Below are positions 1 through 64,000 of a stretch of 64,000 bases of DNA, in pieces. Source of the DNA: Solirubrobacter deserti. Lineage in GTDB: Bacteria; Actinomycetota; Thermoleophilia; Solirubrobacterales; Solirubrobacteraceae. A model generated the notes under the pieces. That model was not told the DNA's origin. It was given only the letters and a program-made list of their open reading frames with translations, and did not search any database. The stretch covers positions 620,001 through 684,000 of the forward strand of contig NZ_QPKJ02000004.1 of the NCBI RefSeq assembly GCF_003344625.1, given 5' to 3'. Positions within the stretch are counted from its first letter, which is position 1, and every line of letters begins with the position of its first letter. The translations under genes were made by a program, and so were the position numbers.

Positions 1-774
1 GATCCCGCCGACCACGACGGCTGGCGTGTGGGGGTGTTGCGCGAGCCCGAGAGCCGCGGCGGCTCGGCGTTCATCCACGAGCAGCTGAGCGCGGGCGACT
101 CAGTCGTCGTGCAGGGGCCGCGCAACAACTTCCCGCTGGTGGCGGCGGACGCGTACGTGTTCGTCGCCGGCGGGATCGGGATCACGCCGCTGCTCCCGAT
201 GATCGCGGCCGCGGACGCGCGCGGCGCCGAGTGGCAGCTCGTGTACGGCGGGCGCACGGCGGCGTCGATGGCGTTCACGGCCGAGCTCGCGGCGTACGGG
301 CCGCGCGTGAAGCTGTGGCCGCAGGACGTGCATGGGCTGATCGACCTCGACGGGCTGCTGGGCGCGCCGCGCGACGGCGTCGCGGTCTACTGCTGTGGGC
401 CCGAGGTGTTGATCGCGGCCGTGGAGGAGCGGTGTGCGGCGTGGCCTGCGGGCGCGTTGCACGTCGAGCGCTTCCGGCCGCGGCCGGGCGCGCTGGACGG
501 CGCCCGCACGGCGTTCGAGGTCGAGTGCGAGTACACCGGCATCACGGTGCTGGTCCGCGCGGACCAGTCGATCGCCCAGGCCGTCGAGTCCGCCGGGATT
601 GAGGTCGCCACGTCGTGTCGCGAAGGCACGTGCGGCACGTGCGAGACGGTCGTGCTGGAGGGGGTCCCGGACCACCGCGACTCCTTCCTCTCATCCGAGG
701 AGCGGGAGGCGAACGACGTCATGATGATCTGCTGCTCGCGGGCGCGGTCGGAGCGGCTGGTGCTGGACCTATGA
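1..774 (+). CDS. PDR/VanB-type ferredoxin reductase (5' partial)
   Basis: This is the 3' part of an oxidoreductase that passes electrons from NAD(P)H through flavin to a plant-type [2Fe-2S] centre, and then to an oxygenase or similar partner. The frame is open from base 1, so the start lies outside the window. The visible part has the nucleotide-binding segment AGGIGITPLLPM, a second conserved CCGPEVL stretch, and a C-terminal ferredoxin domain. The cluster ligands are CREGTCGTC (codons at 616, 631 and 640) and a later Cys in MICCSRA (730/733). This FNR-then-ferredoxin order is that of phthalate dioxygenase reductases. The stop overlaps the next start as ATGA, so the two are probably co-translated. 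The oxygenase partner is presumably upstream and cannot be seen. Confidence 0.9.
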   Translation, partial: DPADHDGWRVGVLREPESRGGSAFIHEQLSAGDSVVVQGPRNNFPLVAADAYVFVAGGIGITPLLPMIAAADARGAEWQLVYGGRTAASMAFTAELAAYGPRVKLWPQDVHGLIDLDGLLGAPRDGVAVYCCGPEVLIAAVEERCAAWPAGALHVERFRPRPGALDGARTAFEVECEYTGITVLVRADQSIAQAVESAGIEVATSCREGTCGTCETVVLEGVPDHRDSFLSSEEREANDVMMICCSRARSERLVLDL

Positions 775-2009
775 GCGTGCCGGAGACCATCGAGGAGGTC
801 GTGGCGAGCGGCCTGTGCACAGGCTGCGGCCTGTGCGAGAGCGTCGCCGGGCGCGAGCACGTGCGCATGGGCCTCTCGCTGCTCGGGCACTCGCGGCCGT
901 ACGTGCCGGAGCCGCTCGATCCGGCCGTGGAGCGGCGGGCGCTGGCGAGCTGCCCGGGCGTGCGGGTCGACGGCCCGGGGCGCCCGCGCGGGGTCCAGGT
1001 GCACCCGGTGTGGGGTCCGGTGCGCGAGCTGCACCGCTCGTGGGCGACCGACCCCGCCGTCCGCTTGAAGGCCGCGGCGGGCGGGACGCTGTCGACGCTG
1101 GGCCGCTACCTGCTGGCCAGCGGCGAGGTGGAGGCGGTGCTGCACGTGCGCGCCCGTGGCGATCGCGCGTGGCTGACGGAGGGCGTCGTGTCGCGCAGCG
1201 AGCAGGAGGTGGTCTCCGGCGCGCAGTCGCGCTATGGGCCGTCCGCGCCGCTCGTGCACGTGCGCCGGCTGCTCGACGAGGGCGTCGTGTTCGCCGTCAT
1301 CGCCAAGCCGTGCGACATCTCCGCGGTGCGGCGGCTGGCGAAGGTCGACCCGCGCGTGGACGCGCAGGTCAAGTACCTGCTCACGATCTTCTGCGGCGGC
1401 GTGCACGGCGCGCACATCCCCCGCGCGATCATCCGCTACCACGACCTCGAGGAGTCCGAGATCGGCGTCTTCCGCTATCGCGGCGAAGGCTGGCCAGGTG
1501 CGCTCAGCGTGCAGACCCGCGACGGCGTGCGCAAGGACATGACCTACCTCGGCGGCTGGACGGGCAAGCCCTACAGCTACGACATGCAGTTCCGCTGCAA
1601 GATCTGCCCGGACGCCGTCGGCGAGGTGGCCGACCTCTCGGTCCCGGACGGGTGGATCCTCAAGGACGGCAAGCCGTGCTACGACGAGGCTCCCGGGCGC
1701 AACATCGCGGTCGCGCGGACCGAACGCGGGCAGCGGCTCCTTCACGCCGCGGTCGCGGCCGGCTACCTCGAGCTGGCGCCCATGACCATGGCCGAGCTGG
1801 ACCCGATGCACGCCAACCACCCGGACCGCAAGCTCGGCGGCCCGGTCCAGCTGCTCGCGCTGCGGCTCACGCGGCAGAAGCGGCTGGTGGCGACGGGCTA
1901 CCGGCCGCTGTCGACGCTGCGCCGCGCCGGCGTGCGCGTCGCGTGGCGGCAGTTCACGGGCACGCTGCGCCGGATCGCCCGGCGCGACAACCGTGAGCCG
2001 CTGATCTAG
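771..2009 (+). CDS. FrhB-like coenzyme F420 hydrogenase/dehydrogenase beta-subunit family protein
   Basis: A 412-residue iron-sulfur flavoprotein of the FrhB/FdhB family. Members take electrons from or to F420, ferredoxin or similar carriers. The N-terminus has CTGCGLC (Cys16, 19, 22) with a distal Cys61 followed by Pro, the usual [4Fe-4S] pattern. The middle carries the conserved flavin-domain block VVFAVIAKPCDISA, and a second Cys pair lies in FRCKICPD (Cys276/279). The chosen ATG overlaps the stop of the reductase gene by four bases; the frame runs on upstream only as a shadow of that gene. The coupling suggests that the two proteins form a short electron-transfer chain. The substrate is unknown. 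The gene converges on metH with only 16 bases between the stops. Confidence 0.85.
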   Translation: MSVPETIEEVVASGLCTGCGLCESVAGREHVRMGLSLLGHSRPYVPEPLDPAVERRALASCPGVRVDGPGRPRGVQVHPVWGPVRELHRSWATDPAVRLKAAAGGTLSTLGRYLLASGEVEAVLHVRARGDRAWLTEGVVSRSEQEVVSGAQSRYGPSAPLVHVRRLLDEGVVFAVIAKPCDISAVRRLAKVDPRVDAQVKYLLTIFCGGVHGAHIPRAIIRYHDLEESEIGVFRYRGEGWPGALSVQTRDGVRKDMTYLGGWTGKPYSYDMQFRCKICPDAVGEVADLSVPDGWILKDGKPCYDEAPGRNIAVARTERGQRLLHAAVAAGYLELAPMTMAELDPMHANHPDRKLGGPVQLLALRLTRQKRLVATGYRPLSTLRRAGVRVAWRQFTGTLRRIARRDNREPLI

Positions 2010-2025
2010 CCCGCGACCGGCGCGC

Positions 2026-5538
<3,513 letters not shown>

Positions 5539-5556
5539 TGCCGCAACAGGCTAGCG

Positions 5557-5582
5557 AACCTTGACACAAGTTTGGCAAGGTT
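5557..5582. promoter_or_regulatory. inverted repeat between metH and the amidohydrolase gene
   Basis: A perfect 7-bp inverted repeat, AACCTTG ... CAAGGTT, with a 12-bp spacer, lies in the 110-bp divergent gap. It is 19 bp upstream of the metH start. A plus-strand TTGACA sits on its left arm. It could be an operator for a regulator of metH or of the divergent gene. No convincing -10 partner was found, so its function is unproven. Confidence 0.3.
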
Positions 5583-5648
5583 GGACGACTACGCCGCCTA
5601 GGTCTCATCTGATACACAGTCGCCAAGGGGACCAACAAGGGGGGAACC

Positions 5649-7709
5649 ATGGGATACCGAGGGCGCGCGCTCGTCGCCGCCGTCGCTGTTTCGTGCGCGC
5701 TGCCGGTCGCGGCGGGCGCGCAGAGCACCACGCCGCCGCGCGGGCCGGACGAGGGCAAGGGCCCGTTCACCAAGCTCGTGATCCGCGGTGTGAACGTCAT
5801 CGACGGGTCGGGCGGGACCGTGCAGGGGCCGCGTGACATCGTCATCCAGGGCAACCGGATCACCGAGATCCGCTCGGCCGGGACGCCCGGGCTGCCGATG
5901 CAGCCCAACCGGCCGCCGCGCGACTTCGACCACGAGATCGACGCGACCGGCATGTGGGTGATGCCGGGCCTCGTCGACGAGCACGTGCACGCCGAGCAGG
6001 GCGGCACGCCGCTCACCTACGCCTACAAGCTGTGGCTCGCGCACGGTGTGACCACGGTGCGCGGCGTCCAGCTCACCGGCAACGCCGCCGCGGTGCGCGA
6101 CAAGGCCGCGTCCGAGGCGAACACGATCGTCGCGCCGCGCATCATCAACTACCAGCGCCCGGGCGCCGCGTGGCCCAACGGCTCGCCCAACACCCCCGAG
6201 AAGGCGCGCGAGTGGGTGCGCTGGGCGTCCGTCAACGGCATCGACGGCGTCAAGTTCGCCGGCACCGGCGTCGACCAGGACAAGCGAATCCTGGCCGCGA
6301 TGATCGACGAGGCGAAGAAGCTGGGCCTCGGCACGACGATGCACCACTCGCCGCCGGTCTATCCGGAGGTCAACGCGGTCGAGACCGGGCGCATGGGGCT
6401 CGGCACCGTCACGCACTTCTACGGGCACTTCGAGTCGATCCTCAAGAGCGGCCGCGTGCACCCGTTCCCGGACGACTACAACTACGCCGACGAGCAGTCG
6501 CGCTGGCGCCACGTGGCGAAGGTGATCGACTACACGTTCGAGCCGGGCTCGCCCGAGTGGTGGGCCTACCTGCGCGAGCAGAAGGCCAACAACGTGACCT
6601 TCGGTCCGACCATGAGCGTGTACGAGGCCGGACGTGATCTCATGCGCGCGCGCACGCAGGAGTGGCACCGCACGTACGCGATGCCGTCGATCTGGAAGTT
6701 CTGGGAGCCCAACCGCGAGAACCACGGCTCCTTCTACTACGACTGGACGACCGCGGACGAGGTGAGCTGGAAGCGCTTCATCCATCGCTACATGCAGCTC
6801 GTCAACGACTACAAGTCGATCGGCGGGCGCGTCGCCGCCGGCACCGACGCGGGCTTCATCTACTCGCTGTACGGCTTCGCCGCGATCCGCGAGCTCGAGC
6901 TCATGCAGGAGGCGGGCTTCACCGCGCACGAGGCGATCAACGCCTACACGCGCCAGGCCGCGCGCACGCTGATGGAGCCGAAGGGGATCACCGACCCCGA
7001 GTTCGGCATGGTCCGCGTCGGCCAGATCGCCGACCTGATCATCGCGCCGGAGAACCCGCTCGCGAACTTCAAGACGCTCTACGGCACCGGCACCTCCCGC
7101 CTCAACGACGCGACCGGCAAGATCGAGCGCGTCGGAGGCATCCGCTACACGATCCGCAACGGTGTCGTCTACGAGCCGCGCGAGCTGCTCGCCGACGTCG
7201 CCGAGATGGTGCAGACGCAGAAGGCCGCGGGCGGCTGCGCGGGCATCGACCTCGACTGGAGCGCCGCCGGGCCGTGCGGCGGCCCCGGCCCGACGACGCC
7301 GCCGATCCCGACGCCGGAGCCCACGCCGACGGTCGTCGCCGGCCCGCCCGGTCCTCCCGGCCCCGTGGGGCCCGCGGGTCCGCAAGGGCCCAAGGGCGAC
7401 AAGGGCGACACGCCGAACGTGCGCGTCACCTGTGACCTCTCCGCCGACGGGCGCTCGATCACCTGCTCGATCACGGCCGTCCCGCCGACGACCGGGGCCA
7501 GGCTCAAGGGCGCGGTGCGCGTGCAGAACACCAAGCGCACCGTCACCCGCTCGGGCACCGGGTCGGTGAAGGTCAAGTTCAAGGCGGCGAAGAAGCTGCG
7601 CCGCTCGCACAAGCTCGTGGTCAACGTGACGTCGGGCAAGGCGGCCAAGCAGTTCACCGTGCGCGTGGGCAAGGCGGCCACGGGCGCGCTGGTCGTCAAG
7701 AAGTCGTGA
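5649..7709 (+). CDS. secreted amidohydrolase with collagen-like segment and C-terminal beta-rich domain
   Basis: A 686-residue exported metal-dependent hydrolase of unknown substrate. Residues 1-25 are a Sec signal peptide (cleavage near AGA-QS). The amidohydrolase domain spans about 40-500 and carries the metal motif HVHA (His112, His114), Lys202 in VKFAGTG, His232 and His256, and Asp400 in AGTDAGF, so the metal centre looks intact. Eight Gly-X-Y triplets, beginning GPPGPPGPVGPAGPQ, occupy residues 565-588. A Lys/Arg-rich module of about 95 residues with a Cys pair (VTCDL, ITCSI) follows. The tail resembles a cell-surface or matrix attachment module; that role is inference. A strong hairpin follows the stop. 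Confidence 0.85.
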   Translation: MGYRGRALVAAVAVSCALPVAAGAQSTTPPRGPDEGKGPFTKLVIRGVNVIDGSGGTVQGPRDIVIQGNRITEIRSAGTPGLPMQPNRPPRDFDHEIDATGMWVMPGLVDEHVHAEQGGTPLTYAYKLWLAHGVTTVRGVQLTGNAAAVRDKAASEANTIVAPRIINYQRPGAAWPNGSPNTPEKAREWVRWASVNGIDGVKFAGTGVDQDKRILAAMIDEAKKLGLGTTMHHSPPVYPEVNAVETGRMGLGTVTHFYGHFESILKSGRVHPFPDDYNYADEQSRWRHVAKVIDYTFEPGSPEWWAYLREQKANNVTFGPTMSVYEAGRDLMRARTQEWHRTYAMPSIWKFWEPNRENHGSFYYDWTTADEVSWKRFIHRYMQLVNDYKSIGGRVAAGTDAGFIYSLYGFAAIRELELMQEAGFTAHEAINAYTRQAARTLMEPKGITDPEFGMVRVGQIADLIIAPENPLANFKTLYGTGTSRLNDATGKIERVGGIRYTIRNGVVYEPRELLADVAEMVQTQKAAGGCAGIDLDWSAAGPCGGPGPTTPPIPTPEPTPTVVAGPPGPPGPVGPAGPQGPKGDKGDTPNVRVTCDLSADGRSITCSITAVPPTTGARLKGAVRVQNTKRTVTRSGTGSVKVKFKAAKKLRRSHKLVVNVTSGKAAKQFTVRVGKAATGALVVKKS

Positions 7710-7714
7710 CATGC

Positions 7715-7744
7715 GCGGCGGCGCGCCAACCGGCGCGCCGCCGC
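7715..7744 (+). terminator. hairpin after the amidohydrolase gene
   Basis: A perfect 13-bp GC stem (7715-7727 with 7732-7744) and an AACC loop start six bases after the stop codon. There is no T-tract after it, as is common for terminators in high-GC actinobacteria. Confidence 0.7.
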
Positions 7745-7769
7745 AGGTCCTCATGCGTATCCCATCTGG

Positions 7770-7787
7770 CAACCTCACGTGAGGTTG
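7770..7787. promoter_or_regulatory. 18-bp perfect palindrome upstream of the DLH-family gene
   Basis: CAACCTCACGTGAGGTTG is a perfect palindrome ending 25 bp before the next start codon. The CCTCA/TGAGG half-sites resemble those of MerR- or TetR-type operators, but without the central spacer typical of MerR sites. It is probably an operator for a regulator encoded elsewhere. Confidence 0.5.
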
Positions 7788-7812
7788 GTCAAACGTTCTG
7801 TGGGAGGGTCGG

Positions 7813-8778
7813 ATGACGGATCTTGAGCGGTATCTCGCGGAAGAGATCGCCGAGGACCACGTCGACGGGATCATCACCCGTCGCGAGGCGCTGCGGCGGC
7901 TCGGGCTGATGGGCGTCACGGCCACGGCGGCGACGGCGATGATCGCGGCCGAGGTCGAGGCGCGCGAGCGCGGCAAGAACACGAGCGGCGGCGATCACGG
8001 CCACGGTGGTGGGCACGGCCGGCCTGACCGCCGCAAGACGGACTGGGCGCCGGCGGCCACGACGCCGATCACGTTCCCGGGACCGAACGGCGTGGTGCTG
8101 CAGGCGGCGTGGGCGGCGCCGGCACCGGGCACGCGGATCAAGGGCGGCGTGCTCGTGATCCACGAGAACCGCGGCCTGACCGACCACATCCGCAACGTGG
8201 CCGGGCGCTTCGCCGCCAACGGCTTCGCGGCGCTCGCGCTCGACCTGCTCTCGCATGAAGGCGGGACCGCCGCGCTGGCCGACGACGCGGCGCGCATGGC
8301 CGCGCTGGCCGCGGTGTCGCAGGCGAACCCGGCGCGCTTCGACAACGATATGAAGGCCGCGATCAGCGAGCTCGGCAAGCGCCTCGGGCGCCACACGCCG
8401 CTCAACGCCATCGGCTTCTGCTTCGGCGGCGGCATGGTCTGGCGGCTGCTGGCGGCCAAGGAGACGCGCCTGGCCGCGGCCGCGCCGTTCTACGGCCCGT
8501 TCCCGACCGGCGGCGACCTGCGCGGCATCCGGGCCGACGTGCTCGGCGTGTACGCGGGCAACGACGAACGCGTGAACGCGACGCGCGACGCGGCCCAGGC
8601 CGCGCTCGAGGCCGCGCGCGTGGACTACGAGATCCTTACGTTCACCGAGGCCGCGCACGCGTTCTTCAACGACACCGGCGGGTTCCCGCCGACCGGCCGC
8701 TTCAACGCCGCCGCCGCCGAGGAGGCGTGGCGGCGCGTGAACGACTGGTTCGGCGACCATCGCAAGTCCCGCGACTGA
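7813..8778 (+). CDS. Tat-exported dienelactone hydrolase family protein
   Basis: An alpha/beta hydrolase of 321 residues in the dienelactone hydrolase family, which opens lactone or ester bonds with a Cys-Asp-His triad. The triad is visible: Cys203 in GFCFGGG, Asp251 in AGNDERV, His282 in EAAHAFF; Glu118 in HENRG matches the conserved family glutamate. The N-terminus is unlike the cytosolic enzyme: RREALRRLGLMG (Arg23-Arg24) followed by an Ala-rich stretch looks like a twin-arginine signal that lies 20 residues in. A His/Gly-rich linker (about 55-75) precedes the catalytic domain. The ATG is preceded by GGGAGGGTCGG, a good ribosome binding site. The substrate is unknown. Confidence 0.85.
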   Translation: MTDLERYLAEEIAEDHVDGIITRREALRRLGLMGVTATAATAMIAAEVEARERGKNTSGGDHGHGGGHGRPDRRKTDWAPAATTPITFPGPNGVVLQAAWAAPAPGTRIKGGVLVIHENRGLTDHIRNVAGRFAANGFAALALDLLSHEGGTAALADDAARMAALAAVSQANPARFDNDMKAAISELGKRLGRHTPLNAIGFCFGGGMVWRLLAAKETRLAAAAPFYGPFPTGGDLRGIRADVLGVYAGNDERVNATRDAAQAALEAARVDYEILTFTEAAHAFFNDTGGFPPTGRFNAAAAEEAWRRVNDWFGDHRKSRD

Positions 8779-8788
8779 CCCAAGTTGT

Positions 8789-8824
8789 GGCCGGGCCGTG
8801 TGCGCGGGTTCGCACGGCCCGGCC
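8789..8824. terminator. bidirectional hairpin between convergent genes
   Basis: A perfect 12-bp stem, GGCCGGGCCGTG with CACGGCCCGGCC, and a 12-base loop lie between the stops of the DLH-family gene and the ligase gene on the other strand. Its position suits termination in both directions. Confidence 0.65.
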
Positions 8825-8851
8825 GCGTCGAAGGCGGTGACGGTCGACGGG

Positions 8852-9955
8852 CTACGGCTGCGCGCGCCCGCTCGACGCGTCCGAGATCGCGGCGCTGGTG
8901 TACGCGTCCGCGAGGTAGGCGGCGGCGTCCTCCACGCCCACGGCCCGGGTGCGGATGGCGCCGTTGGCCTCTAGCAGGGCCTCGGTCGCGGGGTGCAGCT
9001 CGGGAAGGCGGGAGCGGATGAGCTCGCGCACCGGGACGCGCTCGCCGGTCTCGAGGTCGGCGAACGTGGCGTCCACGCCGTCGCGCATCGCGGCCCAGCG
9101 GTTCTCGTCGATCCGCCACGAGTCGTGCACGGGCAGCGGCTCGCCCGCGTCGAAGCGCGCGGCCAGCGCGTGCATGAGGTCGTGGGCGAAGGCGGCCACG
9201 CCGTGCACGTCCGTGATGCTCGACTGGGCGTCGGGAGCGCGCAGCTCCAGCGTGCCGTAGGTCGCGTGCAGGCGCAGCTCGAACCACCAGCGGCGCGCGT
9301 CCGGGATCGTGTCCGAGGCCTGGCCCCAGCGCAGCGCGTCCGCGAACCAGTCCCAGCTCGGGATCGCGGGCGGGACGCCCTGGCGCTGCAGGTAGACGGC
9401 GATCGACGGCCGCACGGAGGCGAGGCCGGTGTCGCGGCCCACGTGGAACGGGGCGTTGGCGGCCAGCGCGGACAGCTCGGGCAGGTACGAGCGCAGCGCG
9501 TTGTAGACGGCGAGCGTGCGGTCCGCGCCGCCGAGCGAGACGTGCAGGTGCAGGCCGCAGACGAGCTGGCGGCGCGCGCGGTCGCCGTACTCGTCGAGCG
9601 TGCGGCGGTAGCGCGCGTCGTCGGTGACGACGCCGTACTCGGCGGTCGTGGGATGCACGCCGGCCGTCATCAGCCGCCCGAACGGCTCCGCGGCGCGCGC
9701 GAGGTCGGCGCGGGCGGCGGCGAGCGCGTCCACGGCGGAGGTGACGTCCGGCAGCGGCGGCGTGATGATCTCCAGTTGCGCGGCGGGCAGCTCGAGCTTG
9801 AAGCGCGCGTCGCCGTCCAGGCTCTCGACGAGCTCCCGCGCGCGAGGCAGGAGATCGAGCGTCTCGGGATCGAGCAGGAACAGCTCCTCCTCGATGCCGA
9901 TCCCGAGCGCGTCCGGCGCGTCGAAGCGCGCGCGCAGCTCGTCGCCGGCGATCAC
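8852..9955 (-). CDS. YbdK/GCS2-family carboxylate-amine ligase
   Basis: A 367-residue ATP-dependent ligase of the glutamate-cysteine ligase type 2 fold, which joins a carboxylate to an amine, classically glutamate to cysteine. The N-terminal GIGIEEELFLLDPET motif, the central CGLHLHVSLG block and the MHALAARF region are typical. The frame is open further upstream, but the GTG at 9955 overlaps the stop of the preceding dehydrogenase gene as GTGA and is the natural coupled start. The true substrate of YbdK-type enzymes is often uncertain. Pairing with a uronate-dehydrogenase-like gene suggests a shared, unidentified pathway. Confidence 0.8.
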   Translation of the reverse strand: MIAGDELRARFDAPDALGIGIEEELFLLDPETLDLLPRARELVESLDGDARFKLELPAAQLEIITPPLPDVTSAVDALAAARADLARAAEPFGRLMTAGVHPTTAEYGVVTDDARYRRTLDEYGDRARRQLVCGLHLHVSLGGADRTLAVYNALRSYLPELSALAANAPFHVGRDTGLASVRPSIAVYLQRQGVPPAIPSWDWFADALRWGQASDTIPDARRWWFELRLHATYGTLELRAPDAQSSITDVHGVAAFAHDLMHALAARFDAGEPLPVHDSWRIDENRWAAMRDGVDATFADLETGERVPVRELIRSRLPELHPATEALLEANGAIRTRAVGVEDAAAYLADAYTSAAISDASSGRAQP

Positions 9956-10713
9956 GTCGCCCAGCCGCCGTGGTCGCGCTCGGTGTTCGGGCCGCCCTGG
10001 CGGGTGAAGCGGCTCGGCGGCAGCGGCGCGAACGTCTCCGCGTCGTCCTGCGGGACGAACCCGATCTCCGTGTCGGCCGGCCACCAGCGGCGCGTGTTGG
10101 CGGAGGCGCCGTAGACGATCGCGAACTCGACGTCGGCGGTGAGCGCCGCCTGGAACAACCGGATGCCGTCCGCGTGCGAGAGCCACGTCGACAACTCGCG
10201 CTCCTCCTGCGGCTGTGCCTTGAAGGACCCGATGCGCAGGCATACGGCCCGCATGCCGAAGCGGGTCACGTACATGCGCGCGAGCGCTTCCCCGAACACC
10301 TTGGACGCGCCGTAGAGGCCATCGGGCCAGGGGGCGACGGTTCCGTCGAGCGGCTCACCGACCGGGTACATGCCGGTCGCGTGGTTCGAGGACGCGTAGA
10401 CGATCCGGTCGACGTCGGCGCGTCGCGCGGCCTCGAAGACGTGATAGGCGCCGTGGAGGTTCGGACCCGCGATGACGTCGAACGGCGCCTCGTTCGGAAC
10501 GGCGCCGAGGTGGACGACGGCGGTCACGCCTTCGACCGCCCGCTGGACCGCCTCGAAGTCGGTCAGGTCGGCCCGCACGAACGTCTCGTTGCCGGCGAGG
10601 TCGTCGATCTCCACCACGTCGGTGAGCCGCAGCTCCCGCAGCCCTTCCCGCAACGCCGGCCGCAGCACGGTCCCGATGGCGCCCGCCGCGCCCGTGATGA
10701 GCACACGCTCCAT
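9952..10713 (-). CDS. NAD-dependent uronate dehydrogenase-like SDR protein
   Basis: An extended short-chain dehydrogenase of about 253 residues that closely follows known uronate dehydrogenases, which oxidise galacturonate or glucuronate to the aldarolactone with NAD. Visible features are the Rossmann motif TGAAGAIG, VVHLGA, VYASSNHATGMYP, the YGASK catalytic Tyr/Lys pair, and the family blocks STWLSHAD and VYGASANTRRWW. The frame also allows a GTG at 10722, but the ATG at 10713 puts the Rossmann strand at the usual distance. It is the first gene of a two-gene operon. A palindrome (10727-10742) lies directly upstream. Confidence 0.75.
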   Translation of the reverse strand: MERVLITGAAGAIGTVLRPALREGLRELRLTDVVEIDDLAGNETFVRADLTDFEAVQRAVEGVTAVVHLGAVPNEAPFDVIAGPNLHGAYHVFEAARRADVDRIVYASSNHATGMYPVGEPLDGTVAPWPDGLYGASKVFGEALARMYVTRFGMRAVCLRIGSFKAQPQEERELSTWLSHADGIRLFQAALTADVEFAIVYGASANTRRWWPADTEIGFVPQDDAETFAPLPPSRFTRQGGPNTERDHGGWAT

Positions 10714-10726
10714 GCCTCGCACGCTA

Positions 10727-10742
10727 TCCGGGAAATCCCGGA
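10727..10742. promoter_or_regulatory. palindrome upstream of the uronate dehydrogenase-like gene
   Basis: TCCGGGA-AA-TCCCGGA, two perfect 7-bp half-sites with a 2-bp spacer, lies 14 bp upstream of the ATG at 10713, in the 89-bp gap to the divergent PspC gene. It is a likely operator, but the cognate regulator is unknown. Confidence 0.45.
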
Positions 10743-10802
10743 CGTACTCTCCGGGCGATCACGACTGGCGCTCGCTCCGACCGCGGCACACAATGCTCAG
10801 CG

Positions 10803-11921
10803 ATGGATGAAGCACTTCCCACACCGCTCGTGCGTCACCGCCGCGGCCGCTGGCTCGGCGGCGTCTGCTCGGGCCTCGCGGCGCGCTGGACGGTTCCGGT
10901 CGCGCGCGTGCGCCTCGGCTTCGCCGTCGCGGGCCTCATGTTCGGCCTGGGCGTGATGGTGTACATCGCCGCGTGGCTCATCCTGCCCGGGGAGAGCGAG
11001 GACGGCGTCACGCCCGGCCAGCGCGGCATCGTGCTGCTGGCCCAGGCGGGCGGCGCGCTGATCGCCCTCGCGACGCTCGCCGGGCTCGGCACGGCCGCCA
11101 CGATCTTCGGCTTCGGCTGGGTGATCGTCGCGCTCGCGGGCGCGATCCTCGTCGGCGTGCTGGCGGGATGGAGCAGGCTCGGACCCGCGTGGGCGTTGCT
11201 GCCGATCGGCGCGCTCGTGCTGCCCAGCGCGGCGCTCGCGATCGGTGGCGTCGAAGTGGACCCGAGCGCGGATTCGGTCACCGTGGAGCCGCGGACCTCC
11301 GCCGAGCTCGGCACCTACAAGAGCGGTCTCGGCCTGCTTACGCTCGACCTGCGCCGGACCACGTTCCCCGCGAGCGGGCGCGTCGAGATGCGGGTCGAAG
11401 CAGGTCTACGGCGCACGCTCGTCGCGCTTCCGCATGACCGGTGCGTGCACGTCGAGGTCCAGCAGCGCAACCCGCCGCTCGCGCTGCGGGCGGGCGCCGT
11501 CCTGCTCGGCGAGGGCAACCTGGCCTCGCCGACCCCGATCGTGTTCGGCCAGTACGGCGCACGGTCGGACCTGGAGGCCGCGCACCGCAACGGCCGGGCG
11601 ACGCCGCGGGTGGGGCCCACGCTCGTCATCGACTACTCGACCATGGGCGGCGAGCTCATCGTGCGCGACTATCCGAACAGCGTGTCCCCGCGCTCGTACC
11701 CGGATTGGCCGGGTTACGAGGTCTACCCGGAGGAGCGGCCGGACACGACGGGACTGTCGGACGAGGGGGCGCGGCGGGTGATCGACGAGTGGACTTCGCG
11801 GCGCACGGAACAGGTGGCGGACCAGGCGCGGATCGAGCGCCTCATGTCCGGCCCGTGCGCGGAGGCGCCGGTCGCGGAACCGCGGGCCAAACGCAAGCCG
11901 AAGAAGCGGAAGTCCCGATGA
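10803..11921 (+). CDS. PspC-domain membrane protein
   Basis: A 372-residue protein whose N-terminus (about 10-65) is a PspC domain: RRGRWLGGVCSGLAARW followed by a hydrophobic helix ending AAWLILPGE. More membrane helices follow (about 75-145), then a soluble C-terminal region and a Lys/Arg-rich end. In other actinobacteria, PspC proteins sit with a HisKA_3 kinase and a LuxR-type regulator as an envelope-stress sensing set, comparable to LiaF-LiaS-LiaR. The same order is seen here, with an ATGA overlap to the kinase. The signal sensed is unknown. Confidence 0.85.
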   Translation: MDEALPTPLVRHRRGRWLGGVCSGLAARWTVPVARVRLGFAVAGLMFGLGVMVYIAAWLILPGESEDGVTPGQRGIVLLAQAGGALIALATLAGLGTAATIFGFGWVIVALAGAILVGVLAGWSRLGPAWALLPIGALVLPSAALAIGGVEVDPSADSVTVEPRTSAELGTYKSGLGLLTLDLRRTTFPASGRVEMRVEAGLRRTLVALPHDRCVHVEVQQRNPPLALRAGAVLLGEGNLASPTPIVFGQYGARSDLEAAHRNGRATPRVGPTLVIDYSTMGGELIVRDYPNSVSPRSYPDWPGYEVYPEERPDTTGLSDEGARRVIDEWTSRRTEQVADQARIERLMSGPCAEAPVAEPRAKRKPKKRKSR

Positions 11922-13108
11922 GCGTCATCGCCGATCCCGCCGGTCGCATCACCGCGCTCGCGGGCGCCCTGCTCGTCGCCGCGCTCGCGGTCGCACTGGG
12001 CGACGCGGGCGACACGCTGCCGCTCGCGCTGCTCGGCGCGGGCACGGTGCTCGGCTTGTTCGTCCTCGCCCCGCGGGCGCTCGCCGGCGTGCGCCGGCAC
12101 CCGGCGCTGCTCGTCGGCGCGCTCGTGGCCGGGGCGCCGTTCGCGCTGCTGATCTTCTTCGGGTACTTCGCCGACGGGCGCGTCCTGTGGGCGCTGCCCG
12201 ACGCCCTGATGGCCCTGACGCCGCTGGCGATCATCGCGTTGGCGGCGCTCGGCGGGTTGATCCTGATCGCCGATGACCTGCGCGCGCGCTTCGGGCTCGC
12301 GCAGCGCGGCCTGACCCCGTGGCAGCGGCTCACGGGAACCAACGACGTGCCGATGCCCGCCCCTTGGCGCGCGCTCGGCGGACTTGCACTGGTGGCCCTG
12401 GCTGCGTTCCTCGGCCTGGCGTACATCGGTGCGAGCAGCAGCGGGCTCTTGTCCCTGGCCCTGCTGCTCGTGCTGGGCGGCGGCGCGGCGGCCCTCATCG
12501 CCGTGCCCCTCCTCATCGCGGGGCTGGCCCGCTCGGACCGCGCGCGTCTGACCACCGCGCGCGAGGACGAGCGCCGCCGCGTCGCCGCCCACCTGCACGA
12601 CTCCGTCCTCCAGACCCTCGCGCTGGTCCAGCGCCAGGCGCACGATCCCGCCGCCGTGCAGCGGCTCGCGCGCCGGCAGGAGCACGAGCTGCGCGCGTGG
12701 ATGGCCGGCGAGGTCGAGCTCGGCACCGAGACACTCGGCGCCGCGCTGCGCAAGGCGGTCGCCGAGGTCGAGGACGACCATGATGCGACCGTGGAGTTGA
12801 CGATCCTGGGCGAGCGGCCGCTGGACCGCGAGACGGAGGCGCTGGCCGCCGCGGCGCGCGAGGCGCTGCGCAACGCCGCGCGGCATGCCGGCTCGCCGAT
12901 CTTCGTGTTCGCCCAGGTCTCGCCCGACGGCGCGGAGGTGTTCGTGCGCGACGAAGGCCCTGGATTCGAGCTCGCGACCGTCCCGACCGAGCGGCGCGGC
13001 GTGCGCGACTCGATCATCGGGCGGATGCGGGCCGTCGGCGGGAGCGCGGAGATCGACTCCTCGCCGGAAGGCACCGAGGTCGCGCTGCGGATCGGGGTGA
13101 CGGGATGA
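11918..13108 (+). CDS. NarL-type sensor histidine kinase (HisKA_3)
   Basis: A 396-residue membrane sensor kinase. The N-terminal half is hydrophobic, with several predicted membrane helices, and has no obvious extracellular sensor domain. The dimerisation/phosphoacceptor motif is ERRRVAAHLHDSVLQTLAL with His227 as the probable phosphorylation site. The ATPase domain follows with EALRNAARHAG (N box) and VRDEGPGFEL (G1 box). The ATG at 11918 overlaps the PspC stop; the longer upstream frame is a shadow of that gene. It probably phosphorylates the regulator encoded next, whose start overlaps its stop as ATGA. Confidence 0.9.
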   Translation: MSVIADPAGRITALAGALLVAALAVALGDAGDTLPLALLGAGTVLGLFVLAPRALAGVRRHPALLVGALVAGAPFALLIFFGYFADGRVLWALPDALMALTPLAIIALAALGGLILIADDLRARFGLAQRGLTPWQRLTGTNDVPMPAPWRALGGLALVALAAFLGLAYIGASSSGLLSLALLLVLGGGAAALIAVPLLIAGLARSDRARLTTAREDERRRVAAHLHDSVLQTLALVQRQAHDPAAVQRLARRQEHELRAWMAGEVELGTETLGAALRKAVAEVEDDHDATVELTILGERPLDRETEALAAAAREALRNAARHAGSPIFVFAQVSPDGAEVFVRDEGPGFELATVPTERRGVRDSIIGRMRAVGGSAEIDSSPEGTEVALRIGVTG

Positions 13109-13734
13109 GGATCGTCGTCGTCGACGACCATCACCTGTTCCGCGCGGGCGTGCGCGCGGAGCTCGCGCCGCACCACGAGGTCGTGGGCGAGGCCGCGACG
13201 CCCGCGCGGGCCCTGGCCGTGATCGCCGAGACGCAGCCGGACGTCGTCCTACTCGACGTCCACCTGCCCGAGGGCGGCGGCGTGTCGGTGCTCGAGGCGC
13301 TGCCGCGCGAGGGTACGCCCAAGGTGCTCGCGTTGAGCGTGTCGGACGCCGCCGAGGACGTCGTGCCGATGATCCGCGCGGGGGCGCTCGGCTACGTCAC
13401 CAAGACGATCGACACGAGCGAGCTGCTGGACGCGATCAGCACCGTCGCGGCGGGCGAGGCGTGCTTCTCGCCGCGGCTGGCGGCGTTCGTGCTGCAGGCG
13501 TTCTCCGCGCCGGCGCCGGAGAAGAACGAGCTGGAGTCACTCACGCCGCGCGAGCGCGAGGTCCTGCATCACCTCGCGCGCGGGTACGCGTACAAGCGGA
13601 TCGCGCAGCGGCTCGGCATCAGCGACCGCACCGTCGAGACCCACGTGGGCAACGTCCTGCGCAAGCTGCAGCTCTCCTCGCGCCACGAGGTCTCCCACTG
13701 GGCGGCACAGCGCGGGCTCGTAAACGGCGATTAA
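13105..13734 (+). CDS. LuxR/NarL-family response regulator
   Basis: A 209-residue regulator with a receiver domain (MRIVVVDDHHLFRAGV, acidic pair Asp7/Asp8, phosphorylatable Asp51 in VVLLDVHLP, Lys in YVTKTI) and a C-terminal LuxR helix-turn-helix (LTPREREVLHHLARGYAYKR to SDRTVETHVGNVLRKL). It is the output of the PspC-kinase operon. Target genes are not identifiable; such regulators often activate their own operon. Two hairpins follow the gene. Confidence 0.92.
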   Translation: MRIVVVDDHHLFRAGVRAELAPHHEVVGEAATPARALAVIAETQPDVVLLDVHLPEGGGVSVLEALPREGTPKVLALSVSDAAEDVVPMIRAGALGYVTKTIDTSELLDAISTVAAGEACFSPRLAAFVLQAFSAPAPEKNELESLTPREREVLHHLARGYAYKRIAQRLGISDRTVETHVGNVLRKLQLSSRHEVSHWAAQRGLVNGD

Positions 13735-13742
13735 CGGCGACC

Positions 13743-13768
13743 GGCCCCGCTCGGGAGAAGGCGGGGCC
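13743..13768 (+). terminator. hairpin after the response regulator gene
   Basis: GGCCCCGC and GCGGGGCC form a perfect 8-bp stem with a 10-base loop, nine bases after the stop. No T-tract follows. Confidence 0.65.
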
Positions 13769-13791
13769 GTGCCGGGGTTATTGAGGGGAGG

Positions 13792-13828
13792 GTGAGCCCG
13801 ATGAGAGGGGGGTTGTTGTCGGGCTCAC
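13792..13828. terminator. second inverted repeat in the convergent gap
   Basis: GTGAGCCCGA (13792-13801) and TCGGGCTCAC (13819-13828) form a perfect 10-bp stem with a 17-base loop. It lies between the converging response regulator and LAL genes and may terminate either. The rest of the 252-bp gap up to 13986 shows nothing recognisable. Confidence 0.5.
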
Positions 13829-13986
13829 TCACTTCATCGGACGCTCGGCGTCGGAGCTTGAGCCCTCTTTTCGCGTTTCCGACAATCGTTCAGTAACGAC
13901 GTCTGGACCGGGCCGGTGGGCGACAAGAACCGCGCCAAGGCCAGCAATCGCGGCCTTCCCAGCTCGATCACATCTTCGTGTACTGA

Positions 13987-16605
13987 TCAGGGGCGCAGCC
14001 GGCTGAGCTCGCGACGGTCGTTGACGCCGAGCTTGGTCATCGCCCGGTACAGGTGCGATTCGACGGTCCGCACCGACAGCACCAGGCGCTCGGCGATCTC
14101 CTTGCTGGTCAGGCCCTCCGCCGCGAGCTCGACGAGCTGGTGCTCGCGCGGTGTGAGGGCCACGTCGCCGAGCCCTTCCAGCCGTGGCGGCTCGGTGCCG
14201 TGGCCCGGAGCGTGGAGGGTGGCCGCACGGGCGGCGGCCCGTCGCGCCCCGTCCACCGCGCCCACGCGCAGCAGGGCGCGGCCGGCGTCCACGCACGCGA
14301 GCATCGCGGCGCGCTGCGCGCCGACCCCTTCAAAGCAGTCGACAGCGGCGAGCAGCCGTTCCGGGTCGTCGTCGGCGCGGCCGCGGGCGTGTGCGGCGTA
14401 TCCCTCCACGAGCGGCGCGTCGCAGTGCTCGCGCAGGGCCTCGAGCGTGGCGGCCGCGGGCGCGGCGTCGGCGCCCACGAGCAGCGCGTCGTGCGTGAAC
14501 TGGGCCGCCCACAGCGGCACGTGCGCCACCGCGCCGGCGGCTTCGGCGAGCAGCGTGCGGGCGTCTTCCCGATCGCCTTCGGCGTCGGCGATCGCGGCCT
14601 GCGCGCAGGCGAAGAACGGGGCGTCGCGCGCGAGCCCGGCGCGGCTCTCGAATGTCACGCGCAAGCGCTCGAGCGCGAGACGCGCCGTGTCCACGTCCCC
14701 GGCGCCGGCCTCGGCCTTCACGCGCATCACCAGCGCGATGGGCAGCATGTCGACGGCATCGTGGCGGCCGAGGTGGAGCTCGGACTCGGTCAGCCAGCGC
14801 CCGGCGTCGACGAACCGGCCGGCGGCCAGCGCGATCGTGCCCAAGCCGAACGCGGCCAGCCCGGCCCCGGCGTGGTCGTCCGCTCGTACGGCCTCGACCA
14901 GCGCGTCCGGCAGCTCCGCGGAGAGCTCATCCCACTGATAGCCGCACTGCACCGCCGATGAGACCCAGACCGCGAACGCGACCTCGTCGCTGAAGTCGCG
15001 CAGCGGCAGCCGCGGCCGCCGGCGGCGCGCCCACGCGTAGGCCGCGCGCGTGCGGCCGGAGTACAGGAGGTCGCGACCGTGGAACGGCGCGATCTGGCGG
15101 CGCGTGGCCTCGTCGAGCTCGGGGTCCTCCAGCGCGGCCGCCGACGCCTCGGCCATGCGGGCGTAGTCGCCGTCCAGCGCGTTCACGTGCATGCGCACGA
15201 ACACCAGCCGGCGCCGCCATTCCGGCTCGGGCCACCAGGTCTCGGCGCGTTCGAGCAAGGCGGGGAGCTCGTCGTGGCGCTGCAGCCCCCAGAACAGCAC
15301 GATCACGCGCTGCTGGAGGTACTCGAGGGTCTCGTCCTGGTCGGAGAGCCGGCCTTCGAGCGGCGCGAGCACGGCCTCGGCGGACGCGAAGCGGCGGGCG
15401 TCGATGTGAGCTCGCGCGAGCGCGAGCGCGGCGCGGGGGGAGGCGCCCGCGGAGAGCGCCAGCTCCGCCAGCCGGACCGCGAACGCGGGGTCGCCGGCCG
15501 CGTTGGCCGCGCGCGCCGCGTCCGTCAGCAGCTCCGGCTCGACGGGCTCGCCGGCGTCCAACAGCCAGCGCGCGAGCTTGAGCGCGTCGCGGCCGCGCAG
15601 CGGGGCGCGCGCCCGCAGCGTGCCGGCCAGCCGCACGCGCAGCTCGTGGCCGCGCAGATGCGGCAGCGTCGCGCGGATCACCTCGCCGTAGAGCGGGTGC
15701 GCGAGCCGGACCGGGTCACCGTCGGCGTCCGCGATCACGACCAGCCCGTCGCGCTCAGCCTCGATCAGCGCGGCTTCCCCGGCGATCTCGATCATGTCGG
15801 CGAGCGCCAGCGGCTCGCCGAGCGCGAGCGTCTGCAACGCGCGCAGCGCGTCGTCGCCGAGGCCCGCGATGCGGTCGTTGACGAGCTCGGTCAGCGAGCG
15901 GCTGAGCGGCGGGTGCTCAGGGAGCCGCCAGAGTCCGTCGCGCGCCGCCAGCGCGCCCCCCTCGAGCGCGCCGACGAGCAGCTCGCGGATGTAGAGCACG
16001 TTGCCGTGGCTGCTCTCGAACAGCCAGCGCTTGGCGGCCTGCTCGACCGGCCCGTCGAGCACGGCCTCGATCAGTGCGCCGGTCTCGGCCTCGTCCAGCG
16101 TGCCGAGCTCCACGCGGTGCGCCCCCGCGTCCTTCCACAGCGCCGCGATCGCGTCCGGAACCGGCTCGCCCGAGCGCAGCGTCGCCAGCACGAACACGGT
16201 CCGGGTGGTGACCAGCTGGAGCACGAGCGCGGCGGACGCGGGGTCGAGCAGCTGGGCATCGTCGACCCCGAGCACGATCGGCCGGTCGCCTGCGCGCTCG
16301 CGCAGGCCGTCGGCGGTCGAGCGCATCACGTCCAGCGGGCTCGTCGACCGGGTCTCCGCACCCAGCAGGCCCGTGAGCGCGCCGAGCGGCACCGCGGCTG
16401 CGCTGCGCGTCGCCTGCACCCACTCCACGTGCGCGCCGGCCGCCGCGGCGGCGGCCAGCGCCTCGCGCGCCAGCCGCGACTTGCCGATGCCCGCTTCGCC
16501 GCTCACCACCACCCCCGGCGCGGCGCCGCGCAGCCGGTTCAACCGGTTAAGCTCGCCCGTCCGGCCCACAAGCGGCCATTGCGTGGATGACAACCGGTGG
16601 GGCAC
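13987..16605 (-). CDS. LAL-type LuxR regulator with AAA/NTPase domain (copy 1)
   Basis: An 872-residue signal-transduction ATPase regulator. The N-terminal NTPase has Walker A GEAGIGKSR (about 36-44) and Walker B-like VLGVDDAQLLDP (about 118-129). A long helical, TPR-like middle follows, and the C-terminus carries a LuxR helix-turn-helix (LTPREHQLVELAAEGLTSKE, RTVESHLYRAMTKLGVNDRR). It lacks a receiver domain, so it is probably controlled by nucleotide and an unknown ligand. The GTG at 16605 is used as the start. It is divergent from a second regulator of almost equal length (871 aa) and the same domain order, with only 38 bp between, which suggests duplication and shared control. Confidence 0.88.
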   Translation of the reverse strand: MPHRLSSTQWPLVGRTGELNRLNRLRGAAPGVVVSGEAGIGKSRLAREALAAAAAAGAHVEWVQATRSAAAVPLGALTGLLGAETRSTSPLDVMRSTADGLRERAGDRPIVLGVDDAQLLDPASAALVLQLVTTRTVFVLATLRSGEPVPDAIAALWKDAGAHRVELGTLDEAETGALIEAVLDGPVEQAAKRWLFESSHGNVLYIRELLVGALEGGALAARDGLWRLPEHPPLSRSLTELVNDRIAGLGDDALRALQTLALGEPLALADMIEIAGEAALIEAERDGLVVIADADGDPVRLAHPLYGEVIRATLPHLRGHELRVRLAGTLRARAPLRGRDALKLARWLLDAGEPVEPELLTDAARAANAAGDPAFAVRLAELALSAGASPRAALALARAHIDARRFASAEAVLAPLEGRLSDQDETLEYLQQRVIVLFWGLQRHDELPALLERAETWWPEPEWRRRLVFVRMHVNALDGDYARMAEASAAALEDPELDEATRRQIAPFHGRDLLYSGRTRAAYAWARRRRPRLPLRDFSDEVAFAVWVSSAVQCGYQWDELSAELPDALVEAVRADDHAGAGLAAFGLGTIALAAGRFVDAGRWLTESELHLGRHDAVDMLPIALVMRVKAEAGAGDVDTARLALERLRVTFESRAGLARDAPFFACAQAAIADAEGDREDARTLLAEAAGAVAHVPLWAAQFTHDALLVGADAAPAAATLEALREHCDAPLVEGYAAHARGRADDDPERLLAAVDCFEGVGAQRAAMLACVDAGRALLRVGAVDGARRAAARAATLHAPGHGTEPPRLEGLGDVALTPREHQLVELAAEGLTSKEIAERLVLSVRTVESHLYRAMTKLGVNDRRELSRLRP

Positions 16606-16614
16606 CTCTTTCGC

Positions 16615-16632
16615 AACGGTACCGGCACCGTT
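16615..16632. promoter_or_regulatory. near-palindrome between the divergent LAL regulators
   Basis: AACGGTACCGGCACCGTT is palindromic at 16 of 18 positions, with perfect AACGGT/ACCGTT arms, and fills the centre of the 38-bp gap. It is well placed to serve as a common operator that controls both regulators. Confidence 0.45.
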
Positions 16633-16643
16633 AGGGTCGCGGC

Positions 16644-19259
16644 ATGCCGGACTCCACCGCTCCGCCTCAGAGCTGGCCGTTCGTGGCCCGCGAGGCCGAG
16701 CTCGAGCACATCGCCCGGGCGCGCACGCTCGAGCGCGCGCGGGGGGTGACGGTGCACGCGGGCGCCGGCGTGGGCAAGTCTCGGCTCGCCCGCGAGGCGC
16801 TGGCGGCGGCCGACCTGGACGGCGCGCTGACGATCTGGGTGCAGGCGACCCGCAGCGCCGCCACGCTGCCGCTCGGCGCGTTCGCCCCCGTCCTCCCGTC
16901 CGAGGTGCGGTCCGACGACCGGCTCGCGCTGCTGCGCGGTGCGACCGAAGCCCTGCGCGCTCACAGTGCGGGGCGGCCGCTCGTCCTCGGCGTCGACGAC
17001 GCGCACCTGCTGGACCCCGCCTCGGCCGCGCTGCTGCTGAACCTGCAGCTCACCACCACGGCGTTCGTCATCACGACCGTGCGCACCGGCGAGCCCGTCC
17101 CGGACGCGGTCACCGCGCTCTGGAAGGACGGGGCGGCGCTGCGGCTGGACCTCGAGCCGCTGACCGAAGAGGCGACCGAGCGGCTCGTCGAGGCGGCGCT
17201 CGGGGGCCCGGTCGAGCGGCGCACGCTCGGCTGGGCGTGGGCGCGCAGCCGCGGCAACCCGCTCTACCTGCACCAGATCGTCTCGGGGTGGCTGGAGGAG
17301 GGCGCGTTCACGTTCGCCGACGGCCTGTGGACGCTCGCGCAGCGGCCGGTGCCGAGCCAGCCCCTGCTCGAGCTCGTGTCCGAGCGCCTGAACGGGCTGG
17401 ACCGTGAGCAGCGGCTCGCGATGGAGCTGCTCGCCCTCGGCGAGCCGCTCGGGCTGGCCGAGGTGATGCGCCTGGTGGACCCGGAGGCGCTGATCGCGCT
17501 CGAGACGCAGGGGCTGGTGACGGCGTCGGCGCGCGAGTTCTGGCTGGCGCATCCGCTCTACGGCGAGATGCTGCGTGCGGCGCTGCCGGTCACGCTCGCG
17601 CGCTCGCTGCGGCTGCGGCTGGCCGCGGCGGTGGCCGGGCGCGCGACCCGGACGGCCGACGATGCGCTGCGGGTCGCGCGCTGGCAGCTCGACGCGGGCG
17701 CCGAGGTGGAGCCGGAGCTCGCGCTCGTGGCCGCGCGCGCCGCAAGTCGCTCGGCCGATCCCGCGCTGGCCGCGGAGCTTGCGCAGCGGGCGCGTGACGG
17801 AGGCGCGGGCAGCGCGGCCGGGCTCATTCTCGCGCGGGCCCACGCGTTCCAGAAGCGCTACGCGGAGGCCGAGGCCGTGCTCGCGGGCCTCGAGGGCGAG
17901 CTGGACTCCGAGGACGTCGCCTACGACTACGTGCAGCAGCGCGCGTCGGTGCTGTTCTGGAACCTTGACCGGGCGGCGGACGCGGTCGCGCTGATCGAGC
18001 GGGCGCGCGGCTGGTGGGCGGCGACCACGTGGGAAGCCCGGATCGAGCCGCTGCGGCTGCAGTTCATGGCGCTCGCGAGCCGCCCGGGGACGGTGTCCGC
18101 GCTCGCGGAGGAGATCCGCGGGCTGCCGACGCTCACGGTCGCCGCCCGCAACTGGGTCGAGCGCACGCTCGCCGCCGACTACCTGTACGCGGGCCGGGTA
18201 CGGGAGGCGCAGGCGCTGATCGAGCCGCTGCGGCCGGAGCTGCCGCTGCGCGACGAGTACGACACGCTCGCGCTCGCGACGTGGGTGATCGCCGGCACGG
18301 TCTCAGGGATCTCGCTCGCGACCACGGTGCTGACGGCGGAGGAGCAGTTCACGCTCGCCGTGGCCGCCAACGACCATGCGGCGGCAGGGATGTGCGCTGT
18401 CGCCGCGGGCGAGCTGGCGCTGATGGGCGGGCGGTTCGCCGACGCCCGCCGCTGGCTGGCGGAGGCGGCGACCCACTTCGAGCGCCAGGACCCGTTCGGG
18501 AGCATCCTGGCGGTGCGTGCGTTCCAGATCGCGGTCGCGCTCGGTACGGGGGCGGTCGAGGCGGCGGCGGACGCGGCGCTGCGGCTGGAGGTTGCCGCCG
18601 ACGCGCTGCCGCTGACCGATCCGCTGCGCCCGTATCTCGCGCTGGGCCAGGCCTGGGCGCTCGTGGCGCGCGGGGATGCACTGCGCGCCCAGCGGCATCT
18701 GCTCGAGCAGGCCGCGGAGCTGGAGTGGATGCCGGTGTACGCCTGCCGGCTCGCCTACGAGGCGTTACGGCTCGGCACGCACGGACGCGAACCGTGCCTG
18801 GCACTGGTCGCGCTGTCCGAGCGCTGCGACGCGCCGCTCACCGAGGGGTACGCCGCGCACGCGGCCGCGCTCGCCCGGCGCGACGGGGCCGCGCTGCTGG
18901 ACGCGGCCGAGCGGCTCGCGGCGCTCGGCGCACTGCGCTATGCGGCCGAGTGCGCCGGGCACGCCGCCGACGCGCACGTCGCTGCCGGCCGGCACGACTC
19001 CGCCCGTCGCGCCGCCGCCCGCTGCCGCGAGCTTCAGCCCGACGGCCACGGCGCGCCGCCGATCGTGATCGCGGGTCTCGACGACACGCCCTCGGGCTTG
19101 ACGCCGCGGGAACTGCAGATGACCACGCTGGCGGGGCGCGGGATGTCCAACGCGGAGATCGCCGACCGGCTCGTGCTCTCGATCCGCACGGTCGAGACGC
19201 ACCTGTACCGTGCGATGCAGAAGCTCGGCGTCAGCGATCGTCGTCAGCTGGGGGCTTAG
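16644..19259 (+). CDS. LAL-type LuxR regulator with AAA/NTPase domain (copy 2)
   Basis: An 871-residue counterpart of the divergent regulator. Walker A is GAGVGKSR (about 40-47) and the Walker B-like segment is VLGVDDAHLLDPAS. A TPR-like helical middle is followed by a LuxR helix-turn-helix (LTPRELQMTTLAGRGMSNAE, RTVETHLYRAMQKLGVSDRR). Many segments match copy 1 nearly word for word, for example SRLAREALAAA and VQATRSAA. It starts at an ATG. The 3' end overlaps the converging YihY gene by 29 bases. Its regulon and ligand are unknown. Confidence 0.88.
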   Translation: MPDSTAPPQSWPFVAREAELEHIARARTLERARGVTVHAGAGVGKSRLAREALAAADLDGALTIWVQATRSAATLPLGAFAPVLPSEVRSDDRLALLRGATEALRAHSAGRPLVLGVDDAHLLDPASAALLLNLQLTTTAFVITTVRTGEPVPDAVTALWKDGAALRLDLEPLTEEATERLVEAALGGPVERRTLGWAWARSRGNPLYLHQIVSGWLEEGAFTFADGLWTLAQRPVPSQPLLELVSERLNGLDREQRLAMELLALGEPLGLAEVMRLVDPEALIALETQGLVTASAREFWLAHPLYGEMLRAALPVTLARSLRLRLAAAVAGRATRTADDALRVARWQLDAGAEVEPELALVAARAASRSADPALAAELAQRARDGGAGSAAGLILARAHAFQKRYAEAEAVLAGLEGELDSEDVAYDYVQQRASVLFWNLDRAADAVALIERARGWWAATTWEARIEPLRLQFMALASRPGTVSALAEEIRGLPTLTVAARNWVERTLAADYLYAGRVREAQALIEPLRPELPLRDEYDTLALATWVIAGTVSGISLATTVLTAEEQFTLAVAANDHAAAGMCAVAAGELALMGGRFADARRWLAEAATHFERQDPFGSILAVRAFQIAVALGTGAVEAAADAALRLEVAADALPLTDPLRPYLALGQAWALVARGDALRAQRHLLEQAAELEWMPVYACRLAYEALRLGTHGREPCLALVALSERCDAPLTEGYAAHAAALARRDGAALLDAAERLAALGALRYAAECAGHAADAHVAAGRHDSARRAAARCRELQPDGHGAPPIVIAGLDDTPSGLTPRELQMTTLAGRGMSNAEIADRLVLSIRTVETHLYRAMQKLGVSDRRQLGA

Positions 19260-20076
19260 GGACCCGCGACCACTCCGACGCGTACTCGGCGCCGAAGACG
19301 AGGATCAGCGACACCGCGTAGATGAAGATCAGCAGCGCCATCAGCGCGCCGAGCGACCCGTACAGCGCGCCGAAGTCGGCCAGGTGCTCGAAGTAGAGCT
19401 CCAGCGCGCCGCGGGTGAGACTGATCAGCAGCGCGGCGACGACGGCCCCGGGCCAGATCTCGCGCGTCTTCGGTCGCGGGCTCGGCAGCACGCGGTACAG
19501 GAACAGCACGACGAGCACGCTGAATATGAACGGCAGCGCGTCGCCGACCAGGTCGAGGATCCAGCCCGTGTCCTCGAGGTCGTCGGCGGTCTCGCGCGTG
19601 GCGCTGATGCTCAGGCAGAAGACCACGAACGCGGCCGAGCCGAGCACGAGCGAGAGGTCCAGCAGCTTGCGGCGGACGATCGGCGGGCGCGTGTGGATGT
19701 CCCACGCCTCGTTGATCGCGTGCCGCAGCGCGCCCATCACGCCGCTCGCGGCCACGATCAGCAGCACGATGCTGATGGGCCCGAGCTGGCCCGTGTTGTC
19801 CAGCGCGTCGTCGACCGTGCGCTCCAGCCGTCCCCGGTCGGACTCCTGCGAGAGCGGCACGTTGTCGAAGATCACGCGCACGACCCGCTCGCGGATCTCC
19901 TCATCGTCGAAGAACAGCCCGAACCCGCCGACGAGCAGCATCGCGAGCGGCACGAACGACAGCGTCGCGAAGAACGCGATCTGGGCGGCGTCGCGGTGCC
20001 CGCGGTCGTCCACGAACTCCAGGCACGCGCGCTTGAGCGCGAACAGGCTCTTGTCGAGGATCCGCCGTGCGCTCAC
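19231..20076 (-). CDS. YihY/BrkB-family inner membrane protein
   Basis: A 281-residue polytopic membrane protein of the YihY (former BrkB/RNase BN) family, whose biochemical role is unsettled. It shows the family order: an N-terminal amphipathic part, then about six membrane helices including ATLSFVPLAMLLVGGFGLFF, with the conserved blocks GVMGALRHAINEAWDI and DFGALYGSLGALMALLIFIY. A GTG at 20076 is the only in-frame start before an in-frame stop. The last 29 bases overlap the 3' end of the convergent LAL gene, so no terminator separates them. Confidence 0.85.
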   Translation of the reverse strand: MSARRILDKSLFALKRACLEFVDDRGHRDAAQIAFFATLSFVPLAMLLVGGFGLFFDDEEIRERVVRVIFDNVPLSQESDRGRLERTVDDALDNTGQLGPISIVLLIVAASGVMGALRHAINEAWDIHTRPPIVRRKLLDLSLVLGSAAFVVFCLSISATRETADDLEDTGWILDLVGDALPFIFSVLVVLFLYRVLPSPRPKTREIWPGAVVAALLISLTRGALELYFEHLADFGALYGSLGALMALLIFIYAVSLILVFGAEYASEWSRVPKPPADDDR

Positions 20077-20159
20077 CGCGAGCCGTCATCCCCGCACATG
20101 CGTCGACTCAGTCACCGGTTGTCTCAGCGCGACGACACCGCGCTCCGATGCAGTGCGTG

Positions 20160-20453
20160 ATGGCTCTCAACGTGAACGGCGCGAGCCTCGCGCCGGCCCG
20201 CTACACGCCGCCGACGCCGCCGCCGGTGAACGAGCTCACCGCGCGCGACATGGCCGCCGCCACCCGCCTCGGGCTGCAGGCCGTGCCGGTCCGCAACACC
20301 GACCCGGTCACGGGTCCGGCCAAGCGCGAGAAACGCGGAGAGACCAACGACGAGAAGCGCGCCGCCGAGGATGCCGACCGGCTGGACATGCTGCGCCTGA
20401 TGGCGTTCAAGCGCGACATCGCGTCCGTCCTCTCCGACCGGGACCGCACCTAG
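20160..20453 (+). CDS. small charged hypothetical protein
   Basis: A 97-residue protein that I do not recognise. It has a Pro-rich N-terminal third (TPPTPPPVNELTARD) and a strongly charged C-terminal half (KREKRGETNDEKRAAEDADR) likely to be helical; there is no signal peptide or membrane helix. Codon use has the high third-position GC of the neighbouring genes, which supports real coding. The ATG at 20160 is chosen because upstream residues look non-coding; an in-frame ATG at 20148 is possible. It lies divergent from YihY and converges on the DUF2750 gene. Confidence 0.6.
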   Translation: MALNVNGASLAPARYTPPTPPPVNELTARDMAAATRLGLQAVPVRNTDPVTGPAKREKRGETNDEKRAAEDADRLDMLRLMAFKRDIASVLSDRDRT

Positions 20454-20470
20454 CCCGACGTCCACAGCGT

Positions 20471-20854
20471 TCAGTGCTGCTCGAGCACCTGCCGGAGCTC
20501 GTCCGGCGGGACGGTCACGTGCCGCTGCGTCTCGGCCGAATGCAGGATCGCGATGATGTGCCCCTGCTCCTCGGCCTCCGGCAGCGTCGCCTCGAGGAAG
20601 TTGTCGAGCTCGACGAAGTGCGGCTCGTAGTCGGCCCAGTTGCGCACCCGGCACGCCTCGGCGTAGCGTTGATGCGGCCACACGGCGAGCGCGGGCCGGT
20701 CGCTCTCGATCATGGCGAGCTCGTGCGGAGGCTTCGCCAGCACCCACACCTGGCCCCAGTCGGCGACCTTGCCGACGAAGTAGTCGAACGTGCGCTCCAT
20801 GCACTCGGCGAGCACGGAGTTCATCTCCTCGTCGGTGAGCTCCCAGGTGTCCAT
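20471..20854 (-). CDS. DUF2750-like small protein
   Basis: A 127-residue soluble protein with the pattern of the DUF2750 family: FVGKVADWGQVWVLA, then LAVWPHQRYAEACRVRNWAD, then FLEATLP. Function is unknown in this family. It lies 43 bases downstream of the type III glutamine synthetase gene on the same strand, so it could be the second gene of that operon. No catalytic motif is evident. Confidence 0.7.
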   Translation of the reverse strand: MDTWELTDEEMNSVLAECMERTFDYFVGKVADWGQVWVLAKPPHELAMIESDRPALAVWPHQRYAEACRVRNWADYEPHFVELDNFLEATLPEAEEQGHIIAILHSAETQRHVTVPPDELRQVLEQH

Positions 20855-20897
20855 GGCCGCCGCGTGCCCGCACGCGGCGGCCTGGAAACGGGCGCTC

Positions 20898-23048
20898 CTA
20901 CTTGATGAAGAGGATCTCCGAGTACTTCGGGAGCGGCCAGAGGTCGTCCGGCACGATCTTCTCGAGCTTGTCGGCGATCTCGCGGACGCCGTTCATCGCC
21001 GGGATGACCGTGCCCTGGACGTACTTGGCCTCCTCGAGCGCGTCGACGCCCTCGGGGTGGTCGCGGTTCGCGGCCTCGAGCACGAGGATCGCCTCCACGA
21101 ACTCGTCGACGAGCGGGCCGGTCTCCTCGGTGAGCTTCGCCACGCCGACCTGCTGCAGCGTGCCGAGCCAGCGGACGGCGGCGGGCAGGAGCATCGTGCG
21201 GGCGATCGCGGCGGCGGTCTCGCCCTCGATGTTGATCGTCGTCACGTACTGCTCGACGGCGACCTCGTAGCGGGCCTCGAGCTCGCGCTCGGACAGCACG
21301 TTGTACTTGGAGAAGACCTCGACCGTCTGCTCCTTGACGAGCCACGGGAGGGCGTCGGGGGACTGGCGCAGGTTGGCCAGGCCGCGCGACTCGGCCTCGG
21401 CGTGCCACTCGTCGGAGTAGCCGTCGCCGGAGAAGACGATCCGCTTGTTGTCGGCCCAGGTGGACTTGACGATCTCCAGCACGGCCTCCTCGATCGAGGT
21501 GCCGCCGTTGGTCGCGGACTCGAGCACGTCGCTCAGCTGATCGATGGCCTGGGCGGTGATCGTGTTGAGGATCGTGTTCGGCATGCCGAGCGACATGGAC
21601 GAGCCGAGCGCGCGGAACTCGAACTTGTTGCCGGTGAAGGCGAAGGGCGAGGTGCGGTTGCGGTCGCCGCCGTGCAGCGGCAAGCGCGGAAGCACCGAGG
21701 CGCCCATCTCCAGGAACGCGGCCGGGGTGGCGGCGTCGCCGCTGCCGGTCTCGATCGCGGTGAAGGCCTTCTCGAGCTCGGCGCCGAGGAAGATCGAGAT
21801 GATCGCGGGCGGGGCCTCGTTCGCGCCCAGGCGGTGGTCCTGGCCGGCGTTGGCGACCGACGCGCGCAGAAGCTCCTGGTGCGCGTTGACGGCCTTCAGC
21901 ACGGCGCTGCAGAAGAACAGGAACAGCAGGTTCTCGTGCGGCGTGTCGCCCGGATCGAGCAGGTTGATTCCCGTGTCGGTGCCCATCGACCAGTTGTTGT
22001 GCTTGCCCGAGCCGTTGACGCCGGCGAACGGCTTCTCGTGCAGCAGGCAGACCAGGCCGTAGCGGCGCGCGATGTTCTGCAGCACCTGCATGGTGATCTG
22101 CTGGTGGTCGGCGCCGATGTTCGAGTTCTCGAAGATCGGGGCGACCTCGTACTGGCCCGGGGCGACCTCGTTGTGGCGGGTCTTGATCGGCACGCCGAGC
22201 TTGGCCAGCTCACGCTCGACCTCGAGCATGTAGGCGAGCACGCGCTCCGGGATCGAGCCGAAGTAGTGGTCGTCGAGCTCCTGGCCCTTGGGCGGCTTGG
22301 CGCCGAACAGGGTGCGACCGGTCGTCAGCAGGTCGGGGCGCTCGAAGTAGTACTGCTCGTCGATCAGGAAGTACTCCTGCTCGGCGCCGACCGTGGTGAA
22401 CACGTGCTGGGCGGTCTCGCCGAGCAGCGAGAGCGCGCGGACGGCGCTGCGCGACAGCGCGTCCATCGAGCGCAGCAGCGGGATCTTGTTGTCGAGCGCC
22501 TCGCCGCTCCAGGAGGTGAAGGCGGTCGGGATGCAGAGCAGCGCGCCGTTCGGGTTCTCGAGGATGAACGCGGGCGAAGACGGGTCCCAGGCCGTGTAGC
22601 CGCGGGCCTCGAACGTCGAGCGGATGCCGCCGGACGGGAAGGAGGACGCGTCGGGCTCGCCCTGGATGAGCTCCTTGCCGGAGAACTCGGCGATCGCGGT
22701 GCCGTCGCCGGTCGGGCCGTAGAACGAGTCGTGCTTCTCGGCGGTGGATCCGGTCAGCGGCTGGAACCAGTGCGTGTAGTGCGTCGCGCCGCGCTCCATC
22801 GCCCACTCGCGCATCGCCGAGGCGACCGCGTCGGCGAGCGCCGGCTCGAGCGGCTGGCCCTTGGCGACCGTCGCCTCGAGCTGCCGGAAGACCGCCTTGG
22901 GCAGGCGCTGGCGCTGGACGGCGATCGAGAAGACGTTGTCGCCGAAGCGGTTGGCGCTGGCCTGCGTCAGGTCCGCCTGGCCAAGGGCGCCGCCGTTCGG
23001 GCTCCACTGGGCGGCGGTGACATTCGGCGTGCGGGTACGGGTCGGCAT
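20898..23048 (-). CDS. glnN: type III glutamine synthetase
   Basis: Makes glutamine from glutamate, ammonia and ATP. The 716 residues fit the GSIII class (about 700-730) rather than the 450-residue GSI. Visible landmarks are the GSIII N-terminal block [39 protein letters not shown], the catalytic-loop region [24 protein letters not shown], and the [13 protein letters not shown] block [18 protein letters not shown]. An ATG at 23048 follows GAGGAGG. GSIII enzymes lack the adenylylation site of GSI, which matches the neighbouring PII protein without its usual modification tyrosine. It is divergent from the PP2C phosphatase gene. Confidence 0.95.
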
Positions 23049-23177
23049 TCGGGCGTGGTCCTCCTCAGGATCTCGAGACAGCGGCCCTTAACCTAGGCGG
23101 ACCGCGGCCTGGGCTCTTTGTCCACGTGTCCAAATCGGAGTGCGCCCACTTCGCCGCACGCCATAGAGTGCCCCTTC

Positions 23178-25535
23178 GTGCGCCGACCCTGGGGCCTCCG
23201 TGTACGCGTGCTGGCCGCCGGTGGCCTGATCGCGGTCGTGTCCGCGATCACGTTCGCGCTGCTGCTCAACGCGCTGCACGAGCAGCAGCGCGCGGCCGGG
23301 CCGGCGCGTGAGGTGACCGACGCCCGGAACGCGATCGCCAGCGCGCAGCGGCTCACGCGCGACATGCAGCGCGGCGTGCGCGGCTACCTGCTCACCGGCG
23401 ACGAGTCGCTGCGCACGCCGTTCGACCTCGCGCGCCGCGAGCTGCCGTACCAGATCGAGGCGCTCGCCGCCGTGCGCGACGACACCGAGCAGCGGCCCCG
23501 GATCGACCTCCTGCGCCGCCAGGCCGAGACGTACACGGCCTCGCTCGACAGCATCGTCGCGCGCATGGACCGCTCGCGCGAGACCGCCCTGGACGAGCGG
23601 CTCGACTTCGACGAGCTGCGCCTCACGCTGATCCAGCTCGACCGCTACGAGCGCCGCGAGCTGATGCGGCGCCGCGAGGTGACCGCGGACCTGCGCCGGC
23701 AGGCGATCGTCACCGCCAGCGGCGGCCTGGCCGTCCTGCTCGCGCTGATCGCGCTCATCTCCTACGGCGCCGTGCGGAGCGTCGTGATCCCGGTCGGCCG
23801 CCTGCAGACGTTCGCACGCGAGCTCGGCGCCCGCCGCTACGGCGCCCGCCTGCCCGAGTCGGGCCCGCCGGAGACGATCGAGCTCGCGCAGGCGTTCAAC
23901 GCCACTGCCACGAACCTGGCGGCTTCCGAGGCCGAGCTGCGGCGGATCGGCGAGCGGTACCTGGCCGAGCTCGATGCCGTCTTCGGCGAGGCGCCGCTCG
24001 GGCTCGCGTTCGTGGACCGCGACCTGCGCTACCTGCGGGTCAACGACGCGCTCGCGCGGATGAACGGGCGCGCGGCGGCCGACCACATCGGCAGGCGCGT
24101 TCAGCACCCTGACGCGGTCGCGGCGCTCGAGCGGGTGCTCGCGACCGGGCAGCCCGTGCTCGACATCGAGATCGCGGTCGACGGCCACCGCTTCGAGGCC
24201 AGCTACTTCCCGGTCCTCGCGGGTGGCGAGGAGCCGGTGGCGGTCGGCGCCGCGGTGTCCGACGTCGAGGCGCGCCGGCAGGCCGAGGACGCGCGCCAGC
24301 GACTCCAGCACGCGACCGCGACGCTCGCCGCGGCCGTCACGGTCACCGACGTGGCCGAGACGGCGGTCGCGGAGGCCCGGGCGGCGTTCGACAGCGACGG
24401 CGCCGCGCTGCTGCTCGTGCGCGGCGAGTGGCTGGAGCTGGCCGCGATCGACGGGCTCAACGCCTCCAAGCACGGCCGGCTCGCGCAGGTCGCGCTCGGC
24501 GCGCGCCGGCCGACCGCCGAGTCCGTGCGCACCGGGCGTCCCGTGCACGTGCGCACGCCGGAGGAGATGGCCGAGCGCTTCCCGGAGCTCGCGGACGTGC
24601 CGGCGCTCGTCGCGTTCCCGTTGGTGACCGCGGGCGACCCGCTCGGCGTGCTGCTGATCGACTTCACCCGCCCGCGCACGCTCGAAGCGGGCGAGCACGA
24701 CCTGCTCGCCGCGCTCGCGACCCAGTGCGCCATCGCCCTCGCCCGCGCGCAGCTCTACGAGCGCGAGCGCGACGTCGCGCAGACGCTGCAGGCCTCGCTG
24801 CTGCCTCGCGGCCTTCCGAGCATCCCAGGACTGGACCTCGCGGCGGAGCTCAACGCGGGCACCATCGGGCTCGACGTCGGCGGCGACTTCTACGACGCGT
24901 TCACGATCGCGCCGGACGTGTGGGGGATCGCGATCGGCGATGTGTGCGGCAAGGGTGTCGACGCCGCCGCGCTGACGGCGCTCGCCCGTCACACCGTGCG
25001 CGCGGCGGCGGTCGAGGGCGCGGCGCCGAGCCACGTCCTGCGCGCGCTCAACCGCGCCGTGCTGGCGGAGGGGCGGCCGGGGCAGTTCCTGACCGCGGTC
25101 TTCGCGCGGTTGATCGCGCACGGGGACGGCTTCGCGGTCACGCTCGCGTGCGGCGGGCATCCGCCCCCGGTGCTGCTGGACCCGGACGGGAACCTGCGCG
25201 CGCTGGAGTGCACGGGCACGCTGCTGGGCGTGCTCGAGGACCCGCGCGTGCACGACGTCGAGACGCGGTTGGCCCCCGGGGACACGCTGCTGCTCTACAC
25301 GGACGGGTTGACCGAAGCGGGTGCTCCGGCGCGCACGCTGTCCACCGAGGACGTGGGCGATCTGCTGCGCGCCGCGCGCGCCTCACACGCGCGGGAAACG
25401 GCGCTCAACTGCCTGGCTGCGGCGGCTCAGGCGGGCGGCGGCGCGGTGCGCGACGACGTCGCTGTACTGGTCGCACAAGCGGGATCGACCGCAGGGAGAA
25501 CTGCGCCTAGCGAATCTTCGACACGGGGACAATGA
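23178..25535 (+). CDS. membrane PP2C (SpoIIE/RsbU-type) phosphatase with CHASE3, HAMP, PAS and GAF domains
   Basis: A 785-residue sensor phosphatase that probably dephosphorylates an anti-sigma-factor antagonist. The order is: membrane helix (about 10-32), extracellular CHASE3-like region (to about 170), second helix (about 175-198), HAMP, PAS (about 265-370, EAPLGLAFVDRDLRYLRVND), GAF (about 385-530) and a PP2C domain (about 545-760) with GGDFYDAF, GDVCGKGVDAAALTA and DDVAVLV metal ligands. The frame is open from a TTG at 23118, but the first 20 residues look non-coding; the GTG at 23178 places the helix at the N-terminus. No anti-sigma or STAS gene lies nearby, so the partner is encoded elsewhere. 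Confidence 0.88.
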   Translation: MRRPWGLRVRVLAAGGLIAVVSAITFALLLNALHEQQRAAGPAREVTDARNAIASAQRLTRDMQRGVRGYLLTGDESLRTPFDLARRELPYQIEALAAVRDDTEQRPRIDLLRRQAETYTASLDSIVARMDRSRETALDERLDFDELRLTLIQLDRYERRELMRRREVTADLRRQAIVTASGGLAVLLALIALISYGAVRSVVIPVGRLQTFARELGARRYGARLPESGPPETIELAQAFNATATNLAASEAELRRIGERYLAELDAVFGEAPLGLAFVDRDLRYLRVNDALARMNGRAAADHIGRRVQHPDAVAALERVLATGQPVLDIEIAVDGHRFEASYFPVLAGGEEPVAVGAAVSDVEARRQAEDARQRLQHATATLAAAVTVTDVAETAVAEARAAFDSDGAALLLVRGEWLELAAIDGLNASKHGRLAQVALGARRPTAESVRTGRPVHVRTPEEMAERFPELADVPALVAFPLVTAGDPLGVLLIDFTRPRTLEAGEHDLLAALATQCAIALARAQLYERERDVAQTLQASLLPRGLPSIPGLDLAAELNAGTIGLDVGGDFYDAFTIAPDVWGIAIGDVCGKGVDAAALTALARHTVRAAAVEGAAPSHVLRALNRAVLAEGRPGQFLTAVFARLIAHGDGFAVTLACGGHPPPVLLDPDGNLRALECTGTLLGVLEDPRVHDVETRLAPGDTLLLYTDGLTEAGAPARTLSTEDVGDLLRAARASHARETALNCLAAAAQAGGGAVRDDVAVLVAQAGSTAGRTAPSESSTRGQ

Positions 25536-25592
25536 TGCGCTGACCCTCGCAACGGAGACTGCTCCTCGATGCTGTTTCACAGAGGAGGAACG

Positions 25593-27065
25593 ATGCGTAG
25601 GACCCGTTGGGCGACCGGTATGGGGGCCGGGCTGCTCGCACTACTGGCCGTGCCCGCGGTAGCGATGGCGGACCCGGCGACCCTGCGGATGGCTGATGAG
25701 GGCCAGCTGCCCGTCGAGGTCGGAATCAACTCGATCTGGGTGATGGTCGCGGCCGTCCTCGTGATGTTCATGCAGGCGGGCTTCGCCTTCCTGGAGATCG
25801 GCTTCTCGCGCGGCAAGAACGCCGGCACGATCATCGCGAAGATCCTGGTCAACTTCTCGATCGCGGCGATCTGCTTCTGGGCGGTTGGTTTCGCCTTCGC
25901 GTTCGGTGACGGCGGATCTCTGATCGGCACGAGCGGCTTCTTCCTGGCCGGTGACAATCCCACCGCCGACTTCCCGCTCATCAGCCTGCCGGACGGCACG
26001 ATCACCGTCGAGGCGCTGTTCTTCTTCCAGTTCGTGTTCTGCGCCGTGTCGCTGGCGATCGTCTGGGGCACCACGCTCGAGCGCGTCAAGTTCGGCGTGT
26101 ACGTGATCTACGCGATCGTCTTCTCGGCGATCATCTACCCGATCGGCGCGCACTGGATCTGGGGCGGCGGCTGGGTCGCCGAGCAGTTCTCGGTCCAGGA
26201 CTTCGCCGGCTCCACGGTGGTCCATCTGATCGGCGCCTCCGGCGCGCTCGCCGTGCTCCTGCTGCTCGGCGCCCGCCGCGGCAAGTACGGCAACGACGGC
26301 AAGCCGCGCGCCATCCCGGGCCACAGCATGCCGCTGTTCGGCCTCGGCGTCCTGATCCTGTGGCTCGGCTGGTTCGGCTTCAACCCCGGCTCGACGCTCG
26401 GCGCGCTCGACGGCCGCTTCCCGGAGATCGCCGCGGTCACCAACCTCGGCGCCGCCGGCGGCGTGCTCGCCGCGGTCGCGGTGATGTGGCTCAAGGTCCG
26501 CAAGATCGACATCGGCATGGCGGGCAACGGCGCGATCGCCGGCCTGGTCGCCATCACCGCCCCGTCGGGCTACGTGGAGCTGTGGGCGGCGCCGATCATC
26601 GGCCTGGTCGCCGGTGTGGTCGTCGTCTTCGGCATCCTCGCGATCGACAAGGTCCTCGACGACCCGGTCGGCGCGCTCTCCGCGCACGGCCTGGCCGGCA
26701 TCTGGGGCACGCTCGCGTGCGGCCTGTTCACGTCCGATCGCCTCGCCGCCAAGAACGCGGTCGGCGAGCCGGGCCTGTTCTACGGCGGCGGCCTCGGCCA
26801 GCTCGGCAACCAGGCGGTCGGTGTGATCGTCGCGTTCGTGTTCGTGTTCAGCGCGTCCTTCGTCACCTTCTGGCTGATCAAGAAGACCTACGGCCTCCGC
26901 GTGTCGGCCGAGGAAGAGGAAGCCGGTCTGGACATTTCCGAGCACGGCATGTACGGGTATCCCGAGCAGTTCATTCCGGCCCCGGAGCTCGTGGGCTACT
27001 CCCCGGCGAACGCGCCGGTCGGTAGCGCGACTCCGAAGGCCACGACTCGGGAGGTTCCGGCGTGA
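25593..27065 (+). CDS. amt: Amt-family ammonium transporter
   Basis: A 490-residue ammonium channel. The frame allows a start eight codons earlier, but the ATG at 25593 follows GAGGAGG and begins a signal peptide (MRRTRWATGMGAGLLALLAV, cleavage near AMA-DP), as in E. coli AmtB. About 11 membrane helices follow. The paired pore histidines are seen in PIGAHWIWGGGW and SAHGLAGIWG, with the family blocks FAFLEIGFSRGKN and WFGFNPGS. The C-terminal tail, where PII proteins dock, is present. The stop overlaps the GTG of the PII gene, the classical amt-glnK arrangement. Confidence 0.95.
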   Translation: MRRTRWATGMGAGLLALLAVPAVAMADPATLRMADEGQLPVEVGINSIWVMVAAVLVMFMQAGFAFLEIGFSRGKNAGTIIAKILVNFSIAAICFWAVGFAFAFGDGGSLIGTSGFFLAGDNPTADFPLISLPDGTITVEALFFFQFVFCAVSLAIVWGTTLERVKFGVYVIYAIVFSAIIYPIGAHWIWGGGWVAEQFSVQDFAGSTVVHLIGASGALAVLLLLGARRGKYGNDGKPRAIPGHSMPLFGLGVLILWLGWFGFNPGSTLGALDGRFPEIAAVTNLGAAGGVLAAVAVMWLKVRKIDIGMAGNGAIAGLVAITAPSGYVELWAAPIIGLVAGVVVVFGILAIDKVLDDPVGALSAHGLAGIWGTLACGLFTSDRLAAKNAVGEPGLFYGGGLGQLGNQAVGVIVAFVFVFSASFVTFWLIKKTYGLRVSAEEEEAGLDISEHGMYGYPEQFIPAPELVGYSPANAPVGSATPKATTREVPA

Positions 27066-27433
27066 AAAAGATCGAGGCGTTCATTCGGCACGAGGCATTC
27101 GAGCCGATCCGGATGGAGCTCCTGGAACTGGGGTTCCCGTCCCTGTCGATCTCGGAGGTCAAGGGCTCCGGACGGCAGAAGGGCATCACGGAGCGCTACC
27201 GCGGCGCCGAGCTGACCAACTGGCTGCGGCCGAAGGTCAAGCTCGAGTGCGTCGTGGCCAGCGGTGACGTGCAGACGGTGGTCGAGGCCATCCTCAAGCA
27301 CGCCCGCACCGGCTCGATCGGCGACGGCAAGGTGTTCGTCCTGCCCGTCGAGGAGGCCTACCGGATTCGCACGGGCGAGTCCGGCGAAGAGACCCTGCAG
27401 GCCCACCCGGGCGTCGCGCAGGCGGCGACCTAG
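27062..27433 (+). CDS. glnK: PII nitrogen regulatory protein lacking Tyr51
   Basis: A 123-residue trimeric PII signal protein that senses ATP/ADP and 2-oxoglutarate and, from its location, probably blocks the Amt channel next to it. Family blocks are intact: MKKIEAFIR, VKGSGRQKG, GKVFVLPVEEAYRIRTGE. In the T-loop, Tyr46 is kept (TERYRGAE) but position 51, normally the uridylylated or adenylylated tyrosine, is Leu (GAELTNW), and position 49 is Ala, not the cyanobacterial phospho-Ser. Control is therefore likely by ligand binding alone. The 11 residues after the RTGE block are also longer than usual. Confidence 0.93.
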   Translation: MKKIEAFIRHEAFEPIRMELLELGFPSLSISEVKGSGRQKGITERYRGAELTNWLRPKVKLECVVASGDVQTVVEAILKHARTGSIGDGKVFVLPVEEAYRIRTGESGEETLQAHPGVAQAAT

Positions 27434-27436
27434 CGG

Positions 27437-27491
27437 GTCTGACCTAGTCAGACGGCGGATGCGCGGGGCGGCTCACCACAGCCGCCCCGCG
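27437..27491 (+). terminator. two hairpins between glnK and the PucR gene
   Basis: GTCTGAC-CTA-GTCAGAC (27437-27453) is a perfect 7-bp inverted repeat just after the stop. A perfect 12-bp GC stem follows (27462-27473 with 27480-27491, loop CACCAC). The second is a good terminator candidate for amt-glnK. The first could instead be an operator. The PucR ribosome binding site AAGGAGG starts five bases later, so the hairpin could also attenuate that gene. Confidence 0.6.
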
Positions 27492-27512
27492 TACGAAGGA
27501 GGCGTATTGAAC

Positions 27513-28712
27513 GTGGCGATGGAGGCCCCCCGCGACGACCGCGGAGCCACCGTGATGGAGCGGGTCCGCGCGATCCACCTGCGCATGGTCGACGCGGTGC
27601 TCAGCGGCGACGGCCTGGAGGGGGTCGCGACGCTCGCGGCCGGCGAGACCGGCGGAGTGGTGGCGATCGTGGTGCCCCGCCTGGGCGCGGCGGCCGCGTC
27701 CGGCCCGGTGGCCGAGCTGCCCGCGCTGCGACGGTACGTGAGCGAGCGGGCACGCAACCGCGCGGCGGCGGTCCCGCCGGGAATCTTGGCCGAGGTGCCG
27801 ATCGCTTCCGGCGACGAGCAGCTCGGCGCGGTGCTGCTGCTCGGCGAGGAGGACCCCGCCCCCGAGGCGCTGGAGTTCCTGCACGTCGCGGCCGTGGCGT
27901 GCCTGACCGAGGTCGCGGTCGAGGAGGCCCGGCTGGAGGTCGAGCAGAACCTGCGCGGCTCCTTCCTGGAGGAGCTGCGCGGGCGCGATGACCTGGAGGC
28001 CGACGAGGTGCTGCGGCGGGCGGCGCGGCTGGGCTGCGACTTGAGTCGCGGCGCGGTGGCGCTGTGCGCGGAGCTGTCGTCTGACCGTCCCCGGCACGTC
28101 GTGGCGACGATCGCGGGCGAGCACCCCGGCGCGCTGGCCCAGCACATGGACGGCGGCGGCGGGTCCGGCCGCGTCTACGCGCTGCTGCCGGCCGTCGGCG
28201 GGGCGGACGCGAGCGCCACCTTGGCCGCGGCGCGCCGGCTGGCGGCGCGGCTGCAGCGCCACGGGACCGTGGGCGTGTCCTCGTTCTACGCGGACGTCGC
28301 CGACCTGGGCCGCGCGATCCAGGAGGCCGAGCTCGTGCTAGACGTGCTGCGCCGCAGCGACGTCCCGATCGACGAGGACATCGGCACGGGCACCTACCGG
28401 CTGCTGTTCCGCGTGCTGGCCTCGCACCCCGAGGAGGTGCGGTCCTTCTACGAGGACACCGTGGCGCCGTTGGTCGCCTACGACGCGCAGTACTCGACGG
28501 ACCTGGTCGGCACCCTGAGCGCCTACCTGGAACGCAACTGCAACATGAACGCGACCGCTTCGGCGATCTACGCGCACCGGCATACGGTCGCGTACCGGCT
28601 GGAGCGGGTGAAGGAGCTGACGGGCTTGGACCCGTTGCTGAGCGAGGATCGCGAGCGGCTGGGCCTCGGCCTGAAGGCCTATCGCATCATCGCTCCGCGC
28701 CTGCACCGCTGA
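27513..28712 (+). CDS. PucR-family transcriptional regulator
   Basis: A regulator of about 399 residues. The C-terminus is a PucR-type helix-turn-helix: LVGTLSAYLERNCNMNATAS, IYAHRHTVAYRLERVKELTG. The N-terminal and middle parts (about 20-290) resemble a GAF-like sensor plus the GGDEF-like CdaR region. Three starts are possible after AAGGAGG (27496-27502): TTG 27507, GTG 27513 and ATG 27519; the GTG has the best spacing. PucR/CdaR proteins often control nitrogen-source genes, so a role in regulating the adjacent amt-glnK or glnN is plausible but unproven. Confidence 0.82.
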   Translation: MAMEAPRDDRGATVMERVRAIHLRMVDAVLSGDGLEGVATLAAGETGGVVAIVVPRLGAAAASGPVAELPALRRYVSERARNRAAAVPPGILAEVPIASGDEQLGAVLLLGEEDPAPEALEFLHVAAVACLTEVAVEEARLEVEQNLRGSFLEELRGRDDLEADEVLRRAARLGCDLSRGAVALCAELSSDRPRHVVATIAGEHPGALAQHMDGGGGSGRVYALLPAVGGADASATLAAARRLAARLQRHGTVGVSSFYADVADLGRAIQEAELVLDVLRRSDVPIDEDIGTGTYRLLFRVLASHPEEVRSFYEDTVAPLVAYDAQYSTDLVGTLSAYLERNCNMNATASAIYAHRHTVAYRLERVKELTGLDPLLSEDRERLGLGLKAYRIIAPRLHR

Positions 28713-28717
28713 CGGCT

Positions 28718-28768
28718 GGGGGTGCGTCGAGAACGCGTCCTCACAGGACGGTTTCTCGACGCACCCCC
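28718..28768. terminator. long two-tier hairpin after the PucR gene
   Basis: A perfect 16-bp outer stem (GGGGGTGCGTCGAGAA, 28718-28733, with 28753-28768) encloses a 2x2 internal loop and a second perfect 6-bp stem CGTCCT-CAC-AGGACG. It begins five bases after the stop. No T-run follows. Termination is the simplest role, but the stem is unusually long. Confidence 0.65.
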
Positions 28769-28804
28769 GCATCGCCGGGCCCTGTCGCGGGTTCAATAGA
28801 GCAC

Positions 28805-29572
28805 GTGAACGGATGGATCGCGGCCGCGGCCGCCACACTCGCGCTGAGCGCTGCGACGATCGAGGGCACGGACCTCACCGACTTCCTGCAGGGCACGCCC
28901 GGGGCGGATCAGGTGCTCGCCAAGGGCGGGGACGACGTGGTCTTCGGGCTGGGGGACGACGACCGGATCGACGGCGGGCCCGGGCGGGACGTGCTGCACG
29001 GGGACGGCGTGTGCCCGCCGGGGACGGAGCGGCCGGACGTGTGCACCGACGACGACGACCGGACGGGCGGGGACGACACGCTGCGCGGCGGTGACGGGGA
29101 CGACACGCTGATCGCGGGGCGCGGGAACGACCAGCTGCTGGGCGAGGCCGGCGTGGACTCGCTGTCGGCGGACGCCGGCAACGACGAGGTCGACGCCGGC
29201 GACGATGACGACGAGATCGACGGCGGGACCGGGCTCGACCGGATCGACGCGGGTGCCGGGGACGACTGGATCGCCACCGGAGCGGGGTCGGACCGGATCG
29301 AGGGCGGGGCGGGGAACGACCTGATCGCGACGGAGTCCGGCAACGACCGGATAAGCGGCGGCTCCGGCAACGACCAGATCGAATCCGGGGGCGGCAAGGA
29401 CCGGATCGACGGGGGCTCCGGGCGCGACGACATCGAGTCCGGGCCGGGGAGCGACACGATCGACGTGCGCGACGGGACGCGCGACGAGGTCAACTGCGGA
29501 TCGGGCCGCGACACGGTGCGAGCGGACCGACGTGACCGATTGGTGAGCTGCGAGGGTGTAAACCGACGTTAA
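28805..29572 (+). CDS. secreted RTX-type calcium-binding repeat protein
   Basis: A 255-residue acidic protein. The N-terminal 18 residues form a short signal-like hydrophobic segment. From about residue 20 to 225 it is almost entirely glycine/aspartate nonapeptide repeats of the hemolysin type (for example GGAGNDLIA, GGSGNDQIE, GGSGRDDIE), which fold as a calcium-filled beta-roll. The end, VNCGSGRDTVRADRRD followed by CEG, has two cysteines that may close the roll. There is no enzymatic domain, so a surface or matrix structural role is likely. GTG at 28805 is the start. No type I secretion genes are nearby. Confidence 0.82.
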   Translation: MNGWIAAAAATLALSAATIEGTDLTDFLQGTPGADQVLAKGGDDVVFGLGDDDRIDGGPGRDVLHGDGVCPPGTERPDVCTDDDDRTGGDDTLRGGDGDDTLIAGRGNDQLLGEAGVDSLSADAGNDEVDAGDDDDEIDGGTGLDRIDAGAGDDWIATGAGSDRIEGGAGNDLIATESGNDRISGGSGNDQIESGGGKDRIDGGSGRDDIESGPGSDTIDVRDGTRDEVNCGSGRDTVRADRRDRLVSCEGVNRR

Positions 29573-29629
29573 CCGGTCCAATCATGGTACTTTCACGCGC
29601 CCGCCAACCAGCACGACGGAGACGCAGCC

Positions 29630-29833
29630 TTGCCTACCGGCACCGTGAAGTGGTTCAACGACGACAAGGGCTTCGGATTCATCACGCCCGATGATTCCGG
29701 CGCCGACCACTTCGTCCATCACTCGGGTATCAACGCGGACGGATTTCGCACGCTGCGCGAGGGCGCGCGGGTGACCTACGACTCCGAGCCCGGGCCCAAG
29801 GGCCCCAAGGCCGTCAACGTCACGCAGATCTAG
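29630..29833 (+). CDS. cold-shock domain protein
   Basis: A 67-residue single-stranded nucleic-acid-binding protein of the CspA family. The RNA-binding motifs [18 protein letters not shown] and HFVHHSGI are seen; the second differs from the usual VFVHFSAI by its His-His. It starts with TTG at 29630 after an ACGGAGA ribosome binding site. Its TAG stop overlaps the TAG of the convergent lipoprotein gene within a shared CTAG. Confidence 0.95.
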
Positions 29834-30423
29834 AGCTCACCGCCCGGCGGTTCGCCGCCGCGCTCGACCTCGCCGTCGTCGTTCACGCGCGCGGGGACCG
29901 GCTCGTCCTCGATCACGACCGTGAAGGTGCCGCTGGTCCGGCCGGCGGCGGGCCGCGCCTTGCCCGCGAGCCCGGGCGAGACGCGGTAGGAGATCTCGTA
30001 CGTGCCGGCCTTGGCCGGCACGACCTTCCAGACCAGCTCCTTCTCCTGGCCCGGGAACAGCTCGCCGGCCGACCACGTGTTCACCGAGGAGGTGTCGCTG
30101 CCGGCCGGGCCCTCGTCGAGCACCCAGATCGGCCGGCCGGCGCTCGAGAGCCCGGCGCCGCGCACGTTGCGGCCGAACGCGAGCGCGGCGTCTTCACCGC
30201 GCGGCTTGGTCTCGACGGTCACGGCCACGTTGCGCAGCCGCTCCTCGCTCTCCCCGTTGCGCACGGTGACCTTCAGCTCGGCCCGCTCGGCGACGTGCTG
30301 GGTCTCCGGGAACGAGGCTTCGACGACCTCGACCTTGAACTCGCCCGACGGCTCGTCCGCGTCCTGGCGCGCCTCACCGCAGCCCGCGAGGGCGAGGACG
30401 GCGAGAAGGACGACCCGGCGCAC
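29830..30423 (-). CDS. putative lipoprotein
   Basis: A 197-residue exported protein. The GTG at 30423 gives a lipoprotein signal, [18 protein letters not shown], with the lipobox LAGC (Cys15). The mature part is a predicted beta-sandwich: [46 protein letters not shown], similar in pattern to DUF11 or CARDB-like extracellular domains. The longer upstream frame is antisense to the acetyltransferase gene and is not used. The start codon directly abuts the possible GTG start of that divergent gene. Function is unknown. Confidence 0.75.
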
Positions 30424-30441
30424 GTGCGTGAAGATACATCG

Positions 30442-31023
30442 GTGGCCGCGAACAGCCTCCCGGTCCCGGACGGTCTCGAGCGCGACGGGGTCGCGCTGCG
30501 CCGCCTGCGCGCCCGCGACGCGCACGCCTTCGCCGCCGCCTTCCGGCAGGACCCGCAGCTCGGCGTCAACATCGGCGCCGACGAGGACCCGACGGAGACC
30601 GCGGTGCGTCGCTTCATCGCGCGTCAACCGGGGTTGCGGGCCCGCGGGGAGTTCCTCGGCCTGGCCGTGACCGACGAGACCAAGCGCCCGTTCCTGGGCC
30701 ACGTGATGCTGCACACGCTCTCCTGGCGCCACAAGCGCGGCGAGATCGGCTACTGGCTGATCCCCGAGGCGCGTGGCCGCCACCTCGCCAAGCCCGCGGT
30801 CTCGCTGCTGGTCGACTGGGCGTTCGAGACGCTGGACCTCGACCGCCTCGAGATCACGACCACCCCTGACAACGCGCCCGCTCGCGCGCTCGCGCAAGCG
30901 CTCGGATTCCGGGAGGAGGGCGTGATGATCGCCCGCAATCTGGAGCGAGGTCGGCGCATCGACGTGGTGTTGCTGGCTCGCGTCCGAGATCGGTGCCATA
31001 ACCTTCCGGGCTTAGCGCCGTAA
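30442..31023 (+). CDS. GNAT-family N-acetyltransferase (RimJ/RimL type)
   Basis: An acetyltransferase of about 193 residues in the RimJ/RimL-like group that modifies protein N-termini or small amines. It has LRRLRARDAHAFAAAF at the N-terminus, the acetyl-CoA-binding region GEIGYWLIPEARGRHLAKPA and the closing DNAPARALAQALGFREEG block. The start is uncertain: GTG 30442 or GTG 30424 are both in frame, the latter abutting the divergent lipoprotein start. The gene ends 24 bases before the mce operon, whose promoter may therefore lie within it. Confidence 0.8.
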   Translation: MAANSLPVPDGLERDGVALRRLRARDAHAFAAAFRQDPQLGVNIGADEDPTETAVRRFIARQPGLRARGEFLGLAVTDETKRPFLGHVMLHTLSWRHKRGEIGYWLIPEARGRHLAKPAVSLLVDWAFETLDLDRLEITTTPDNAPARALAQALGFREEGVMIARNLERGRRIDVVLLARVRDRCHNLPGLAP

Positions 31024-31047
31024 CGCGGCGTCAGAAAGAGGAGAGCT

Positions 31048-31854
31048 TTGGTACGAGGTGCGGCTGATCGCCTCTTCCTCCCAGCGAAGAACCTGCTGGA
31101 GGAAGTCGGCGACATGATGATCCTGACGGGGAAGACGATCGTGTCTGCCCTCAGGCCGCCGTACCCCTATGGCGGGGAGTTCGTCCAGCAGTTCCTGTTC
31201 GCGCTGCGCCTGTGCTGGTTCCCGCTGATGGTGTCCACGATCGCGTTCGGCTACGCCGCACCGGGCCTGCAGGCCTCGAACTTCCTCACGCTGTTCGGCG
31301 CCAACGACCGCCTCGGCGGCTTCTTCGTGCTCGCCTCCATCCGCGAGTTCGCCCCGTTCGTGACGGCGATCGTCCTCGCCGGCGTGGCGGGCACCGCCAT
31401 CACCGCCGACCTCGGCGCACGCAAGATCCGCGAGGAGCTCGACGCGTTGCAGGTGCTCGGCGTCGACCCGGTGAAGAACCTCGTCGTGCCGCGGTTCTTG
31501 GCCCTGATGCTCGTCACGGGCATGTTCGACGTGTTCGCCGTGCTGTTCGGCATCTTCGGCGGCCTGGTCGCCAACGGCGTCAACCAGCAGCCGATGGGCC
31601 CGTTCTTCGCCAACCTGCTGACCAACGCGAGCATCCCGGACCTCTGGGGCAGCGTCCTGAAGTGCACGATGTTCGGCGCGATCATCGCCGTCGTCTGCTG
31701 TTACAAGGGCATGACGGCCTCCGGCGGCGCTGCGGGGGTCGGCCGCGCGGTCAACCAGGCCGTCGTCATCTCCACGCTCGGTGTCTTCGCGTTCAACTAC
31801 GTCTTCACGCAGACGCTGCTGGCGACGCATCCGGAGATCCTCAACATCAAATGA
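31048..31854 (+). CDS. yrbEA: MlaE/YrbE-type permease A of the mce operon
   Basis: A 268-residue integral membrane permease of the MlaE family that forms the channel part of the lipid ABC transporter with its MCE partners. About five to six membrane helices are visible. Family motifs include SIREFAPFVTAIVLAGVAGT, ITADLGARKIREELDALQVL and VVPRFLALMLV. It starts with TTG at 31048 after AAAGAGGAGAG. It is the first gene of the operon and overlaps the next by ATGA. The TADLGARKIREELDAL loop is the usual contact site for the ATPase. Confidence 0.93.
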   Translation: MVRGAADRLFLPAKNLLEEVGDMMILTGKTIVSALRPPYPYGGEFVQQFLFALRLCWFPLMVSTIAFGYAAPGLQASNFLTLFGANDRLGGFFVLASIREFAPFVTAIVLAGVAGTAITADLGARKIREELDALQVLGVDPVKNLVVPRFLALMLVTGMFDVFAVLFGIFGGLVANGVNQQPMGPFFANLLTNASIPDLWGSVLKCTMFGAIIAVVCCYKGMTASGGAAGVGRAVNQAVVISTLGVFAFNYVFTQTLLATHPEILNIK

Positions 31855-32645
31855 GCTGGTTCGCGATACCGCGCGAGTGGCTCGCGTCCTTCGGCGAGAT
31901 CGTCCGCTTCTGCGGGCGCGTGATGGGCGAGGTCTACGGCCTGAAGGTCTTCCGCTACTTCGGCGAGGCGCTGCGCCAGGCCGGCGTGCTGATCCTCTCC
32001 AGCACGCTCGTCATCTGGGGCCTGACGTTCATCATCGGCCTCCAGTGCGGCATCGAGGCCGCGTACTTCAACCGCGCCACCGGCGCGCCCGCGTATGCCG
32101 GCGTGTTCGCGGCCTGGTGCGACCTGCGCGAGCTGATCCCGTACGCCTTCGGCTACATGATGGCCGCGAAGGTCGGCACCGGCATCGTCGCCGAGCTCGG
32201 CTCCATGCGCATCTCCGACGAGATCGACGCGCTCGAGGTGATGGGCATCTCCTCGATCACGTTCCTGTGCGCGACGCGCCTGCTGGCGAGCTGGCTCGTG
32301 CTCCCGTTCGTCTACCTGGCCGGGATCGGCGCCGGCTTCCTCGCCTCCTACCTGGCGGTGGTCGAGCAGATCGGCGAGGTCTCCAGCGGCGGCTACAGCC
32401 TCATCTTCTGGATGTTCCAGAACCCACCGGACCTCTTATTCAGCCTCATCAAGGCGATGGTCATGGCCACCGCGATCGTGCTCGTCGGCTGTTACTACGG
32501 CTACACGGCGAGCGGCGGGCCGGTGGGCGTCGGCACCGCCACCGCGAAATCGATGGTCCTCAACATCGTGCTGGTCCACCTGATCGGCATGCTCGGCACC
32601 CAGGTCTTCTGGGGTGCGAACCCACGCGCACCGATCGGGGGGTGA
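31851..32645 (+). CDS. yrbEB: MlaE/YrbE-type permease B of the mce operon
   Basis: A 264-residue second MlaE-family permease, probably making a heterodimer with permease A. It shows the same fold, with DLRELIPYAFGYMMAAKVGTG, IVAELGSMRISDEIDALEVM and the C-terminal GCYYGYTASGGPVGVGTATA block, which matches GCYYGY-type ends of the family. The ATG at 31851 overlaps the stop of permease A; the longer upstream frame is a shadow. It is followed after one base by the ATPase gene. Confidence 0.93.
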   Translation: MSWFAIPREWLASFGEIVRFCGRVMGEVYGLKVFRYFGEALRQAGVLILSSTLVIWGLTFIIGLQCGIEAAYFNRATGAPAYAGVFAAWCDLRELIPYAFGYMMAAKVGTGIVAELGSMRISDEIDALEVMGISSITFLCATRLLASWLVLPFVYLAGIGAGFLASYLAVVEQIGEVSSGGYSLIFWMFQNPPDLLFSLIKAMVMATAIVLVGCYYGYTASGGPVGVGTATAKSMVLNIVLVHLIGMLGTQVFWGANPRAPIGG

Positions 32646-32646
32646 C

Positions 32647-33465
32647 ATGACTCAGCCGCGCGAAGACGACGAGTACAAGTGGCACACGGGCAAGAAGCGT
32701 CCCTCCGGGGTGGAGGACGCCGTCGAGTTCGTCGAGGTCCACAAGGCGTTCGGCCGCAACAAGATCCTGCGCGGCCTGAACATGGGCATCCCGAACGACA
32801 AGATCTCGATGATCCTCGGGCCGTCGGGGACCGGGAAGTCGGTCTGCATCAAGCACATGGTCGGGCTGCTGTATCCCGACGAGGGCGACGTGCTGGTGCA
32901 CGGCGAGTCGGTCCCGAACATGCGCGACGAAGAGCTGTTCGAGATGCGCAAGAAGTTCGGCGTGCTGTTCCAGGACGGTGCGCTGTTCGGCTCGATGAAC
33001 CTGTGGGACAACGTCGCGTTCCCGCTGCGCCAGCACACCGACAAGGGCGAGGACGAGATCGAGGACATCGTCAACCGGCGCCTGCGCGAGGTCGGCCTCG
33101 AAGGCTCGAGCGACAAGATGCCCAACGAGCTCTCGGGCGGGATGCGCAAGCGCGCCGGGTTCGCGCGAGCGCTCGTGCTGGACCCGGACATCGTGCTCTT
33201 CGACGAGCCCGACTCCGGCCTGGACCCGGTCCGCACCGCGCTGCTGTGCGAGCTCATCCAGGAGATCCACGAGGAGAACGGCGGCGCCTATGTCGTGATC
33301 ACGCACGACATCATGAGCGCCAAGCGCGTGGCCGAGTACATCGCCGTGCTGTGGAAGGGACGGATCGTCGAGTCCGGCCCGGCGGAGGAGCTCTTCGACT
33401 CCGAGAACCAGTTCGTGCGCCAGTTCCTGTCCGGGGCCTCCCAGGGCCCCCTGGGCATGGAGTAA
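32647..33465 (+). CDS. mkl: Mkl/MlaF-type ABC ATPase
   Basis: A 272-residue nucleotide-binding subunit that powers the MCE/YrbE transporter. It has Walker A GPSGTGKSV, Q-loop VLFQDGALFGS, signature LSGGMRKRAGFARAL, Walker B IVLFDEPDSGLDP and switch His in VITHDIMSA. The signature GGMRKR and the DGALF Q-loop are those of MlaF/MceG. The ATG at 32647 after GGGGGGTGA is chosen over an upstream frame extension. In mycobacteria this ATPase (MceG) is encoded away from the mce operons; here it is inside the operon, as in mla loci. Confidence 0.95.
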   Translation: MTQPREDDEYKWHTGKKRPSGVEDAVEFVEVHKAFGRNKILRGLNMGIPNDKISMILGPSGTGKSVCIKHMVGLLYPDEGDVLVHGESVPNMRDEELFEMRKKFGVLFQDGALFGSMNLWDNVAFPLRQHTDKGEDEIEDIVNRRLREVGLEGSSDKMPNELSGGMRKRAGFARALVLDPDIVLFDEPDSGLDPVRTALLCELIQEIHEENGGAYVVITHDIMSAKRVAEYIAVLWKGRIVESGPAEELFDSENQFVRQFLSGASQGPLGME

Positions 33466-33468
33466 CCG

Positions 33469-34815
33469 TTGGCGTTGGCTCGTGCCGCAGTCGCACTCGG
33501 CGTCGCCGCTCTGGTGGCGCTGGCGGTGTACCTGTTCGTCCTGCGGGCGAGCGGCCACGAGTACACGCTCATCTTCGAGAACGCCGGCCAGCTCGTGGTC
33601 GGCGACAACGTGCAGATCGGCGGCCGCGCCGTCGGCACCATCCGCGACATCCGGCTCACCGACGACAACCAGGCCGCGGTCAAGGTGCTGGTGGAGGAGC
33701 CGTACGCGCCGCTGCGCGAAGGCACCGAGGCGGTGATCCGCCTCACGTCGCTGTCGGGCATCGCGAACCGCTACGTCGCGATCTCGCCCGGCCCGGACGC
33801 GAGCAAGACGCTCGGCGAGGGCGCCACGATCGACACCTCGCAGACGACCACGGCCGTCGATCTCGACGCGCTGTTCAATACGCTCACCCCGGACGCCCGC
33901 AAGGACCTGCAGGGCATCATCGCCGGCTTCCGGACCCAGCTCGACGGCAAGGGCGAGCAGGCGGCCGAGGCCACGAAGTACTTCAACCCGATGCTGTCCA
34001 GCGCGCGCCGGCTCGTCAACGAGGCCACGCGCGACGAGGACGCGCTGACGGACTTCATCGTCTCCTCCTCGCGTACGGTCACGGCGATCGCAGAGAAGCG
34101 CGAAGACCTGAGCGCGCTCGTGGGCAACGCCAACGCGACCACGGGCGCGATCGCGAGCGAGAACGCGGCGCTCCAGCAGGCGCTGTCGCTGCTGCCGACC
34201 ACGCTGCGCCGCGGCAACTCGACGCTCGTGAACCTGCGCTCGACGCTGGATGACCTGGACCCGCTGGTGGCCGAGTCCAAGCCCGCGACCGAGGACCTGG
34301 CGCCCTTCCTGCGCGAGCTGCGCCCGCTGGTGCGCGACTCCAAGCCGACGATCGCGAACCTCTCGACGCTCGTCCGCCGGCCCGGGGCCGACAACGACCT
34401 GGTCGAGGCCACGCAGAAGCTGCCCGGCTTCCAGCGCGTCGCGAGCCCGGCGATGCGCAACTCCACGGGCGCGCTGCAGCGCAGCCAGCCCGTGCTCGAG
34501 TTCATCCGGCCCTACATCCCGGAGCTCGTCGGCTGGTTCCGCGACTTCGGCGTCGGCGCCGCCAACTACGACGCCAACGGCCACTACGCGCGCATCCAGC
34601 CGATCTTCAACGCCTTCCAGGTGCACGACCTGCCGGTCGGCCCGCCGCAGCTGGTGCCGCTGCCCGTCGCGCAGCGCCTGGCCGGCCTGCAGACCGGCAT
34701 GCTGCGCCGCTGCCCCGGCTCCGCGAGCCAGCCCGCGGCCGACGGCTCCGCGCCCTACCGCGACTCCGGCGGCAACCTGGACTGCGACCCGACGCAGGTG
34801 CTGGCGGGCCCATGA
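33469..34815 (+). CDS. MCE family protein 1
   Basis: A 448-residue protein anchored by one N-terminal helix (about 4-25) with an MCE domain (about 30-110, starting YTLIFENAGQLVVGDNVQIG). A long helical region follows, which in this family forms a needle-like tunnel for lipids. The C-terminal part has the motif NYDANGHYARIQ, repeated in similar form in other members of the operon. TTG at 33469 is the start, three bases after the ATPase stop. It overlaps the next gene by ATGA. Confidence 0.9.
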   Translation: MALARAAVALGVAALVALAVYLFVLRASGHEYTLIFENAGQLVVGDNVQIGGRAVGTIRDIRLTDDNQAAVKVLVEEPYAPLREGTEAVIRLTSLSGIANRYVAISPGPDASKTLGEGATIDTSQTTTAVDLDALFNTLTPDARKDLQGIIAGFRTQLDGKGEQAAEATKYFNPMLSSARRLVNEATRDEDALTDFIVSSSRTVTAIAEKREDLSALVGNANATTGAIASENAALQQALSLLPTTLRRGNSTLVNLRSTLDDLDPLVAESKPATEDLAPFLRELRPLVRDSKPTIANLSTLVRRPGADNDLVEATQKLPGFQRVASPAMRNSTGALQRSQPVLEFIRPYIPELVGWFRDFGVGAANYDANGHYARIQPIFNAFQVHDLPVGPPQLVPLPVAQRLAGLQTGMLRRCPGSASQPAADGSAPYRDSGGNLDCDPTQVLAGP

Positions 34816-36479
34816 TCCGGTTCCTCGCAGGCCTCGCGATCGTCGCCGTCATCGCCGTCGGCGCCTTCCTCATCTTCGGGAACCGCGAGGACGACGGCGC
34901 GTACCGCGTGCGCGCGATCTTCGACAACGCCGGCTTCGTGATCCCGGGCGAGGACGTCAAGATCGCGGGCGTCCGCGTCGGCAAGATCGCGTCGATCGAC
35001 GTCACGGAGGACTTCAAGGCCGCGGTCGTGCTCGAGATCACCGAGCCCGGCTACAGGAACTGGAAGCGCGACGCGAGCTGCATCGTGCGCCCGCAGAACC
35101 TGATCGGCGAGCGCTTCGTGGAGTGCAAGCCGACGCAGGTGCGCTCGGCCAACGCCGAGCCGCCGCCCGACCTCGACCTCATCGAGTCCGGCCCAGGTGA
35201 GGGCCAGCGCCTGGTGCCGGTGGAGAACACGTCGCAGTCCGTGGACATCGACCTGATCGGCAACACGATGCGCGAGCCCGAGCGCGAGCGGCTGTCGCTG
35301 ATCCTCAACGAGCTCGGCACCGGCCTCGCCGGCCGCGGCCGCGACCTCAACGACGTGATCCGGCGCGCGAACCCGGCGCTGCGCGAGACCGACCGCGTGC
35401 TGGAGATCCTCGCCCGCCAGAACACGGTGCTCGAGCAGCTCGCGGTCAACTCCGACACGGTGCTCGCCCCGCTCGCGCGCGACCGCCGGCAGGTGGCGAG
35501 CGCGATCCGCAACTCCAGCCGCGTCGCCGAGGCCACGGCCGAGCGGCGCGAGGACCTGGCGGCCGACATCGAGACGCTGCCGGAGTTCCTGGACGAGTTC
35601 GACCCGACGATGGAGCGCCTCGGCTCGCTCGCGGATGAGTCCACGCCGCTGCTGACCGACCTGGGCGCCCGCGCGGACGACATCAACAACGTGGTGCGCC
35701 GGCTCGGCCCGTTCTCCGAAGCCGCGATCCCGGCGATCGACTCGCTCGGCGAGGCGGCGCAGACCGGCACGCCCGCCCTCACCGAGGCGCGCCCCGTGAT
35801 CGCCGACCTGCGCTCGCTGGCCAACGACATCCGCCCCGTCGGCACGAACCTGCGCGGCGTGCTCGAGTCCTTCCGGGACACGGACGGCATCCAGCGCCTG
35901 ATGGACTACATCTTCTTCCAGGTCGCCGCGATCAACGGCTACGACGCGACGGGGCACTACCTGCGCGCCGGGCTGCTCGTGAACCAGTGCACGACCTACG
36001 CCGTCCGGCCGGTCGCGGGCTGCACGGCGAACTACCCGCCGGCCGCCGGCGCGAGCGCGGCCACGGCCAGGGCGTCCAGCGCCGTCGACGGCGTCGGCGA
36101 GGACCCGGTGCTGCGTGCGACCGCGATCGCGATCGCGCGCGCCCTCGGCCAGCAGGTCGAGCAGGAGAAGGCGAAGATCGACCGGACGCTGACGGCGAAG
36201 AAGCCGGGCGGGAAGGCCGAGGCGCCCGCCGGCGCGGCGCCGCGCATCCGTGGCGCGGCCCCGACGGCGACGGCGACCGCCACCGCGCCGCCGTCCGCTT
36301 CGCCCGTGGAGCAGGCTCCGGCGCCCGCGCCGTCCTCCGCGCCCACGACGGCGCCGCCCGCCGCCGAGACGCCCGCGCCCACCGCCGCGCCGCCCACCCC
36401 GACCGCGCCCGCCCCGACGGCCACACCCGACCCGGGCGAAGGGCTGCTCGACTTCCTGTTCGGGGAGGAGGGCGGATGA
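34812..36479 (+). CDS. MCE family protein 2 with Pro/Ala-rich tail
   Basis: A 555-residue MCE protein with an N-terminal helix (about 2-20), an MCE domain (about 28-115: RAIFDNAGFVIPGEDVKIAG), a helical region and the GYDATGHYLRAG motif near residue 376. The last 90 residues are a low-complexity Pro/Ala/Thr-rich tail (many TAPPxA-like repeats) that looks disordered and may cross the cell-wall layer. Only this member has such a tail. It overlaps genes on both sides by four bases. Confidence 0.9.
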   Translation: MIRFLAGLAIVAVIAVGAFLIFGNREDDGAYRVRAIFDNAGFVIPGEDVKIAGVRVGKIASIDVTEDFKAAVVLEITEPGYRNWKRDASCIVRPQNLIGERFVECKPTQVRSANAEPPPDLDLIESGPGEGQRLVPVENTSQSVDIDLIGNTMREPERERLSLILNELGTGLAGRGRDLNDVIRRANPALRETDRVLEILARQNTVLEQLAVNSDTVLAPLARDRRQVASAIRNSSRVAEATAERREDLAADIETLPEFLDEFDPTMERLGSLADESTPLLTDLGARADDINNVVRRLGPFSEAAIPAIDSLGEAAQTGTPALTEARPVIADLRSLANDIRPVGTNLRGVLESFRDTDGIQRLMDYIFFQVAAINGYDATGHYLRAGLLVNQCTTYAVRPVAGCTANYPPAAGASAATARASSAVDGVGEDPVLRATAIAIARALGQQVEQEKAKIDRTLTAKKPGGKAEAPAGAAPRIRGAAPTATATATAPPSASPVEQAPAPAPSSAPTTAPPAAETPAPTAAPPTPTAPAPTATPDPGEGLLDFLFGEEGG

Positions 36480-37891
36480 GATCCTCGCGAGGAGGGATCG
36501 CCGGGAACCCGGTGTTGATCGGCGCCGCCACGGTGCTGGTGATCCTCGTCGCCGTCTTCCTGTCCTACAACGCCAACAAGGGCCTGCCGTTCGTCCCGAC
36601 CTACCGGGTCGACGCGGAGCTGCCCAGCGCGGCGCAGCTGACGGTCGGCAACGACGTCAAGGTGGGCGGCACGCGCATCGGCGCGGTCACCGCCATCAAG
36701 CCGCGCCAGCTCGACAACGGCCAGGTCATCGCGGTGGTGACGATGACGCTCGACAAGGACGCCGGCCCGCTGCCCGAGGACTCCACGCTGCTCGTGCGCC
36801 CGCGCTCGGCGCTCGGCCTCAAGTACGTGGAGATCACGCGCGGGTCCGCGCGCGCGAGCTTCGACGACGGGGACACGATCCCGCTCGCTCGCGCCGAGAC
36901 GCCCGTCGAGCTCGACGAGTTCTTGAACATGTTCGACGAGGACACGCGCGCCGCCTCGCAGGCCAACCTCGAGGGCTTCGGGACCGCGTTCGCGGGCCGC
37001 GGCGAGTCGATCAACACCGCGATCGGCGCGTTCCGGCCGCTGCTGCGCGACGTCGTGCCCGTGATGCAGAACCTCGCCGACCCGCGCACGAACCTCGAGG
37101 GCTTCGTCGTGGAGGCGGGCGAGACGGCGGCGATCGTCGCGCCCGCCGCGGAGACGCAGGCGACGCTGTTCCGCAACCTGAACACGACGATGGCGGCGCT
37201 CAACGAGGTCGCGCGGCCCTACATCCAGGACTCGATCTCGGGCGGCAAGCCCGCGCTGGACGCCGGCATCGAGTCGCTGCCGAACCAGCGCCCGTTCCTG
37301 GCCAACACCGAGGGCCTCATGCGCGAGCTGGGGCCCGGCGTGCGCGCGCTGCGCACGGCGGCGCCCGCGCTGTCGGACGCGCTCGGCGCCGGGATCGACG
37401 TGCTGCCGCGCACGCCGGCGCTCAACCGGCGCCTGGAGTCGCTGCTGGAGGAGGTGCGGACGTTCGCCAACGACCCGCTCGTCCCGCGCGGCATCCAGTC
37501 CACCAACGCGCTCGTGAAATCCGCCGACCCGACGCTCGCCTTCCTTGCGCCCGCCCAGACGGTCTGCAACTACATCACGCTCTTCTTCCGCAACATCTCG
37601 TCGCTGCTGAGCGAGGGCGACCGCAACGGCACCTGGCAGCGGTTCAGCATCGTCGCGATGCCGCAGGGCCCGAACAACGAGGGCGGCCCGTCCTCCGGCC
37701 CGGCCAACGGCCCGACGGTCGACAACCACCTGCACACCAACCCGTACCCGAACACCGCGTCGCCCGGCCAGCCCCGTGAGTGCGAGTCCGGCAACGAGCC
37801 CTACCTCGCGGGCCGCACGGTCACCGGCAACGTCCCCGGCACGCAGCAGGCGCGCACCGAGGGCTACGCCCGCCAGGGGGACGCGCGCTGA
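36476..37891 (+). CDS. MCE family protein 3
   Basis: A 471-residue MCE protein with an N-terminal helix (about 10-30, VLIGAATVLVILVAVFLSY), an MCE domain (VDAELPSAAQLTVGNDVKVG) and a helical tunnel region with repeated LRxxxP-like segments. The C-terminus ends in a Gly/Asn/Pro-rich loop with two cysteines. The ATG at 36476 overlaps the preceding stop; the long upstream frame is a shadow. The stop shares one base with the next ATG. Confidence 0.88.
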   Translation: MRSSRGGIAGNPVLIGAATVLVILVAVFLSYNANKGLPFVPTYRVDAELPSAAQLTVGNDVKVGGTRIGAVTAIKPRQLDNGQVIAVVTMTLDKDAGPLPEDSTLLVRPRSALGLKYVEITRGSARASFDDGDTIPLARAETPVELDEFLNMFDEDTRAASQANLEGFGTAFAGRGESINTAIGAFRPLLRDVVPVMQNLADPRTNLEGFVVEAGETAAIVAPAAETQATLFRNLNTTMAALNEVARPYIQDSISGGKPALDAGIESLPNQRPFLANTEGLMRELGPGVRALRTAAPALSDALGAGIDVLPRTPALNRRLESLLEEVRTFANDPLVPRGIQSTNALVKSADPTLAFLAPAQTVCNYITLFFRNISSLLSEGDRNGTWQRFSIVAMPQGPNNEGGPSSGPANGPTVDNHLHTNPYPNTASPGQPRECESGNEPYLAGRTVTGNVPGTQQARTEGYARQGDAR

Positions 37892-39450
37892 TGGCCCGCA
37901 CGCGTCGCCACGGCCCGCGCCGCTCGAACGCGTTCATCGGCCTGCTGGCCGTGGCCGTGATCGCGGTGATCATGTACTTCGGCTTCACCAAGGACATCCC
38001 GCTGAAGTCCGGCTTCGAGCTGCGCGCGCAGTTCCAGTCGGCGAACTCGATCCGGCCCAACTCGCCCGTGCGCATCGCGGGCGTGGAGGTCGGCAAGGTC
38101 AAGGCGGTCGAGCCGGTCGAGGGCTCCAACGACGCGATGCTCGTCATGGAGCTCAAGGACAGCGCGCTGCCGCTGCACGAGAACGCGACGGCCAAGATCC
38201 GCCCGCGCATCTTCCTCGAGGGCAACTTCTTCGTGGACCTCAAGCCGGGCACGCCGGGCTCCCCGCAGCTGGAGTCGGGGGACATGATCGCGGTCACGCA
38301 GACGGCCTCGCCGGTGCAGCTGGACGAGATCCTCACGTCGCTGCAGGCTGACTCGCGCGAGGACCTGACGAAGCTGCTCAAGGGCCTGAACACGACGCTC
38401 ACGTCGGAGCCGACGGAGGAGCAGGACGCGGACTCGCACGAGCTCGCGCAGGGCGAGACGGCGGCCGAGTCCTTCAACGACGCGCTGGACGACATCCCGG
38501 CCGCGGAGCGCTCCACGGCCCAGGTGCTCGAGGCGCTGATGGGCACCCAGCCGACGCGGGACATCAACCGCCTCATCCGCGGCACCGCCCGCACGGCGGA
38601 GGAGCTGAGCCGCTACGAGCAGTCGCTGCAGGACCTGATCACCAACCTGAACACGACCACCGCCGCGCTCGCGGGCGAGTCCGCGAACCTGCGCGCCTCC
38701 ATCCGCGAGCTGCCGCCGACGCTGGCCGCGGCCAACAGCGCGTTCGACGCGTTGAACGCGGCGTTCCCGCCCACGCGCGCGTTCGCGACCGAGATCCGTC
38801 CGGGCGTGCGCGAGACGCCGGCGACGATCGAGGCCGCGTTCCCGTGGATCGAGCAGACCCGGGCGCTCGTGCAGCCCGAGGAGCTGGGCGGCCTGGCCGC
38901 GGAGCTCTCGCCGGCCACCGTCGACCTGGCGCGGCTGATCGACCGGGCCACCGAGCTGCTCCCGCAGGTCGACCTGCTGTCCAGGTGCGTGCGCGACGTC
39001 GTGCTGCCCGCCGGGGACCTGGTCGTCCAGGACGAGTTCACCAACGGCGAGGAGAACTACAAGGAGTTCTTCTACGCGCTGGTCGGCATCGCGGGCGAGG
39101 GCCAGAACTTCGACGGCAACGGCATGTACGTGCGCTTCCAGACCGGCGGCGGCTCGCAGACGCTGTCGCTGGGGCCGAACTCGACGAGCCTCGGCGAGCT
39201 GTTCGGCAACTTCATCGAGGCGCCGCTCGGCAACCGGCCGGCGATGCCGCCCAAGAAGCCGACCTACCGCGACGACGTGCCGTGCCACACGCAGACGCTG
39301 CCGAACGTCAACGGCCCGCTGGCGGGCAAGACGGCGCCGGGCGGCGGGCCGACGGCGGCGGCCGCCAGGACCAAGCAGGACAAGCTGCGCAAGGCCACCG
39401 AGCTGAAGGTCATCCGCCGCAAGCTCAACCCGTTCGGAGCGGGCAAGTGA
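37891..39450 (+). CDS. MCE family protein 4
   Basis: A 519-residue MCE protein: Arg-rich N-terminus, membrane helix (about 14-31), MCE domain (LRAQFQSANSIRPNSPVRIA), then a helical region containing an acidic insert EPTEEQDADSHELAQGETA at about 175-190 that the neighbours lack. The C-terminal NFDGNGMYVRFQTGG resembles the GHYxR motif of members 1 and 2. The ATG at 37891 overlaps the stop of member 3 (TGATG). It ends in a Lys/Arg-rich tail. Confidence 0.88.
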   Translation: MARTRRHGPRRSNAFIGLLAVAVIAVIMYFGFTKDIPLKSGFELRAQFQSANSIRPNSPVRIAGVEVGKVKAVEPVEGSNDAMLVMELKDSALPLHENATAKIRPRIFLEGNFFVDLKPGTPGSPQLESGDMIAVTQTASPVQLDEILTSLQADSREDLTKLLKGLNTTLTSEPTEEQDADSHELAQGETAAESFNDALDDIPAAERSTAQVLEALMGTQPTRDINRLIRGTARTAEELSRYEQSLQDLITNLNTTTAALAGESANLRASIRELPPTLAAANSAFDALNAAFPPTRAFATEIRPGVRETPATIEAAFPWIEQTRALVQPEELGGLAAELSPATVDLARLIDRATELLPQVDLLSRCVRDVVLPAGDLVVQDEFTNGEENYKEFFYALVGIAGEGQNFDGNGMYVRFQTGGGSQTLSLGPNSTSLGELFGNFIEAPLGNRPAMPPKKPTYRDDVPCHTQTLPNVNGPLAGKTAPGGGPTAAAARTKQDKLRKATELKVIRRKLNPFGAGK

Positions 39451-40814
39451 CGGCGATCCGCAAGCACCTGCCGGACTTCCTGGCGATCCTCGGCCTGCTC
39501 GTCGTCGCGTTCGTGGTCTCGGTCTACATCCTCGACAAGCAGCGGCTCGCGCTGCCGCCGGGCGTGCCGGTCCTGGGCAAGGACTACTTCGAGATCGAGG
39601 CCGAGATGACGACGGCGCAGGCGGTCACGCCGGGCCAGGGCCAGACGGTCAACGTCGCAGGCGTCGAGGTGGGCGAGATCTCGTCGGTCAAGCTGCGCGA
39701 CGGCAAGGCCATCATCGGCATGAAGATCCAGCGCAAGCACGACCGGATCTACCGCGACGCGTCGATCCTGCTGCGGCCGAAGACGGGCCTGAAGGACATG
39801 GTGGCCGAGCTCACGCCGGGCACCCCCGAGGCCGGCCGCCTGCAGGAGGGCGGCGTGATCCCGATCTCGCAGACGCTGCCGGACGTCAACCTCGACGAGA
39901 TCCTCGCGGCGCTGGACGCGGACACCCGCGACTACCTGCTGCTGCTGCTCAACGACGGCGCGGAGGGCCTCGGGTCCGAGCGCAAGGGCCAGCAGCTCGC
40001 GCAGGCGATCCGCCGGCTGGAGCCGACCGCCAAGTACGCGCGCGAGATCAACGAGGGCCTGGCCGAACGGCGCGACCACCTGCGGCGCGTCGTGCACAAC
40101 TTCTCGCTGCTGACCGAGGAGCTCGGCCAGCGCGACACCCAGCTCGCCAATTTCGTGCAGAACTCCAACGCCGTGTTCGACACGCTGGCCCAGCAGGACG
40201 CGTCGCTGCAGGCCATCCTCCAGCGCCTGCCGGGCACGCTGCAGACGACGCAGACGACGCTCGGCAAGGTCGAGACGCTCGCCGACGTGCTCGGGCCGAC
40301 GCTCGAGGACCTGCGTCCGGCGGCGCGCGCGCTCGGGCCTTCACTGCGCAAGACGCGCCCGTTCCTGCGCGAGTCGACGCCGGTCATCCGCGACGAGATC
40401 CGCCCGTTCACGCGCGCCGCGCTGCCGACGGTGCAGGAGCTGCGCCCGGCGATGCGCGACCTGGCGGAGGCGACGCCCGACCTCACGGCCTCGGTGGGCG
40501 TCCTCAACCAGCTGCTCAACGCGGCCGCCTACAACCCGCCCGGCCAGGCGGAGGAGGGCATGCTGTTCTGGCAGGCGTGGGTCAACCACGCCGGCAACTC
40601 GCTGTTCTCCACGGCCGACTCGCACGGCCCGATCCGGCGCGGCCTGTTCCTGCTCTCCTGCAACTCCGCGCAGCTGCTGGACGCGGTCGCGCAGGCCAAC
40701 CCGCAGCTCGGCACGCTGGTCGAGCTGCTCAACGCGCCCGCGCAGCAGACGATCTGCCCGACCTCGACCCAGGGGCCCGCCGCGGGCGGCGGCGCTCCCG
40801 CGACGGGAGGCTGA
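39447..40814 (+). CDS. MCE family protein 5
   Basis: A 455-residue MCE protein: N-terminal helix (about 9-28, FLAILGLLVVAFVVSVYIL), MCE domain (IEAEMTTAQAVTPGQGQTVN, VAGVEVGEI) and a long helical region. It has a GTG start at 39447 in a GTGA overlap with member 4. No lipobox is present, unlike MceE of mycobacteria. The C-terminus is Gly/Ala/Thr-rich. The order within the operon suggests one copy of each of six different MCE subunits. Confidence 0.88.
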   Translation: MTAIRKHLPDFLAILGLLVVAFVVSVYILDKQRLALPPGVPVLGKDYFEIEAEMTTAQAVTPGQGQTVNVAGVEVGEISSVKLRDGKAIIGMKIQRKHDRIYRDASILLRPKTGLKDMVAELTPGTPEAGRLQEGGVIPISQTLPDVNLDEILAALDADTRDYLLLLLNDGAEGLGSERKGQQLAQAIRRLEPTAKYAREINEGLAERRDHLRRVVHNFSLLTEELGQRDTQLANFVQNSNAVFDTLAQQDASLQAILQRLPGTLQTTQTTLGKVETLADVLGPTLEDLRPAARALGPSLRKTRPFLRESTPVIRDEIRPFTRAALPTVQELRPAMRDLAEATPDLTASVGVLNQLLNAAAYNPPGQAEEGMLFWQAWVNHAGNSLFSTADSHGPIRRGLFLLSCNSAQLLDAVAQANPQLGTLVELLNAPAQQTICPTSTQGPAAGGGAPATGG

Positions 40815-40819
40815 CCGCG

Positions 40820-42448
40820 GTGGTCAAGGACGTTCCTTCCTTCGGCAAGATCGCGGCGATGGTGCTGTTCGCGCTGACGTGCTTTGGGCTGCTGCTGTTT
40901 CTGTGGCTCGCGTTCGGCGGGCCGGTGCCCCTGAAGCCGAAGGGCTACCGCTTCCACACGCAGTTCGCCGAGGTCGGCCAGCTCGCCACCGAGGCCGACG
41001 TGCGCATCAGCGGCGTGCCCGTCGGCAAGGTCAAGAAAATCACGCCCAACAAGCGCACGGGCGCCTCCGACGTCGAGATCCAGCTGCAGTCGCGCTACGC
41101 GCCGCTGCCGTCGGACGCGCGCGCGATCCTGCGCCAGAAGACGCTGCTGGGCGAGACCTACGTGGAGCTCACGCCGGGGCGCAATGACGCGGAGCCGATC
41201 GCCGAGGGCGGGGCGCTGGCGTCCACGCAGGTGTCCGAGACCGTCGAGCTGGACGAGATCCTGCGTTCCTTCGATCCGGAGACGCGCGCGAACTTCCAGG
41301 ATTGGATGCAAACTCAAGCTCAGGCCATCGGCGATGGCCGCGGGCGCGACTTGAATGACGCGTTGGGAAACCTGGCGCCGTTCGCCGACGACACGGCGAC
41401 GATCGTCGACGTGCTCAACCGCCAGGAGGAGGCGCTCTCCCAGCTGGTGGCCAACACGGGCGTCGTGTTCGGCGCGCTCAACGAGCGCGACACGCAGCTG
41501 CGGTCGCTGATCGAGAACTCCAACAGCGTGTTCGCGGCGACGGCCGCGCGCGACGAGGACCTGCAGGCCGCGTTCCGCGCGCTGCCGACGTTCGAGGACG
41601 AGTCGCGGCAGACGTTCGAGCGCCTGGACGAGTTCCAGCGCGAGACCGACCCGCTCGTCACGCAGCTGCGGCCCGCGGCGCGCGAGCTGTCGCCGACGCT
41701 GCGCGACCTGCAGGACGTCGCGCCGGACCTCAAGAACCTGCTCGAGCAGCTGGACCCGCTGATCGAGGCCTCCAAGGAGGGCTTCCCGGCCGCCGAGCAG
41801 GTGCTCGTGGACACGCGGCCCACGCTCGGCCAGCTCGTGCCCGCGACCGCTCAGCTCACGCCCGCGGTCGACTTCATCGGGCTCTACAAGCGCGAGCTGA
41901 CGTCGTTCTTCGCCAACGCGGGCTCGGCCACGCAGGCGCGCGACGCGCGCACCGGCCTGCACTACCTGCGCACCAGCAACCCGCTGAACCCGGAGAACCT
42001 GGCGGTGTATCCGCGCCGGCTGCCGACCAACCGGCCGAACCCGTACACGTTGCCGGGGCACTTCGACCAGATCAACTCCGGGCTGGCGGTGTACGAGGAC
42101 CGCCAGTGCTCGTCGGGGACGCAGATCCCGTCCCTGACCAACCTGCCGATCGACCTGGTCAACGACGTGATCGCGCCCGTGCCGTCGCCGGTCCCGACCG
42201 TCCAGCCGGTGATCCCGGGGCTGCCGCTGCCGCCCATCAACCTGCCGCCGATCCCGCAGATCCCGCTCACGCCCGAGCAGGCGGCGACGCTGATCCCGAC
42301 CGAGCTGCTCGACCGCATCCAGCAGTTCGCGTTCGGCGGGGTGGGCAACGCCGGCCTGGTGGCGCCGCCGTGCCGCAAGCAGGGGCCGTTCGAGTTCGGC
42401 GGCGAGCGCACGCAGTACCCGCACGTGAACGCGCGCGACGACGGGTAG
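40820..42448 (+). CDS. MCE family protein 6
   Basis: A 542-residue MCE protein: helix (about 9-32), MCE domain (FHTQFAEVGQLATEADVRIS), helical region, and a Pro-rich segment near 455-495 (VPSPVPTVQPVIPGLPLPPI). A Cys in the helix (LTCFG) lacks a proper lipobox. The GTG at 40820 is five bases after the preceding stop. It is the last MCE gene; the RND gene begins four bases later, so that gene is likely part of the same transcript. Confidence 0.88.
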   Translation: MVKDVPSFGKIAAMVLFALTCFGLLLFLWLAFGGPVPLKPKGYRFHTQFAEVGQLATEADVRISGVPVGKVKKITPNKRTGASDVEIQLQSRYAPLPSDARAILRQKTLLGETYVELTPGRNDAEPIAEGGALASTQVSETVELDEILRSFDPETRANFQDWMQTQAQAIGDGRGRDLNDALGNLAPFADDTATIVDVLNRQEEALSQLVANTGVVFGALNERDTQLRSLIENSNSVFAATAARDEDLQAAFRALPTFEDESRQTFERLDEFQRETDPLVTQLRPAARELSPTLRDLQDVAPDLKNLLEQLDPLIEASKEGFPAAEQVLVDTRPTLGQLVPATAQLTPAVDFIGLYKRELTSFFANAGSATQARDARTGLHYLRTSNPLNPENLAVYPRRLPTNRPNPYTLPGHFDQINSGLAVYEDRQCSSGTQIPSLTNLPIDLVNDVIAPVPSPVPTVQPVIPGLPLPPINLPPIPQIPLTPEQAATLIPTELLDRIQQFAFGGVGNAGLVAPPCRKQGPFEFGGERTQYPHVNARDDG

Positions 42449-42452
42449 CTCG

Positions 42453-44936
42453 ATGCGCGCGATCGTCGTTGCTCTCGTGCTCGTCGTTGCGGGTGCGGCG
42501 CTGGCCACGCGGCTGGATGTGAGCGCGTCGACGGGCTCGCTGGTCGGCGGCGGCAACGAGTCCGGGCAGGCGACCGAGAAGGCGCGCGAGCGCTTCGGCG
42601 ACGACGCCGTGTACGTGCTCGTGCGCGGCGATCTGCCGCGGATGGTGCTCACGTCCGACCTCAACCGGCTGCTGGGGCTCGAGGGCTGTCTGTCCGGGAA
42701 CCTGCCCGCGGGCGCGACGCCGCCGGGCGGGGCGGGCTCGCCATGCGACAAGATCGCGGCCGCCGATCGCGTGCACGTCGTGTACGGGCCGGGGACGTTC
42801 ATCAACTCGTCGGTCAACGAGCTCACCGCGCAGCTGCAGGGGCGCACGCGCGAGCGGGCGGCGCAGGCCGACCGGGCGCGGGAGGCGGCTTCGAAGCTGG
42901 CGCGAGCCGACGGGAAGTCCGCAGCCGAGGCGCGGCGGCTCGGCCAGGAGGCGGAGAAGCTCGTCTACGCGCAGTTCGCGTCCGAGTTGCTGGCGATGAA
43001 CGCCAAGTACGGGCTCAACCTGACGGGCGCGCCGAAGCTCAACGACCCCGACTTCGTCTACCAGCTGGTATTCGACCCCTCGCGCGGGGAGCGCACGCCG
43101 AAAGCGCGCTTCGCGTACCTGTTCCCTTCGCCGGAGTCGGCGCTGATCTCGGTGCGGCTCAACGCCGGCCTGAGCGAGGAGGAGCGCGCGGAGGCCGTGG
43201 CGCTGGTGCGGGACGCGGTCGCCATGCCGGAGTGGAAGCTGGAGAGCGGCGGGAACTACGTGGTGACGGGCGTGCCCGTGCTCGCGGACGAGCTCACGGG
43301 CGTACTCGCGGGCTCGACACTGCGGCTGTTGCTGGTGGGTGTGGCGGTGATGGCGCTGGTGCTCGCGTTGCTGTTCCGCGCGCGGCTGCGGCTGCTGCCG
43401 CTGATGGTCGCGCTGGGGACGGTCTCGATCGTGTTCGGCGCCCTCGCGCTGCTCGGACTGCCGCTGACGATGGCGTCGATCGCGGTGCTGCCGGTCCTGC
43501 TGGGGTTGGCGGTCGACTACGCGATCCAGTTCCAGGCGGGGAACTCGCGGCGGGTGATCAGCACCGCCGCCCTGGCGACCGCGGTCGGCTTCCTGATCCT
43601 GCTGCTCTCGCCCGTGCCGATGGTGCGCGGGTTCGGGGCGCTGCTCGTCGTCGGCGTCGGTGTGGCGCTGGCGTTGACGTTCACGGCGGGCGCCGCGGTG
43701 CTGCGGCGGCCACCGGCGCGGGGCGGGTTCGCGCGGGCGCTGCGCGGCGCCGGCGAGCTCGTCAACGTGGTCCGGCTCCCACGGCTGCGCGTGGAGCGGC
43801 CGTTGCGGTGGGTCGTGGCCAACGCGCGCGCGGTGCTGGTCGCGGCGGTGCTGCTGGCCGTCGGCGGGTGGGTGCTGGACTCGCGGATCGCGATCGAGTC
43901 CGAGCTGCAGAAGCTCGTGCCGCAGTCGCTCGCGGCCGTCCAGGACCTGGATGCGCTGCAGCGTTCGACGGGCACGGCGGGGGAGATCGACGTCCTCGTA
44001 GAGGGCGAGGACCTCACCGATCCCGCCGTGGTGCGCTGGATGCGCGACTACCAGAACGAGATCCTGCTGCGCAACGGCTACAGCGCCGAGCAGGGCTGTG
44101 CCGGCGCCGCGCTGTGCCCGGCGCTGTCGCTCCCGGACCTGTTCCGGACGCCGGAGCTGTCGGCGACGCGCGAGCAGGTGCGCGCGTTGCTGGACGCCGT
44201 GCCGCCGTACCTGTCGCAGGCGGCGATCTCGGCCGACCGCAAGACGGCGGTGCTGGCCTTCGGGCTGCGGCTGCAGTCGCTGGAGGGGCAGCGCGAGGTG
44301 ATCGAGGGGATGCGCTCACGGCTCGACCCGCCCGAAGGTGTGCGCGCGACGCTGGCCGGGCTGCCGGTGCTGGCGGCGGACGCCAACCACGCGATGAGCG
44401 ATCCGCTGCGGAGGCTGCTGCTCGTCGTCGCGGGGTTGCTGGCGGTCGCTTTGGCGCTCTTCGCGGTGTACCGCTCGTGGGCCCGGGCGTGGGTGCCGCT
44501 CGTGCCGATCGCGCTGGCCACGGGGTGGTCGGCGCTGGTGCTGTTCGTGGCCGGCGTGCCGCTGAATCCGCTGTCGGCGGCGTTGAGCGCACTCGTGATC
44601 GCGATCTCGACGGAGTTCTCGGTGCTGCTCTCGGCCCGGTACGTGGATGAGCGGCGCGCGGGCTTGGACCCGGCGGAGGCGCTGCGGCGGACCTACCGGG
44701 TGACGGGCGCGGCGGTGCTCGCGTCGGGCGTGACCGCGATCGCGGGCTTTGCCGTGCTGATCGCCTCGGATGTGGCCATGCTGCGGGACTTCGGGCTCGT
44801 GACGGTGCTCAACCTCGCGGTGTCGCTGGTGGGCGTGCTGGCGGTGCTCCCGGCGGTGCTGGTGCTGGCCGAGCGCGGCGAGCTGCTGCCGCGCCGCCGC
44901 GTGCGCCGCCGCCGGCGCCGGGCCGTCGCGGCGTGA
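42453..44936 (+). CDS. MmpL/HpnN-like RND superfamily transporter
   Basis: An 827-residue polytopic protein of the RND superfamily, close in plan to hopanoid transporter HpnN and MmpL proteins that move lipids. It has two halves, each with one helix, a large extracytoplasmic loop and five helices: the first loop spans about 20-285, the second about 475-640. The sterol-sensing-like core VLPVLLGLAVDYAIQFQAGN and the second-half LSALVIAISTEFSVLLSARY include the acidic residues expected for proton coupling. Its place directly after six MCE genes suggests work on the same lipid cargo. It overlaps the next gene as GTGA. Confidence 0.88.
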   Translation: MRAIVVALVLVVAGAALATRLDVSASTGSLVGGGNESGQATEKARERFGDDAVYVLVRGDLPRMVLTSDLNRLLGLEGCLSGNLPAGATPPGGAGSPCDKIAAADRVHVVYGPGTFINSSVNELTAQLQGRTRERAAQADRAREAASKLARADGKSAAEARRLGQEAEKLVYAQFASELLAMNAKYGLNLTGAPKLNDPDFVYQLVFDPSRGERTPKARFAYLFPSPESALISVRLNAGLSEEERAEAVALVRDAVAMPEWKLESGGNYVVTGVPVLADELTGVLAGSTLRLLLVGVAVMALVLALLFRARLRLLPLMVALGTVSIVFGALALLGLPLTMASIAVLPVLLGLAVDYAIQFQAGNSRRVISTAALATAVGFLILLLSPVPMVRGFGALLVVGVGVALALTFTAGAAVLRRPPARGGFARALRGAGELVNVVRLPRLRVERPLRWVVANARAVLVAAVLLAVGGWVLDSRIAIESELQKLVPQSLAAVQDLDALQRSTGTAGEIDVLVEGEDLTDPAVVRWMRDYQNEILLRNGYSAEQGCAGAALCPALSLPDLFRTPELSATREQVRALLDAVPPYLSQAAISADRKTAVLAFGLRLQSLEGQREVIEGMRSRLDPPEGVRATLAGLPVLAADANHAMSDPLRRLLLVVAGLLAVALALFAVYRSWARAWVPLVPIALATGWSALVLFVAGVPLNPLSAALSALVIAISTEFSVLLSARYVDERRAGLDPAEALRRTYRVTGAAVLASGVTAIAGFAVLIASDVAMLRDFGLVTVLNLAVSLVGVLAVLPAVLVLAERGELLPRRRVRRRRRRAVAA

Positions 44937-45523
44937 AGCGCCCCGGCGTCCTGATCGTGATCTTCGTGGGCGCGCTGCTCATGTTCATCACGTTCAACAC
45001 GATCGTCACCGAGTCCGAGGGCTCGCGCGGGCTCGAGGCCGGCGACGAGCTGCCGCCGTTCGCGATGCCGTTGTCGACCTCGCCGTGCCGCGGCCGCTGC
45101 GACGCCAACGTCGCCACCGGCGAGGGCCAGGGCGCGGCCGGCGCGCGGCCGGCGTGCGCGGTGCGGGGCCCGGAGATCCTCAACGTGTGCGAGCTCCGCG
45201 AGGCTGGCCCGTTCGTGCTCGCGTTCGTGTTTCACCCCGTCGACCGCTGCCGCGCGCAGCTGCCGGTGCTCGAACGCGTCGCCGCCCGGCATCGGGGCCT
45301 ACGGTTCCGCGTGATCGCCGTGCGCGCGAACGCCGCGGAGGCGCGCGGATTGAAGTCGAACCTGCCGGTCGGCTACGACAACGACGGGGCGGTCGCGAAC
45401 GAGTACGCGGTCGTCGTGTGCCCGACCATCACCTACGTCGCGGCCGGCGGGCGCGTCGTGGGGTCGACCGTGGGCTCGCAGACCGAGGCGCAGGTCGAGG
45501 AGTGGGTGCGCCGGATTGAGTGA
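44933..45523 (+). CDS. membrane-anchored thioredoxin-fold protein without CxxC
   Basis: A 196-residue protein with one N-terminal helix (about 5-23) and an extracytoplasmic thioredoxin-like domain (about 90-196). Compared with TlpA/ResA, the active-site stretch reads FHPVDRCRAQLP: the second Cys of CxxC is kept (Cys106) and the first is replaced (Val103). The cis-Pro loop is VCPTITYV. Extra cysteines occur at 52, 56, 75 and 86. It may form disulfides with other operon products or serve a structural role; disulfide-reductase activity of the normal type seems unlikely. GTG start overlaps the RND stop. Confidence 0.75.
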   Translation: MKRPGVLIVIFVGALLMFITFNTIVTESEGSRGLEAGDELPPFAMPLSTSPCRGRCDANVATGEGQGAAGARPACAVRGPEILNVCELREAGPFVLAFVFHPVDRCRAQLPVLERVAARHRGLRFRVIAVRANAAEARGLKSNLPVGYDNDGAVANEYAVVVCPTITYVAAGGRVVGSTVGSQTEAQVEEWVRRIE

Positions 45524-45977
45524 GCTGTCGCTCGTGTGCCGCAGGGTGTCGGTGAGTGCTCGCCGCTCGCCGGCGGACGTGCGCGCCCGGCTGCGCGGGC
45601 TCGCGGATCGCATTCCGCGCATCGCCCCTGACCCGTACGCGATCGCGATGCGGCGGCTCGGCATCGACGCGCCCACCCCGGCCGAAGCCGTGTTGCGCGA
45701 CCGGCTCGTGCGGGGCGGCTACCGCTCGCGCGGGCTGCTGCCGGACGCGCTGCTGATCGCCACGGTCGAGACCGGCGTGGGCGTCTGGGTCACCGACGCG
45801 GATCAACTGCGCATCGAGGGCGGTGAGCTCGTCGGCGCCGGTCTCCGCGTGCCGCTGTTCACCACGCCGCCGCGGCCCTCTTCGTCGCGCGTCACGCTCT
45901 TCGGCGTCGTCGTCCCGGGTGTGGCCGCCGGCGTCGTGGAGGAAGCGGTCTGGATCGCCGCGGACCTCATCGAGTGA
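45516..45977 (+). CDS. B3/4-domain-like hypothetical protein
   Basis: A 153-residue soluble protein. The central part, AVLRDRLVRGGYRSRGLLPD, ALLIATVETGVGVWVTDADQ, follows the pattern of B3/4 domains, the tRNA-editing module of phenylalanyl-tRNA synthetase that also occurs as stand-alone proteins. The resemblance is by eye and weak. The TTG at 45516 overlaps the redoxin stop by eight bases; GTG codons further in are alternatives. Its stop codon lies inside the large inverted repeat at 45970-46016. Confidence 0.55.
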   Translation: MSELSLVCRRVSVSARRSPADVRARLRGLADRIPRIAPDPYAIAMRRLGIDAPTPAEAVLRDRLVRGGYRSRGLLPDALLIATVETGVGVWVTDADQLRIEGGELVGAGLRVPLFTTPPRPSSSRVTLFGVVVPGVAAGVVEEAVWIAADLIE

Positions 45978-46016
45978 TCGATTGGTCAACCAGCGGTTGA
46001 CCAATCGATCACTCGA
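45970..46016. terminator. perfect 22-bp-stem hairpin containing both stop codons
   Basis: Bases 45970-45991 and 45995-46016 are perfect reverse complements with an AGC loop. The TGA of the upstream gene (45975-45977) and the TGA of the convergent aminotransferase (46011-46009) lie at mirror positions, so both genes end in GAG-TGA. The stem is less GC-rich than its surroundings. It probably terminates transcription from both sides. Confidence 0.8.
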
Positions 46017-46968
46017 GCGCTGCGAGCAGCCGGTCCGTCGCTGCGGCGTCGCGGAGGGTGACCCGCACGTGCTCCGACGAGCCCCACGCGGACCCGGGCG
46101 CCACGTAGACGCCGGCTGCCGCGAGCTGCGCCGCGTCTGCGCGGAGCCACACGTACGGGCCGACGCCCGGCGTCACGCGGTCGCCCAACGCCGCTGCTAG
46201 CCGCGCGCGCTCCCTCGCCACCTGCTCGCGCCGCCGCGCGACGCTCGCCGCTCCGTGCTCCACCGCCCACAGCGCGCCGGCCACGGCCGCGGCGCCCACG
46301 CCGCCGGCCGGCGCCAGCGGCAGCTCGACGCCGGTTCCCAGCACCGCGTACCCCACGCGGAACCCCGCCATCGCGTGGCCCTTCGAGAACGACCGCACCT
46401 GGATCACGCGCGGGTGGTCGACGATCGGCGCGTCCTCGGCGAAGTCCGCGAGCGCCTCGTCGACGATCAGCCAGTCGTCGCCGCCAGCGAACGACGTCAC
46501 CGCGCCGCTCGGGTCGGCGGGCGTGGTCAGCACCGTCGTGCGTTCCGGGGCGATCCCCGCCACGGGCACGGGCGTCGCGCCCGCCGCTTCGACCAGCGCG
46601 GGCAGTCGCTGCCAGCCCGGCCAGACGACCGCCACCTCCTTACCGGTGGTGTTCCGGAGCGCCGCGCGCAGGAGCTCGCCGGCGCCATGGCCCACCACGA
46701 CCCGGCCCGGATCGATGTCGTGCAGCCGCGCGATCGCGTCGCGCAAGGGCGCCACGTCGGCGTAGTCATTGACCGCCCGGCGCAGCGCGAACGTCGCCGC
46801 GTTCACGAGCTCCGGGTGCGGCGGCCCGTGCCACGCCGAGCCCGACAGGTCCAGCGGCGGCTCGGCCACCAAGGCCCGCTCCGCGTCACGGCGCGCGCGC
46901 AGCTCGGCGCTCACCTCTTCCGGCGAAAGCTCGTCGAACTGGCGGTAGTAGCGCAGCAGGCGCCGCAT
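46009..46968 (-). CDS. PLP-dependent aminotransferase, class I/II (HisC/CobD-like)
   Basis: A 319-residue fold-type I aminotransferase similar in pattern to histidinol-phosphate aminotransferase and CobD-like decarboxylases. It shows the phosphate-binding GHGAGELLRAAL, the Asp in WLIVDEALADF and the PLP lysine in RSFSKGHAMAGFRVGYA. It is shorter than typical HisC (about 350), mainly at the N-terminus. The ATG at 46968 is coupled by ATGA overlap to the upstream membrane protein gene; the longer frame upstream is a shadow. The substrate is not predictable here. Confidence 0.8.
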   Translation of the reverse strand: MRRLLRYYRQFDELSPEEVSAELRARRDAERALVAEPPLDLSGSAWHGPPHPELVNAATFALRRAVNDYADVAPLRDAIARLHDIDPGRVVVGHGAGELLRAALRNTTGKEVAVVWPGWQRLPALVEAAGATPVPVAGIAPERTTVLTTPADPSGAVTSFAGGDDWLIVDEALADFAEDAPIVDHPRVIQVRSFSKGHAMAGFRVGYAVLGTGVELPLAPAGGVGAAAVAGALWAVEHGAASVARRREQVARERARLAAALGDRVTPGVGPYVWLRADAAQLAAAGVYVAPGSAWGSSEHVRVTLRDAAATDRLLAALE

Positions 46969-47465
46969 CAGCGAGGCGCAAGCGAGGGCGCGGGACCCTC
47001 GATCACGAGGAACCAGATCCCGAACAGCACCAGCGCGATCACGGCCGACGCGCCGAAGATGCGCGCCAGCACACCTTCGCGCTGGTCGTGGCCGGCGGCG
47101 CGGCGCAGCAGCCGCCACACGCGGTCCATCCGGCTCGCGACGGCCAGCGTGACGAACAGCGACGCCAGGATGCCGAAGAAGGCGACGATGATCCCGAGGA
47201 AGTTCGAGTCCGCCAGGTAGTCGACCTGTGAGGCGATCCACAGCCACGCCAGCGGCTGCGGGCCCCACACCGACAGGCAGAGCAGCGTCTCGGCCGCCAG
47301 CACGAGCAGCGCGAGCAGCCCGTCCGCGCGCTGGCGGGCGGACGATCCGCGCTCCGGCACGCCGCGGTAATGGACCGGCCCGGTGCCCGGGCGGCGTCCG
47401 ATGAACAGGCCCCCCGTGTCCGTCGGATCGTTGCGCGCCACGCCCACGAGGATACGGGCGAGCAT
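46968..47465 (-). CDS. hypothetical membrane protein
   Basis: A 165-residue protein that I do not recognise. After a polar N-terminus (about 45 residues) there are three likely membrane helices: LLALLVLAAETLLCLSVW, FLGIIVAFFGILASLFVTLA and GASAVIALVLFGIWFLVI. An Arg-rich loop sits between the last two. It overlaps the aminotransferase start by ATGA, which implies joint expression. The ATG at 47465 is chosen; the frame further upstream is antisense to the neighbour. Confidence 0.65.
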   Translation of the reverse strand: MLARILVGVARNDPTDTGGLFIGRRPGTGPVHYRGVPERGSSARQRADGLLALLVLAAETLLCLSVWGPQPLAWLWIASQVDYLADSNFLGIIVAFFGILASLFVTLAVASRMDRVWRLLRRAAGHDQREGVLARIFGASAVIALVLFGIWFLVIEGPAPSLAPR

Positions 47466-47534
47466 GCCGACGCGCTCCGCCCGTAGCGATGGTCGCTGCG
47501 GAGTCGCTTCGCGGACTCTACGATTCTCAGCCGC

Positions 47535-47990
47535 GTGAGCCGCCACAACAAGAGCAAGCGCCGGCGCCGCGTGAAGTCCACCGCACCGCAGGTCCCCCCG
47601 CGTCCGCCGCGCCGGATCGACGAGCGCCCACAACGCCTGAACGCGCCGTGGCATCCGTTCCCGCTCGTGGAGCTGTGTGTGCTGGCCGGGATCGTCTGCA
47701 TCGTGCTCGGCCTCTTCCGCACCGAGGACCAGGGCGGGCGCATCCTGCTCACGCTCGGTTTGGTCCTGGGCTCGCTCGGCGGGCTGGACACCTCGATGCG
47801 CGAGCACTTCGCCGGCTACCGCTCGCACACGCTCGTGCTGGCCGCGTTCCCGGCGGTCGCGACCGCCGCCCTCAGCGCGTTCGCGGGCCTGTGGCTGGTG
47901 GCCGTCGTGCCGCTGATGCTGGCCGTGTTCGCGCTCGCGTTCCTCGCGCTCAAGCGCCTCTGGCGCCGCAAGACCGGCGTTCCGGCCTAG
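47535..47990 (+). CDS. hypothetical membrane protein with basic N-terminus
   Basis: A 151-residue protein with a strongly basic N-terminal 35 residues (RHNKSKRRRRVKS) and four hydrophobic segments from about residue 46 (LVELCVLAGIVCIVLGLF) to 140. The end is again basic (LKRLWRRKTG). No family is recognised. GTG at 47535 is the start. It is divergent from the preceding membrane protein and followed 24 bases later by the glyoxalase gene. Confidence 0.65.
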   Translation: MSRHNKSKRRRRVKSTAPQVPPRPPRRIDERPQRLNAPWHPFPLVELCVLAGIVCIVLGLFRTEDQGGRILLTLGLVLGSLGGLDTSMREHFAGYRSHTLVLAAFPAVATAALSAFAGLWLVAVVPLMLAVFALAFLALKRLWRRKTGVPA

Positions 47991-48013
47991 CCAGCACCTA
48001 TCCTTGCGCCCCT

Positions 48014-48451
48014 GTGTCGGACGACAAGCGCATGCGGCTGCGTGGGTTGCACCACCTCACCGCCATCAGCAGTGACCTCGAGCGCACCATCGCGTTCTAT
48101 CGCGACACGCTCGGCCTGCCGATCGTGCACGACGCTCCCTCCGACGACGACCCGGAGGCGCGCCACGTCTGGTTCGACGCCGGCGACGGCAGCTACCTGA
48201 CGTTCATGGAGTACGCGAGCCTGCCGCAGGGCGTGGTGGGCATCGGCTCCACGCATCACTTCGCGCTGCGGGTCGAGAGCTCGGAAGAGCAGGAGGCGTG
48301 GCGCGACTATCTGCGCGAACGCGGCGTCGAGTGCACCGACGTGCTCGATCGTGGCTCGTTCCGCTCGATCTACATCCGCGATCCCGACGGCCACGTCGTC
48401 GAGATCGCCACCCGTGGGCCCGGCTTCGGCGCCGGCGGGCCGCCCGCATAG
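48014..48451 (+). CDS. glyoxalase/extradiol dioxygenase superfamily (VOC) protein
   Basis: A 145-residue metalloprotein of the vicinal oxygen chelate fold. The metal-binding pattern is present: His in LRGLHHLTAISSDLERTIAF, His in GIGSTHHFALRV, Glu in IRDPDGHVVEIATRGPGF. The repeat structure of paired beta-alpha-beta-beta-beta modules is clear, and FYRDTLGLP is a family signature. GTG 48014 or ATG 48032 may be the start. The substrate cannot be assigned. Confidence 0.85.
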   Translation: MSDDKRMRLRGLHHLTAISSDLERTIAFYRDTLGLPIVHDAPSDDDPEARHVWFDAGDGSYLTFMEYASLPQGVVGIGSTHHFALRVESSEEQEAWRDYLRERGVECTDVLDRGSFRSIYIRDPDGHVVEIATRGPGFGAGGPPA

Positions 48452-48479
48452 CGGGCGCACTCGCCGACGCCGCTTCCAG

Positions 48480-48818
48480 CTACGCCGCTACAGCGCCGTT
48501 GTAACCCTCGGACAGGCGTTCGGCCAGCTCCTTGCGCTGGCGCTCGGTCATGGACCCGATCGTCTTGGTCTCCAGCATCGAGATCGACATCAGGAACCGG
48601 CGGCAACGCGACCGGCCCCAACGATGCTGGCTCATCAGCAGGTCCGCGATCGTCATGCTCTCGGCCTCCCAGGGGCACTGGAGCACGATCCCCGCCACCG
48701 TCGCCTCACCCTCCGCCACCTGGCGCTTGAGCTCGGCGCGCGCCAGCCGTACGCGGTTCGCCTGTTCCAGCGCCCGCATGTGCTGTGGTGGCGCAGGGGC
48801 TATCGCAGATGTTCCCAT
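48480..48818 (-). CDS. actinobacterial IHF (mIHF)-like DNA-binding protein
   Basis: A 112-residue nucleoid-associated protein similar to the mycobacterial integration host factor. The N-terminal helix RVRLARAELKRQVAEGEATV, then MTIADLLMSQ, then the DNA-binding RWGRSRCRRFL and the end TERQRKELAERL match the mIHF layout. The usual LPGVGKVKA stretch is replaced by QHRWGRSRCRRF, a divergent variant. The ATG at 48818 follows GGGGAGGTTCG, a strong ribosome binding site; earlier in-frame codons lack one. The 258 bp upstream (48819-49076) have no gene and probably hold its promoter; I see no clear motif. Confidence 0.75.
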   Translation of the reverse strand: MGTSAIAPAPPQHMRALEQANRVRLARAELKRQVAEGEATVAGIVLQCPWEAESMTIADLLMSQHRWGRSRCRRFLMSISMLETKTIGSMTERQRKELAERLSEGYNGAVAA

Positions 48819-49076
48819 CGAACCTCCCCGCTTCCTTCCATCAAATCGTTTTACGTGCAGTCGGTCGATCGCGCACGCAGACCAGTCTGCCAACGCCCGA
48901 CAGCGTCGCTCAGACCTCTCTGGCCCCGGCGTGTCCCGACATCGGAGCCCTGCGCTCTCGCGCTCAACCGAGTGAGGAGGCTAGCCCGCCTGCGCCCGAT
49001 CCGGCAACGCTCAACCACCCTCCGGACCCGCAAAGAGCATGCTTTTTTATCGCCATGTAACCGACCGGTGAATCTG

Positions 49077-50324
49077 CTATGCGCCCGGCCCGGGCAGCGG
49101 GCCGTGCTCGGATTCGAATTGCTGCTTGACGTTTCGGAATACGTCGAGCGCCCGATCCAGGACGGCCCGGTCATGGGTGGCCATCACGCTCGTCCGCAGC
49201 AGCGCGCCGCCCGGCTGGACAGCGGGATGGATGGCGACGTTGACGTACACGCCGGCGTCGTAGAGCGCGCGCCAGAGCAGCACGGCCTTCCAGTCGTCCT
49301 CGACCAGCACGGGGACGATCGGCGTGACCGCCGGCTCGCCCCGCACGACCCGGAAGCCCAGCGCGTCAAGGCCGCTTGACAGGTAGTTGCCGTTGTCCAG
49401 CACGCGCTGCAGCAGCTCGGGCCCCTCGTCGGAGCGCAGGATGCGCAGCGCGGCCAGCGCGGCGCCCACGGCGGCCGGCACGTTGGAGGCCGTGAACAGG
49501 AACGCGCGGCTGGAGATGCGCAGGAAGTCGATCACCTCGTGCGAGCCGGCGATGAAGCCGCCGCAGGACGCGAGGGACTTGCTGAACGTGCCCATGCGCA
49601 GGTCCACGTCGGCTTCCACCCCGAGCAGCTCGGACGCGCCCGCCCCGCGCGCGCCGAGCACGCCCGCGCCGTGCGCCTCGTCGACCATCAGCCGCGCGCC
49701 GTAGGCCTTGCACAGCTCGACGATCCGCGGCAGCGGCGCGATGTCGCCCTCCATCGAGAAGACGCCGTCGACCACCACCAGGACGCCGCCGCCGTCGTCC
49801 ACGGCCCGCGCGAGCATCTTCTCCAGCCGGTCCAGGCGGTTGTGCTTGAACGGGCGCAGCTTGGCCTTGGAGATCAGGCAGCCGTCGAGGATCGAGGCGT
49901 GGTCGGCGGAGTCGACGATGACGGTGTCGCCGGGGCTGAGGAGCGTCCCGAGCGTGCCGACGTTGGCCTGGTGGCCCGTGGAGAAGACGATCGCCTCCTC
50001 GGTGCCCATCCACTCCGCGAGCTCGGCCTCGAGCTCCAGGTGCAGGTCGAGCGTGCCGTTGAGCAGGCGGCTGCCCGTCAGGCCGGTGCCGTACTTGTCG
50101 AGCGCGTCGCGGGCGGCCTGCTGCACGCGCGGGTCCGCGGTCAGCCCGAGGTAGTTGTTGGAGCCGAGCATGATCCGCTCGGCGCCCTCCATCTCCACGA
50201 CCGGCCCGGCGGGGCCTTCGAGGCGGCGGAAGTACGGCAGCAGATCGGCTTCGCGTGCGGCGCGCAGCTGCTCGGCGCGCTCGTGTCCTCGGACCTTCGC
50301 GAAGACGTCGATGGCTGTCGGCAT
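49077..50324 (-). CDS. serine palmitoyltransferase-like alpha-oxoamine synthase
   Basis: A 415-residue PLP enzyme that condenses an acyl thioester with an amino acid. PLP contacts are visible: His142 (SADHAS), Asp215 and His218 (MVDEAHGAG), and Lys249 (GTFSKSLAS). The family also includes BioF and Kbl. Features that favour serine palmitoyltransferase are the TGSRLLNGTLDLHLELE block, SSRAFLFTASNVPA after the lysine, and the C-terminal VYVNVAIHPAVQPGGALLRT, which matches the GLYVN...P...P.G..LLR pattern of bacterial SPT. Gene context with an N-acyltransferase and a fatty-acid hydroxylase supports a sphingoid-base role. No biotin genes are nearby. Substrate is inferred. Confidence 0.7.
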   Translation of the reverse strand: MPTAIDVFAKVRGHERAEQLRAAREADLLPYFRRLEGPAGPVVEMEGAERIMLGSNNYLGLTADPRVQQAARDALDKYGTGLTGSRLLNGTLDLHLELEAELAEWMGTEEAIVFSTGHQANVGTLGTLLSPGDTVIVDSADHASILDGCLISKAKLRPFKHNRLDRLEKMLARAVDDGGGVLVVVDGVFSMEGDIAPLPRIVELCKAYGARLMVDEAHGAGVLGARGAGASELLGVEADVDLRMGTFSKSLASCGGFIAGSHEVIDFLRISSRAFLFTASNVPAAVGAALAALRILRSDEGPELLQRVLDNGNYLSSGLDALGFRVVRGEPAVTPIVPVLVEDDWKAVLLWRALYDAGVYVNVAIHPAVQPGGALLRTSVMATHDRAVLDRALDVFRNVKQQFESEHGPLPGPGA

Positions 50325-50342
50325 TGCTAGGGTCCGCCTCCA

Positions 50343-51458
50343 GTGAGCGTGGTCGTCCGTCCGGTCTCGTCCTGGCGAGACCGCCGGGAATTCGTCGAAC
50401 TCCCGTACCGGCTGCACTCTACCTCTGCGGTTTGGGTGCCCCCGCTCCGTCTCGAGCGCCACCTGTTCCTGATGCGCTCGCAGAACCCGCTGTTCTCGCA
50501 CGGCGACGCCCAGCTGTTCCTCGCCTGGCGCGACGGCCGCGTGGTGGGCCGGATCAGCGCGCAGTACGACGAGCACTACGACGAGCCCGGGACCGGCATG
50601 TTCGGCTTCCTCGAGCTCGAGGACGCGCCGGACATCGTGCCCGGGTTGCTGGAGGCGGCCGCGTCGTGGCTGCGCGCGCAGGGGCGCTCGCGGATGGTCG
50701 GGCCGATGGACTTCACGATGAACGACGAGGTCGGCGTGATGCTCGAGGGCTTCGAGCGGATGCCGTTCGTGCGCCAGCCGTGGCACCCGCCGTACTACGC
50801 GGCGCGCTGCGAGGAGGCCGGGCTCGAGAAGGCCGTCGACCTGCTCATGTACGAGCTGGTGATCTCGGACCGGTCGAAGATCCTGCCGGTCGTCTTCAAG
50901 CTGGCCGAGCGGGTGCAGCCGCGGCACGGCATCACGATCCGGCGCATGTCACGGCGCTCGCTGCGGCGGGACCTGGACCGCTTCGCCGAGGTCTACAACG
51001 AGGCCTGGAGCGAGAACTGGGGCTTCGTGCCGTATGGCAAGCGCGACCTGGACGTGTACGCACAGGAGATGCAGCTCGTCTTCGACCGCAACTGGTACAT
51101 GGTCGCCGAGACGGAGTCGGGAGAGACCGCCGCGGTCGCGATCACGGTTCCCGACATCAACCAGGTGCTGGTGAAGATGCAGGGGCGGGTGTTGCCGTTC
51201 GGCTGGCTGCACTACCTGCGCAAGAAGTGGATCATCGACCGGGTTCGAGTCGGGTTCCTCGGCGTCAAGCACGCCTACCAGCACACGGGCGTGGCGGCGG
51301 CGCTGTACGTCGAGCACTTCGACACCGCCTCGCGCACGCCGCAGAAGTGGGGCGAGATGGGCTGGATCCTGGAGTCCAACAAGAACATGAACCGCGCCAT
51401 GGAGGCGATGGGCGGCCGCGTCGTGCGGCGTTTTCGGGTCTACGAACGGGTTTTGTAA
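50343..51458 (+). CDS. GNAT-fold N-acyltransferase, YghO/bacterial ceramide-synthase-like
   Basis: A 371-residue protein of the group annotated as YghO-like or GNAT N-acyltransferases. It has the recurrent N-terminal block RREFVELPYRLHSTSAVWVP, the FLAWRDGRVVGRISAQYD strand pair, and the C-terminal part NEAWSENWGFVPYG, VPDINQVLVKMQGRVLPFGW and MGWILESNKNMNRAMEAMGG, which carries the acyl-CoA-binding GNAT core. The Caulobacter ceramide synthase bCerS belongs to the GNAT superfamily and, as I recall, resembles this group. GTG at 50343 is 18 bases from the divergent SPT-like start. N-acylation of a sphingoid base is a plausible but unproven role. Confidence 0.65.
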   Translation: MSVVVRPVSSWRDRREFVELPYRLHSTSAVWVPPLRLERHLFLMRSQNPLFSHGDAQLFLAWRDGRVVGRISAQYDEHYDEPGTGMFGFLELEDAPDIVPGLLEAAASWLRAQGRSRMVGPMDFTMNDEVGVMLEGFERMPFVRQPWHPPYYAARCEEAGLEKAVDLLMYELVISDRSKILPVVFKLAERVQPRHGITIRRMSRRSLRRDLDRFAEVYNEAWSENWGFVPYGKRDLDVYAQEMQLVFDRNWYMVAETESGETAAVAITVPDINQVLVKMQGRVLPFGWLHYLRKKWIIDRVRVGFLGVKHAYQHTGVAAALYVEHFDTASRTPQKWGEMGWILESNKNMNRAMEAMGGRVVRRFRVYERVL

Positions 51459-51467
51459 GGTTTCTGC

Positions 51468-52082
51468 ATGGACCGTACGGACTTCCTGAAGGCGTCCCCG
51501 CCGATGTTCAAGTCGGGTCTGCTGGACAAGTTCACCCGGGTTCATCACTTCGTGCCGGTCGTGATCTTCGCGCCCGCGATCGCGGTGCTGTTCGCGTTCG
51601 GCGTGGACCGGATGGGCGTGTTCGAGGCGTTCGCGTGGGCGGTTGGCGGCTACTTCTTCTGGACGCTCGCCGAGTACTGGATTCACCGCGTGATCTTCCA
51701 CTTCGAGCCCGAGGAGGGCATCGGCGCGCGGCTGCACTGGATGGTCCACGGCGTCCACCACGACCATCCGAACGACCCGCTCCGGCTCGTGATGCCGCCC
51801 GGCGCCTCCGTGCCGCTGGCGCTGATCTTCTACGCGCTGTTCTGGCTCGTGCTGGGCGCGGACCGCGCGTTCGCCTTCGGGGCCGGCTTCCTGGGCGGTT
51901 ATCTCGCTTACGACATGATCCACTACGCCTTGCACCACCACACCCCGCGCACCCGGCTGGGAAAGTGGCTGCGAGAGCTGCACATGCGCCACCACTTCCA
52001 GGACGACGAGCGCGGCTTCGGCATCAGCGCCCCGTACTGGGATCGCGTGTTCGGCACCATGCACGTCCGCCGCGGGCGGTAG
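51468..52082 (+). CDS. fatty acid hydroxylase superfamily protein (FA2H/Scs7-like)
   Basis: A 204-residue membrane di-iron hydroxylase. The histidine clusters are complete: His73 and His78 (HRVIFHF), His90/94/97/98/100 (HWMVHGVHHDH), His152/156-158 and His172/175/176 (HMRHHF). Four hydrophobic segments surround them. The order and the wording HWMVHGVHHDHPNDPLRLVMPP are close to yeast Scs7 and human FA2H, the 2-hydroxylases of sphingolipid N-acyl chains. The ATG at 51468 is nine bases after the N-acyltransferase stop, so both are likely co-transcribed. Confidence 0.85.
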   Translation: MDRTDFLKASPPMFKSGLLDKFTRVHHFVPVVIFAPAIAVLFAFGVDRMGVFEAFAWAVGGYFFWTLAEYWIHRVIFHFEPEEGIGARLHWMVHGVHHDHPNDPLRLVMPPGASVPLALIFYALFWLVLGADRAFAFGAGFLGGYLAYDMIHYALHHHTPRTRLGKWLRELHMRHHFQDDERGFGISAPYWDRVFGTMHVRRGR

Positions 52083-52094
52083 TGTCTGTGCTTC

Positions 52095-52391
52095 GTGGTT
52101 GACGAAGACGGAGAAGTCACGGAGGGCGAGGTCGTCGACGGCCTGCCCGTCGTCACCGAGCGCGCCGACGTGCTCGAAGAGTCACCGGCCGGCGGCGCGC
52201 TGTCGGTCCCGGGCGTCCAGGCCGCGGCCCTCGCCGCCACCGGCTTCGTCGCCGGCGCCTGCACCGTCGCGGTCGTCAAGCGCCACCGCACCAAGAAGGC
52301 CGCCAAGAAGCGCAAGAAGGCCGGCCCCCTGGGCGAGATCGTCGGCTCGAACTCGTTCTTGATCGACGTCCACCTGCTCAAGCGCAGCTAG
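52095..52391 (+). CDS. small membrane protein with Lys-rich segment
   Basis: A 98-residue protein that I do not recognise. An acidic N-terminal third is followed by one hydrophobic segment (VQAAALAATGFVAGACTVAVV, about 42-62) and then KRHRTKKAAKKRKKAG, a polybasic stretch that would sit on the cytoplasmic face. The end (IVGSNSFLIDVHLLKRS) is neutral. The GTG at 52095 is 12 bases after the hydroxylase stop, so it may belong to the same operon. The 21-bp repeat region follows. Confidence 0.6.
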   Translation: MVDEDGEVTEGEVVDGLPVVTERADVLEESPAGGALSVPGVQAAALAATGFVAGACTVAVVKRHRTKKAAKKRKKAGPLGEIVGSNSFLIDVHLLKRS

Positions 52392-52413
52392 CCATGCGCC
52401 GCGGCCGGTCGCC

Positions 52414-52725
52414 GTGGACGCGCGTGGAGAGCCGTCGCGGCGGCGCGGCGAGCCCGTGCGGCGGCGCGGTGAGCCCGTGCGGCGGCGCGGTGAGCCCGTG
52501 CGGCGGCGCGGTGAGCCCGTGCGGCGGCGCGGTGAGCCCGTGCGGCGGCGCGGTGAGCCCGTGCGGCGGCGCGGTGAGCCCGTGCGGCGGCGCGGTGAGC
52601 CCGTGCGGCGGCGCGGCGAGCCCGTGCGGAGCGGGCGCGCGCCGAGGGCGGCGCTGACGTGTTCGCGCCGGCGGGCGCCCATCACGGGCGTGACCCGGGA
52701 CGGCGGCTCGCGCCGCGCCGCGTGA
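52414..52725 (+). CDS. possible Arg/Gly/Glu/Pro repeat ORF across the tandem repeat
   Basis: An open frame of 103 codons beginning at GTG 52414. Residues 11-75 are repeats of GEPVRRR read from the 21-bp tandem repeat. Its TGA overlaps the GTG of the glycosylase gene as GTGA, the overlap type of this genome. A second frame from ATG 52394 reads the same bases as SPCGGAV repeats and stops at 52657. Because the unit is 21 bp, every frame stays open, so openness is not evidence for coding. No ribosome binding site is clear. This may be non-coding. Confidence 0.2.
   Translation: MDARGEPSRRRGEPVRRRGEPVRRRGEPVRRRGEPVRRRGEPVRRRGEPVRRRGEPVRRRGEPVRRRGEPVRSGRAPRAALTCSRRRAPITGVTRDGGSRRAA
52448..52636. 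repeat. nine-copy 21-bp tandem repeat
   Basis: About nine head-to-tail copies of a 21-bp unit that begins GTGAGCCCGTG and ends with a GC-only tract. Seven are identical; the first and last begin GCGAGC, and the last is altered at its end. The near-perfect identity suggests recent expansion or ongoing homogenisation. The 330-bp stretch 52392-52721 holds nothing else that I can name. Confidence 0.9.
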
Positions 52726-53678
52726 CGGCCGCTCCCGCGGCCCTGCCGGTGCTCGTGCGCGAGATGGTCGAGCCGCGCTGGCCGGCGTTCCGGCTCGCGC
52801 CGCCGACACTGGACGGGCTCACGCGCCGGCACGGCAACGGGCTCGTGCGGCTGCTGCACGTGGACGGCGCGCCGGTCGTCGTGGCCGTCTCCGGCACCGT
52901 GTTCGCGGCGCGCGCCGCCACCGAGGAGGCCGCGCGGGAGGGGATCGCGCGGATGCGCTTCGCCACCGGCATCGACGACGACCTCGCCGGCTTCCACGCG
53001 CGGTTCCGCGACGACCCGCTGCTCGGCCGCGCGATCCGCGCCCGCCCGTGGCTGCGTGTGCGCCGCAACCCGACCCCGTTCGAGGCGCTCGCCTGGGCGA
53101 TCACCGAGCAGCTGATCGAGCTCGTGCGCGCGAAGGCGATCCAGCGCCGCCTGATCGCCGCGCACGGCCCGCGCCACGGCGCGTTGCGGGACGCGCCGGA
53201 CGCCGCGACCGTGGCCGCGCTCGCGCCCGCCGAGATCGACGCCTGCGGCCTGGCGCCGAAACGCACGATGGCACTGCGCCGCGCCGCCCGCGAGGTGGCG
53301 GCGGGACGGGCCGCGCTCGTGCGGGCTGGGTTTTCGACCGCCACGGTGGAAAACCCGTCCCACGGGCGCGACTTCGCCCGGTTACTCGCGATCCCCGAGA
53401 TCGGGACGTGGACGATCGAGATGCTCGCGCTGTACGGGCTCGGGCGGCTGGACGTGGTGCCCGCCGGCGACCTGGGCTACCTGAAGCTGGTCGGGCGACT
53501 CGCGACGGGCAACCCGCGCGCCGTCGCCGATGAGGACGAGGTGCGCGGGTTCTTCGCGCCCTATGCGCCGTACGCGGGGATGGCGGCGCTCTACCTCAGC
53601 CGCGCGATCCCTGCCCAAGCCCCTCGCCCGGCAGGAACTCGTTGGTCACCGGGCTCGCCTCGGAGGGCGGCCGCGTGA
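52722..53678 (+). CDS. AlkA-type DNA-3-methyladenine glycosylase II
   Basis: A 318-residue base-excision-repair glycosylase of the HhH-GPD superfamily. It shows NPTPFEALAWAITEQLI, the hairpin-helix IPEIGTWTIEMLALYGLG and the catalytic aspartate in VPAGDLGYLK, followed by YAPYAGMAALYL. The N-terminal AlkA_N domain is short. The GTG at 52722 is chosen; the upstream frame reads through non-homologous sequence. The last 27 codons overlap the 3' end of the convergent thiamine-transport gene by 83 bases and have no family resemblance, so the natural C-terminus here is unusual. Confidence 0.8.
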   Translation: MTAAPAALPVLVREMVEPRWPAFRLAPPTLDGLTRRHGNGLVRLLHVDGAPVVVAVSGTVFAARAATEEAAREGIARMRFATGIDDDLAGFHARFRDDPLLGRAIRARPWLRVRRNPTPFEALAWAITEQLIELVRAKAIQRRLIAAHGPRHGALRDAPDAATVAALAPAEIDACGLAPKRTMALRRAAREVAAGRAALVRAGFSTATVENPSHGRDFARLLAIPEIGTWTIEMLALYGLGRLDVVPAGDLGYLKLVGRLATGNPRAVADEDEVRGFFAPYAPYAGMAALYLSRAIPAQAPRPAGTRWSPGSPRRAAA

Positions 53679-54672
53679 GCAGGTTCTCCGCGCGCATCCA
53701 GCGCTCGTAGGCGGCCCACTCGACCGGCTCCTGCCAGCCCCACGGCAGATCCCCGGTGCGCTGGGGCGCCAGGGACGGCGCGGCGCGGTCCTCGCGCGCC
53801 GGGACCGTCGGGAAGAACACGGGCAGCGTGGCCTTGATCTGCGCTTCGAGCAGCTCGGGCTCCAGGCCCTTGTCGGCCTTCACCAGCGCGTCCACGCCCG
53901 CCTGCGGGGTCTTGCGCAGCAGGCGATGGCCCGCGGCGGTCGTCGACAAGAAGCGCCGCAGTCGCGAGGCGCCCGCCGCGTCCAGGTCCTGCCGGCGGGC
54001 GACGAAGATCAGCTCGTTGTAGGTCGGCACGCCGATCTCCTCCATGCGCAGGATCACCGGCTTCTGGTCGCGGCGCTGCAGGTCGACGCCCTCGACGTTC
54101 CAGAACGAGCCCAGTGACGCGTCGGCGCGCTTGGAGAGCATCGCCTGCGTGAGGTTGAAGCCGACGTTGATCGTCTGGACCGCGTTCGCCTCCACGCCCG
54201 CCGCCTTCAGGATCGTCTTCAGGTAGGCGTCCTGGTAGGGGATGCCGGCCGTCGCAACGCGCTTGCCCGACAGGTCCTTGGGCGTCCGCACGCCGCCGCT
54301 CGGCAGCGCCATCAGCGAAGTGAGCGGCTTCTGGACGAGCGCGCCGACCGACACGATGTTCTCCTCGCCCTGGTCGCGCGCGAGCAGCAGCTCGGGCTGG
54401 TAGGAGATCGCGACGTCCGCGCGCCCCGCGGCGAGCAGCCGCAGCGGCGCGGCCGGGTCCGGCGGCGGCTGCAGCTTGACGTCCAGCCCGGCCTGCTCGT
54501 AGAGCCCGGCCTCCAGCGCCGCGTACAGCCCGGCGTGGTCGGCGTTGGGCACGTAGTCGAGCATCACCGTGAAGGGCTCGAGCGGTGGGGCCTCGTTCCC
54601 CGTCGGCTCGGACTTCTCGCCGCACCCCGCGAGCACCCCCGCGACCACCGCGAGCAACAACAAACGCTTCAT
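53596..54672 (-). CDS. thiY: ABC transporter substrate-binding lipoprotein, thiamine precursor type (NMT1/THI5-like)
   Basis: A 358-residue solute-binding protein. The signal MKRLLLLAVVAGVLAGCGEK has a lipobox (LAGC, Cys17). The mature part is an NMT1/THI5-like fold: TVMLDYVPNADHAGLYAALE, the DVAISYQPE hinge, GVRTPKDLSGKRVATAGIPY, and NELIFVARR. This family binds formylamino-pyrimidine or HMP for thiamine synthesis; the TPP riboswitch before the operon supports that. The ATG at 54672 overlaps the permease stop. The C-terminus overlaps the convergent glycosylase gene. Confidence 0.88.
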   Translation of the reverse strand: MKRLLLLAVVAGVLAGCGEKSEPTGNEAPPLEPFTVMLDYVPNADHAGLYAALEAGLYEQAGLDVKLQPPPDPAAPLRLLAAGRADVAISYQPELLLARDQGEENIVSVGALVQKPLTSLMALPSGGVRTPKDLSGKRVATAGIPYQDAYLKTILKAAGVEANAVQTINVGFNLTQAMLSKRADASLGSFWNVEGVDLQRRDQKPVILRMEEIGVPTYNELIFVARRQDLDAAGASRLRRFLSTTAAGHRLLRKTPQAGVDALVKADKGLEPELLEAQIKATLPVFFPTVPAREDRAAPSLAPQRTGDLPWGWQEPVEWAAYERWMRAENLLTRPPSEASPVTNEFLPGEGLGQGSRG

Positions 54673-55409
54673 GAGACCGTCCTTGGCGACCAGGAGACAA
54701 CCCGCCGCTCCAGCGCGCTGAACAGCGCGTACAGGACGACGGCTTCGAAGATGAGCAGCGCGGTGGCGGCGAACGCCCGCGCGCTTTCCAGCTGTGCGTT
54801 GGCGGTGACGACGAGGTGGCCGAGCCCGGAGGTCGAGCCGGCCCACTCCGCCAGCACCGCGCCGATCACCGCGACCGCGGCGGCGATCTTCAAGCCCGTG
54901 AACCCGGACGGCAGCGCGGACGGCGCCTCCAACAAGCGCAGCCGCTGCCAGCGCGAGGCGTGCAGCGACGCGAGCACGCGGCGCGCGTCCGGGTCGGTGT
55001 CGCGCAACCCGTCGGCCACGTTGACCACGATCGGGAAAAAGCACACGAGCGCGACGATCAGGATCTTCGGCGCCAGCCCGAACCCGAGCAGCAGCACCAC
55101 CAGCGGCGCGAGCACGGGGATCGGCACGGCCTGCGAGCCGACCACGAGCGGGCGCAGCGCGTCCTCGACCGCGGGCACGAGGTGCATCGCGACCGCGAGC
55201 GCGACCCCGACCACCAGCGCGGCGGCGAGCCCGAGCACCACCTCGTAGCTCGTCACGGCCAGGTCGGGCCCGAGAATCGATCGGTCCTCCCACAGTGTGC
55301 GGGCGACATCACTCGGCGCGGGCAGCAGCAGCTCGTTCACGACGCCCGCGCGCACGATCAGCTCCCACGCGCCGCACAGCAGCGCGAGCACGATCAGCGG
55401 CGCGATCAC
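54669..55409 (-). CDS. thiX: ABC transporter permease, thiamine precursor type
   Basis: A 246-residue BPD-type permease with about six membrane helices. The EAA-like loop LHASRWQRLRLLEAPSALPS and VVGSQAVPIPVLAPLVVLLL are typical of the SsuC/TauC/ThiX group. The GTG at 55409 overlaps the ATPase stop by four bases, and the ATG of the binding-protein gene overlaps its own stop, so the three genes are translationally linked. It forms the channel for the pyrimidine precursor of thiamine. Confidence 0.88.
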   Translation of the reverse strand: MIAPLIVLALLCGAWELIVRAGVVNELLLPAPSDVARTLWEDRSILGPDLAVTSYEVVLGLAAALVVGVALAVAMHLVPAVEDALRPLVVGSQAVPIPVLAPLVVLLLGFGLAPKILIVALVCFFPIVVNVADGLRDTDPDARRVLASLHASRWQRLRLLEAPSALPSGFTGLKIAAAVAVIGAVLAEWAGSTSGLGHLVVTANAQLESARAFAATALLIFEAVVLYALFSALERRVVSWSPRTVS

Positions 55410-56161
55410 GGCTGCAGCCCCAGCGCGGTAAGCGCCCGCTCGCGCAGCTGCACCACGGCGGCGTCCGTGCGTACCCGCGGCCGCGGCAGCGCGACCTCGA
55501 GCACGGACACCACCCGCGCCGGCCGCGGCGAGAGCAGCACGATGCGGTCGGCGAGCAGCACCGCCTCTTCCACGTCGTGCGTGACCAGCAGCACCGTGCG
55601 CGGGTCCCGCGCGAGCGCCTCGGCCAACCACGTCTGCGCCTGCGCGCGGGTCAGCGCGTCGAGCGCCCCGAACGGCTCATCAAGGCACAGCAGCGGCCGT
55701 CCAGCGAGCAGCGTGCGCAGGAACGCGACGCGCTGGCGCATGCCGCCACTCAAGGCCGCCGGTCGCGTCTTCTCGAACCCCTCGAGCCCGAAGCGCACGA
55801 AGTGCGAGTGCGCCGCGGCCCGCGCGGCCGCCTTCGACGCGCCACCCACCCGCAGCGCGAGCGCCGCGTTGTCGAGCGCGCTCAGCCACGGCAGCAGCCC
55901 GTCGCGCTGCGGCATCAGCGAGGCTTCCGGAGCATCCACGGTTCCCGCGTCCGCCGCGTCCAGCCCGCAGACGATCGACAGCAGCGTGGACTTCCCGCAC
56001 CCGCTCGGCCCGACCACCGCGACGACCTCACCCGCCGCCGCCCGCAGGTCCACGCCGTCGAGCGCGACGACGTCCCCGTACGCCTTGCGCACACCGGACA
56101 CGGTCACCCCGGCTTGAACACGAAGAGGCTCCGTCGACGGAGCCTCGACTTCAGTCTGCAT
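55406..56161 (-). CDS. thiZ: ABC transporter ATPase, thiamine precursor type
   Basis: A 251-residue nucleotide-binding subunit. Walker A is GPSGCGKST, the Q-loop MPQRDGLLPW, the signature LSGGMRQRVAFLRTL, Walker B LLCLDEPFGALDALTR and the switch His VTHDVEEAV, the SsuB/TauB/ThiZ pattern. It is the first gene of the three-gene transporter operon. The ATG at 56161 lies directly after the TPP riboswitch, whose 3' strand contains the ribosome binding site. Confidence 0.9.
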   Translation of the reverse strand: MQTEVEAPSTEPLRVQAGVTVSGVRKAYGDVVALDGVDLRAAAGEVVAVVGPSGCGKSTLLSIVCGLDAADAGTVDAPEASLMPQRDGLLPWLSALDNAALALRVGGASKAAARAAAHSHFVRFGLEGFEKTRPAALSGGMRQRVAFLRTLLAGRPLLCLDEPFGALDALTRAQAQTWLAEALARDPRTVLLVTHDVEEAVLLADRIVLLSPRPARVVSVLEVALPRPRVRTDAAVVQLRERALTALGLQP

Positions 56162-56164
56162 CCG

Positions 56165-56252
56165 CTCCCTCCGCGGGCATTACCCCGACCAGGTTCTAAG
56201 GGTCAGCGCCGGTGCGGGGCGCTATCTCAGCCGGGCGATCCTCCCAGCCCCC
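56165..56252 (-). promoter_or_regulatory. TPP riboswitch (THI box)
   Basis: Read on the minus strand, the conserved parts appear in order: GGGAGGATCGCCC, GGCTGAGATA, ACCCTTAGAACCTGGTC, GGGGTAATGCCCGCGGAGGG. These are the pyrimidine-sensor and pyrophosphate-sensor cores of the TPP aptamer. The closing GGAGGGAG sits a few bases before the ATG of the ATPase gene and doubles as its ribosome binding site, so ligand binding probably hides the site and shuts off translation. Confidence 0.93.
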
Positions 56253-56293
56253 CTGTTTGACGAAAAACGCCCGCATAGCCTACCGTGGCGCCG

Positions 56294-56728
56294 ATGCTCC
56301 CCGACCGGCTCCGAGAAGCGTTCGACTGGATGGAGACCGTGGTCGCGCTGCCGCCCGCGACCGCGGTGGAGGTCGAGTGCCCGCTCGTGCACCGGCTCTA
56401 CACCACGCGCGAGTGGGAGCAGACGCGCCCGATGCTCGCCGACGACTTCGTCCTCATCGGCCCCAACGGCGGCCGTGCCGGCCTCGACGCGCTGCGCCGC
56501 ACGAACGAGCTGATGGCCGGCGCCTACGAGGACCTGCACGCCGAGATCGAGACCGTCGTGTCCGACCCGGCCGCGCCGCGCGTGCTCTACGTGCGCGACC
56601 ACTCGCGCGGTCGCGCGAAGGACTCCGGCGAGCGGCTCGACGTGCGCGCCTGGTCGCGCGTCGTGCTCACCGAGGACGGCACGCAGGTCCGCGAGCTCGG
56701 ACCATCCAGCGTCATCAACCGCGCATGA
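56294..56728 (+). CDS. NTF2-like/SnoaL-fold protein
   Basis: A protein of about 144 residues with the cone-shaped NTF2-like fold by pattern: helix region ECPLVHRLYTTREWEQTRPM, strand LADDFVLIGPNGGRAG, and long strands RVLYVRDHS and DVRAWSRVVLTEDGTQVREL. Such proteins are small hydrolases, isomerases or binding proteins; the ligand is unknown. ATG 56294 may be leaderless: TTGACG (56257-56262) and a weak TACCGT (56281) place transcription start near it. GTG 56285 is an alternative start. It is divergent from the thiamine operon. Confidence 0.65.
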   Translation: MLPDRLREAFDWMETVVALPPATAVEVECPLVHRLYTTREWEQTRPMLADDFVLIGPNGGRAGLDALRRTNELMAGAYEDLHAEIETVVSDPAAPRVLYVRDHSRGRAKDSGERLDVRAWSRVVLTEDGTQVRELGPSSVINRA

Positions 56729-56746
56729 GAGATACCGTCCCGGTCC

Positions 56747-57844
56747 GTGGACTGGGACGCCGAAGGACTCTGCGAAGGGCTCGAGGACGACCGCGCGCGT
56801 GAGGCGCGCCGGCGCCTGCTCGACGAGCTGCACGAGCAGGGGATGGACGTCGAGGAGCTGCGGCGCGTCGTGGCCGAGGACAAGCTCGTGCTCGCGCCCG
56901 TCGCGCGGGCGCTGAGCTCGGAGGCGCGTTACACCGCGCGCGAGATCGCCGAGCAGGCCGGAATCGAGCTGGAGATGTTCACCGCCAGCCGGCGGGCACT
57001 GGGCCTCCCGACCCCCGGCGATGACGAGCGCGTGTACGGCGAGAAGGACCTGGAGGCCGCGCGCCTGGGCACGGCACACCGGCAAGCTGGCTTCGCCGAC
57101 GAGGACGCCCTCGAGGTCGCGCGCGTGCTCGGCCAGGGCATGGCGCGCTACGCCGAGTCCACCCGCGCGCTGGTCGCCCGCACGTTCCTGGAGCCGGGGC
57201 TGGACGAGTACGAGCTCGCGCACCGCTACCGGGTCGTCGCCGAGCAGCTGATGCCGCTCGCCGGCCCGTGGCTGGAGCACGTCTTCGCGCTCCACCTGCA
57301 GCAGGTGCTGCGCTCCGACGCGCTCACGCAGGAGCAGCGCCGCTCCGGCCGGCTGGACGACACCCAGCAGGCCGTCGTCGCCTTCGCCGACCTGGTCGGC
57401 TTCACCGAGCTCGGCGAGCAGCTGCCGGTCGAGGAGCTGGGCAGCGTCGCGGGGCGGCTCTCACACCTGGCGGGCGAGGCGCTCGAACCGTCCGTCAAGC
57501 TCGTGAAGCTGATCGGCGACGCGGTCATGCTCGTCGCGCCCGAGCCGGAGCCGATGCTCGAGAGCACACTCCGGCTCGTGGAGATCGCCGAGCGCGACGA
57601 GAACTACCCGCCGCTGCGCGCCGGCGTCGCCTGCGGCCAGGCCGTGCACCGCTGGGGCGACTGGTTCGGCACGCCGGTGAACCTGGCGAGCCGCCTGACC
57701 GCCAAGGCGCGCCCGTCCACGGTGCTGGTCTCCGCCGAGATCCGCGACTCCGTCAACGACGGCTTCGAGTTCTCCGACGCGGGCCGCAAGCGCCTCAAGG
57801 GCTTCTCGGCGCCGGTGCACGCGTACCGAGCTCGGCGCGTCTGA
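56747..57844 (+). CDS. class III adenylate cyclase with Rv1264-like regulatory domain
   Basis: A 365-residue soluble cyclase that makes cAMP. The N-terminal half (about 1-195) looks like the helical autoinhibitory domain of Mycobacterium tuberculosis Rv1264, which senses pH. The catalytic domain (205-365) keeps all key residues: metal Asp215 (AFADLVGFT) and Asp258 (KLIGDAV), adenine-specifying Lys254 and Asp305 (WGDWFGTP), and transition-state Asn312 and Arg316 (VNLASR). It should therefore be active. GTG at 56747 starts it. The 3' end overlaps the convergent HAD gene by 50 bases. Confidence 0.88.
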   Translation: MDWDAEGLCEGLEDDRAREARRRLLDELHEQGMDVEELRRVVAEDKLVLAPVARALSSEARYTAREIAEQAGIELEMFTASRRALGLPTPGDDERVYGEKDLEAARLGTAHRQAGFADEDALEVARVLGQGMARYAESTRALVARTFLEPGLDEYELAHRYRVVAEQLMPLAGPWLEHVFALHLQQVLRSDALTQEQRRSGRLDDTQQAVVAFADLVGFTELGEQLPVEELGSVAGRLSHLAGEALEPSVKLVKLIGDAVMLVAPEPEPMLESTLRLVEIAERDENYPPLRAGVACGQAVHRWGDWFGTPVNLASRLTAKARPSTVLVSAEIRDSVNDGFEFSDAGRKRLKGFSAPVHAYRARRV

Positions 57845-58427
57845 CCTCGTCCATCGAGCCGTAGACGGCGTCCGCCGCCGACAGGTCCTCGGGCGCGTGC
57901 GACGTCGTGACGGCGACCACGCGCATCCCGGCGGCCCGCGCCGCCGCGATGCCCGCGGGCGCGTCCTCGATCACGAGGCACGTGTCCGACTCGGCGTTCA
58001 TCGCCGCCGCGGCCTTCAGGTACGGCTCCGGGTCCGGCTTGCCGCGGGTGATGTCGTCGGCGGAGATCAGCACCTCGGGGATCGGATGGCCGACCGCGCG
58101 CAGCCGCCCGAGCGCGAGCTCTCGCCCGCCGGACGTCGCGATCGCCCACCGCGGCGCGGCCTCGATGCACTCGCGCGCGCCCGGGATCGCCCGCAGTGCG
58201 CCCTCCTCGGCCATCTCGTAGGCCGTGATGGTCGCGACCTCGGCCTCGACGTCCAGCGCGGGCGCGAACTCGGCGACGAGCTCGCGCCCCGGGCGCCCGT
58301 GCAGGACCGGCCGCAGCGCGCCCCAGTCGACGTTCCGCTCACCGGCCCACCGGCGCCATGAGGCCTCGACGACGGGCGCGGACTCGACCAGCACGCCGTC
58401 GAGGTCGAAGATCACCACCTCACGCAT
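57795..58427 (-). CDS. HAD-family hydrolase (beta-phosphoglucomutase-like)
   Basis: A 210-residue haloacid-dehalogenase-type phosphatase. Motif I is VVIFDLDGVLVES (nucleophile Asp10, acid Asp12), motif II ATSGG, and motif III/IV GKPDPEPYLKAAAAM with VIEDAPAGIAAARAAGM. The helical cap follows motif I. The pattern is that of sugar-phosphate phosphatases or beta-phosphoglucomutase relatives; the substrate is unknown. Its ATG overlaps the stop of the VWA gene by eight bases, which makes it the third gene of the MoxR-VWA operon. Confidence 0.85.
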   Translation of the reverse strand: MREVVIFDLDGVLVESAPVVEASWRRWAGERNVDWGALRPVLHGRPGRELVAEFAPALDVEAEVATITAYEMAEEGALRAIPGARECIEAAPRWAIATSGGRELALGRLRAVGHPIPEVLISADDITRGKPDPEPYLKAAAAMNAESDTCLVIEDAPAGIAAARAAGMRVVAVTTSHAPEDLSAADAVYGSMDEVRRAELGTRAPAPRSP

Positions 58428-59793
58428 GCATCGGGCGCGTGAGCGCCTTGACGAAGTCCTCGAGCTGCTTCGTGGTCCAGCACTCGTGCGCTTCGCAGTA
58501 GGGCTCGTAGGCGGAGATCACCGAGTCGCCGTAGTTCCAGTACAGGCGCGGCTCCGGGTTCAGCCAGAACGTGCGGCCGGCGCGCTCGGCCACCCGGGCG
58601 AAGATGTCCGCGCGCGGGTCGCGGCCGTTGGTGCGCGCGTCGCCGAGCACGATCACCGTCGCGCGCGGGTGCAGGTCGTCCTCGACCTGCTCGAGGAACT
58701 CGCGCCACACGCGGCCGTAGTCGGTGTAGCCGGACACGTCGGCCACGCCGGCGTCCTTGGAGATCGCGTCGCTCACGGCCTTGAAGGAGCGCTCGGTGGC
58801 GAACACGTCCGTCACCTCCGAGATGCGCTCGACGAACACGAACGAGCGCATGCGCCGGAACGAGTCGTGCAGGGCGTGCAGCACGCTCAGGAAGAACACG
58901 CTCGCGCTCGTCACCGAAGTCGACACGTCGCAGAGCACGTACAGCTCGGGCCGGCGCGGGCGCTTGGGCTTGTACTTCAACACGACCGGCACGCCGCCCG
59001 TCTCCAGCGAGGCGCGCATGGTCCGGCGCACGTCCACGTGCGCGTGCCGCTTGTTCCCGCGCGCCTGATGACCCTGCGTCGCGAGCCGACGCTTGAGCTG
59101 CATGACGACCCGGTGCACGGCCGCGAGGTCCTGCGCGGGCCCACTCGGCAACGCGCGGTCGAGCTCGTTCAGCGGCCGCGCCGCCGGGAGCGTCTGCGTG
59201 CGCTCGATCTGCGCACGCTCGAGCTCGCGCCGCAGCAGCGTCTCGAAGCGCCGGATCTGCTCGCGCGTGAGCGGGAACTCGACCGAAGCGCCCTCGCCCT
59301 TGGCGAGCTGCCCCGGCTCCGATTTCAGGCCAAGCGCGCGCCGGATCCGCTGGACGTCGACGCCGAGTACGCCCGAGCCCTGCCCCTGACGGCCGAAGGC
59401 CGCGATCGCCAGCCGCGCCAGGTCGCGCAGCGCCGCCTCGTCGCCGGCCCGAATCGCCTCCATGATCTGCTCGCGCAGGGCCTCATAGTCGATGCGCTCG
59501 GCCCCTTCCTCCGACAGGCCGCCGCCCGGCGCGTCCGCCTCGCGGATGCCGGCCTGCAGCGCGGCGCCCTCGGTCGCGCGGAAGAAGTAGCGCTCGAACA
59601 CGAGCTCGAACACGCGCCGGTCGTCCGGCGACTTGGCCAGCGTCGCGGCCAGCGCCTCGCGGAACGGGCCAGGGGAGGTCCAGCCGACCTCGCCGAGCGC
59701 GGCGAACGCGTCGTTCAATTCCGACGTCCCGATCGCCACGCCCTCGCGGCGCAGCTCGTCGCCGAAGCCGACGAGATGCCGCGGCAGGCTCAT
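58420..59793 (-). CDS. VWA-domain protein, CoxE-like
   Basis: A 457-residue protein with a CoxE-type von Willebrand A domain at the C-terminus. The metal-ion-dependent adhesion site is LCDVSTSVTSASV, with the later Thr and Asp in SGYTDYGRVW and VIVLGDARTNG. The N-terminal 250 residues are helical and charged. CoxE proteins work with MoxR/CoxD ATPases as chaperones that insert metal or mature enzymes such as CO dehydrogenase. No such enzyme is encoded nearby, so the client is unknown. The ATG directly follows the MoxR stop. Confidence 0.88.
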   Translation of the reverse strand: MSLPRHLVGFGDELRREGVAIGTSELNDAFAALGEVGWTSPGPFREALAATLAKSPDDRRVFELVFERYFFRATEGAALQAGIREADAPGGGLSEEGAERIDYEALREQIMEAIRAGDEAALRDLARLAIAAFGRQGQGSGVLGVDVQRIRRALGLKSEPGQLAKGEGASVEFPLTREQIRRFETLLRRELERAQIERTQTLPAARPLNELDRALPSGPAQDLAAVHRVVMQLKRRLATQGHQARGNKRHAHVDVRRTMRASLETGGVPVVLKYKPKRPRRPELYVLCDVSTSVTSASVFFLSVLHALHDSFRRMRSFVFVERISEVTDVFATERSFKAVSDAISKDAGVADVSGYTDYGRVWREFLEQVEDDLHPRATVIVLGDARTNGRDPRADIFARVAERAGRTFWLNPEPRLYWNYGDSVISAYEPYCEAHECWTTKQLEDFVKALTRPMHA

Positions 59794-60663
59794 CTACGCC
59801 GCCAGCCGGACGCCGACCCGCTCCGCGACGGTGTCGAGGTCCGTGCGGTGCTTGACGATGATCGACATCGTCTCGCGGAACATCTGCTGGTCGATGTCCT
59901 CGGCGCCGAGCAGCAGCAGCGCGCGCGCCCAGTCGATCGACTCCGCGATCGACGGCGGCTTCTTGAGGTCGAGCTCGCGCACCATCCCGACGACCTCGAC
60001 CAGCCGCCGCGCGACCGTCTCCGGCAGCTCCGGCGCGTGCATCCGGACGATCTCCAGCTCGCGCTCGGCGTCCGGGTAGTCGAGCCACAGGTACAGGCAG
60101 CGGCGCTTCAAAGCCTCGGTCAGCTCTCGCGAGTTGTTGGAGGTGAGCAGCACGACCGGCATCGTGCGCGCCTCGACGCGCCCCAGCTCCGGGATCGTGA
60201 TCTGGAAGTCGCTCAGCAGCTCGAGCAGCATCGCCTCGAACTCCTGGTCGGTCTTGTCGATCTCGTCGATCAGCAGCACGACCGGCTCCTCGGAGGAGAT
60301 CGCCTGCAGCAGCGGGCGAGTGAGCAGGAACTCCTCGCCGAAGATGTCGTCCTGCACGGCCTGCCAGCCCGTGCCCTCCGCTTCGGCCTGGATCCGCAGC
60401 AGCTGCTTGCGGTAGTTCCACTCGTACAGCGCCTTGGCCTCGTCCAGGCCCTCGTAGCACTGTAGGCGGACCAGGTTGCGGCCGAGGTACTCGGCGAGCT
60501 TCTTGGCCAGCTCGGTCTTGCCGACGCCCGCTGGCCCTTCCACGAGCACGGGCTTGCCGAGCCGCGCGGCGAGGTAGGCCACCAGCGCCGTGGACTCGCC
60601 CGGGAGGTACCCGGCGGCCTGCAGGCCGCCCGAGACGTCGTCGACGGAGCCGGGAACGATCAC
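59794..60663 (-). CDS. MoxR-family AAA ATPase
   Basis: A 289-residue AAA+ ATPase. Walker A is EGPAGVGKTELAKKL (about 39-53), Walker B VVLLIDEIDK, sensor 1 LTSNNSREL, arginine finger in LKRRCLYLWLDYP. The GRNLVRLQCYEGLDEAKALY stretch is typical of MoxR/CoxD. It probably acts with the VWA protein encoded next, as a metal-center chaperone pair. It may start a three-gene operon; the TetR gene lies just upstream on the same strand, with five bases between. Confidence 0.9.
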   Translation of the reverse strand: MIVPGSVDDVSGGLQAAGYLPGESTALVAYLAARLGKPVLVEGPAGVGKTELAKKLAEYLGRNLVRLQCYEGLDEAKALYEWNYRKQLLRIQAEAEGTGWQAVQDDIFGEEFLLTRPLLQAISSEEPVVLLIDEIDKTDQEFEAMLLELLSDFQITIPELGRVEARTMPVVLLTSNNSRELTEALKRRCLYLWLDYPDAERELEIVRMHAPELPETVARRLVEVVGMVRELDLKKPPSIAESIDWARALLLLGAEDIDQQMFRETMSIIVKHRTDLDTVAERVGVRLAA

Positions 60664-60668
60664 CGAAC

Positions 60669-61256
60669 TCAGTCTATGAGGCGCGCGATGAGGTCCTCAT
60701 ACGCGGTGATCAGGGCGTCCAGCGACAGCCCACGGACGTGGCGGTGGTAGATGAACGTCGTCGCGGCGAGCGGAGCCATCAGCACGTCGGCGAGGTAGGG
60801 CGCGGAGTCGCCGCAGTCGGCCTCGCGGAGCAGCAGCGTGAGGTGCGTGCGGTAGAGCGTGTAGACCGTGCTGATCAGCCGCACGCTCTCCGTGCCCTCG
60901 GCGTGGCGCACGAGCGCGGAGTGGCGCTCGAGGAAGCGCAGATAGGCGATCCCGAACGCGATCAGCCGCTGACGCGCGGGGGCGCCCGGGCCCAGCGGCG
61001 GCGCGCCGCGGATCATCTGCTCCTGCATCTCGGCCTCATAGGGGGAGATCACCGCGCGCGCGAGCCCTGCGCGGTCGCCGAAGCGGCGGAAGACCGTGCC
61101 CTTGCCGACGCCCGCCGCGGCTGCGACGGCCTCCATCGTCACGCCGTCCGGGTCCTCCTCGAACAACCGCTCGGCCGCCTCCAGCACGCGCTGGCGGTTG
61201 CGCGCGGCGTCCGCCCGCTCGGGCGGCTCGGCGTTCAGGACGGGGAGGGCGGTCAC
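60669..61256 (-). CDS. TetR-family repressor
   Basis: A 195-residue repressor. The helix-turn-helix is seen at RVLEAAERLFEEDPDGVTME, AVAAAAGVGKGTVFRRFGDR. A helical ligand-binding part with one Cys follows; the ligand is unknown. The GTG at 61256 faces the YceI gene. Two identical operator-like repeats lie in the gap (61274-61290 and 61318-61334), so it very likely represses the divergent YceI-reductase operon and itself. Confidence 0.9.
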   Translation of the reverse strand: MTALPVLNAEPPERADAARNRQRVLEAAERLFEEDPDGVTMEAVAAAAGVGKGTVFRRFGDRAGLARAVISPYEAEMQEQMIRGAPPLGPGAPARQRLIAFGIAYLRFLERHSALVRHAEGTESVRLISTVYTLYRTHLTLLLREADCGDSAPYLADVLMAPLAATTFIYHRHVRGLSLDALITAYEDLIARLID

Positions 61257-61273
61257 GCCTCAACATGATAACT

Positions 61274-61334
61274 GGACCACGGTCCACTTCCTGTGCTACG
61301 CTCCCTCCAACAGAAACGGACCACGGTCCACTTC
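61274..61334. promoter_or_regulatory. twin TetR-type operators and promoter of the YceI gene
   Basis: GGACCACGGTCCACTTC occurs twice as an exact 17-bp direct repeat, 61274-61290 and 61318-61334, 44 bp apart (about four helical turns). Each copy contains the inverted repeat GGACC-AC-GGTCC. Between them TGTGCTACGCT (61292-61302) resembles an extended -10, with the first repeat over the -35. Binding to both would cover the promoter and the start of the transcript. Confidence 0.75.
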
Positions 61335-61346
61335 GAGAGGAACACC

Positions 61347-61895
61347 ATGACCGCCATCGCCACGAATCCCGTCCCCACCAACTCGACCTGGACCGTGGAT
61401 CCGGTCCACTCGAACGTCGGCTTCGCCGTCAAGCACATGATCGTCTCGACCTTCCGCGGCCGGTTCGAGGACTACGACGCCACGCTCACGGCGGCCGAGG
61501 ACGGCACGCTGCGACTGACCGGCCGCGTCGCCGCGAGCTCGATCGTCGTCAAGGACCCCAACCTCGCCGCCCACCTGCAGAGCCCCGAGTTCTTCGACAC
61601 CGAGCGCACGCCGGACATCACGTTCGACTCCACGCTCGTCCGGGCCGAGAACGGCGAGCTGATCGTCGACGGCGAGCTCACCATCAAGGGCGTCACCCGC
61701 CCGATCGAGGCGCGCGGCACGATCACCGAGCCGGCCGTCACCTTCGACGACCTCGAGAAGATCGGCGTCGAGCTCGAGGCGATCGTCGACCGCACCGAGT
61801 ACGGCCTCAACTGGAACGCGCCGCTGCCCAAGGGCGGCTTCGCGCTCGCCAACGAGGTCAAGCTGGTGGCCACCCTCGAGCTCGCACGCGCGTAA
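61347..61895 (+). CDS. YceI-family protein
   Basis: A 182-residue lipocalin-like protein that binds isoprenoid-like or other amphiphilic ligands in this family. Family blocks are STWTVDPVHSNVGFAVKHMI, LRLTGRVAASSIVV, HLQSPEFFDTERTPDITFDS and GELTIKGVTRPI. No signal peptide is seen, so it is probably cytoplasmic. The ATG at 61347 follows GAGAGGAAC; the frame extends upstream through the operator and is not used. Expression is likely repressed by the divergent TetR protein. Confidence 0.93.
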   Translation: MTAIATNPVPTNSTWTVDPVHSNVGFAVKHMIVSTFRGRFEDYDATLTAAEDGTLRLTGRVAASSIVVKDPNLAAHLQSPEFFDTERTPDITFDSTLVRAENGELIVDGELTIKGVTRPIEARGTITEPAVTFDDLEKIGVELEAIVDRTEYGLNWNAPLPKGGFALANEVKLVATLELARA

Positions 61896-61902
61896 GGAAG
61901 CC

Positions 61903-62463
61903 ATGAAGGTCCTCGGTCTCTCCGGCAGCCTTCGCGCCGGCTCCCACAACGCCAAGCTCCTCCGGGCGGCAGGCGACCTGCTGCCGCCGGAGGCCGACCT
62001 GACCATCTTCGACGGCCTCAAGGCCATCCCGCCCTTCGACGAGGACGACGAGCACACGCGCCCGGACGCCGTTCAGGCGCTCTTCGACGCGATCGCCGAG
62101 TCGGACGCCGTGCTCGTCGCCACGCCCGAGTACAACCACTCGATCCCGGGCCAGCTCAAGAACGCGCTCGACTGGCTGTCCCGGCCCCTGGCCGAGTCGC
62201 CGCTGCGCAACAAGCCCGCTGCGGTGGTCGGTACCTCGACCGGCCTGTTCGGCGCCGTCTGGGCGCAGGCCGAGGCGCGCAAGGTACTGACCGCGATCGG
62301 CGCCCGCGTGCTGGACCGTGAGCTGCCCATCGGCTTCGCCGACGACGCCTTCCACGAGGGAGGCCTGGCCGATCCCGATCAGGCCCTCGCGCTTGCGGGC
62401 ATCCTCGCCGAGCTCGCCGGCGAGGCCAAGCCGGCCGCTAGGCCAGCTCTAGCTGCTTCGTGA
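61903..62463 (+). CDS. NAD(P)H-dependent FMN reductase
   Basis: A 186-residue flavodoxin-like reductase of the NADPH-dependent FMN reductase family (azoreductase/quinone reductase type). The FMN phosphate loop is [20 protein letters not shown], and the second loop is [20 protein letters not shown]. It lies seven bases after the YceI stop, so the two form a TetR-controlled operon, possibly for stress by quinones or electrophiles. Its last 26 bases overlap the convergent chemoreceptor gene. Confidence 0.92.
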
Positions 62464-63970
62464 GCTCGGACAGCGCCTCGGACTGGCTCGAGAGCTGCGC
62501 CACGGAGGAGACGATCTCCTGCGTCGCCGCGTTGGTCTGCTGCGTCGTCGCCGACATCTGCTCGGCCGACGCAGCGGTCTCCTCGGCGTAGGCGGCGATG
62601 TCGGTCGTGAACTGGCTCATGCCACCGAGGCCGAGCGTGATGCGGCCGACGGCGCCGTCGATCTCCTCCAGCGCCGTGCGGGCGCGGTCCGAGGCCTCGG
62701 TGCCCGCGTGCGTGCGGTTGGCGGCGTCGCGGACGAGCTCCACGGCGTCGTTGGTCTCGGCCTGGATCCCGGCGATGATCCCACCCGCGTTGGCCGCGGA
62801 CTGGGCGGCGCGCTCGGCGAGCTGACGCACCTCGTCGGCCACCACGGCGAAGCCCTTGCCGGTCTCACCCGCGCGGGCGGCCTCGATCGCGGCGTTCAGC
62901 GCGAGCAGGTTCGTCTGGCGCGCGATCTCCTGGATGGCCTCGACGATCCCGCCGACCTGCTCGGAGCGACCGGCGAGCGCGGTGATCGCCGTCGCGGCCT
63001 CCTCGATGCGGCCACGCGCGTCGTTGAGGGAGGCGGTCGCCTCCATCGCGGCGTCGATGCCGTTGCGCGAGAGATCGGTGGCGCCGGTCGCGGCCGCGGA
63101 GGCCTCGTCGACGGCCTGGCGACCCTGCTGGGCGATGTCGGCCTGGCGCGCCGCGCCCTCGGCGACCCGCTGCGCACTCAGCGCGAGCTCGTTGACGGCC
63201 TGGCCCGTCTCGCCCAGCGAGCGGTCCATGCCCGAGCACATCTCCTGCACGACGAACGTGGAGTCGTTGAAGCTCTTGAGGGTGTCGTGCATGGTGTTGC
63301 GCACGTGGGCGAACAGGTCGGAGATGTCGCGCCCCGGGCCCGCCTCGCCCATCGTCTTGAGGTTCACGCCCATCGCGGTGAACGTGTCGTAGTAAAAGGA
63401 CTCGACGATCGCCTGCGAGTCGTAGTTGAAGACCCGGCTGACGGCGCGCTCGATGTCGGCGATGACCTTGTAGTCGACGCTTTCCGAGCTGCGGCCGAAG
63501 CTCTTCTTGCTCACGCGCGCGGGCTCGGGCACGTCGGCCAGCATCGCCTCGTGGACAAGGTCCACGAACACGGGGTAGGTGCCGAGGAACCACTTCAGCG
63601 GCAGGTTGATGCGGCTGTGCAGCGCACCGACGCCCAGCAGACCTTCGAAGTAGGCGACGCCGAAGCCGCCCGGCTTGCCCGCCTCGCTGAAGATGGCCTT
63701 GAAGTGGCCGGCCTGCGCCGCGCCCCAGCCGCGCTGGAGGTCGGACACGCGCATGCCCTTGCCGTTGGCGTAGTCGGTCAGGAACTGGCCGGAGGAGCTG
63801 TGGCCGAAGGTGTGCTCGGCGAGCTTGGCGCCGATGGCGTCGGCGTTGCGGGCCGCCCACGCCTGCATCCCGGAGAGCAACTCGAGCTCGGCGGCGGTCA
63901 TGCCCATGTAGGTGCGGCGCAGCTCGAGCCCACGCTCGTCGATCTGGTACAGGGTGGCGGAAAGGTTCAT
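62438..63970 (-). CDS. soluble globin-coupled methyl-accepting chemotaxis protein (HemAT-like)
   Basis: A 510-residue cytoplasmic chemoreceptor with no membrane helix. The N-terminal 1-180 is a protoglobin-type sensor; His118 ([17 protein letters not shown]) is the likely proximal heme ligand. The C-terminal signalling domain has the conserved tip [20 protein letters not shown] and [16 protein letters not shown], and flanking helices rich in Ala/Glu/Gln for methylation. It resembles HemAT, which senses oxygen. No CheA/CheW gene lies in the window. ATG at 63970 lies 30 bases from the window end. Confidence 0.92.
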
Positions 63971-64000
63971 CTCGCTCCCCTCATCGGCAGATCGGCGTGA

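Follow-up and report, generated by a model that had tools for sequence, protein, structure and literature searches.

Four open reading frames occupy positions 49077..52391 of the window, the 64,000-nucleotide stretch of the Solirubrobacter deserti genome analysed here, exactly where an earlier note on this DNA had claimed four genes of a candidate ceramide cluster (Table 1). The first two start codons lie 18 bp apart, as that note had observed, but the probable joint expression that it read from this spacing is no more than a possibility: spt and the GNAT gene are divergent, which rules out a single operon. A sigma-70 consensus scan of window positions 50200–50500, which cover the gap between the two genes, found no site. 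The conserved neighbourhood around spt and the GNAT gene includes an Mce-type operon, which may take part in sphingolipid transport.

Table 1 Features of the spt locus and its surroundings (window coordinates)
Feature	Position	Strand	Basis or remark
spt, serine palmitoyltransferase (SPT) by family, 415 aa	49077..50324	-	start ATG at 50324; structure matches, tree, active-site residues
spt/GNAT start-codon gap, 18 bp, divergent	50325..50342	.	open frames either side
Candidate cerS/bCerS-type N-acyltransferase, YghO family, tandem GNAT, 371 aa	50343..51458	+	start GTG at 50343
Putative Scs7/FA2H-like fatty-acyl 2-hydroxylase, 204 aa, without cytochrome b5 domain	51468..52082	+	Pfam FA_hydroxylase; Scs7 match
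Order-specific small one-helix protein, 98 aa	52095..52391	+	start GTG at 52095; relatives in order
Mce-type lipid transporter operon	31048..42448	+	MlaE permease at 31048-31854, five MlaD/Mce proteins detected
MMPL/RND-type membrane protein	42453..44936	+	family in 10/14 order loci compared

In a structure–sequence search, the ten best solved structures for the spt product were all SPTs (294–330 bits), compared with 273 bits for the best BioF/Kbl-type structure; a solved cysteate-C-fatty acyltransferase also matched (224 bits). A tree split supported at 100/98 set 25 SPT-side rows apart from the BioF and Kbl of E. coli and from the genome's own paralogues L032–L034, of which L032 and L034 fell on the BioF side and L033 joined E. 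coli Kbl (support 100); the rows did not include ALAS, and the very long-branched paralogue L035 was present in the first tree and omitted from the second. The window synthase grouped with neither Kbl nor BioF, and both identities were ruled out, in agreement with the earlier note, which had called it SPT-like. In the alignment, the equivalents of the residues with catalytic roles in Sphingomonas SPT (H159, D231, H234, K265 and R390) are conserved, among them the PLP lysine (K249 in the window protein) and the active-site His, Asp and His (H142, D215 and H218). The S. paucimobilis-type R378 is replaced by Ile365, and other aligned SPTs also lack this arginine. The protein is 43–44% identical to Rubrobacter SPT and scores below the cut-offs of the NCBI curated SPT models (417.1 of 640 bits and 396 of 500 bits), which were made for named lineages (CFB, beta-/alpha-proteobacteria). 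On these sequence and structure comparisons, it is a serine palmitoyltransferase by family.

The GNAT protein matches, over its full length and at 31–37% identity, proteins from clusters of Rubrobacter, Streptomyces, Sphingomonas, E. coli and Pseudomonas in which an SPT-type synthase is likewise accompanied by an epimerase/dehydrogenase-type reductase; identity is 34–36% to the Rubrobacter and Streptomyces proteins and 32–36% to those of Streptomyces, Sphingomonas, E. coli and Pseudomonas. Its predicted model (pLDDT 92.3) had tandem GNAT enzymes as best fold matches. E. coli YghO belongs to its family and is listed as corresponding to CC_1154, which Caulobacter needs to make dihydroceramide (PMC9386255). 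The earlier note's YghO-type assignment was thus borne out by full-length matches, and the place that it implied inside the bacterial ceramide synthase clade is consistent, not proven, in a family tree that had a backbone support of 34/8 and contained neither a proven non-ceramide member nor the Caulobacter sequence. An SPT lay within the fetched locus for 39 of 66 GNAT matches from other lineages; at the other 27 loci, many of them short contigs, the fetched stretch contained none, so activity on sphingoid bases need not be general in the YghO family.

The hydroxylase matched Pfam FA_hydroxylase (73.1 bits; cut-off 31) and, over residues 6–197 of 204, yeast Scs7 (111.7 bits). The full histidine clusters ascribed to it in the earlier note were confirmed, as all 12 histidines of four hydroxylase motifs are identical in Scs7. 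The small polybasic membrane protein described as following it has an acidic N-terminus, one hydrophobic helix (residues 43–62), a polybasic stretch with 12 K/R and a conserved C-terminal SRSFLVDVHLL-type motif; a Pfam search with this protein gave no match.

SPT and the GNAT protein were each present in 72/72 good-quality Solirubrobacterales genomes, and SPT was found in 5 of 116 genomes from the rest of the class, at 47–51% identity. Of 101 order genomes examined, 95 bear SPT, and in 71 of these the two genes stood head to head with a gap of less than 300 bp (3–216 bp between matched ends), so their linkage is more than chance; the cultured member Conexibacter arvalis DSM 23288 carries such a pair (L146). 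The hydroxylase occurred in 29 of 33 order genomes versus 2 of 116 from the rest of the class, and the small protein was order-specific (32/33 versus 0/116). In three genomes (G165, G438 and G459), the small gene still adjoins spt and the GNAT gene is at least 137 kb off. SPT, GNAT, hydroxylase and small protein are co-inherited in the order, and the linkage of SPT and GNAT is conserved.

We consider it likely that members of this order synthesize 2-hydroxylated ceramide-type lipids, using a ketoreductase other than canonical CerR, or none. The locus would supply the committed steps of sphingolipid synthesis in a bacterium: SPT would form 3-ketosphinganine from serine and a fatty acyl thioester, the tandem-GNAT CerS-type enzyme would N-acylate this product, and the Scs7-like di-metal membrane hydroxylase would put a 2-hydroxyl on the N-acyl chain. 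The 3-keto group would be reduced by a non-canonical ketoreductase encoded elsewhere or be left unreduced, and the small membrane protein probably contributes to the membrane attachment of SPT or CerS. We infer these activities, substrates and the product, as well as the role of the small protein, from sequence. Overall, the observation of ceramide genes in the earlier note holds, and its pathway interpretation is supported at that level.

In other lineages, 30 of 39 loci had CerR beside SPT; the fetched stretch of all 11 SPT-bearing relatives lacked it. A simple scan for Rossmann motifs, covering 480 genes called in the window and in 27 order-type loci, spoke against a reductase hidden in the neighbourhood, with SDR-like motifs only in L140, L141 and at window positions 9952–10713. 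The L140 and L141 loci lack SPT, and 9952–10713 lies about 38 kb from spt; the remaining motif matches were proteins of unrelated size or family. Across the genome (96.7% complete), a 5-row CerR model gave 50 matches, the best at 125.7 bits versus 176–314 for 30 cluster CerRs; a subsequent 22-row model gave a best match of 135.5 bits versus 222.6–411 for 13 CerRs kept out of the model. In the tree, the cluster CerR clade (97/98) left out 16 class candidates and all six of the genome's best candidates, which were therefore rejected. The earlier note's remark that no CerR-type ketoreductase is seen nearby was correct and extends, by profile search and tree, to the rest of the genome; for its corollary, that CerR would have to be encoded elsewhere, those six offered no CerR-clade protein. 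Two of the three enzymes of the complete SPT, CerS and CerR pathway were found, and the likeness up to N-acylation is unaffected.

The pathway could nonetheless be the usual complete one if, among the roughly 50 CerR/epimerase-like matches, an extended SDR that is very divergent or moonlights acts as CerR. The number of such matches speaks for it, as do an extended SDR group conserved across the order (L075 with G121, G100, G272, G165 and G347; 100/100) and CerR-like proteins at 203–223 bits in 4 of 81 order genomes (G432, G456, G459 and G478), which were not placed in the tree and suggest that CerR may exist in a few members. We regard this as unlikely, because the CerR clade excludes the six candidates, the 11 relatives have no CerR in the fetched stretch, and SPT-negative families of the class score up to 175 bits versus 125 for the window genome, indicating that CerR score does not track the pathway. 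A bolder reading, less likely than not, is that the order makes sphingolipids as a core feature of its membranes without canonical CerR, through a new ketoreductase or with 3-keto (alpha-hydroxy)ceramides as end product, with the small protein as a membrane partner of SPT. The latter may then be an analogue, in kind and not by descent, of the eukaryotic SPT small regulatory subunits.

The hydroxylase might instead be unrelated to sphingolipids and act on glycerolipid acyl chains or sterol/carotenoid-like substrates. Its gene is linked to SPT/GNAT in few order genomes and unlinked in most, with no conserved partner found in 12 neighbourhoods of the unlinked gene; it is missing in 6 of 72 good-quality order genomes (present in 66), and it also occurs in two genomes of the class beyond the order that have no SPT among the matches listed. 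This alternative appears unlikely, given that, among solved structures, the ceramide hydroxylase Scs7 is nearest and all 12 motif histidines are conserved, that hydroxylase and SPT co-occur in the class, and that hydroxylase-like genes lie near GNAT genes in other phyla. Such neighbours were found in one Bdellovibrionales locus (154 bits) and one Spartobacteria locus (191 bits), and in four alphaproteobacterial loci a hydroxylase-like gene (44–50 bits) sits 176–233 bp upstream of the GNAT gene.

It is quite improbable that SPT and GNAT start from alanine, glycine or cysteate and yield an analogue of ceramide (1-deoxy-, 1-deoxymethyl- or sulfono-type). Amino acid choice varies in the alpha-oxoamine synthase family and is not fixed by sequence alone, the cysteate-C-fatty acyltransferase structure matches, and bacterial genes have been treated as a '(1-deoxy)Cer' pathway (PMC11334938); SPT structures nevertheless match best, and the protein sits in the SPT group of the tree. 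An acylated amino-ketone secondary metabolite in place of a membrane lipid, as the YghO-family genes beside acyl-ligase and SDR genes, not SPT, in L140 and L141 might suggest, is highly improbable, as presence in every good-quality order genome points to a core function and the neighbourhood carries a lipid transporter operon, not secondary-metabolite genes.

Bacterial ceramide genes are already known, also from an actinobacterium; the Solirubrobacterales, common soil actinobacteria, are to our knowledge not generally counted among sphingolipid makers. Searches of an open-licence library for sphingolipids, ceramides or hydroxy fatty acids in Solirubrobacter/Thermoleophilia yielded papers that, judged by titles and the beginnings of abstracts, were community or omics surveys. 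The order-wide distribution of SPT, GNAT and hydroxylase is new here. The earlier note's view that sphingolipids are known mainly from Bacteroidota and some Proteobacteria has been overtaken, as Black Sea MAGs of 38 phyla have been reported to carry Spt-like genes (PMC11334938). If ceramides are a core trait of the order, a large source of soil sphingolipids would be monoderm, such lipids would not depend on the presence of an outer membrane, and the reductase gap would provide a direct test of the order and completion of the bacterial pathway.

Homologues of SPT and the N-acyltransferase of the Caulobacter pathway (spt, cerS/bcerS CC_1154, cerR CC_1164 and acpR/aasR) are present here too, and in both systems SPT and cerS lie in separate transcription units. 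Unlike Caulobacter, which has CerR, the window lineage is monoderm and yielded no CerR-clade reductase, and no AcpR/AasR-like gene was called in the window; the Scs7-like hydroxylase and the order-specific small membrane protein are additions to the Caulobacter set. The Rubrobacter (L070, L101–L103) and Streptomyces (L071) clusters, from the same phylum, likewise have SPT and GNAT as neighbours, although there SPT, GNAT and CerR run in one direction, whereas in the window SPT and GNAT are head to head without CerR. The catalytic part of yeast Scs7/FA2H is matched in full and shares the 12 motif histidines, yet the 204 residues of the window hydroxylase leave no room for a cytochrome b5 domain. 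In B. thetaiotaomicron, the 3-ketosphinganine reductase BT_0972 is a non-CerR short-chain dehydrogenase that reduces 3-ketosphinganine (PMC9278070); an enzyme of this type might supply the step for which the window pathway lacks CerR.

Matches to the serine palmitoyltransferase (SPT) were found in 95 of 101 Solirubrobacterales genomes (E <= 1e-100), to the YghO/CerS-family N-acyltransferase (GNAT) in 98 (E <= 1e-50) and to the Scs7/FA2H-like hydroxylase in 88 (E <= 1e-20). Among the 72 genomes of good quality (completeness of 90% or more, contamination of 5% or less, which excludes the window's genome at 5.04%), the counts were 72, 72 and 66. SPT and GNAT genes lay head to head, with less than 300 bp between matched ends, in 71 of the 95 SPT-bearing genomes; in the remainder they were head to head at 2.8–4.5 kb (9), far apart on one contig (5) or on different contigs (9), or the GNAT match was absent (1). 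In a class-wide sample of 149 Thermoleophilia genomes, SPT (E <= 1e-90) was present in all 33 members of the order; 5 of the other 116 genomes had it too, at 47–51% identity. The corresponding counts were 29 versus 2 for the hydroxylase (E <= 1e-12; Fisher p = 3e-24) and 32 versus 0 for the small one-helix protein (E <= 1e-5; p = 9e-32), with genomes treated as independent, common descent ignored, and order membership of non-matching, unlisted genomes read from a listing that places nearer kin first.

The four genes are real open frames in a window of 72% G+C (assembly of 7.55 Mb in 428 contigs, 96.73% complete, 5.04% contaminated). Another genome of the genus, G471, has the identical row at locus L257, from Mce operon through MMPL, spt, GNAT and hydroxylase to the small protein, which rules out an assembly artefact as the source of the layout. 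Sphingolipid transport by the Mce/MMPL genes is conceivable. The small protein has one predicted helix, followed by 9–15 K/R in 15 homologues, and a conserved C-terminal motif. Its gene adjoins either spt or the GNAT gene; in three relatives (G165, G438 and G459) it lies beside spt though the GNAT gene is far off. This may be plain synteny, because other neighbours also stay beside spt in G165 and G438.

Features of the window, and frames with CerR-like domains in three other genomes of the order
Feature	Coordinates	Strand	Remarks
Mce operon, actinobacterial type	31048-42448		upstream of spt; MlaE permease plus MlaD/Mce proteins (five detected)
MMPL protein	42453-44936		follows Mce operon; family in 10/14 order loci
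SPT (spt)	49077-50324	-	
GNAT	50343-51458	+	
Hydroxylase	51468-52082	+	
Small protein	52095-52391	+	98 aa
21-bp tandem repeat	52432-52629		9.4 copies, 98% matches; between small gene and HhH-GPD-type gene
NMT1/THI5-type ABC transporter	53596-56092		binding protein, permease, ATPase; conserved downstream in about 10/14 order loci
Long frame, CerR-like domain	L259:9818-12283		away from SPT
Long frame, CerR-like domain	L260:2256-4757		away from SPT
Long frame, CerR-like domain	L261:9538-12021		away from SPT

Searching solved structures with the window synthase returned SPTs as the ten top matches (294–330 bits), followed by BioF/Kbl-type enzymes at no more than 273 bits. In NCBIfam, two SPT models ranked first (417 bits, cut-off 640; 396 bits, cut-off 500) and glycine C-acetyltransferase third (360 bits, cut-off 460); no match reached a curated cut-off. 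A 30-row tree, rooted on BioF and Kbl of E. coli together with the genome's own paralogues L032, L033 and L034, split these controls (100/98) from 25 SPT-side rows, which comprised the window synthase, its relatives, sequences from the Rubrobacter, Streptomyces, Sphingomonas, E. coli and Pseudomonas clusters, and SPTs near GNAT genes in other phyla. The backbone within the SPT side was poorly supported. The rows were chosen from a 59-row quick tree with the same picture, in which a putative SPT on a long branch (L217) and an own paralogue on a very long one (L035) fell outside the SPT side; both were left out of the smaller tree. By alignment, the window SPT keeps the equivalents of the Sphingomonas SPT active-site residues H159, D231, H234, K265 and R390; R378 is kept neither here nor in the other nine non-Sphingomonas rows.

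The GNAT protein gave only below-threshold GNAT matches in Pfam. Its predicted structure (30 rows; pLDDT 92.3, pTM 0.90) matched tandem-GNAT enzymes, among them 2wpw and 7q3a (E of about 1e-14 to 1e-13, 12–14% identity), and tblastn matched 44 plasmid records, 43 of them across at least 80% of its length. In Rubrobacter radiotolerans, Streptomyces, Sphingomonas, E. coli (where it is YghO) and Pseudomonas veronii, the counterpart has an SPT-type synthase and an epimerase/dehydrogenase-type gene nearby; the P. veronii record annotates the latter as hypothetical, and our assignment of it is by similarity. One account pairs yghO with Caulobacter CC_1154, on which dihydroceramide synthesis depends, and pairs the epimerase with CC_1164 (PMC9386255). 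A 51-row family tree placed the window GNAT in a Solirubrobacterales-type clade (100/99), with weak deep branches (34/8).

Scanning named genomes with GNAT, we took the best 80 of at least 583 confirmed loci and searched these with models. Among the 80, the window GNAT had its closest named relatives in Conexibacter strains and in MAGs bearing the titles Solirubrobacteraceae, Solirubrobacterales and Thermoleophilaceae, and on this basis the order was taken to be Solirubrobacterales. Fourteen loci were of Solirubrobacterales type (L138–L151; three titled only Actinomycetota or Actinobacteria), and 11 of these hold SPT, always head to head with GNAT. Two actinobacterial loci, L140 and L141, have a CerS-type gene without SPT, near large, weakly acyl-ligase-like genes and an SDR-motif protein, and perhaps make a different N-acyl product. 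SPT was present in 39 of the other 66 loci, 38 times co-directional with GNAT and once head to head. Bacterial cerS has been described as always lying in an operon other than that of spt (PMC11324152); the co-directional pairs suggest that this fails in other phyla.

The model search detected the ceramide ketoreductase CerR in none of the 11 SPT-bearing Solirubrobacterales-type loci, versus 30 of the 39 of other lineages at >170 bits (31 if any match is counted). This difference has a Fisher p of 4.5e-6, with descent ignored and several loci being short contigs such as L149 at 3.8 kb. A model built from five cluster CerRs gave 50 matches in the window's own genome, the best at 124.7 bits (125.7 rescored); those 30 CerRs, picked for scoring >170 bits, reached 176–314. 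A 22-row model scored the genome's best match at 134.7 bits (135.5 rescored) versus 222.6–411.4 for 13 cluster CerRs outside the model. In a 46-row tree, 24 cluster CerRs formed one clade (97/98), outside which fell the genome's six best candidates and 16 of the best from the class. Some CerR match at E <= 1e-35 occurred in 64 of 81 order genomes, nearly all below 181 bits, and SPT-negative families of the class scored up to 175. Four order genomes (G432, G456, G459 and G478), outside the tree's rows, reached 203–223 bits with the 22-row model and may have CerR; none of these matches adjoined SPT in the stretches examined, and three are parts of 821–833-residue frames, possible fusion reductases. 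CerR is thus most likely absent from the window's genome, subject to its 96.7% completeness.

The hydroxylase aligned with yeast Scs7 at 111.7 bits across residues 6–197, and the 12 motif histidines are the same in both. Yeast Scs7 carries a cytochrome b5 domain, whereas the window protein does not. Six loci elsewhere, four of them alphaproteobacterial and the others from Spartobacteria and Bdellovibrionales (L217, L215, L174, L166, L191 and L214), likewise have a hydroxylase-like gene close to a CerS-type gene, which suggests that hydroxylation and ceramide synthesis have been paired repeatedly.

In the proposed pathway, SPT would form 3-ketosphinganine. No AcpR/AasR-like gene was called within the window, and we therefore infer that its acyl donor would be acyl-CoA or a housekeeping ACP. 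The CerS-type enzyme would then N-acylate the 3-keto base, which fits the step order proposed for Caulobacter, where cerR deletion leaves oxidised ceramide (PMC11087976). The hydroxylase would subsequently give a 2-hydroxyacyl chain, and the ketone would either stay or be reduced by another, non-assigned enzyme; Bacteroides BT_0972 is a known non-CerR reductase (PMC9278070).

In the literature searched, we found no mention of the genes' core status across the order, the lack of CerR, the joint inheritance of the hydroxylase or the small protein. Stankeviciute et al. reportedly described SPT–bCerS–CerR and ceramides in a Streptomyces in 2022. With that description, and with Spt-like genes reported in Black Sea MAGs from 38 phyla (PMC11334938), bacterial ceramide genes are of a known kind.
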